Below, piece by piece: positions 1 to 23,104 of a DNA stretch of 23,104 nt. This stretch comes from a virus, in IMG/VR virus record IMGVR_UViG_3300010299_000068, positions 1 to 23,104 of that record, one strand, 5' to 3'. The position numbers and the translations under genes were made by a program. Under the pieces are notes generated by a model that did not search any database, had not been told where the DNA came from, and saw only the letters and a list, made by a program, of their open reading frames with translations. Position 1 is the stretch's first letter; each line of letters starts with the position of its first letter.

Positions 1-125
1 ATGGAGGGGTTTATTCTTTGACTAATCCTGGAGCTTCTAATAGTGTTTGGATAGAGGTTACTTTAAGTATGCTTGATGATAAGACTGCTCCGGTTTTGAG
101 TGATCTTATAATTGAGTATAACTAA
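1..125 (+). CDS. C-terminal end of a probable virion structural protein (partial)
   Basis: An open frame enters from the left edge (codons begin at base 3) and ends with TAA at 123-125. It gives about 40 residues that begin GGVYSLTNPGASNSVW and end in DLIIEYN. The fragment looks like the beta-rich end of a tail or baseplate protein, with alternating hydrophobic and polar residues, Asn/Ser/Thr-rich turns and no charged tail. It lies just upstream of another likely virion gene and the lysis genes, which fits a late structural module. No family can be named from so short a piece. The reading frame is secure and the function is inferred from position only. Confidence 0.7.
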   Translation, partial: GGVYSLTNPGASNSVWIEVTLSMLDDKTAPVLSDLIIEYN

Positions 126-187
126 AGTGGGGAAAACAAGTTTTTAAATTACTATATATATCATACCGTTTTATAAGGAGATAAGAA

Positions 188-826
188 ATGGCTACATTTT
201 ACGTAGGTCCTAGACCAGTCTTAAAGGGTCGTAGTACTGTTAATATGGTCAACCCATATACAACTATGACCGGCAAAGCAAAGGGTACCGGCACCTATTC
301 TTTCTATCCACTGTACAGCACAGACCATGTACTTGACGGTGCTCCCGATAATCATCATGTTGCTGGTACAGGCCGTCATCCTGGCAACCTGTTCCTGTCA
401 CAACTGTTTACGGGATCTGTTTTCTATGTTCATCCTCTCTCAGGCACATTCCCAGACGGCAGTGCCACGTATGAGGGTGCTAGATTTAGACCATATGAGT
501 ACAAGGGTCTAGAGGGTTCTGTTGCTTTCCCAAGAGATTTTGGTCAAGCAAATCAGTACTTCTCTGAGTACAGCTATAACAATTATATCTTTGATGGTGT
601 AGACTCAGCTAATGTCATGACCGGTGTCGGTCATGCTCAGAGAACCGAGGCTCAAGGGGCGCCAAGTTCATTTGGCTACTTTATCCCAGCTGCCTTTAGT
701 GGTGTTCAAAGTGCTGTTGTCTTCACCGCAGGATATGGTGAGGCTTATCCTACAGGTTATGACAATGAGTATGGGCAAAATAGAGTTCAAGAGTTCCAAG
801 GGGTTCCTTCGGCCAAAGCTCTCTGA
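188..826 (+). CDS. Putative virion structural protein
   Basis: This 212-residue protein starts at an ATG with a strong AAGGAG site at 175-180, seven bases upstream. It is rich in Gly, Tyr, Phe, Ser and Pro, has almost no Lys after the N-terminal part, and has no signal peptide, transmembrane helix or recognisable catalytic motif. That composition is typical of beta-rich tail or head-decoration proteins. Codon choice is unlike most genes to the right: CGT, GGT, GGC, ACC and CTG are common here, whereas the replication genes prefer AGA and T/A-ending codons. This suggests high expression, as expected for a virion component. The gene sits between another structural gene and the holin. I do not recognise the family. 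The last 56 bases overlap the next gene in another frame. Confidence 0.7.
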   Translation: MATFYVGPRPVLKGRSTVNMVNPYTTMTGKAKGTGTYSFYPLYSTDHVLDGAPDNHHVAGTGRHPGNLFLSQLFTGSVFYVHPLSGTFPDGSATYEGARFRPYEYKGLEGSVAFPRDFGQANQYFSEYSYNNYIFDGVDSANVMTGVGHAQRTEAQGAPSSFGYFIPAAFSGVQSAVVFTAGYGEAYPTGYDNEYGQNRVQEFQGVPSAKAL

Positions 827-1076
827 TATATTCTCTGGACCACTTGTTTTAGATTCCAAGGATCGAACAAGCGGAGTTTATGGATGGGTAGCATTGGTCT
901 TGGGTATTATGGCATATGATATTTATGCTATAAAGTCCAGTAAGATCGAAACTCTAACTAGGTCTTTCTGGAGACTAACCGAAAAACCGAGCACAGGGAG
1001 CATATTTATAGGAGCGTGGTTAGGCTTAACTTTTCATCTTCTTATAGAGAAGCTAATACGTAAACAATATAGTTAA
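771..1076 (+). CDS. Small two-helix membrane protein, DUF7427-like
   Basis: The chosen ATG at 771 gives 101 residues. Upstream in-frame ATGs lie deep inside the preceding gene and would add sequence that reads as noise. Two hydrophobic segments are visible, near residues 36-55 (GVYGWVALVLGIMAYDIYAI) and 75-93, separated by a short basic loop with an amphipathic stretch. The arrangement, including the AYDI-A motif at the end of helix 1 and a helix 2 ending H-L-L, resembles small membrane proteins that lie beside tail and lysis genes in actinophages, which I recall as DUF7427. A role in lysis is inferred from its position before the holin. The start is uncertain because no clear ribosome site precedes it and it overlaps the upstream gene by 56 bases. 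Confidence 0.65.
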   Translation: MGKIEFKSSKGFLRPKLSDIFSGPLVLDSKDRTSGVYGWVALVLGIMAYDIYAIKSSKIETLTRSFWRLTEKPSTGSIFIGAWLGLTFHLLIEKLIRKQYS

Positions 1077-1088
1077 AGAGGTTAAATT

Positions 1089-1289
1089 ATGAATAAACTT
1101 TATAAAGACGTAATAGAAAGAGCAGCTTGGACAGCGGCTCAGGCTTTCTTGGCCATTTACACCGTTGGTGGTGTTGATGAGCTCAAGGCTGCCGCGACAG
1201 CTGGTGTTGCAGCTGCTATCAGCGTTCTCAAGGGGTTTGTTGCTACACGCGTCGGTGATCCCGGCAGTGCAGCTACCCTTAAAGGCTGA
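1089..1289 (+). CDS. Holin, phage r1t type
   Basis: This 66-residue protein has a GAGG ribosome site seven bases before its ATG. The layout matches the r1t holin family (PF16945): an N-terminal amphipathic segment carrying ERAAWTAAQAFLA, a short turn, then an Ala-rich helix with AAATAGVAAAISVLKGF, and a C-terminal GDPGSAA motif. Holins of this kind form inner-membrane lesions that time lysis and release the endolysin. The gene ends the late block and is followed by a strong terminator. No endolysin is present in this window, so the lysis genes are either split or continue to the left. The family call rests on the conserved motif pattern and size. Confidence 0.8.
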   Translation: MNKLYKDVIERAAWTAAQAFLAIYTVGGVDELKAAATAGVAAAISVLKGFVATRVGDPGSAATLKG

Positions 1290-1319
1290 AGCTTAAGCTA
1301 CACGTAATACCTTTCCCTG

Positions 1320-1328
1320 TGCTATAAT
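1320..1328 (+). promoter_or_regulatory. Candidate extended -10 promoter element
   Basis: TGCTATAAT is a perfect extended -10 (TG-n-TATAAT). The -35 region, about 17 bases upstream, is poor (ACACGT), which extended -10 promoters tolerate. A transcript would start near 1335. It would meet the terminator at 1353-1380 almost at once, so the site would give a very short RNA unless readthrough is regulated. It is the only gene-free stretch between the holin and the replication block. Confidence 0.4.
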
Positions 1329-1352
1329 GCACGGGTGAAAATCTATAGAGTG

Positions 1353-1380
1353 ACCCCGCCATTAGGCGGGGTTATTCTTT
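1353..1380 (+). terminator. Rho-independent terminator after the holin
   Basis: ACCCCGCC at 1353-1360 pairs perfectly with GGCGGGGT at 1365-1372 around an ATTA loop. The T-rich run TATTCTTTT follows. This is a textbook intrinsic terminator and closes the structural/lysis transcript. Confidence 0.9.
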
Positions 1381-1435
1381 TCATCAGCAAGTTTATAAGT
1401 TTTGGTAGTTTTATTTAAGATTATAAGGGAAGTAA

Positions 1436-2152
1436 GTGTCGTCATTAGATATTGAGTCAGTAGTTGAAGAAAGTGTTCTTCCGATAGATGTCGCCAATAA
1501 GTATCTGAAATTGTATGTCGCTGACATAGAGTGGGAAGAGCACATAGTTCGTTTATGGAATTTGTTTCTTAAAAAAGAAAGTAATGAGAATGTAGCAAAA
1601 GACCAGATGAAAAGAGCGATAGCTTGCGCTACTATACTTCCTCTGGCTGAAAAAGTTCCAATACCTGATCCTCCTCATAATCTTCTTTTTTGGTGTACTA
1701 GGTGGGAGCAATTCAATAGAGATGATTGGTTTGATATATATAAAAGTGTTTTAAAAGAAGATTTAGAAATTTCTAAAAAAAGAAATATTATCATATCAGA
1801 AGGCGTTATAGATCCAATAGATGTTTTACCAATGACTCGTCAAGCATTTAATTGGCTATACGAAAATGTGAAAGAAGATAAAACTGTCAGAGAAGAATCT
1901 TTGGCAGGTGTAAAAGATAAAATCTCTAACCTTGTTAGAGCTTACGGCGGTGCTGTTATCTGTAATATTTTTATGAATCACAAGCATCATGTGAATGGTA
2001 TTCCTAATTGGAGAAGTGGTTATTTTTTTGAGAGAGAAATACATAAGGTTTATACTGTCGACCAGATCTTAAAGATTAAAAAGGCAGAGCTAGCTAAAAC
2101 AAACAATAAATACGTAATCAAAGTAAATAAATCGGGAGTAAAAAATGTCTAA
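1436..2152 (+). CDS. Hypothetical protein upstream of ribonucleotide reductase
   Basis: The start is GTG at 1436, supported by AAGGGAAG at about 1425-1432. The product is 238 residues, mostly helical and charged, with several Trp residues (for example IEWEEHIVRLWNLF near 31-44 and LLFWCTRWEQF near 83-93) and a basic C-terminus. I see no Walker, zinc, HTH or membrane motif and do not recognise the family. Its stop overlaps the reductase start by eight bases, so the two are probably translationally coupled and made together. It begins the nucleotide-metabolism operon after the terminator, so a link to nucleotide supply is plausible, but this is context only. Confidence 0.75.
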   Translation: MSSLDIESVVEESVLPIDVANKYLKLYVADIEWEEHIVRLWNLFLKKESNENVAKDQMKRAIACATILPLAEKVPIPDPPHNLLFWCTRWEQFNRDDWFDIYKSVLKEDLEISKKRNIIISEGVIDPIDVLPMTRQAFNWLYENVKEDKTVREESLAGVKDKISNLVRAYGGAVICNIFMNHKHHVNGIPNWRSGYFFEREIHKVYTVDQILKIKKAELAKTNNKYVIKVNKSGVKNV

Positions 2153-4076
2153 TAATATTCTTAGTGAGGATTTTGTAAACAGCTACATTGGCAAAACAGC
2201 GCCTTGGGGTTTTAATGGTTTAGGGGAAATTGTTTATCGTCGTACATATTCAAGAGATGTTGAGGATCTGGGTAGAAAAGAGTACTGGCACGAGACCATT
2301 GCTCGCTGTATAGAAGGCGCACAGGCAATAGGTGCTAACTATACTAAGGAAGAGGCTGAAAGATTATTTGATTACATATTTAATTTAAAGGGTATATTTG
2401 CAGGTAGATCTCTTTGGCAGCTAGGGACTCCACTGGTTGAAAAGATGAGCGGCGTCTCACTTGTTAACTGCTGGATGACAACCATTTCAAAGGTTGAGGA
2501 TTTTCAGTTCCTTATGGATCATTTAATGGTTGGTGGTGGAGTCGGATTCACTGTTGAAAGAGCAGTTGTTCACGACATGCCGAAGGTCAAGCAGGTTGAT
2601 AGTATTCGACATGAGAAGACTAACGACGCAGACTTTATAGTTCCAGATTCAAGACAGGGCTGGTCCTCTCTTTTGGGTAAAGTTCTGGAAAGCTACTTCC
2701 ACACCGGTAAGTCATTTACCTATAGTACAATTTTGATTAGAGGTTATGGTGCGGCTCTAAAAACATTTGGCGGCACTGCGTCTGGTCCAGAGGTTTTAAT
2801 CGAGGGTATGGCTGATATAGGTAAGATCCTTGATGCCCGTGTTGGTAAAAAGATTCGTTCCGTTGACGCCCTGGATATTTGTAATATCATCGGTAAGATC
2901 GTGGTTGCTGGCTCTGCACGCCGTTCAGCACAAATAGCAATTGGTGATCCAGATGACTTCTTGTATTTGCGCGCGAAGAACTGGTCAAAGGGAGATATCC
3001 CTGCATGGCGCGGTAACTCAAATAACTCCATTTTTGCTGACTCTTACGACGAGATAATTGACGAATTTTGGAAAGGCTATGATGGATCTGGCGAGCCATA
3101 TGGTTTAATTAACCGTGATCTTATTCGCAAGTATGGTAGATTGGGTGAAAAAGTTAATGACAAGGGTGTTATAGGAACAAATCCTTGTGGCGAAATAGGT
3201 CTTGAGGATGGTGAGCCTTGCAATTTAGCTGAGATCTTCTTGCCGAATATCGAAAGCAAAGAAGAGCTTATGGATTTGAGTAAGCTTCTTTATAAAACTC
3301 AAAAAGCTATCACCACTTTAGCTTACCCGTACGCTAAGTCTCAAAGCGTTATTGCTAAAAACCGTAGACTTGGTCAGGGTGTAACTGGTTGGCTTCAGTC
3401 TACTGAGGAGCAGCTGTCTTGGGTTAGCGAATGCTACGAGGCATTAAGAGACTACGATAAAGAGTGGTCTTCTGAGCTAGGTATCAATCCTTCAATTAAG
3501 CTTACAACAGTTAAGCCATCTGGAACTCTAAGCCTTCTTGCTGGTGTCACACCGGGAATTCACCCCGCGTACTCAGAGTATTATATTCGTCGTGTTCGCA
3601 TGGGTAGTAGTGATCCATTGGTGAACTACTGTAGAGAAAAAGGCTACGATGTTCAGTATGACATTGGTCTTGATGGAAAAGAGAATCACACTGTTTGTGT
3701 AGTATCATTTCCCTGTAAGACCCCTGAGCATGCGACTTTGGCTAAAGACTTAACTGCCGTTCAGCAGTTGGAGTGGGTTGTAAAAGCTCAGAGCGAATGG
3801 GCTGACAACAATGTCTCTGTTACAGTTTATTACCGTAAAGAAGAGCTACCTGAAATCCAGGAATGGATGAAGAAGAACTACAAGAACAGATTGAAGTCTG
3901 TTTCATTCTTGCTGCACAGTGATCACGGCTTTGCCTTAGCCCCCTACGAGGAGATTTCAGCTGAGCAATATGGTAAAATGGAGTCTAAGATAAGAGACAT
4001 TACTTTTATTGATGATATAAACGAGTTCTCTCTTGACAACTTGGAGTGTGAAGGCGGAGCGTGTCCTATTAAGTGA
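2145..4076 (+). CDS. nrdJ: Adenosylcobalamin-dependent (class II) ribonucleoside-triphosphate reductase
   Basis: The 643-residue enzyme reduces ribonucleotides to deoxyribonucleotides using B12 radical chemistry. The key residues line up with the monomeric Lactobacillus leichmannii enzyme. NPCGE at 346-350 supplies Asn346, the thiyl radical Cys348 and Glu350. Cys109 (LVNCW) and Cys359 (EPCNLAE) form the active-site redox pair, with the usual 11-residue spacing from Cys348. A C-terminal shuttle pair, Cys635 and Cys640, closes the chain (CEGGACPIK). KPSGTLSLLAGVTPGIHPA at 457-475 is the conserved phosphate-binding region. At 643 residues it is about 100 shorter than the Lactobacillus enzyme. 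GGGAG at 2134-2138 is its ribosome site. The enzyme needs no oxygen and no partner subunit, but depends on cobalamin from the host. It acts in the cytoplasm at the head of the dNTP pathway, with ThyX and the deaminase downstream. Confidence 0.95.
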   Translation: MSNNILSEDFVNSYIGKTAPWGFNGLGEIVYRRTYSRDVEDLGRKEYWHETIARCIEGAQAIGANYTKEEAERLFDYIFNLKGIFAGRSLWQLGTPLVEKMSGVSLVNCWMTTISKVEDFQFLMDHLMVGGGVGFTVERAVVHDMPKVKQVDSIRHEKTNDADFIVPDSRQGWSSLLGKVLESYFHTGKSFTYSTILIRGYGAALKTFGGTASGPEVLIEGMADIGKILDARVGKKIRSVDALDICNIIGKIVVAGSARRSAQIAIGDPDDFLYLRAKNWSKGDIPAWRGNSNNSIFADSYDEIIDEFWKGYDGSGEPYGLINRDLIRKYGRLGEKVNDKGVIGTNPCGEIGLEDGEPCNLAEIFLPNIESKEELMDLSKLLYKTQKAITTLAYPYAKSQSVIAKNRRLGQGVTGWLQSTEEQLSWVSECYEALRDYDKEWSSELGINPSIKLTTVKPSGTLSLLAGVTPGIHPAYSEYYIRRVRMGSSDPLVNYCREKGYDVQYDIGLDGKENHTVCVVSFPCKTPEHATLAKDLTAVQQLEWVVKAQSEWADNNVSVTVYYRKEELPEIQEWMKKNYKNRLKSVSFLLHSDHGFALAPYEEISAEQYGKMESKIRDITFIDDINEFSLDNLECEGGACPIK

Positions 4077-4080
4077 GATT

Positions 4081-4416
4081 ATGGAATCCAACTCAGAAGA
4101 TTTTGAGAAAAGATTTAGTGAGATAATATCATCTGAAGATTTAAAAAAGATATCTGAATCTTTTAAGAAAGAAGAGACGTTTACCCTTCAGGAGCTTCTG
4201 CTGGTTCAGCAGTCGTTGCTGGAGGCTGTATCTAATGTTTCGGAGATTTTGTTTTTACATGTTAAAGATAAAGAAGATTTATTGTTTAGAGATGATAACA
4301 TATATCACTCCTTATTGAGCTGCATTTATAAGATATGTGAAGATTTTAATGAATGTATGATAGAATATAGGGATGAGTTATATGAAGGAGAAGATAGTGA
4401 CGACTTTGATGAATGA
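4081..4416 (+). CDS. Small acidic hypothetical protein
   Basis: ATG at 4081 follows the reductase stop by four bases and is preceded by AAGTGAG, so it is preferred over an in-frame ATG inside the reductase gene. The 111-residue product is highly acidic at its C-terminus (DELYEGEDSDDFDE) and helical throughout, with a leucine-rich middle (LQELLLVQQSLLEAVSNVSE). It may form a coiled coil. No family is recognised. It lies between reductase and ThyX and overlaps the ThyX gene by about 20 bases, so it belongs to the same operon. Confidence 0.7.
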   Translation: MESNSEDFEKRFSEIISSEDLKKISESFKKEETFTLQELLLVQQSLLEAVSNVSEILFLHVKDKEDLLFRDDNIYHSLLSCIYKICEDFNECMIEYRDELYEGEDSDDFDE

Positions 4417-5107
4417 AGATGTAAAGAGTATAGATGTTTTAGGTAATGGTTATGTCAGATTAGTTGATGTCATGGGTTCTGATCTGTCTGTTGTTAATGC
4501 GGCTAGAGCTTCTTTTGCTAAAGAATCTGAAGAGATGTCTCAAAAAGATGCAAGACTTTTAGAGTTTCTCGTCAGAGAGAATCACATGTCTCCTTTCAGA
4601 CATGCATTTGCTACCTTTGAATTTAAAGCTCCCATAATGGTTGCCAGACAGCATTGGAAGTATGTGGTTGGTTCTGATCATACTATGGATTCTTGGAATG
4701 AGTCATCTAGAAGATATATTACTATGGATCCAGAGTTTTACATACCGACGAAAGACCAGTGGAGATTAGCGGCAGATGATAAAAAGCAGGGATCTGGTGG
4801 TCCTGTAGATCCTTTTACCGGTTCTTTTTTGACGGAGGAGCTGGAGCAGTATGTCAAAAAGGGTGAGGAGCTATACAACTCCGCGATGAGTAATGGCGTT
4901 GCCCCTGAGCAGGCAAGACTTTTCTTGGCCGCCTACGGAATGCACGTTGTTTATCGTTGGTCGTGTAGCTTGCAATCTATAGCCCTTTTCTTGAATCAGA
5001 GACTGCAGGAAGATTCCCAAAAAGAAATTCAAGAGTACGCACAGGCGGTAAAAGATCTTATAACACCCAAGTTTCCTGTGAGTCTCATGTTGCTATGTGA
5101 GCAGTGA
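4397..5107 (+). CDS. thyX: Flavin-dependent thymidylate synthase ThyX
   Basis: ThyX makes dTMP from dUMP with methylenetetrahydrofolate, NADPH and FAD. I chose GTG at 4397 because AAGGAG lies six bases upstream. An ATG at 4373 and another at 4409 are in the same frame. From this start the chain is 236 residues. Signature features include HMSPFRHA near 63-70 and ARQ at 83-85 followed by SWNESSRRY at 99-107, the Ser-x-Asn-Glu-x-Ser-x-Arg-Tyr half of the ThyX motif. The usual RHR triplet is replaced by an HWKY region with about eight extra residues before the SWNE part. KKQGSGG lies near 128-134. The following QARLFL segment fits the folate/dUMP-binding C-terminal half. It sits beside reductase and deaminase and completes a dTTP supply route. 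Confidence 0.93.
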   Translation: MTTLMNEDVKSIDVLGNGYVRLVDVMGSDLSVVNAARASFAKESEEMSQKDARLLEFLVRENHMSPFRHAFATFEFKAPIMVARQHWKYVVGSDHTMDSWNESSRRYITMDPEFYIPTKDQWRLAADDKKQGSGGPVDPFTGSFLTEELEQYVKKGEELYNSAMSNGVAPEQARLFLAAYGMHVVYRWSCSLQSIALFLNQRLQEDSQKEIQEYAQAVKDLITPKFPVSLMLLCEQ

Positions 5108-5109
5108 TA

Positions 5110-5271
5110 ATGGATACTGTTATAAAAACAATTATATTTACACTCATGCTGAACTGGTGTATAGGAATGCAGTTTTTAAATCAGGTTGCACAAGATAAGA
5201 CTACTAAGATTTTATCCGTTGCTATATCTCTAGCTACCGGCGCTGCCGCAGCACTGTCTCTTCTGCTATAG
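5110..5271 (+). CDS. Small membrane protein, two predicted helices
   Basis: This short gene fills the gap between thyX and the deaminase exactly: ATG at 5110 lies two bases after the thyX stop, and TAG at 5269-5271 lies one base before the next ATG. A GTGAG site precedes it. The 53-residue product has two hydrophobic helices, about 4-23 (IIFTLMLNW core) and 34-53 (ILSVAISLATGAAAALSLLL), joined by a polar loop with QDKTTK. The C-terminus ends inside the second helix. Size and topology would suit a holin, an antiholin or a membrane anchor, but no family is recognised. The tight fit and clean hydrophobic pattern make it very likely real. Confidence 0.75.
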   Translation: MDTVIKTIIFTLMLNWCIGMQFLNQVAQDKTTKILSVAISLATGAAAALSLLL

Positions 5272-5272
5272 T

Positions 5273-5731
5273 ATGATTTCTAGAAAAGATGTTCAATACA
5301 TGCAGCTGTGTCTTTCTGCTGCCGGAATATTTTCTACGTGTGGTAAAAAGAAATACTGTGCAGTTCTAGTAGATAATTTGGGCCACATAGTTGGTGTCGG
5401 ATACAATGGTGGCCCCAAAGGAAGTGTTCATTGCGAAGATGGCGGATGCCCTAGGTATATAGAGAATAGTCCTAGTGGATCTGTGTATGATAATTGTATT
5501 GCTATACACGCAGAAGCTAATGCTTTCCTTCATTCGGACTACTCTTCTCGGGCTAAAAAACTTTATGTAAATGGACCCCCGTGCTTCGGTTGTGCTAAAA
5601 TGATATGCAACTCAACCATTGAAGAGGTGTATCATTTAAAGGATGACACATACTCTGACTGGAGTAAGGTGAAAGAGTTTTTGGAATCAAGTTCAGTTAA
5701 AGTCATAGAGGTGCCATATGCCCGCATCTAA
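5273..5731 (+). CDS. Deoxycytidylate (dCMP) deaminase family protein
   Basis: The protein is 152 residues and carries the zinc-dependent cytidine/deoxycytidylate deaminase signature: HAE at 79-81 (zinc ligand His79, proton shuttle Glu81) and PPCFGC at 102-107 (zinc ligands Cys104 and Cys107). GVGYNGGPKG at 41-50 is the substrate-loop motif usual in dCMP deaminases. Extra cysteines at 54 and 59, in an H-C-E-D-G-G-C context, resemble the additional zinc site of T4-like dCMP deaminases. The enzyme converts dCMP to dUMP, the substrate of the ThyX encoded just upstream. The gene directly follows the small membrane protein gene. Confidence 0.92.
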   Translation: MISRKDVQYMQLCLSAAGIFSTCGKKKYCAVLVDNLGHIVGVGYNGGPKGSVHCEDGGCPRYIENSPSGSVYDNCIAIHAEANAFLHSDYSSRAKKLYVNGPPCFGCAKMICNSTIEEVYHLKDDTYSDWSKVKEFLESSSVKVIEVPYARI

Positions 5732-5924
5732 ACTCAACTATTTAGTGGTTTATGATAATCACAGTCAAGTGTATGGCTGTTCTTCTGCTAAGATAGCTCA
5801 TGATAGCCCTCCTCCAGAGGGTCAGACAGAAGAGGATAAGAAGATATTTTTTATCACTTATCAGCCGGATACTAGTGAAGTTTCTTTACATAGGGTAGAA
5901 AAACAGGAAAAGGAAAATGAGTAA
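5718..5924 (+). CDS. Small hypothetical protein
   Basis: ATG at 5718 overlaps the end of the deaminase gene by 14 bases and has AGAGGTG upstream. The 68-residue product begins with a beta-like stretch (LNYLVVYDN), has a Pro-rich loop with SPPPEG, then another beta-like stretch (KIFFITYQ) and an acidic/basic tail. No motif or family is recognised. Coupling to both neighbours (an 8-base overlap downstream) supports it being a gene. Confidence 0.6.
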   Translation: MPASKLNYLVVYDNHSQVYGCSSAKIAHDSPPPEGQTEEDKKIFFITYQPDTSEVSLHRVEKQEKENE

Positions 5925-6138
5925 GTTAAAGAAAAAGCACAACAGCAAAATGCTCCCAGGAGATGCAGTTGTTGTTATGCCGTATAGTACGTTGATGTAT
6001 TTGGCAGAGACTTGTGATATACTTGGGTCTGAACAAGCAGATGAATCAACGGCTCAAGCCTGGAGAGATATAGCTGATGACATTAGGATTCAATCAAATG
6101 AAACACATTATGTCGAACAAGAAGAAGAAGTCTGGTAA
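5917..6138 (+). CDS. Small hypothetical protein
   Basis: The start overlaps the previous stop by eight bases and has an AAAAGGAAA site upstream. The product is 73 residues, with a basic N-terminus (MSKLKKKHNSK), a hydrophobic middle (VVVMPYSTLMYLAE) and an acidic C-terminus ending EQEEEVW. No family is recognised. It looks like a soluble helical protein. Confidence 0.6.
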   Translation: MSKLKKKHNSKMLPGDAVVVMPYSTLMYLAETCDILGSEQADESTAQAWRDIADDIRIQSNETHYVEQEEEVW

Positions 6139-6295
6139 TAGCTACACAACTTTTCAGCAGTACATGAATAGGTTTACGGAATTCTTTGATTCTGAAGAAA
6201 TATTAGAGGCACAAATATTTTTTTCCTATATGATATTGGACGGCTTAGATCCAGAAGATGCTTTCGGTATGGCTGTTGATAGGAGATTTATATGA
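6110..6295 (+). CDS. Small hypothetical protein
   Basis: ATG at 6110 is one of three in-frame starts. ATGs at 6077 and 6098 would add 11 or 4 residues, and no ribosome site decides between them. From 6110 the product is 61 residues with a Lys-rich start (SNKKKKSGN) and a helical body containing EFFDSEEILEAQIFFSYMI. Its stop overlaps the glycosyltransferase start in an ATGA arrangement. No family is recognised. Confidence 0.55.
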   Translation: MSNKKKKSGNSYTTFQQYMNRFTEFFDSEEILEAQIFFSYMILDGLDPEDAFGMAVDRRFI

Positions 6296-7083
6296 TAGAC
6301 CTTTGTATAGTTAACTATAATACTAGAGACCTTCTGAAAAGATTTCTAGATTGTCTACACTCTGATTTAAATCAGGGCAATAGATGTTGGACGTTAAATA
6401 TAGCGGATAATGGTTCTAGTGATAACAGTCATGATTGGATCATGCAGAACGGTTTAACATACGAGATATCTAGGTATTTTCAAAATCAAAATGTTGGCTA
6501 CTCTTCTGCCTGCAATAATATGGCACATCATTCTACTTCTGAAATAATAGGTTTATTAAATTCAGATGTTTGGATGTCATCTTCTGATGTTAAAAAGATA
6601 CAAGACATATTTGATCAGAACGAAGATATACATATACTTGGACCAAAGCAAAGAGATGAAAACGGTTTCATAACTCATGCTGGAATAGTTGGTACGAATA
6701 CTGCTCCTAAACATAGGGGTTGGAGAGAGCATGATCCTGGAGATGAACTCTATAGGGATAGAATTAACTGTGTGACAGTTTCTGGCTCAGCCTATTTTAT
6801 TAGGCGCTCTGTGTGGGATGCGTTAACTAATGATCCAGAGTATCGTAAAATGTTCCCTAATGCAGTCGGTGCATTTTTGCCAACTCCTCACTATTATGAG
6901 GAGACGTGGTGTTCGTATTTTGCTAGACACAGAGGCTATAATTTAGTCTATGATGGTTCCGTTTCTATAGGTCACAGTTGGCATAAGTCTTCTGCTGTCG
7001 GCGGACACGCTGATCAACATTTTTCTACTAGCAGAGAGATTTTTAGAGATGCATGTGATATGATAGGTATAGAGAGAGATTGA
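6292..7083 (+). CDS. Glycosyltransferase family 2 protein
   Basis: The 263-residue protein has the GT-A fold signatures of family GT2. The N-terminal strand is IDLCIVNYNT. NIADNGSSDNS at 36-46 is the nucleotide-sugar binding motif. NVGYSSACN at 67-75 fits the family's N-x-G-x-x-x-x-x-N pattern. LLNSDV at 88-93 takes the place of the metal-binding DxD. VSGSAYFIRRSVWD near 164-177 and EETWCSYFARHRGY near 205-218 match the acceptor-side region of rhamnosyltransferase-like members, with an Asp/Glu as likely catalytic base. It would transfer a sugar from an NDP-sugar. The target (phage DNA, virion or host envelope) cannot be read from the sequence. There is no membrane segment. A second GT2 gene lies at 7772-8467. 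Confidence 0.88.
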   Translation: MIDLCIVNYNTRDLLKRFLDCLHSDLNQGNRCWTLNIADNGSSDNSHDWIMQNGLTYEISRYFQNQNVGYSSACNNMAHHSTSEIIGLLNSDVWMSSSDVKKIQDIFDQNEDIHILGPKQRDENGFITHAGIVGTNTAPKHRGWREHDPGDELYRDRINCVTVSGSAYFIRRSVWDALTNDPEYRKMFPNAVGAFLPTPHYYEETWCSYFARHRGYNLVYDGSVSIGHSWHKSSAVGGHADQHFSTSREIFRDACDMIGIERD

Positions 7084-7085
7084 TC

Positions 7086-7490
7086 ATGCCAAAAAAAGTT
7101 TTTCTTTCAGGTGCAATTGAAGGTCACGAAGAGTATGGCCGTGAGTGGAGAAAGGTTGCTACTCACGAGCTACATCTAAGAGGCTATGATGTACTGGATC
7201 CTACTACGGTTTCAGATTCTTTTTATGAGACTCCTGAAGAAATTGTTGAGAAGAACTTGTTTCTCCAGAAGAGAGCTGATATAATTCTCGTAGAGTACAT
7301 GATCTCAGATCGTCAATATATAGGTACAGACTTTGAGATGGCGTGGGCAAAGTTTCACGGGCAACCAGTGATAGTTTTCGCTTCACCGCAAGCATCTTCT
7401 AGAGTGTACCTAAAATATATGGCAACAAAACTTGCATCATCGATGCAAGATGCGATAGAGTATATCGCTGTTAACTACCCAACAAACTAA
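7086..7490 (+). CDS. Nucleoside 2-deoxyribosyltransferase-like protein
   Basis: ATG at 7086 is preferred because AGAGAGAG lies seven bases upstream. A TTG at 7080 is also in frame. The 134-residue protein begins KKVFLSGAIEG, the usual first strand and glycine loop of the family. It continues with a beta strand near ADIILVEYM (64-72) and GTDFEMAWA (80-88), whose Gly-Thr-x-x-Glu-x-x-x-Ala pattern contains the putative catalytic Glu84. QPVIVFAS follows. Family enzymes exchange or hydrolyse the N-glycosidic bond of deoxynucleosides or deoxynucleoside monophosphates. In this context it could salvage host nucleotides or remove a competing base. The exact substrate is not determinable. Confidence 0.75.
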   Translation: MPKKVFLSGAIEGHEEYGREWRKVATHELHLRGYDVLDPTTVSDSFYETPEEIVEKNLFLQKRADIILVEYMISDRQYIGTDFEMAWAKFHGQPVIVFASPQASSRVYLKYMATKLASSMQDAIEYIAVNYPTN

Positions 7491-7505
7491 CCCGAAAGGT
7501 TAATA

Positions 7506-7700
7506 ATGTCAGAGAATAAGTACAAGTACTTCACGGTTACTACAACTGCAATCGTTAAGGCTCCTAATAAGACATCCGCTGAGAAAATTGCCATGAGCAA
7601 TCGTCGTACCGTTACTGGTGTTAACGGTGAGCTCATCTATAAGGATGTTGAGACTGATCGGATTACTGCCGTTCAGGCTCGTCAGCAGCTGTCTAACTGA
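7506..7700 (+). CDS. Small, probably highly expressed hypothetical protein
   Basis: The 64-residue product is preceded by GAAAGG about eight bases upstream. It has a beta-alpha-beta look: YKYFTVTTTAIVKAP, a helix with TSAEKIAMSN, a strand around GELIYKDVE, and a polar tail. Codon choice is different from its neighbours, with CGT for Arg, ACC/ACT for Thr and GTT/GGT throughout, resembling the virion gene at the left end rather than the AGA-rich genes around it. The gene stands alone, with a strong hairpin behind it. These signs suggest abundant expression. No family is recognised. Confidence 0.7.
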   Translation: MSENKYKYFTVTTTAIVKAPNKTSAEKIAMSNRRTVTGVNGELIYKDVETDRITAVQARQQLSN

Positions 7701-7722
7701 TTAGCTAATTTGTCGTATTGGA

Positions 7723-7750
7723 AGGGGGGAGGGTTAACGCCCTCCCCCCT
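7723..7750 (+). terminator. Strong G/C hairpin, candidate terminator or RNA-stability element
   Basis: AGGGGGGAGGG at 7723-7733 pairs perfectly with CCCTCCCCCCT at 7740-7750 around a TTAACG loop, an 11-bp stem that is nearly all G:C. No T-run follows (ATGGCG comes next), so it is not a standard intrinsic terminator. It may instead protect the 3' end of the upstream mRNA or block passage of ribosomes or exonucleases. Confidence 0.6.
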
Positions 7751-7771
7751 ATGGCGTAGATGTGAGGTAAA

Positions 7772-8467
7772 ATGATCTATGCACAAATGATAGGAAGAAA
7801 TGAATCTTCAAGATTTCTAGTCGACGTACTGGAAAGATTATCTACTCAAGTAGATAAGATAATATTTACTGATGATTGTTCTGATGATGACACTCCAGAA
7901 ATAGCTTCTCAGTATGCAGAAGTGTTTAGAACTCCGGAGCAATTATTTAACGTTCACGAAGGAAAACTAAGAGCATTTGCGTGGTCAAATCTCTCTAAGT
8001 TTGCTTCCGTAGGTGACTGGGTTATCGCAATTGATTGCGATGAGAAGCTATTTCATACAGGAAATATGCCTATATCTGATGTATTAGATAATTCTCCTTT
8101 CGATGTGGTAAACGTTCGCTTTTATCACATGTGGAACGAGCATCAGTATAGGGTAGATAAGCTTTGGGCTCCTACAAATAGCTCTCGTATATTTAGGTAT
8201 ATGGAGGATGGGGCATTCTTGAATAGGGAGCTAGCATGTGGCTCTGAGCCTACCTATGTTAGAAATTGGATAGGCGCAAGAAACTTTTGGACCGACTCCA
8301 ATCTTGTCATGCAGCATCTGGGATATATAAGAGACGAAGACAAGCAGTCTAAATACGAAAGATATTCGAATATAGATGGTGGTAAGTTCCACAACTTAGA
8401 TCATATTAATTCAATTGTAGATGAAAACCCAGTTTTAATTAACTGGAGTTCATTAATCGAAAACTGA
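7772..8467 (+). CDS. Glycosyltransferase family 2 protein
   Basis: GTGAGG lies upstream of the ATG. The 231-residue protein opens with an AQMIGRNE strand-loop typical of GT2 enzymes. It has IIFTDDCSDDDT at 30-41 (sugar-nucleotide aspartates) and VIAIDCDE at 84-91, where Asp88-x-Asp90 is the metal-binding DxD. A helix containing EGKLRAFAW near 63-71 follows the usual layout. The C-terminal part has MQHLGY near 187-192, the metal-binding His often found in this group, and a KYERYSN segment. The product is a soluble sugar transferase of unknown acceptor. It differs clearly in sequence from the GT2 gene at 6292-7083, so the two are not recent duplicates. Confidence 0.88.
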   Translation: MIYAQMIGRNESSRFLVDVLERLSTQVDKIIFTDDCSDDDTPEIASQYAEVFRTPEQLFNVHEGKLRAFAWSNLSKFASVGDWVIAIDCDEKLFHTGNMPISDVLDNSPFDVVNVRFYHMWNEHQYRVDKLWAPTNSSRIFRYMEDGAFLNRELACGSEPTYVRNWIGARNFWTDSNLVMQHLGYIRDEDKQSKYERYSNIDGGKFHNLDHINSIVDENPVLINWSSLIEN

Positions 8468-8478
8468 TAGGGGTAAAA

Positions 8479-9117
8479 ATGACTTTTTTAGATCCTAAGC
8501 ACTCACTAATAAATTTAACTTATGCAATGAGCAATAAGCAAAAGTTTGCGTACATAAATGTACCCAAGGCTTCTATAGTTGCCTTGAGTAAGAATAGCGA
8601 GAACTCTTTTCCTAACTTCTTTGCCAAGAACGTTGTTACTTCGTTGAAGGCTAATGACAAGAACATCATGAAGGCTGTGTCCCATTCGCTTCAGTCAGAC
8701 ATAGAAGCTAATAGACACTATAAGATAGGCCTACATAAAGGCGGTGAGTATTACTATTCAAATATTTTTGAATACTATTATCTAAATGATAGAGATGTTA
8801 TATCTTCTATATCAGATTTTTATATCAAGTACTCTAAGTCTGCTATCGTGACATTTCATGATAAGAAAATGGCTGCAAAACATTTTGGACACAATATTCA
8901 CGTAATCAGCATCCCTTATTCTAACTACTACAATAAGGTTGATGACGTTTATGCGCAGCTTGCGGAGCTTGATGGTGAGTTGGACTACTGTCTACTTGAC
9001 TGTGGTGTTTTTGGTTTAGGATTGTTACCTAAGGTTTGGAAGAATCTTAATGTTTCAGTCATAGATCTTGGTAAGATGTTGACTTTAAGTAAGGGGCATA
9101 AGCAAAAAGTATCATGA
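8479..9117 (+). CDS. Hypothetical protein, possible GT-D-like glycosyltransferase fold
   Basis: AGGGG lies six bases before the ATG. The product is 212 residues. The C-terminal part, about 168-199 (ELDYCLLDCGVFGLGLLPKVW then SVIDLGKM), has the shape of the end of GT-D (DUF1792-type) glycosyltransferases, where a hydrophobic strand and Gly-rich turn are followed by a helix and an aDiG strand. A region near 120-148 (KSAIVTFHDKKMAAKHFG then HVISIPYSNYY) also fits an alternating Rossmann-like fold. The Gly-Asp-Gly-Glu motif expected early in GT-D enzymes is not visible. The similarity is therefore weak and partly based on its place next to a GT2 gene. The coding call is firm, the fold tentative. 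Confidence 0.6.
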   Translation: MTFLDPKHSLINLTYAMSNKQKFAYINVPKASIVALSKNSENSFPNFFAKNVVTSLKANDKNIMKAVSHSLQSDIEANRHYKIGLHKGGEYYYSNIFEYYYLNDRDVISSISDFYIKYSKSAIVTFHDKKMAAKHFGHNIHVISIPYSNYYNKVDDVYAQLAELDGELDYCLLDCGVFGLGLLPKVWKNLNVSVIDLGKMLTLSKGHKQKVS

Positions 9118-9773
9118 ACAAGAATCGGAAGACTTACAAAAAAGTTGATCCCGATGACTTAGACTTTTTGACGGACCTTCTTTTTGATAGCGACCTCTCA
9201 ATATCTGCTATAGCCTCTGAGCTTGACGTAAGCGTAAAAGAGGTTAATAGTATGATCAACCATCTTGGTCTTTCTTGGTTAAAAGAATCAAGAAAAAAGA
9301 TGTCAAGAGGTCAGACAGCTTTAACTAACATTATGAAAAAGCTTCTTCCTGGAGAGGAAGTTGTTAATGAGTTTCATATTGGAAATAAGATGAAGCTTGA
9401 TGTCTATTGTCCGAGATTTAAACTCGCTGCAGAGTATCATGGTCGTCAGCATTTCTACTTCACAAGTAGATTTTATGATTCTAAATATGATTTTGAGCAG
9501 GCTCAGAAAAGAGACGAAGAGAAAGTTCAGTATTGTAAGGATAATGGAATAGCTCTTGTTGTATTTAGGTATAACGATTCTCTGACTGAGCAGAGCGTTT
9601 ATGATAGAATGTTAGATGCTATAAGAGATACTCCAATTGAGCCACGTATTCCTAGGAAAAAGTATTCTGTGATTAATTCAGACTTCTATAAAGAAATGAA
9701 GAAGAAGAATTCAGAGTATCGAAAAGAAGCATATAGAAGAATGAAGGACTCTAAACTTGATGGCAATAGATGA
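9114..9773 (+). CDS. HTH plus PD-(D/E)XK endonuclease, Vsr/DUF559-like
   Basis: This 219-residue protein has two parts. Residues about 15-58 (LTDLLFDSDLSISAIASELDVSVKEVNSMINHLG) form a helix-turn-helix DNA-binding domain. Residues 66-155 form a Vsr/DUF559-like nuclease core: GQTALTNIMKKLLPG, Glu86 (NEFHI), Asp96 (KLDVYCP), Glu107-x-His109 (AAEYHGRQHF) and FRYND at 151-155. A basic tail follows. The active-site pattern Glu...Asp...Glu-x-His/Gln is complete, so an active DNA nuclease is expected, perhaps for nicking, mismatch processing or branch cleavage. It starts in an ATGA overlap and ends overlapping the helicase gene, placing it in the replication operon. The substrate is unknown. A homing endonuclease is possible but less likely given the tight coupling. 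Confidence 0.75.
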   Translation: MNKNRKTYKKVDPDDLDFLTDLLFDSDLSISAIASELDVSVKEVNSMINHLGLSWLKESRKKMSRGQTALTNIMKKLLPGEEVVNEFHIGNKMKLDVYCPRFKLAAEYHGRQHFYFTSRFYDSKYDFEQAQKRDEEKVQYCKDNGIALVVFRYNDSLTEQSVYDRMLDAIRDTPIEPRIPRKKYSVINSDFYKEMKKKNSEYRKEAYRRMKDSKLDGNR

Positions 9774-11214
9774 AGAGCTGGATGTTCAAGAGACAAACTT
9801 AGAGTATCAGGTATTCGCACTCTGCTTTAAGGAGCAGGGTGCAATATCTTTTTTCAACAAGAATCTACCTGATGATATTGTCGGAATTGTTCATGGGGAA
9901 AAAGGTATTCACGAGTTTTACTCTGCTCTAGTTTCTTATCATAGGTCTACTGGTTTAGACGTGGTGGATCCCAACGCATTTAAGCTGTGGCTTTCAGACG
10001 AGACCGATATTTACGCTGCCCTTGGAGGATCTGAGGGTGTCGGTGTAATGATGTCTTATATATCTGATTTAGAGACTGCAAGCAAAGAGTCTTTAGCTGA
10101 GCTTGTTAAGCATAAGGCAAGTAAGAAGAAGCAGTCTAATTATTTAGATGAGCTTCGTCTACTAATATCTAAAAAGGGTCTTCGTAGTGATGAGGATATA
10201 GCAAGAATTAGTTTCTTGACTTCTCAAATCAACGAGATTGAGTCCCTTGTAAAAAGAAATCCTTTTGAAGATATAACCACTGCTAATGATATCTCTAGTA
10301 GAGCAGTAAAACTTCTTGATATACCAGACTTTGTTCCAACACAATTTAAGTCCTTGAATAGAGCCATGGGTTATACGGATGAGGGCGGCTTCTTTAAGGG
10401 GGCTGTGCATGCTGTCATAGCCCCCTCAGGTAAGGGTAAGAGCACTTTTGCTAAGTGTCTAGCTAATCACTGGCTGGATAATAATTATCGTGTTCTTTAC
10501 GTTAATTTTGAAGAGGCTATAGGTCACTGGGAAAGAATATTAATGACTCAAATTTTAGGTCAGAATGTTTACTCGGAAGCAGATAAGTGGTCTGAGCAGC
10601 AGAAAAAAGAGAACATAAGAATTTTTCAGGAGAAGTTATCTCAATGGGGTGATCGTCTTATGGTTAGACATGATCCCGACACTCCTTATTTTGAGGATTT
10701 AGAGTCATGGCTTAGAGAGCTGGTTGGGTCAGATGCGCCAACTCCCGATGTGGTGATTATAGATACTATTCAGTCTATGTTCACGCGCGGCAAAGGTAAA
10801 CCTCGTTGGGGTGAGTTTGAGGAGATGATGGTTAAGCTTGAGAAGCTTGCTAGAGACATGAATTGTGTCTTAATAATTACTGCTCAAGAGAATTCAAATA
10901 GAATGAAAGAGAAAAGAGAGGTTGTTCAGCAGTCTGATACCGGTGGTTCGCTAGCCATTCAACAGAAGTGTGCCGTCACTATCTTCATAACAGAGAAGCG
11001 CTTAGCAACCGATGACGATACTGAAGATGAGAACATAATGCAGCTACAGATACCTAAGAATAGGATTACTGGCTCTTCTTTTACTTATGATCCTCCTTTG
11101 GTTCGTTATGTTGACAGTAAGAAAATTTATGAAGATTATGAAGTTGTTGGAGATAGTTCTTATTCAGAGTCATCTGCTTTTAATGATCTTTTAAATGGAG
11201 AGGGATTTGACTAA
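9760..11214 (+). CDS. dnaB: Replicative DNA helicase, DnaB family
   Basis: The 484-residue protein has an N-terminal domain of about 160 residues with DnaB-like helical spacing, a linker, then a RecA-like motor. The Walker A motif APSGKGKST lies near 221-229. NFEEA near 249-253 gives the catalytic glutamate region. VVIID near 331-335 is Walker B, and the Gln of IITAQE near 376 is the DnaB sensor. PKNRITGSSF near 432-441 is a basic hairpin typical of the family. It would form the hexameric helicase that moves on the lagging strand and recruits the primase encoded nearby. ATG at 9760 is used. A TTG at 9757, one codon earlier, has slightly better spacing to AAGGA. An acidic C-terminus follows the motor. 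Confidence 0.92.
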   Translation: MAIDEELDVQETNLEYQVFALCFKEQGAISFFNKNLPDDIVGIVHGEKGIHEFYSALVSYHRSTGLDVVDPNAFKLWLSDETDIYAALGGSEGVGVMMSYISDLETASKESLAELVKHKASKKKQSNYLDELRLLISKKGLRSDEDIARISFLTSQINEIESLVKRNPFEDITTANDISSRAVKLLDIPDFVPTQFKSLNRAMGYTDEGGFFKGAVHAVIAPSGKGKSTFAKCLANHWLDNNYRVLYVNFEEAIGHWERILMTQILGQNVYSEADKWSEQQKKENIRIFQEKLSQWGDRLMVRHDPDTPYFEDLESWLRELVGSDAPTPDVVIIDTIQSMFTRGKGKPRWGEFEEMMVKLEKLARDMNCVLIITAQENSNRMKEKREVVQQSDTGGSLAIQQKCAVTIFITEKRLATDDDTEDENIMQLQIPKNRITGSSFTYDPPLVRYVDSKKIYEDYEVVGDSSYSESSAFNDLLNGEGFD

Positions 11215-11990
11215 TGTTATCTTTAACTACAGATGCCATAAAAGATTTTCAGACCTGTGAAAGATTGTATGACTATAGGTATGTAGAACAGCTTTCAGAG
11301 AAGTTGTACTCTAGAGATATTTATACAATTAGGTTTGAGCAAACAATTAAAAATATATTGTATTACTTTTGGTACAAGAAGCAAGCTGGTATTTCTCCGT
11401 CTTTTTCTTCAATATTGAATCGGTGGGAGAAGTTGTGGTTTCCTAAGAATATGGATTCTTATGATATAATAACAGAGCAACACGAAAGCGCTTACGGCAA
11501 TGTTGCTAGTTTAACAACTAAAGCTTCGTCAGTGCTCCTGAATTTTCATGAGAAATATTCTGACTATGAAATGATACCGATAGCTATTAGCGAAGACTAT
11601 GTTGCTGTAGTAAATAAAAATGTTAGAGTTGAAGATACCTTTGATTTAATTTACCATAAGAATGGAAAAAACTATGTTGTAAAGTTTTTGTTCAACTATA
11701 GAAATGCCAATAGGTTTATGTATCAGGTAGATTTTGCGACGATGTATATTGGTTTTAAAAATCGTCATCCTTCCAAAGCTGCAGATACCCATTTTGGTTA
11801 CATAGATCTTTTGTCAGATAACCTAAAGTTCAACGAGTATGATATTAGCCAAGAAGATGTTGACTCTGTTGAGTATTGGGGTGACGTAATATTTGAAAAA
11901 GAAGTTTTTGTTCCTAGAAGAGGAATGACTCCTTATTGTAAAAAGTGTCCGTTTGATGAGCCTTGCTCAAAGTGGAATGGTTGGAGATAG
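11214..11990 (+). CDS. Degenerate Cas4/RecB-like PD-(D/E)XK protein with Fe-S cysteines
   Basis: The 258-residue product has the plan of an iron-sulfur PD-(D/E)XK exonuclease. FQTCERLYDYRY at 12-23 supplies the first cluster cysteine (Cys15). YCKKCPFDEPC at 241-251 supplies three more (242, 245, 251). Between them the nuclease core is damaged. Asp144 (DTFDLI) is kept, but the D/E-x-K strand reads YVVKFLFN at 154-161, with no acid before a lysine. The histidine of motif I is absent. Gln171 remains while the following Tyr is lost. It is probably inactive as a nuclease but can still bind a 4Fe-4S cluster and perhaps DNA. It overlaps the helicase stop by one base. The intact relative is at 18291-19079. 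Confidence 0.7.
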   Translation: MLSLTTDAIKDFQTCERLYDYRYVEQLSEKLYSRDIYTIRFEQTIKNILYYFWYKKQAGISPSFSSILNRWEKLWFPKNMDSYDIITEQHESAYGNVASLTTKASSVLLNFHEKYSDYEMIPIAISEDYVAVVNKNVRVEDTFDLIYHKNGKNYVVKFLFNYRNANRFMYQVDFATMYIGFKNRHPSKAADTHFGYIDLLSDNLKFNEYDISQEDVDSVEYWGDVIFEKEVFVPRRGMTPYCKKCPFDEPCSKWNGWR

Positions 11991-11991
11991 T

Positions 11992-12678
11992 ATGGCTAAA
12001 AATATGTTAGATGAAATTATTGAATCTGGTTCAGATAATTTTGAAGATCAAGAAAATGATGTTCTAAAAGATATCTTAGAGGAAATAAACTATATTGAGA
12101 ATGATGAAGTAAAATCTTTTGTTAGATCTGTAATGCTGAAAGCAAAGTCTTTTTGGACTATTCCCTCTAGTTTTTCTGGCAAGTATCATCCGCCAGATGA
12201 GCATGGTGAGGGTGGAAATCTTTTGCACACAAAGCGTGTTGTAAGAGTGGCTAGATCTATATGTGATTCTTATACCGTTACTTCAGATGAGAGAGATATG
12301 GTTATGGCTGCATGTCTTCTCCATGATGTAACCAAGGGAATTAGTTCCAGTGATGACGACATGTTTCACTATGATCCGATGCACCCGTACACTGTTGAGG
12401 CTTTAGTTAAGAAAGCTATAGAGTACGATAAAGAGTATTCTACAGATGGTTCTTCTACTACCCTATTCTTGAATGAAGAGGCTGTTCATACTATACTTAG
12501 ACTAGTTAGATGTCACTTGGGCCCTTGGTCTCCGGTGCCAGAAACTTACCCTATAACTTATCTAGATTATATTGTCCATCTTGCAGACAATGTTGCTAGT
12601 AAAATACATTCTTATATTGAAGATAGTGAACTTATAAATGAAAAGTGGAGAAAAGACAAAGAGTCAAAGAATAGCTAA
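11992..12678 (+). CDS. HD-domain phosphohydrolase
   Basis: ATG at 11992 follows a GGAG site and the previous stop by one base. In-frame upstream ATGs would overlap the preceding cysteine motif and are not favoured. The 228-residue protein has the HD metal ligands: His79 (NLLHTKR), the HD pair His111-Asp112 (LLHDVTKG), His127 or His131, His175 (VRCHLGPW) and Asp199 (LADNVAS). This resembles HD hydrolases acting on nucleotides or RNA ends, such as dNTPase-, YfbR- or tRNA-repair-type enzymes. The substrate is unknown. The position between helicase and primase genes suggests nucleotide or nucleic-acid chemistry during replication. The N-terminus is acidic. Confidence 0.85.
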   Translation: MAKNMLDEIIESGSDNFEDQENDVLKDILEEINYIENDEVKSFVRSVMLKAKSFWTIPSSFSGKYHPPDEHGEGGNLLHTKRVVRVARSICDSYTVTSDERDMVMAACLLHDVTKGISSSDDDMFHYDPMHPYTVEALVKKAIEYDKEYSTDGSSTTLFLNEEAVHTILRLVRCHLGPWSPVPETYPITYLDYIVHLADNVASKIHSYIEDSELINEKWRKDKESKNS

Positions 12679-12814
12679 TAGATATCATCTAATTAGTATT
12701 CTTGATTGGATTATTAAAGAGTCCGTTTATCATAGGACTCATTCAGATAATTTTACAGAAGATCCAATTCATGTTAATATTGATGCGGAAGAAATTAAGG
12801 CTGTAATAAAATGA
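12638..12814 (+). CDS. Small hypothetical protein between HD hydrolase and primase genes
   Basis: Reading the 130-base gap in the third frame gives an open frame that ends TGA at 12812-12814, overlapping the primase ATG in an ATGA arrangement. ATG at 12638 gives 58 residues. They form a basic start (MKSGEKTKSQR), an amphipathic helix around YHLISILDWIIKESVYH and an acidic end containing DAEEIKAVIK. The 5' part overlaps the HD gene by 41 bases. No clear ribosome site is seen, so coupling is likely. No family is recognised. The clean composition and exact abutment support it as real. Confidence 0.65.
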   Translation: MKSGEKTKSQRIANRYHLISILDWIIKESVYHRTHSDNFTEDPIHVNIDAEEIKAVIK

Positions 12815-14025
12815 AAGTACCCTCAGATCCTGACAAGTATCTGCATCAGTGGAGAAAAGTTGAGATAGCTAAATATGTGCCGTCTTTATCTAGGGTTATA
12901 AGGGTTAAAGATGGTGACAATCCTGTATTCTTAGATCTTGATGACATCAATTCATTTAGGGAAGAGAATAATAATACCGGCTTATATACGTCAATCTGGC
13001 ATTACAATACTTCCAACATAGATGATGCAGTGAGATTGGGTTCTTTGTATTTTGATATAGATAATCAAGATATGTCGCAGTCATATTCGGAATGTCTACG
13101 ACTGTATGAGTATCTGCTGTCCTTTGTTCCAGAGAATGCTGTCCTTGTGTACTTCACTGGCAAAAAGGGTTTTCATATAGAGTGTGAGGCTGTCACGCTG
13201 GGGGTGAATCCATCCAACAATCTTCCAAACATTTATAGATGGATAGCCGGAAAGCTGCAGAAAAAGTTAGAGCTTAGCAGTTTAGACTTTAGCGTTTATG
13301 ATGCTAGAAGAATGTGGAGACTTGAGGGTTCAGTTCATCAAGATACTGGTCTGTATAAGAATCTTTTGTCTGATGACGTTTTCAGATCAGGTATTGACTC
13401 AATAGTCGAGTATTGCGGTGAAAGATCTGACAATACTGTTGATGAGCAGACTTTTGATCCTAAGGCTAATGAGTGGTTTCGTGAACATATCTATGATCTA
13501 GAGATAGACAAGGAAAGATCTAAGGACTTCATGGCTTATTTCAATAAGCATGGTTCTACTGCATTTAAGGAATATAAGGAGTACGATAAAGAGTTTACTC
13601 CCAAGAGATTATTAGAGGGATGTACGGCAGTAAAGAGATTGTGGCAGCAGGCGATTGATACTAAGTTTTTAGAGCATGAGGCAAGACTGTTTCTGTGTTC
13701 TATTCTTTCATATAATGAGGAGTCTATTAAGTTTCTTCATGGAATACTCAGCAATTGCGAGGACTATAATGTTGAGAAGAGCAATAGCCATATTAACGAC
13801 TGGATTAGAAGACGTCAGCTTGGCATAGGCGGTAGACCTTTCACTTGCGAGAGAGCAAATGCTGCAGGTGTCGGATGTGGTGAATGTTCGTTAGAGAGAA
13901 AAAATAAGTGGGTTAAGATTGGCGATAGGTATGTTGAGACAGACGAACCTACCTCTCCTTCGCCAATAAGATTTGCCTACGTTAGTATAAGAAAGGAGGT
14001 AGACCATGGCAGTGGAAAATCCTGA
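12811..14025 (+). CDS. Archaeo-eukaryotic type (AEP/PriS-like) DNA primase with C-terminal PriL-like Fe-S domain
   Basis: The 404-residue protein makes RNA primers for replication. AEP motif I is LYFDIDNQD (Asp82 and Asp84, metal-binding). Motif II is GKKGFHI at 117-123, the s-G-x-k-G-x-H-i pattern. Motif III is about DARRMWRLEGSVH at 164-176, the usual R-x-x-R-x-x-x-S-x-H, followed by a TGL-x-K segment. From residue 265 to 366 a second, helical domain holds four widely spaced cysteines (Cys271, Cys316, Cys346, and Cys356 or Cys359), like the 4Fe-4S domain of the large primase subunit PriL. One chain thus combines the two primase subunits. No DnaG-type TOPRIM motif is seen. It is coupled by ATGA to the gene before and lies two genes from DnaE. 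Confidence 0.82.
   Translation: MKVPSDPDKYLHQWRKVEIAKYVPSLSRVIRVKDGDNPVFLDLDDINSFREENNNTGLYTSIWHYNTSNIDDAVRLGSLYFDIDNQDMSQSYSECLRLYEYLLSFVPENAVLVYFTGKKGFHIECEAVTLGVNPSNNLPNIYRWIAGKLQKKLELSSLDFSVYDARRMWRLEGSVHQDTGLYKNLLSDDVFRSGIDSIVEYCGERSDNTVDEQTFDPKANEWFREHIYDLEIDKERSKDFMAYFNKHGSTAFKEYKEYDKEFTPKRLLEGCTAVKRLWQQAIDTKFLEHEARLFLCSILSYNEESIKFLHGILSNCEDYNVEKSNSHINDWIRRRQLGIGGRPFTCERANAAGVGCGECSLERKNKWVKIGDRYVETDEPTSPSPIRFAYVSIRKEVDHGSGKS
13992..14000 (+). promoter_or_regulatory. Full-length Shine-Dalgarno site
   Basis: AAAGGAGGT matches the 16S rRNA anti-SD over nine bases, five bases before ATG 14006. It is the strongest ribosome site in the window and lies inside the end of the primase gene. 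It should give high, independent translation of the zinc-ribbon protein and may also feed ribosomes toward the coupled polymerase gene. Confidence 0.85.
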
Positions 14026-14212
14026 TGATGTAGTTGGCGTTTGCTCTGAGTGTCATTCAGATCAGCCAGATAAATATATGTACAACAGCCCTTTTGCACA
14101 AGAGGGTAAGCCTGTCCCGTGCAAGTATTGTGGCGGGGTAGTTATTATTACTTATCGTGAGATTAGAAATGAGGCCTTAAAGGACTCAGATGGCGGTAGA
14201 GGAATTTCGTGA
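14006..14212 (+). CDS. Small zinc-ribbon protein
   Basis: The 68-residue product has two CxxC knuckles, Cys13-x-x-Cys16 (VCSECHSD) and Cys39-x-x-Cys42 (PCKYCGG), spaced as in a zinc ribbon. A short acidic/basic tail follows. It overlaps the primase gene by 20 bases and the polymerase start by four (GTGA), so it is wedged between the two main replication enzymes. Zinc ribbons of this size may bind DNA, RNA or a partner protein. No specific family is recognised. A replisome accessory role is inferred from place and strong translation signal. Confidence 0.75.
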   Translation: MAVENPDDVVGVCSECHSDQPDKYMYNSPFAQEGKPVPCKYCGGVVIITYREIRNEALKDSDGGRGIS

Positions 14213-17200
14213 AAAATTGGACTAATCTTCATAACCATACTGTGTACTCCATGCTTGATGGACATGGGGATATAGAGCAGTATCTGGATAGAGCTAAGAA
14301 GCTTGGTATGTCAGGTATTGCTACTACGGATCATGGAAATATACATTCTTGGTTAGATTTTTATGATGCTGGCACAGCTGTTGGTGTAAAGCCAATTCTT
14401 GGTTCTGAGCTTTATCAGGCTAGGAAAACTAGATTTGATAGAGATGAAGAGGAGCGTTCTGGCCCTGCTAAAAACGAGTGGGAGCAGCGCGGTCCTTACC
14501 ATCTGACTGTTTTAGCTAAGAATAAATCTGGTTATGATAATCTAATTAAGATATCTTCTCGCTCTTATTTAGAGGGCTATTACGTTAAACCTAGAGTTGA
14601 TCATGATCTAATTTCTCAGCATAGTGATGGTTTGATAGTTCTTTCTGGCTGTCTTAATGGTGAAGTGGCTCAAGCTCTGCTTAGAGGGGATTATGACTTT
14701 GCTCTACAGTCTGCTGCCAAAATGCAGGAGATAGTTGGTAAGGAAAACTATTTTATAGAAGTTCATAATCATGGTTTGCGTGAGCAAATCGGTATCATAT
14801 CTGATCTAGTTAAAATAGCTGAAACGATAGGTGCCAAAGTTGTTCCTTCTGGCGACTGTCATTATGTTCACCGTGAAGACGCTAAGGCACATGACATTAT
14901 GTTGTGTGTTTCTACTAACGCAACGATTCATACTGAAAATAGGTTTTCTTTTACTGGAGATAATTTTTATCTTCAGTCCTATGAAGAAATGTGTCAAACA
15001 TTCTCTGAAGAGTGGTTAAGAAACAGTATGGATGTTTGCGATATGGTTGATTTAGACTTAAGATTTGGGGAAATATATTTCCCTGATTTTCCTATACCTA
15101 CTGAAGAAACTTCTGTAGAATATTTTGAGCGACTAGCTTGGGAGGGCTTAAAGAAAAGATATGGAGATCCTTTACCTAATGATGTTATCGAACGTGCAAA
15201 GCATGAAATCAAAGTTGTTAAAGAGATGGGTTTCCCTGAATACTTTTTGGTTGTTTCCGATCTTGTTAAATGGTCTAAGAATAATGACGTAAGAGTTGGA
15301 TGGGGTAGAGGCTCTGCTGCCGGCAGTGTTCTTTCTTATGCTTTTGAGATAACGAATTTAGATCCGATTAAGTTCGGATTGATGTTTGAGCGGTTCCTTG
15401 TTGAGGGAAGAAAGTCAATGCCAGATATTGACCTTGACTTTGATGACCGATATAGAGACAAAGTTATAGATTATGCTAGAGAGAAATATGGTCACGATAG
15501 AGTTGCTCATATTTGCACCTTCAATAAGACTGGCGCTAGACAGTCTATAAGAGACGCTGCAAGAGCTCTTGGCTACGGCTTCTCTGAGGGTGACACGGTA
15601 TCTAAGCTCGTCCCTCCGCCCGTTCTAGGCATCTCTAAGACGCTCTCAGAGTGTATGGACGTAGAAGATTTCGTATCCGAATACAACTCTAATCCTGTTT
15701 CAAAAGAGATTATAGATACAGCTTTTGGCTTAGAGGGCATTGTTAGGCAGACCGGTATACACGCTGCGGGCGTAGTTATTTCTCGTGGCCCACTTGTTGA
15801 CTATCTCCCAGTCATGCAAAAGGGTTCTGACAATCCTCTGGTAACTCAGTGGGATATGGGTCGGGTAGAGCAATGTGGAATCCTTAAGATAGATTTTCTA
15901 GGTTTACGTAATTTAGGTGTTATAGATTCCTGTGTTCGCCTAGTAAAAAAGCATAGAGGTATCGATATAGATGTAGAGGATATACCTCTTGACGATGAAG
16001 TTACATACAACGAGCTTTGTAAGGGTAACTGTATCGGTGTATTCCAGTTGGAATCTTCCTCCATGCGTCAGATGATGGTTGCGCTTCAGCCAAAAAGCAT
16101 TGAAGACATAATGGCCCTGATCTCTTTGCATAGACCTGGTCCCATGGGCTCTGGTATGGACCGTGAGTATATAGATCGTAAGCATGGTCGAAGCAAAGTT
16201 ACATATGAGCACCCGAAACTCAAAGAGGTACTAGAGCCATCTTTGGGGATCATGCTGTATCAGGAGGATGTTTTAGGTGTAGCAAGAGAGCTGGCTGGTT
16301 TCACTTCAGCAGAAGCTGATGATTTAAGAAAAGTTATTGGCAAGAAGTTGATGGACAAGATACCTCAAATGAGATCTAAGTTTGTTGAAGGTTGTGTCGA
16401 GTCTTCTGATATAACTGAAACTCTTGCTAATAAAATATTCTCTGATATTGAATACTTTGGTGGCTACGGATTTAACAGAGCCCATGCCGCCAGCTATGCA
16501 ATGATCAGCTACATAACAGCTTACCTTAAATCAAACTATACCGTAGAGTATATGGCTGCTCTTATGAGTTCTGTTGTTGGAAATAAAGACAAGCAGGCTC
16601 TATATCTTTCTGACTGTAGAAAGCTGGGTATAGATGTTTTGGCTCCGTCAATTAATAGATCAAAAATAGATTTTGAAGTCATTGATAAATCTACAATTAT
16701 TTTTGGTTTGTCAGCTGTAAGTGGTATTGGACATTCTATAGCAGAAGCGATTGTTGGTTGTCAGGATGATGATCATCCTTTTGAAAATATATTTGACTTC
16801 TTTAGAAGATGTGATCCAGTTGTTTTAAAGAAAAGTACTTTAGAGCATTTGGTTCGAGCCGGAGCTTTTGATGAGCTTCTTATAGAAGATGCGCCAGAGG
16901 TTGGTAGATTAAGTGAGCTTGAAGTCTTAGAGTCAGAAAAGGATGAGCTTGGTATATATGTTACGGATCACCCGGTTGCAGGCATATGGGATATTCTTTA
17001 CAAGAAGATTGATTGTGAGATTATAAATCTTGATGAGCAAGAAGCAGGTTCTCATATAAGAGTTGGCGGAATAGTTACATCAGTTAAAAACATTACGACC
17101 AAAAAGGGTCATAAGATGTATAAGATTGTTTTAGAAGACATATCTTCTGATGTTGAAGTTATTATATTTCCCCGCGATGCAAAGAAGCTGACAAGAGAAA

Positions 17201-17529
17201 TACAAAAAGGTGATATATATATTATATCTGGAAACGTTGTTAAAGAAGGCGACGACGAGAATGCCCTAAACAAGTTATATTATTCTTCTTGTGAGCAGAT
17301 TGATTCTCATATGATGTCTTCTGGTAGAGCAATGGTTTTTGAGGTAGATAAAGCACTCTCTGCCTCGGTTGTAGAAAAGATTTATGATATAATTAGTTCT
17401 GCAAGAGGTGATAGACCTGTGTTTTTGCAGGTTAATGAGGGTCGCCACAAATATTTGTATAAGTTTAATTTAGATGCTTCTCCTAAGGTTGAAGAATCTA
17501 TTAATAGTATTATAAGCCTGGAGGTATAA
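14209..17529 (+). CDS. dnaE: DNA polymerase III alpha subunit (DnaE type) with intact PHP proofreading domain
   Basis: GTG at 14209, with GGTAGAGGA upstream, gives 1106 residues. The N-terminal PHP domain keeps all nine metal ligands known from the self-proofreading mycobacterial DnaE1: His8, His10, Asp17, His42, Glu67, His98, Cys148, Asp216 and His218. The polymerase core has GWGRGSAAGS near 364-373, PDIDLDFDD at 405-413 with catalytic Asp406 and Asp408, and KIDFLGLRNLG at 560-570 with Asp562. HRPGPMGSG follows at 641-649. Helix-hairpin-helix and OB-fold regions follow (OB strand IRVGGIVTSVKN at 950-961). Between GAFD (885-888) and LGIYVTDHP (914-922) only 25 residues remain, where bacterial enzymes carry a longer segment with the clamp-binding motif. 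It copies phage DNA with the helicase and primase encoded upstream. No separate proofreading subunit is seen here. Confidence 0.95.
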   Translation: MKNWTNLHNHTVYSMLDGHGDIEQYLDRAKKLGMSGIATTDHGNIHSWLDFYDAGTAVGVKPILGSELYQARKTRFDRDEEERSGPAKNEWEQRGPYHLTVLAKNKSGYDNLIKISSRSYLEGYYVKPRVDHDLISQHSDGLIVLSGCLNGEVAQALLRGDYDFALQSAAKMQEIVGKENYFIEVHNHGLREQIGIISDLVKIAETIGAKVVPSGDCHYVHREDAKAHDIMLCVSTNATIHTENRFSFTGDNFYLQSYEEMCQTFSEEWLRNSMDVCDMVDLDLRFGEIYFPDFPIPTEETSVEYFERLAWEGLKKRYGDPLPNDVIERAKHEIKVVKEMGFPEYFLVVSDLVKWSKNNDVRVGWGRGSAAGSVLSYAFEITNLDPIKFGLMFERFLVEGRKSMPDIDLDFDDRYRDKVIDYAREKYGHDRVAHICTFNKTGARQSIRDAARALGYGFSEGDTVSKLVPPPVLGISKTLSECMDVEDFVSEYNSNPVSKEIIDTAFGLEGIVRQTGIHAAGVVISRGPLVDYLPVMQKGSDNPLVTQWDMGRVEQCGILKIDFLGLRNLGVIDSCVRLVKKHRGIDIDVEDIPLDDEVTYNELCKGNCIGVFQLESSSMRQMMVALQPKSIEDIMALISLHRPGPMGSGMDREYIDRKHGRSKVTYEHPKLKEVLEPSLGIMLYQEDVLGVARELAGFTSAEADDLRKVIGKKLMDKIPQMRSKFVEGCVESSDITETLANKIFSDIEYFGGYGFNRAHAASYAMISYITAYLKSNYTVEYMAALMSSVVGNKDKQALYLSDCRKLGIDVLAPSINRSKIDFEVIDKSTIIFGLSAVSGIGHSIAEAIVGCQDDDHPFENIFDFFRRCDPVVLKKSTLEHLVRAGAFDELLIEDAPEVGRLSELEVLESEKDELGIYVTDHPVAGIWDILYKKIDCEIINLDEQEAGSHIRVGGIVTSVKNITTKKGHKMYKIVLEDISSDVEVIIFPRDAKKLTREIQKGDIYIISGNVVKEGDDENALNKLYYSSCEQIDSHMMSSGRAMVFEVDKALSASVVEKIYDIISSARGDRPVFLQVNEGRHKYLYKFNLDASPKVEESINSIISLEV

Positions 17530-17894
17530 TGGCTGCTAAAGGAACGTACAGAAATCCTTCAACAAGAGATTGTTGGAGATTTTGCAATTCATGCAATCGT
17601 TGCGCAGACAAAGGTAAGTATGCTAAGTGTGCGGACTGTAGTGGTAGATATGACCCTGAGGGGCGCATAGATGCTGATAGAGATGATTACTGTGATTGTA
17701 CTAGTGGTGTTTTAAGATGGAAGACTCAGCAGGGTCGTTTAATTATAACGCGCTTTAAGACTAATCCCTTTAAGGGTGAGGTTAGGTATCAGAAGAAGTC
17801 TGAGGATGAAAGAGACTGGGACTCTTACGTTAATGATATGCGTGAGAAGTTGAATGATCCTAACTGGAATCCTATTACGATATACGAGGAGTGA
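17529..17894 (+). CDS. Cysteine-rich putative zinc-binding protein
   Basis: The ATG overlaps the DnaE stop by one base and GGAGGT lies three bases upstream. The product is 121 residues. The first half carries eight cysteines: Cys15, Cys19, Cys22, Cys25, Cys34, Cys37, Cys55 and Cys57. They are grouped so that two zinc sites are likely. The second half is basic then acidic, with RLIITRFKTNPFKGEVRYQ and a DWDSYVNDMREKL helix. No family is recognised. Its place behind the polymerase gene suggests a nucleic-acid or protein-binding accessory factor. Confidence 0.7.
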   Translation: MAAKGTYRNPSTRDCWRFCNSCNRCADKGKYAKCADCSGRYDPEGRIDADRDDYCDCTSGVLRWKTQQGRLIITRFKTNPFKGEVRYQKKSEDERDWDSYVNDMREKLNDPNWNPITIYEE

Positions 17895-17896
17895 TT

Positions 17897-18103
17897 ATGA
17901 ATAATTTTATTATTAATAAGATGAAGAAGGGCAATGTCACTATTGCCGAGTATGCAGATCCTAATACGAATGAACCAATTAAGACGTTTGTTTCTTGTGG
18001 GATTATGGGTTTTTATGCTGATGAGCAAGAAATGCACGATTTACGACTTCTTTTAGATTACTATATGAATATAGAAAGTATTTCAGATATCACTTTTAGT
18101 TAG
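17897..18103 (+). CDS. Small hypothetical protein
   Basis: ATG at 17897 is chosen because CGAGGAG lies six to seven bases upstream. An in-frame GTG at 17891 would sit directly on that site. The 68-residue product has two beta-like stretches (NVTIAEYADP and KTFVSCGIMGFYA), then an acidic helix EQEMHDLRLLLDYYM. It appears soluble. No family is recognised. Confidence 0.65.
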   Translation: MNNFIINKMKKGNVTIAEYADPNTNEPIKTFVSCGIMGFYADEQEMHDLRLLLDYYMNIESISDITFS

Positions 18104-18114
18104 GGGGTGTTATT

Positions 18115-18282
18115 GTGTGGCCTTATTTGGAAGATGATTTTATGGAGATCGGTGATACTGGCTGGGTTCCAGTCGGTGAAGGATCTTTTAGAAATAAGTA
18201 TAATGGACATTTCTTAGATGAAATTGGTAGAGAGTTTGATGAGAGCGGCCAGTTGATCTTTGATCCAAATGAATTAAATTAG
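18115..18282 (+). CDS. Small acidic hypothetical protein, GTG start
   Basis: GTG at 18115 is preceded by AGGGGGTG with five to six bases spacing, a strong site that would otherwise be unexplained. The frame runs 55 codons to TAG at 18280-18282. The product starts MWPYLEDDFMEIGDTGW and is rich in Gly, Asp and Glu with several aromatic residues. It fills the gap between its neighbours exactly, and its stop overlaps the ribosome site of the next gene. No family is recognised. Confidence 0.7.
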   Translation: MWPYLEDDFMEIGDTGWVPVGEGSFRNKYNGHFLDEIGREFDESGQLIFDPNELN

Positions 18283-18290
18283 GAGTTGTA

Positions 18291-19079
18291 TTGTCAATAC
18301 CCGTTAAGAATTATGATGATTTAACTGATTTAGAAAAACTTGGTTTAGTAGATTTTTCTTATTCTAGAATAGACACATATAAGATGTGTCCTGCTAAATA
18401 TTTTTATTCCTATATTTCTAAAGAGCCCAGGCAGTTTGCTCCTGCCGCAGTTCTTGGTAATATTGTTCATGAAGTATTTGAAAACGTTTTGGAAAAAGAT
18501 AAACGTTTAGATCATCAAGAATTGAAAGTAGAATATAGTAAAACTATTCCTGTTTGGGACCCTAAGAATCAGATACCACAAGCACTGCTTGATGCCGGCA
18601 ATGTGATTATCGATGAGTTTTATGATCAAAACTTTGATAAGACTTTTAATATATATGAAAAAGAATTAGGTTTTGATTTAATAATAGGATCTTATAGAGT
18701 TAGAGGTTTTATAGATAGAGTCGATATTGAAGACGATGTAGTCCATATCGTAGACTATAAAACTGGTAAGTGGGAAGTGTCACCAAAGGATATACCCACG
18801 AATCTTCAGCTTGGTATTTATGCTCTGGCTATGAAGAATATGTTCCCTGACAAGGACGTCTATGCCGAGCTCTATTATCTAAGGTCAGGCAGAAAAAAGG
18901 GTCACCTTTTTACTGACGATGATGTTGAGGATGTAAAGGTTCGTCTTATCAGAGAGATGAATAATATCGTGCACGACACTAATTTTACGCCCACTTCTAA
19001 TACTAGGGTTTGTTCTTTTTGCGATCACGCAGCTTCTGGTGCGTGTGGAACCGGAGTTTTTAGAAATAGAAACAGGTAA
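18291..19079 (+). CDS. Cas4/RecB-like PD-(D/E)XK exonuclease with 4Fe-4S cluster
   Basis: The start is TTG at 18291, five bases after AGGAG. The 262-residue protein has a complete active site: His60 (GNIVHEVFE), Asp142 (FIDRVD), Asp155-Tyr-Lys157 (VDYKTGKW) and Gln173 with Tyr177 (LQLGIYALA). Cys33 (YKMCPAKYFYSY) plus Cys241, Cys244 and Cys252 match the Cas4/AddB-type iron-sulfur staple. Such enzymes degrade single-stranded DNA ends. In phages they act in recombination, DNA processing or degradation of host DNA. There is no Cas1 or CRISPR array here, so a CRISPR adaptation role is not supported. The gene ends the replication transcript just before a bidirectional terminator. Confidence 0.9.
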   Translation: MSIPVKNYDDLTDLEKLGLVDFSYSRIDTYKMCPAKYFYSYISKEPRQFAPAAVLGNIVHEVFENVLEKDKRLDHQELKVEYSKTIPVWDPKNQIPQALLDAGNVIIDEFYDQNFDKTFNIYEKELGFDLIIGSYRVRGFIDRVDIEDDVVHIVDYKTGKWEVSPKDIPTNLQLGIYALAMKNMFPDKDVYAELYYLRSGRKKGHLFTDDDVEDVKVRLIREMNNIVHDTNFTPTSNTRVCSFCDHAASGACGTGVFRNRNR

Positions 19080-19082
19080 TAA

Positions 19083-19116
19083 AAAAGAGGGGGCCGGTTT
19101 CCCGACCCCCTCTTTT
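19083..19116. terminator. Bidirectional intrinsic terminator between convergent genes
   Basis: AAAAGAGGGGG at 19083-19093 pairs perfectly with CCCCCTCTTTT at 19106-19116. An inner CGG/CCG stem with a TTTC loop extends it beyond one mismatch. The T-run on each strand lets it stop transcripts from the left nuclease gene and from the minus-strand gene on the right. Confidence 0.92.
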
Positions 19117-19128
19117 AAGGGTTTGGTA

Positions 19129-19302
19129 TCAGAAGTCTTCGACTGGATTGTCGATTGAATCCTGAACCAGATCAAACTCGTCAAACTCGGTTACGAGCTT
19201 AACAGCGCGCTCGTGGCTAAAGCCCATGTTCAGTAGATCATCGATTGTCTGCTCGTTGATCTGCTGAATAACGCTGTTGGTGATGAGTGAAAGTGTGTTC
19301 AT
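19129..19302 (-). CDS. Small UBA-like protein, the only minus-strand gene
   Basis: On the minus strand, ATG (complement of 19300-19302) opens a 57-residue frame ending TGA at 19131-19129. AAAGGAAAG lies about 11 bases upstream. The product starts MNTLSLITNSVIQQINEQ. Its middle, IDDLLNMGFSHERAVKLV, has the M-G-F loop and helix spacing of UBA/TS-N/CUE three-helix bundles. The C-terminus is acidic (DNPVEDF). Codons are C/G-ending (AAC, CTC, ATC, CGC, GAG), unlike surrounding genes, which suggests high expression. It ends 12 bases before a bidirectional terminator and starts beside a + strand promoter. Function is unknown. UBA-like bundles in bacteria mainly bind other proteins, as in EF-Ts. Confidence 0.8.
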   Translation of the reverse strand: MNTLSLITNSVIQQINEQTIDDLLNMGFSHERAVKLVTEFDEFDLVQDSIDNPVEDF

Positions 19303-19324
19303 TTTTTCTTCTTTCCTTTATTGT

Positions 19325-19353
19325 TTGTGTTTACTTAAAAAATGTTGTATAAT
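19325..19353 (+). promoter_or_regulatory. Sigma70-like promoter for the right-hand operon
   Basis: TTGTGT at 19325-19330 and TATAAT at 19348-19353 are separated by 17 bases. Transcription would start near 19360 and run into the gene at 19392. The region lies between divergent genes, and the gene downstream has no other source of transcription because of the terminator at 19083-19116. The leftward gene must have its own promoter in the same 90 bases, but I could not assign it. Confidence 0.65.
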
Positions 19354-19391
19354 AAAGGTACTTGCAATTTCACGAGTGATAGGATACCACA

Positions 19392-19958
19392 ATGGAACCA
19401 TATGTTGTCAAGTCCAAGGACTTTTTTTTGGAAAAATCTTCCTTCGTTAAGCATCCGAACCTCAATAATATCAGAAACAAGTCGATGGATCAAGAGATTC
19501 TCGAACATGACGGGGTAGTTAAGAGGAGTGCTGGTAATGCGTACAGATATACCAGGACTGGATTCAGGAAGGATATAGGTCTGAATGTTAGATCTAGTTG
19601 GGAAGCAAATTTTGTTCGTGTTTTAAATATATATAAAATAGAGTTTGATTTTGAACCTACTGTTTTTGCTTTTCCTATTAAGAGGGGAACTAAAGCTTAC
19701 ACTCCAGATTTTTTTCTAGGGAACAATTCTGATTGGATAGAGGTTAAAGGATACTTAGATGATAAAAGTAAAATTAAACTAAAAAGATTTAAGAGGTATT
19801 ATCCAGATGAGTTTTCTAGACTTACTTGTGTTATTGGAAAGTATTCCAAGGCAGCAAGAGAATTTATGGCAGAGATAGAAGTTCCGGCTGTTGTTTATTA
19901 TGAGGATATCAGAGATGAGTATGCAGAATATATTATAAATTGGGAAGGTAAAAAATGA
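19392..19958 (+). CDS. PD-(D/E)XK endonuclease, T7 endonuclease I (Holliday junction resolvase)-like
   Basis: The 188-residue protein has an N-terminal basic region and then a compact nuclease core. VRSSWEANFVRVL at 66-78 holds Glu71. FDFEPTVFAFP is the strand before YTPDFFLGN at 103-111 with Asp106. WIEVKGYL at 115-122 supplies Glu117 and Lys119. This order (S-x-x-E, Y-E/D-F-E-P, Y-T-P-D-F-L, E-V-K-G-Y) matches phage T7 gp3-type resolvases, which cut branched DNA. A related family of TnsA-like or repair nucleases is an alternative. It is the first gene of the right-hand operon, downstream of its own promoter, and overlaps the sigma gene by an ATGA junction. A role in resolving replication or packaging intermediates is likely. 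Confidence 0.8.
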   Translation: MEPYVVKSKDFFLEKSSFVKHPNLNNIRNKSMDQEILEHDGVVKRSAGNAYRYTRTGFRKDIGLNVRSSWEANFVRVLNIYKIEFDFEPTVFAFPIKRGTKAYTPDFFLGNNSDWIEVKGYLDDKSKIKLKRFKRYYPDEFSRLTCVIGKYSKAAREFMAEIEVPAVVYYEDIRDEYAEYIINWEGKK

Positions 19959-20839
19959 CCGAGACAAAAACAAAAGATAAGGCTAAGCCTAAAAAAAGTT
20001 ATAAGGAACAGTATTATTCTTTAGATGAAGAAGAAATGCAGGAGCTAATCAGGCTTGCCAAAACTGGCTCATCTAAACATCAAGAAGAATTGCTTAAAGT
20101 CTTCAGCAATTTTCTTACTAAATATTCTTCTCTTCTTTTTTATGGTAAGTATAATTTAAATGATTATGATATCCGAAGGTTTGTCTCTCTTTTTATAAAA
20201 GATCCTGGTACTCGTTTTTCTTTAATGAAACAAAAGTTTACTCCAGCCGTAATTAAAAATGTTAACGAGTGCATGAGGGGTATTCACTATATGGCAAGAA
20301 GGTATGGTGACGAAGAAGACATTAAGCAGACTGTATATATGACTTTCTTTCAGTGTATAAACAGATATGAAAGAAAGGGTAGTATACCTTTTAGTGGTTT
20401 TCTTTATAGTTATTTTTTCTATTTATTAAAGAAAAATGTAGATGTTTTTCTTATCGATCAGTTGGGTAGGAAAACGTTCCCGTTGCTAGCCGATGAGTCT
20501 ACTGGTGATGAAGATTCTGAAGAGAAGCATGTTGGATTTAAGGCTGACCCGGTAGAGTATAGTTTAGAACAGATGCTGGCGGCAGATAAGATAGATGAAT
20601 TCTGGGTCATGGGTGAGTCAAACATGGTTCCGTTTGATAGACTAACGGTTCAAGAGCGGCAGCTTTTGAAGTGGAGGTATGTTGATGGGCACCGGTCAAG
20701 TCAGATATCTCAAAAAATAAATGAACATCCCAATACTGTTCGTGAGCATCTGGTTAAGATACGCAGCAAGATCAAAGATGCTATAATTGAGTGTGATCTC
20801 GAAGAGTATGTGACACTGATAGACATGGAGAAGTCTTAA
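19955..20839 (+). CDS. Sigma-70 family RNA polymerase sigma factor
   Basis: The 294-residue protein has a region 2-like helical domain containing YGDEEDIKQTVYMTFFQCINRYE at 117-139, then a SGFLYSYFFYLLKKN helix. A C-terminal region 4 follows: LTVQERQLLKWRYVDGHRSSQISQKINEHPNTVREHLVKIRSKIKDA at about 230-276, with a clear helix-turn-helix. A region 2 extension (about 60-110) and a long acidic linker (180-215) separate the domains. It probably replaces the host sigma to transcribe phage middle or late genes. Its targets are unknown, and the AT-rich promoters in this window look host sigma-like. The N-terminus is very Lys-rich. Confidence 0.87.
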   Translation: MTETKTKDKAKPKKSYKEQYYSLDEEEMQELIRLAKTGSSKHQEELLKVFSNFLTKYSSLLFYGKYNLNDYDIRRFVSLFIKDPGTRFSLMKQKFTPAVIKNVNECMRGIHYMARRYGDEEDIKQTVYMTFFQCINRYERKGSIPFSGFLYSYFFYLLKKNVDVFLIDQLGRKTFPLLADESTGDEDSEEKHVGFKADPVEYSLEQMLAADKIDEFWVMGESNMVPFDRLTVQERQLLKWRYVDGHRSSQISQKINEHPNTVREHLVKIRSKIKDAIIECDLEEYVTLIDMEKS

Positions 20840-21354
20840 TGAACTTACAGTCTGTTGATAAGATCCAGGAGCTTTTATCAAGTTTTCTGGGTCCTCAGCT
20901 AAACGAAATAGTTACAGCCTACGCAGATGTCGATAGGCAACATATGTACTATGTGGAGATACCAGAGTCTGATGTGGTGGACTTGGGTATAGAAAACTTG
21001 GCTTCTCTAGTTGCTCGATCTTCGAACGTTTACGGTCGTGCTGCCAGATTTGCTGGCATAGCTAGGGCTCAGTACAAGATGCTTGAGGGTGCGTACAAGA
21101 AGGTTTATAAATCCAACAAGGTTGGCAGAAACGAAGATGAAAGAGAAGCTAACGCTATGAGTGCGGCCGAAGATGAGTATTCAGCTTTGGTTGTTTGCGA
21201 GGCTGTTGTACATCTTGCCGAGTCTATAGAGACTGCTGCAAGAATCGCTTCTGAGTCTTCTAGGAAGCTTATGGATAAGGTGCAGTCTATGCAGATAGCT
21301 TCTTATAGAGAAGAAAAAGGTTCTTATCTTGATTCAGATTTTAATACATATTAA
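20839..21354 (+). CDS. Helical protein, possible UvsY-like recombination mediator
   Basis: The 171-residue product starts in a one-base stop/start overlap with the sigma gene. Residues 55-160 form a long run of Ala/Arg/Lys/Glu-rich helices (for example ARFAGIARAQYKMLEGAYKKVYK and VVCEAVVHLAESIETAARIASESSRKL). A polar, basic loop near 109-122 (KSNKVGRNEDEREAN) lies in the middle. The spacing of helix, basic loop, acidic turn and second long helix resembles phage UvsY-type mediators, which load recombinase onto ssDNA. The similarity is by eye and weak. A RecA/UvsX partner is not in the window. It could also be a ssDNA-binding or structural helical protein. Confidence 0.6.
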   Translation: MNLQSVDKIQELLSSFLGPQLNEIVTAYADVDRQHMYYVEIPESDVVDLGIENLASLVARSSNVYGRAARFAGIARAQYKMLEGAYKKVYKSNKVGRNEDEREANAMSAAEDEYSALVVCEAVVHLAESIETAARIASESSRKLMDKVQSMQIASYREEKGSYLDSDFNTY

Positions 21355-21365
21355 TAGGAGTCACA

Positions 21366-21575
21366 ATGTTTATAGCTCATTATAAATCTGTGTCGTCTTC
21401 TGACGAGTTCTATTCGGAAAAAAGAGATGCGTTAGATTTTCCCACCCAGGTAGAGTACAATAGTGAAAGATATTCGTTGATAAGAACTATACAGGTTTTT
21501 ACTTCGGCGCAAGAAAAAAGAGTATTGGAGACAGCAAAAAACTATGGTATCAAGTGCGGAGTTAGAGTCGATTGA
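21366..21575 (+). CDS. Small hypothetical protein
   Basis: TAGGAG sits five bases before the ATG. The 69-residue product has a beta-like start (MFIAHYKSV) and mixed beta-alpha content, with YSLIRTIQVFTSAQEKRVLETAKNYGIK forming strand-helix-turn. It ends CGVRVD. The layout hints at a small ferredoxin-like fold, but no family is recognised. The next gene overlaps its end by 32 bases. Confidence 0.65.
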   Translation: MFIAHYKSVSSSDEFYSEKRDALDFPTQVEYNSERYSLIRTIQVFTSAQEKRVLETAKNYGIKCGVRVD

Positions 21576-21726
21576 TGATTGTATTTGTAGGCTATCTGAA
21601 GTTCAGACTTCAATAGAATATTATCTTGTAAAGATGAATGAGGATGAAAGAAGTAATTATTCTATTTCCGAGATGCAAGACATGCTGTTAGACTTCCATT
21701 CTATTTTAACTAGGGATGCAAAGTGA
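21544..21726 (+). CDS. Small acidic helical hypothetical protein
   Basis: ATG at 21544 opens 60 residues, and GGAG lies some 13 bases upstream. The product is acidic and helical (AELESIDDCICRLSEVQTSIEYYL; EMQDMLLDFHSIL), probably a coiled coil. It overlaps the gene before by 32 bases and the RNase H start by four (GTGA), so coupling is likely. No family is recognised. Confidence 0.55.
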   Translation: MVSSAELESIDDCICRLSEVQTSIEYYLVKMNEDERSNYSISEMQDMLLDFHSILTRDAK

Positions 21727-22157
21727 ATATAGAGGTTTTCTGCGATGGCGCCTCAAGAGGCCAAGGGCAAAAGAAGTTCGGTGAAGCTTCTTGTGGTGTT
21801 GTCGTTTACAAGAATAGAAAAAAGATAGCTCAGTTTGCTAGGGGCTTAGGTCCTAGAACAAATAATGAGGCTGAGTATGAAGCTGTTATAGCTGGGCTTT
21901 TGATTTGTTCGATGGCAGATTTGGTTGATCCAATTATCTACACAGACTCTGCGGTTGTTGCAAATCAGGTAAGTGGTAGATGGCGATGCAAAAACGCTGC
22001 CCTTATGCCACTTCTGATGACGGTTGAAGAGATTAAAGCCGAGTTTAATTTTAGAGTTGTTCAGGTTCCTAGAGCTTTTGTTTGGGAACCTGACGCTTTA
22101 GCTAATGAATTTTTAGATCAACTTCAAGATAGAAAGAAAAGCATTTCTAAGATATAG
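21723..22157 (+). CDS. rnhA: Ribonuclease H, RNase HI family
   Basis: GTG at 21723 gives 144 residues. The catalytic acids are all present: Asp8 (VFCDGAS), Glu49 (NNEAEYEAV at 47-55), Asp75 (IIYTDSAVV) and Asp124 (EPDALANEF). The GVVVYKNRKK strand is typical of the fold. It lacks the long basic protrusion of the E. coli enzyme and looks like the compact archaeal/phage type. It removes RNA primers on the lagging strand, complementing the primase and DnaE, which has no 5' nuclease. It is coupled by GTGA to the gene before. Confidence 0.93.
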   Translation: MNIEVFCDGASRGQGQKKFGEASCGVVVYKNRKKIAQFARGLGPRTNNEAEYEAVIAGLLICSMADLVDPIIYTDSAVVANQVSGRWRCKNAALMPLLMTVEEIKAEFNFRVVQVPRAFVWEPDALANEFLDQLQDRKKSISKI

Positions 22158-22167
22158 GTGATATAAT

Positions 22168-22962
22168 ATGCGTGTGAAAAGAGATGGATTCAATCCTAAT
22201 AAACCAATTATTCTAGGTTTGGCTGGCAAGGCTGCTACAGGTAAAACGTCTGTTGCTGAGGCTATATCTCCCAAGGCTAGAATTGATGCCATGGCAAATG
22301 CTATTGTCTGGGATCACATATTTTTTGCTCTTCCTTTGTATGAGCTGGCTTCAATTAAAAAGGGTGTTCGTGGTTCTCGTCAAGAGATACGTCAGATGTA
22401 TGGTATACATGAAACCCTATATAATATATTTGGGAACTCACCTATAGGCGACGTTCCTCCATATGATGATATGGCTTCTATGGTTAGAGATATTTACCAT
22501 TTACCGATAGAGCCAGAGGGTGTTAAACCTCGTTCGTTTTTGCAGAAGGCTGGAGATATTTGTCGAAGCCATGATGGCGAGTGCTTCTGCAAGTGGGCTA
22601 TAAGAAAAGCTAATGACATGCACCTGTCTTATATTAGGGGTCTTCCTGAAGATGTTGAAGCTAAGCCTTTTTGTGTTATAGTTTCCGATGTTCGTTTTCT
22701 AAATGAAGCTCAGGCAATCCTTAATCAAGAAAATGGTGTAGTTGTGTGCTATACTGCATCCGATGACGTTCGTAATGAACGCATGTTTGCTAGAGATGGT
22801 CACTTTATGAGTGAGGAGCAGATGAATCATATTTCTGAAAAACAGACAGATGAGATTTGCGATATTGCAGATCTTGTTATGAACACAGATGAGCTAACCA
22901 TTAAAGAACAGGCTTCCTTTACTCTTGACTACATCACTAGCCTGGTTGGTGTTTATGCCTAA
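22168..22962 (+). CDS. Deoxynucleoside monophosphate kinase
   Basis: The 264-residue protein has a P-loop GLAGKAATGKTSVAE at 18-32. VIVSDVRFLNEAQ at 170-182 is a typical D-x-R segment of phage dNMP kinases, with a ready lid region around RNERMFARDGHFMSEEQ near 202-218. Long insertions between these, including the HxxxLPLYELASIKKG area, fit the T4 gp1-like dNMP kinase family. The enzyme would phosphorylate dNMPs, including dTMP, to dNDPs and so complete the dNTP supply from the upstream RNR, ThyX and deaminase. The next gene starts eight bases before its end. Confidence 0.85.
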   Translation: MRVKRDGFNPNKPIILGLAGKAATGKTSVAEAISPKARIDAMANAIVWDHIFFALPLYELASIKKGVRGSRQEIRQMYGIHETLYNIFGNSPIGDVPPYDDMASMVRDIYHLPIEPEGVKPRSFLQKAGDICRSHDGECFCKWAIRKANDMHLSYIRGLPEDVEAKPFCVIVSDVRFLNEAQAILNQENGVVVCYTASDDVRNERMFARDGHFMSEEQMNHISEKQTDEICDIADLVMNTDELTIKEQASFTLDYITSLVGVYA

Positions 22963-23104
22963 GATAACTCCAACAGCTGGCGAGCAATCAAATAATCCTT
23001 CTATTGAACAGGTGGTAGATATTTTGTCTAGTGAATTAACAGTTTCTAATAACCCGGTTTTTATTTGTGGTGTTAATAGAAAAATAAATATAGGTAACTT
23101 CGAA
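22955..23104 (+). CDS. Unidentified phage protein, N-terminal part
   Basis: ATG at 22955 overlaps the kinase stop by eight bases, as at other junctions here, and the frame runs 50 codons to the window edge with no stop. The visible part starts MPKITPTAGEQ, has an acidic helix SIEQVVDILSSEL, then strands VFICGVNRK and INIGNFE. The last motif seems familiar from phage proteins of unknown role, but I cannot name the family. The gene is cut by the window end. Confidence 0.65.
   Translation, partial: MPKITPTAGEQSNNPSIEQVVDILSSELTVSNNPVFICGVNRKINIGNFE

Follow-up and report, generated by a model that had tools for sequence, protein, structure and literature searches.

A phage DnaE family with a shortened interval at the position of the internal clamp-binding segment

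Introduction

How does a replicative DNA polymerase stay on its template when the segment by which its bacterial relatives dock onto the sliding clamp is missing? The question is raised by a dnaE gene within a 23,104-base virus record from IMG/VR, which was analysed over its whole length and is called the window here. The phage protein shares the PHP, Pol3, finger, (HhH)2, OB and C-terminal domains and the catalytic Asp triad with bacterial DnaE1 enzymes, e.g., E. coli alpha and M. tuberculosis DnaE1 (7pu7). The bacterial proteins, however, carry the clamp motif in an interval of 65–74 residues, whereas the corresponding interval of the phage protein has 25 residues and lacks the motif.

The motif has been reported in 99% of DnaE1 and as absent from five Deferribacteres and five Bacteroidetes DnaE1, and these motif-less enzymes are described as prompting the question of how they come to be processive (PMC3919608). 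The same account gives a non-canonical motif for about 85% of DnaE2 and states that DnaE2 proteins have no C-terminal domain (PMC3919608). As for phages, some jumbo phages (subgroup 3.2) are described with a host-derived Pol III alpha including the PHP domain, and other jumbo phages with a minimal split Pol III alpha from which the other Pol III domains are absent (PMC7824862). By this description, a phage Pol III alpha that lacks the clamp region has precedent (PMC7824862). Among the matches listed for open-licence papers, no title or abstract start describes the phage clade presented here.

Results

Domain organisation of the phage DnaE

The dnaE gene lies at positions 14,209–17,529 on the plus strand, starts with GTG and encodes a protein of 1106 residues, which Pfam, the AF2 model and Foldseek all identify as a C-family DNA polymerase III alpha subunit. 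The PHP, DNA_pol3_alpha, finger and HHH_6 domains were matched above the Pfam cut-offs, placing the protein in the C family, and the OB domain was also matched. The (HhH)2 domain is intact (residues 807–890, positions 16,627–16,878; PF14579, E 5.7e-22). The OB region spans residues 949–1031 (positions 17,053–17,301), with the PF01336 match at residues 951–1013 and strands in the AF2 model. The C-terminal domain (residues 1032–1106, positions 17,302–17,526) is kept, as recognised by hhalign, in which residues 1030–1106 match the C-terminal ends of bacterial DnaE1 at E 3.6e-6 with a probability of 87.5, but it belongs to the most variable parts of the protein, with 3 of 75 residues invariant.

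The AF2 model, calculated from 46 sequences, has a pLDDT of 88.1 and a pTM of 0.82 and replaces a poorer one from 28 close relatives (pLDDT 67.3). Its top Foldseek match is M. tuberculosis DnaE1 (7pu7, E 9.4e-90), and the ranking by VIA-align Z is headed by 5lew and the E. coli chain 2hnh; all of these are DnaE. One scan of genome contigs gave 30 relatives, the best being 36% identical.

The short interval is shared by the sampled family

The motifs GAFD (residues 885–888) and LGIYVTDHP (residues 914–922) enclose a 25-residue remnant (residues 889–913, positions 16,873–16,947) of the interval that carries the clamp motif in DnaE1. An earlier note, made from the letters of the window and focusing on positions 16,861–16,950 (residues 885–914), had claimed both the length of 25 residues and the lack of a clamp motif. 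Translation and alignment bear out the length, and the second claim holds throughout the sampled family. We aligned the source DnaE with 87 distinct relatives above a threshold of 60% identity (88 rows, 66.5–100% identical), which were taken as the best 80 of 143 (67–100% identical), the best 80 of 258 and the best 80 of 572 matches in three viral searches and therefore represent close kin. One row (L080) ends ahead of the interval, leaving 87 measurable rows, in which the interval comprises 25 residues in 59, 26 in 27 and 28 in one. None of these 87 rows contains Qxx[LMIF]F in the interval, and the family thus lacks the internal QxxLF-type motif that marks DnaE1. The recurrence in 87 of 88 rows rules out a sequencing error as the cause, and the short interval is clade-wide within the sampled relatives.

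Residues 889–899 form the most variable of the stretches tested, with 1 of 11 positions invariant and, across 28 sequences, an average of 7.55 different residues at each position. Given this variability, the remnant linker is a spacer and holds no replacement motif. In the AF2 model, the helix of residues 900–914 comes straight after the short linker. The aligned sequences give good support to the idea that this DnaE, its docking segment gone, departs from the normal mode of host-clamp use.

The interval in bacterial and other phage DnaE proteins

For comparison, we measured the same interval in 17 bacterial DnaE1 rows (E. coli and 16 from genome searches) and 14 DnaE2-type rows. The labels follow HMM score order and agree with the tree wherever a row was included in it. 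E. coli K-12 DnaE has 67 residues, including QADMF. The 16 measurable DnaE1 rows span 65–74 residues, of which 15 carry Qxx[LMI]F and the remaining one QMNFF; for the M. tuberculosis chain 7pu7, about 70 residues were estimated from the ends of two aligned stretches. The phage interval is 40–49 residues shorter than in the 16 measurable bacterial DnaE1. The earlier note, which had put the bacterial interval at about 50 residues longer, was right in direction and named the top of the range. The same short interval in clamp-dependent bacterial enzymes would have counted against the inference of the earlier note, and none of the 16 has it. DnaE2-type intervals range from 47 to 113 residues in the 13 measurable rows, with a single Qxx[LMI]F (QPLLF). 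The unmeasurable rows are B1_L150, where an in-frame TAG, which was not read through, breaks the ORF, and B2_L178, which is truncated. The former derives from L150, which belongs to G027 (Gemmatimonadota by its title, and the genome of L084); the best-scoring DnaE frame of this genome has one in-frame TAG.

Annotated or deposited records provided 16 phage DnaEs, of which three have the motif (QFDLF in PIS136, QMSLF and QMTLF in gut phages) and 13 lack it. Forty further viral DnaEs longer than 650 residues (37 distinct; three proteins under 650 residues were left out), found with the PIS136 protein, include eight with Qxx[LMI]F and 32 with none, two of the 40 giving no interval. Nine of them have a clear [LA]GxYxxxHP; among these, seven carry Qxx[LMI]F (two being identical proteins), one carries AFTLF and the last has no such peptide. 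In most of the remaining phage DnaEs without the motif, divergence is too great for the interval to be matched confidently. Qxx[LMI]F is missing from the interval in the Pol III alpha of Yaboi, Belfort, Finch, LRRHood and other phages, but these proteins are deeply divergent, most of those compared having no clear LGxYxxxHP, and the same deletion cannot be claimed for them. The two motif-bearing phage records searched for a PF02767 clamp gene, PIS136 and scaffold MT835501, have no match, so that, with the motif kept in seven of the nine viral DnaEs above, borrowing of the host beta clamp may be usual for such phages. At 1993–5139 (minus strand) of the PIS136 record (L112), a "Na+/proline symporter" has been annotated antisense to the dnaE gene, probably wrongly.

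Loss of the clamp motif is not unprecedented, as it is described for some bacterial DnaE1 (PMC3919608) and occurs in other phage DnaEs. The Deferribacteres and the few Bacteroidetes DnaE1 resemble the phage enzyme in being apparent main replicases without a recognisable beta motif; the phage enzyme differs in being phage-encoded and in having most of the segment deleted, as far as the bacterial ones can be compared by description only (PMC3919608). The exceptional character implied by the earlier note needs qualification accordingly: the loss itself is real, but motif-less phage and bacterial DnaEs exist.

Probable descent from the DnaE1 side

A quick LG+G4 tree was calculated for 57 rows from residues 1–888, excluding the interval, and rooted at the midpoint; as it came with long-branch warnings, we use it for coarse placement only. 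B1_L150, B2_L178, the near-copy W_L003 and the fragment B1_L165 were omitted. The phage family forms one clade (support 100) and joins PIS136 and Hydra with an SH-aLRT of 97. The family is placed on the DnaE1 side, away from DnaE2, although the joining branch has a support of only 82 in this midpoint-rooted tree. PIS136, Hydra and their relatives are likewise phage-encoded and DnaE1-like, but PIS136 has an interval of 70 residues with QFDLF, and Hydra one of 57 residues with a degenerate site. Because the nearest branch includes the motif-bearing PIS136, the absence looks like a lineage-specific loss, and the simplest reading of the alignment and tree is that some 40–50 residues were lost in the ancestor of the family.

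DnaE2/ImuC proteins share a weak or absent canonical beta motif with the phage family. They differ in their intervals of 47–113 residues, their basic median pI, their separate clade and the lack of a C-terminal domain, the last as reported in PMC3919608. The phage DnaE neither falls within the DnaE2 clade nor lacks the C-terminal domain, and we reject a DnaE2 origin on its tree placement, C-terminal domain and pI.

Active sites, the PHP loop and isoelectric point

The catalytic residues Asp406, Asp408 and Asp562 (D401, D403 and D555 in E. coli; PMC3919608) are invariant in all 28 sequences of the family alignment A1. So are the nine PHP positions H8, H10, D17, H42, E67, H98, C148, D216 and H218, taken from the ligand list of PMC4731781, with PMC12926913 as a further source for the groups and PHP residues. 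The claim of the earlier note that the catalytic aspartates and all nine ligands are kept accordingly extends to these 28 sequences. The phage DnaE thus has an intact nine-residue PHP metal site, which is common but not universal in DnaE1. No DnaQ-type exonuclease (PF00929) was found in the 10 relatives searched, which, together with the retained ligands, fits self-proofreading by the PHP domain.

The loop between the metal ligands E67 and H98 (residues 69–98, positions 14,413–14,502) is among the most conserved parts of the protein, with 21 of 30 residues invariant in A1; residues 1–68 have 48 of 68. At residues 81–92, the majority residue averages 95% within the family and 1% match DnaE1. 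Its codons also vary little (3.2 distinct codons per position vs. 5.7 overall), and residues 83–92 are predicted with low confidence (pLDDT under 50). PIS136 and Hydra have long loops at this position too, of different sequence. Being set between two metal ligands, the loop may serve the nuclease as well as it may serve a partner.

A more basic protein with tighter DNA binding could in principle compensate for the lost contact, but we see no sign of it. The median pI of the phage family (5.5) is like that of DnaE1 (5.9; 8.8 for DnaE2), and the HhH region is more acidic, with a median pI of 5.2 compared with 8.5 in eight PIS136/Hydra-type phage DnaEs.

Search for a second clamp contact in the polymerase and its neighbours

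No widely conserved QxxLF-type peptide was found elsewhere in the DnaE chain, either by loose patterns in 28 sequences or by the strict pattern Qxx[LMI]F in all 88 rows. The loose patterns conserved in 28 of 28 sequences, QCGIL/QCGLL at residue 555 and QEDVL/QEDIL at 685, both lie in the catalytic core. A weakly clamp-like QxxVF/QxxVM at residue 193, in a PHP helix, occurs in 15 of 28 family members and is absent from the source DnaE. A QLMMQL-like hexamer at 621 is present in nine of 28, QLGIY at 913 in five of 28, and other loose matches in one or two. The strict pattern is found as QKKIF at 193 in two rows and as QTIIF at 828 in one. We judge none of these to be a clade-wide clamp motif.

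The scan was extended to the 31 genes of the window, 26 of which have at least four distinct sequences, and yielded two conserved clamp-type matches, QARLF in the product of 4373–5107 and QEELL in the sigma-like product of 19,955–20,839. We judge both unlikely as clamp motifs. The former protein we take, by eye, for ThyX; the latter has weak matches to RNA polymerase sigma factors. Among the ORFs of seven relatives, 127 groups had four or more members, and these yielded four conserved matches: a QARLF protein (presumably the same as that of 4373–5107), a Baseplate_J protein, a 3817-residue protein and a 1436-residue protein. The last (L137:8271-12578, minus strand, in G001) has no Pfam match and carries QMGLF near its C-terminus, the Qxx[LMI]F form being present in six of six members, which makes it a possible clamp binder.

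No known clamp family and no family A polymerase were found in the relatives searched

A phage processivity factor had been suggested earlier, and a clamp-like gene was searched for in the relatives, many of which are fragments. No DnaN, gp45 or PCNA family member was found: PF00712 and PF02768 (DnaN) and PF02916 (gp45) had no match in 24 relatives, PF02767 (DnaN) none in 10, and PF09116 (gp45) and PF00705 (PCNA) none in 12. As a positive control, PF09116 finds T4 gp45 at 4.2e-53; PF02767 does not. When 339 ORF groups were compared with the DnaN profile, the best probability was 4.3%; the sensitivity of this comparison is limited, as it missed T4 gp45 given as a single, C-terminally cut sequence. 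The loader family PF13177 showed weak matches below the cut-off in eight of 12 relatives; the one in G001 falls in an AAA_2/ClpB_D2-small protein that we read as ClpX-like. Many conserved ORFs of the relatives have no family match.

G001 (the L044 contig, 216,024 bases) matches 25 of the 31 scanned genes of the window. Its first 5538 bases (1–5538) recur at 207,378–212,915 with 100% identity, and with this repeat the contig seems to cover a whole genome of about 207.4 kb. Beyond the repeat lie a further 3.1 kb with partial 96% copies, which look like an assembly oddity. G001 also encodes a RecA.

DnaE is single-copy in each of the seven large relatives. We found no family A polymerase in 12 relatives and no Pfam polymerase domain in 20 large ORFs.

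Two Cys-rich proteins flank dnaE

Directly upstream of dnaE, a gene for a 68-residue protein with two conserved Cys pairs (14,006–14,212, plus strand) overlaps the dnaE start by 4 nt; directly downstream, a gene for a 121-residue protein with eight conserved Cys (17,529–17,894, plus strand) overlaps the dnaE stop by 1 nt. Each is found, always on the dnaE strand, in 78 of the 80 loci, which are the best 80 among 143 relatives; 72 loci have the 68-residue gene, and 73 the 121-residue gene, within 60 nt of dnaE. The two loci without the former start inside dnaE and the two without the latter stop inside it, so each gene is present in all 78 loci that cover its place. Many of these loci are near-copies; the distinct sequences aligned number 51 and 50, respectively, the source included. 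In separate ORF lists of the seven large relatives, the 121-residue protein appears in six, the exception being G005, whose own locus (L025) has the gene, which makes the ORF filter the likely cause of the gap.

Neither protein has a Pfam or PHROG match, nor a tblastn match (E 0.1) in 50,697 phage records, from which the records nearest the source were possibly excluded. A small gene before dnaE in Hydra was considered as a homologue of the 68-residue protein, but the two do not align. We regard both proteins as candidate partners of the polymerase, although co-regulation alone can account for the conserved adjacency.

Farther upstream, 12,811–14,025 (plus strand) encodes a primase-like protein (phrog_16345 primase, E 3.2e-26; no Pfam match), with orthologues in 76 of the same 80 loci, and 9757–11,214 (plus strand) a DnaB-like helicase (phrog_19, E 6.6e-37), with orthologues in 56 of 80, many of the loci being short.

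Discussion

At the sequence level, the sampled family combines a short interval with intact active-site residues, has no widely conserved second QxxLF-type peptide and, in the relatives searched, no clamp of a known family. A distributive enzyme, or one reaching host beta via a partner, would leave the same traces. The phage DnaE is probably held on DNA by some means other than the docking segment. We propose that a clade of large tailed phages probably relies on it as the replicative polymerase and that it would still replicate the phage genome. Its ancestor would have been a motif-bearing, DnaE1-like enzyme that lost some 40–50 residues between (HhH)2 and OB, including the peptide for the beta-clamp pocket, presumably once, in the ancestor of the family. 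Contacts other than the internal beta-binding peptide may then keep the enzyme at the fork. Economical candidates for such tethers are the two Cys-rich proteins beside dnaE, or the helicase and primase; the partners perhaps touch the conserved PHP loop or the C-terminal domain. This reading, a replicase that lost its docking segment and is tethered by other contacts, with phage partners as the leading candidates, is the one we prefer, but tentatively, at somewhat less than an even chance. That DnaE and the two Cys-rich proteins together make up a clamp-free C-family replicase, with non-ring subunits sitting on the PHP loop or the C-terminal domain, is a much bolder proposal, which we think improbable.

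Host beta could also still be used, indirectly or via a non-canonical surface, with host tau bound to the C-terminal domain, a phage partner bearing a divergent clamp peptide, or a host exonuclease on the PHP domain. The retention of the C-terminal domain would suit such an arrangement, as would the presence of a clamp in bacterial hosts when the relatives searched have no phage clamp family, and in the mycobacterial DnaE2 mutasome it is ImuB that is described as carrying the beta-binding motif (PMC10421592). The variability of the C-terminal domain, however, argues against such an arrangement, and the two conserved matches among the 31 neighbouring genes include no convincing clamp-type peptide; we consider indirect use of host beta rather unlikely, yet a serious contender. 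The earlier conclusion, that host-clamp use is not of the normal kind, accordingly stands at the level of sequence, but it does not extend to full avoidance of the host clamp, to which contact may persist through a partner or a non-canonical surface. A phage sliding clamp diverged past sequence recognition might hide among the many conserved ORFs without a family match, all the more as the DnaN-profile comparison missed T4 gp45. The profile that does find T4 gp45, PF09116, nevertheless has no match in 12 relatives, the other clamp profiles have none in the 10–24 relatives searched, the best DnaN-profile probability is low, and loader matches are weak and below the cut-off; we regard a hidden clamp as unlikely. 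Still less credible to us is a distributive enzyme without any tether, as proposed for B. subtilis DnaE, where removal of clamp binding is reported to have left replication, damage tolerance and mutagenesis unaffected (PMC12309361). There, PolC is described as carrying out the bulk of synthesis (PMC12309361), whereas the phage DnaE is single-copy in the seven large relatives, with no second polymerase detected by the searches above.

The short-interval DnaE is a real but not unprecedented variant. The clade offers a clean natural case for the processivity question raised for motif-less DnaE1 (PMC3919608), with one detected polymerase and the segment missing in all measurable relatives. It also offers an apparently complete relative genome and two named candidate partner genes. 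If a C-family replicase does work without a clamp in these phages, this would amount to a new replisome design.
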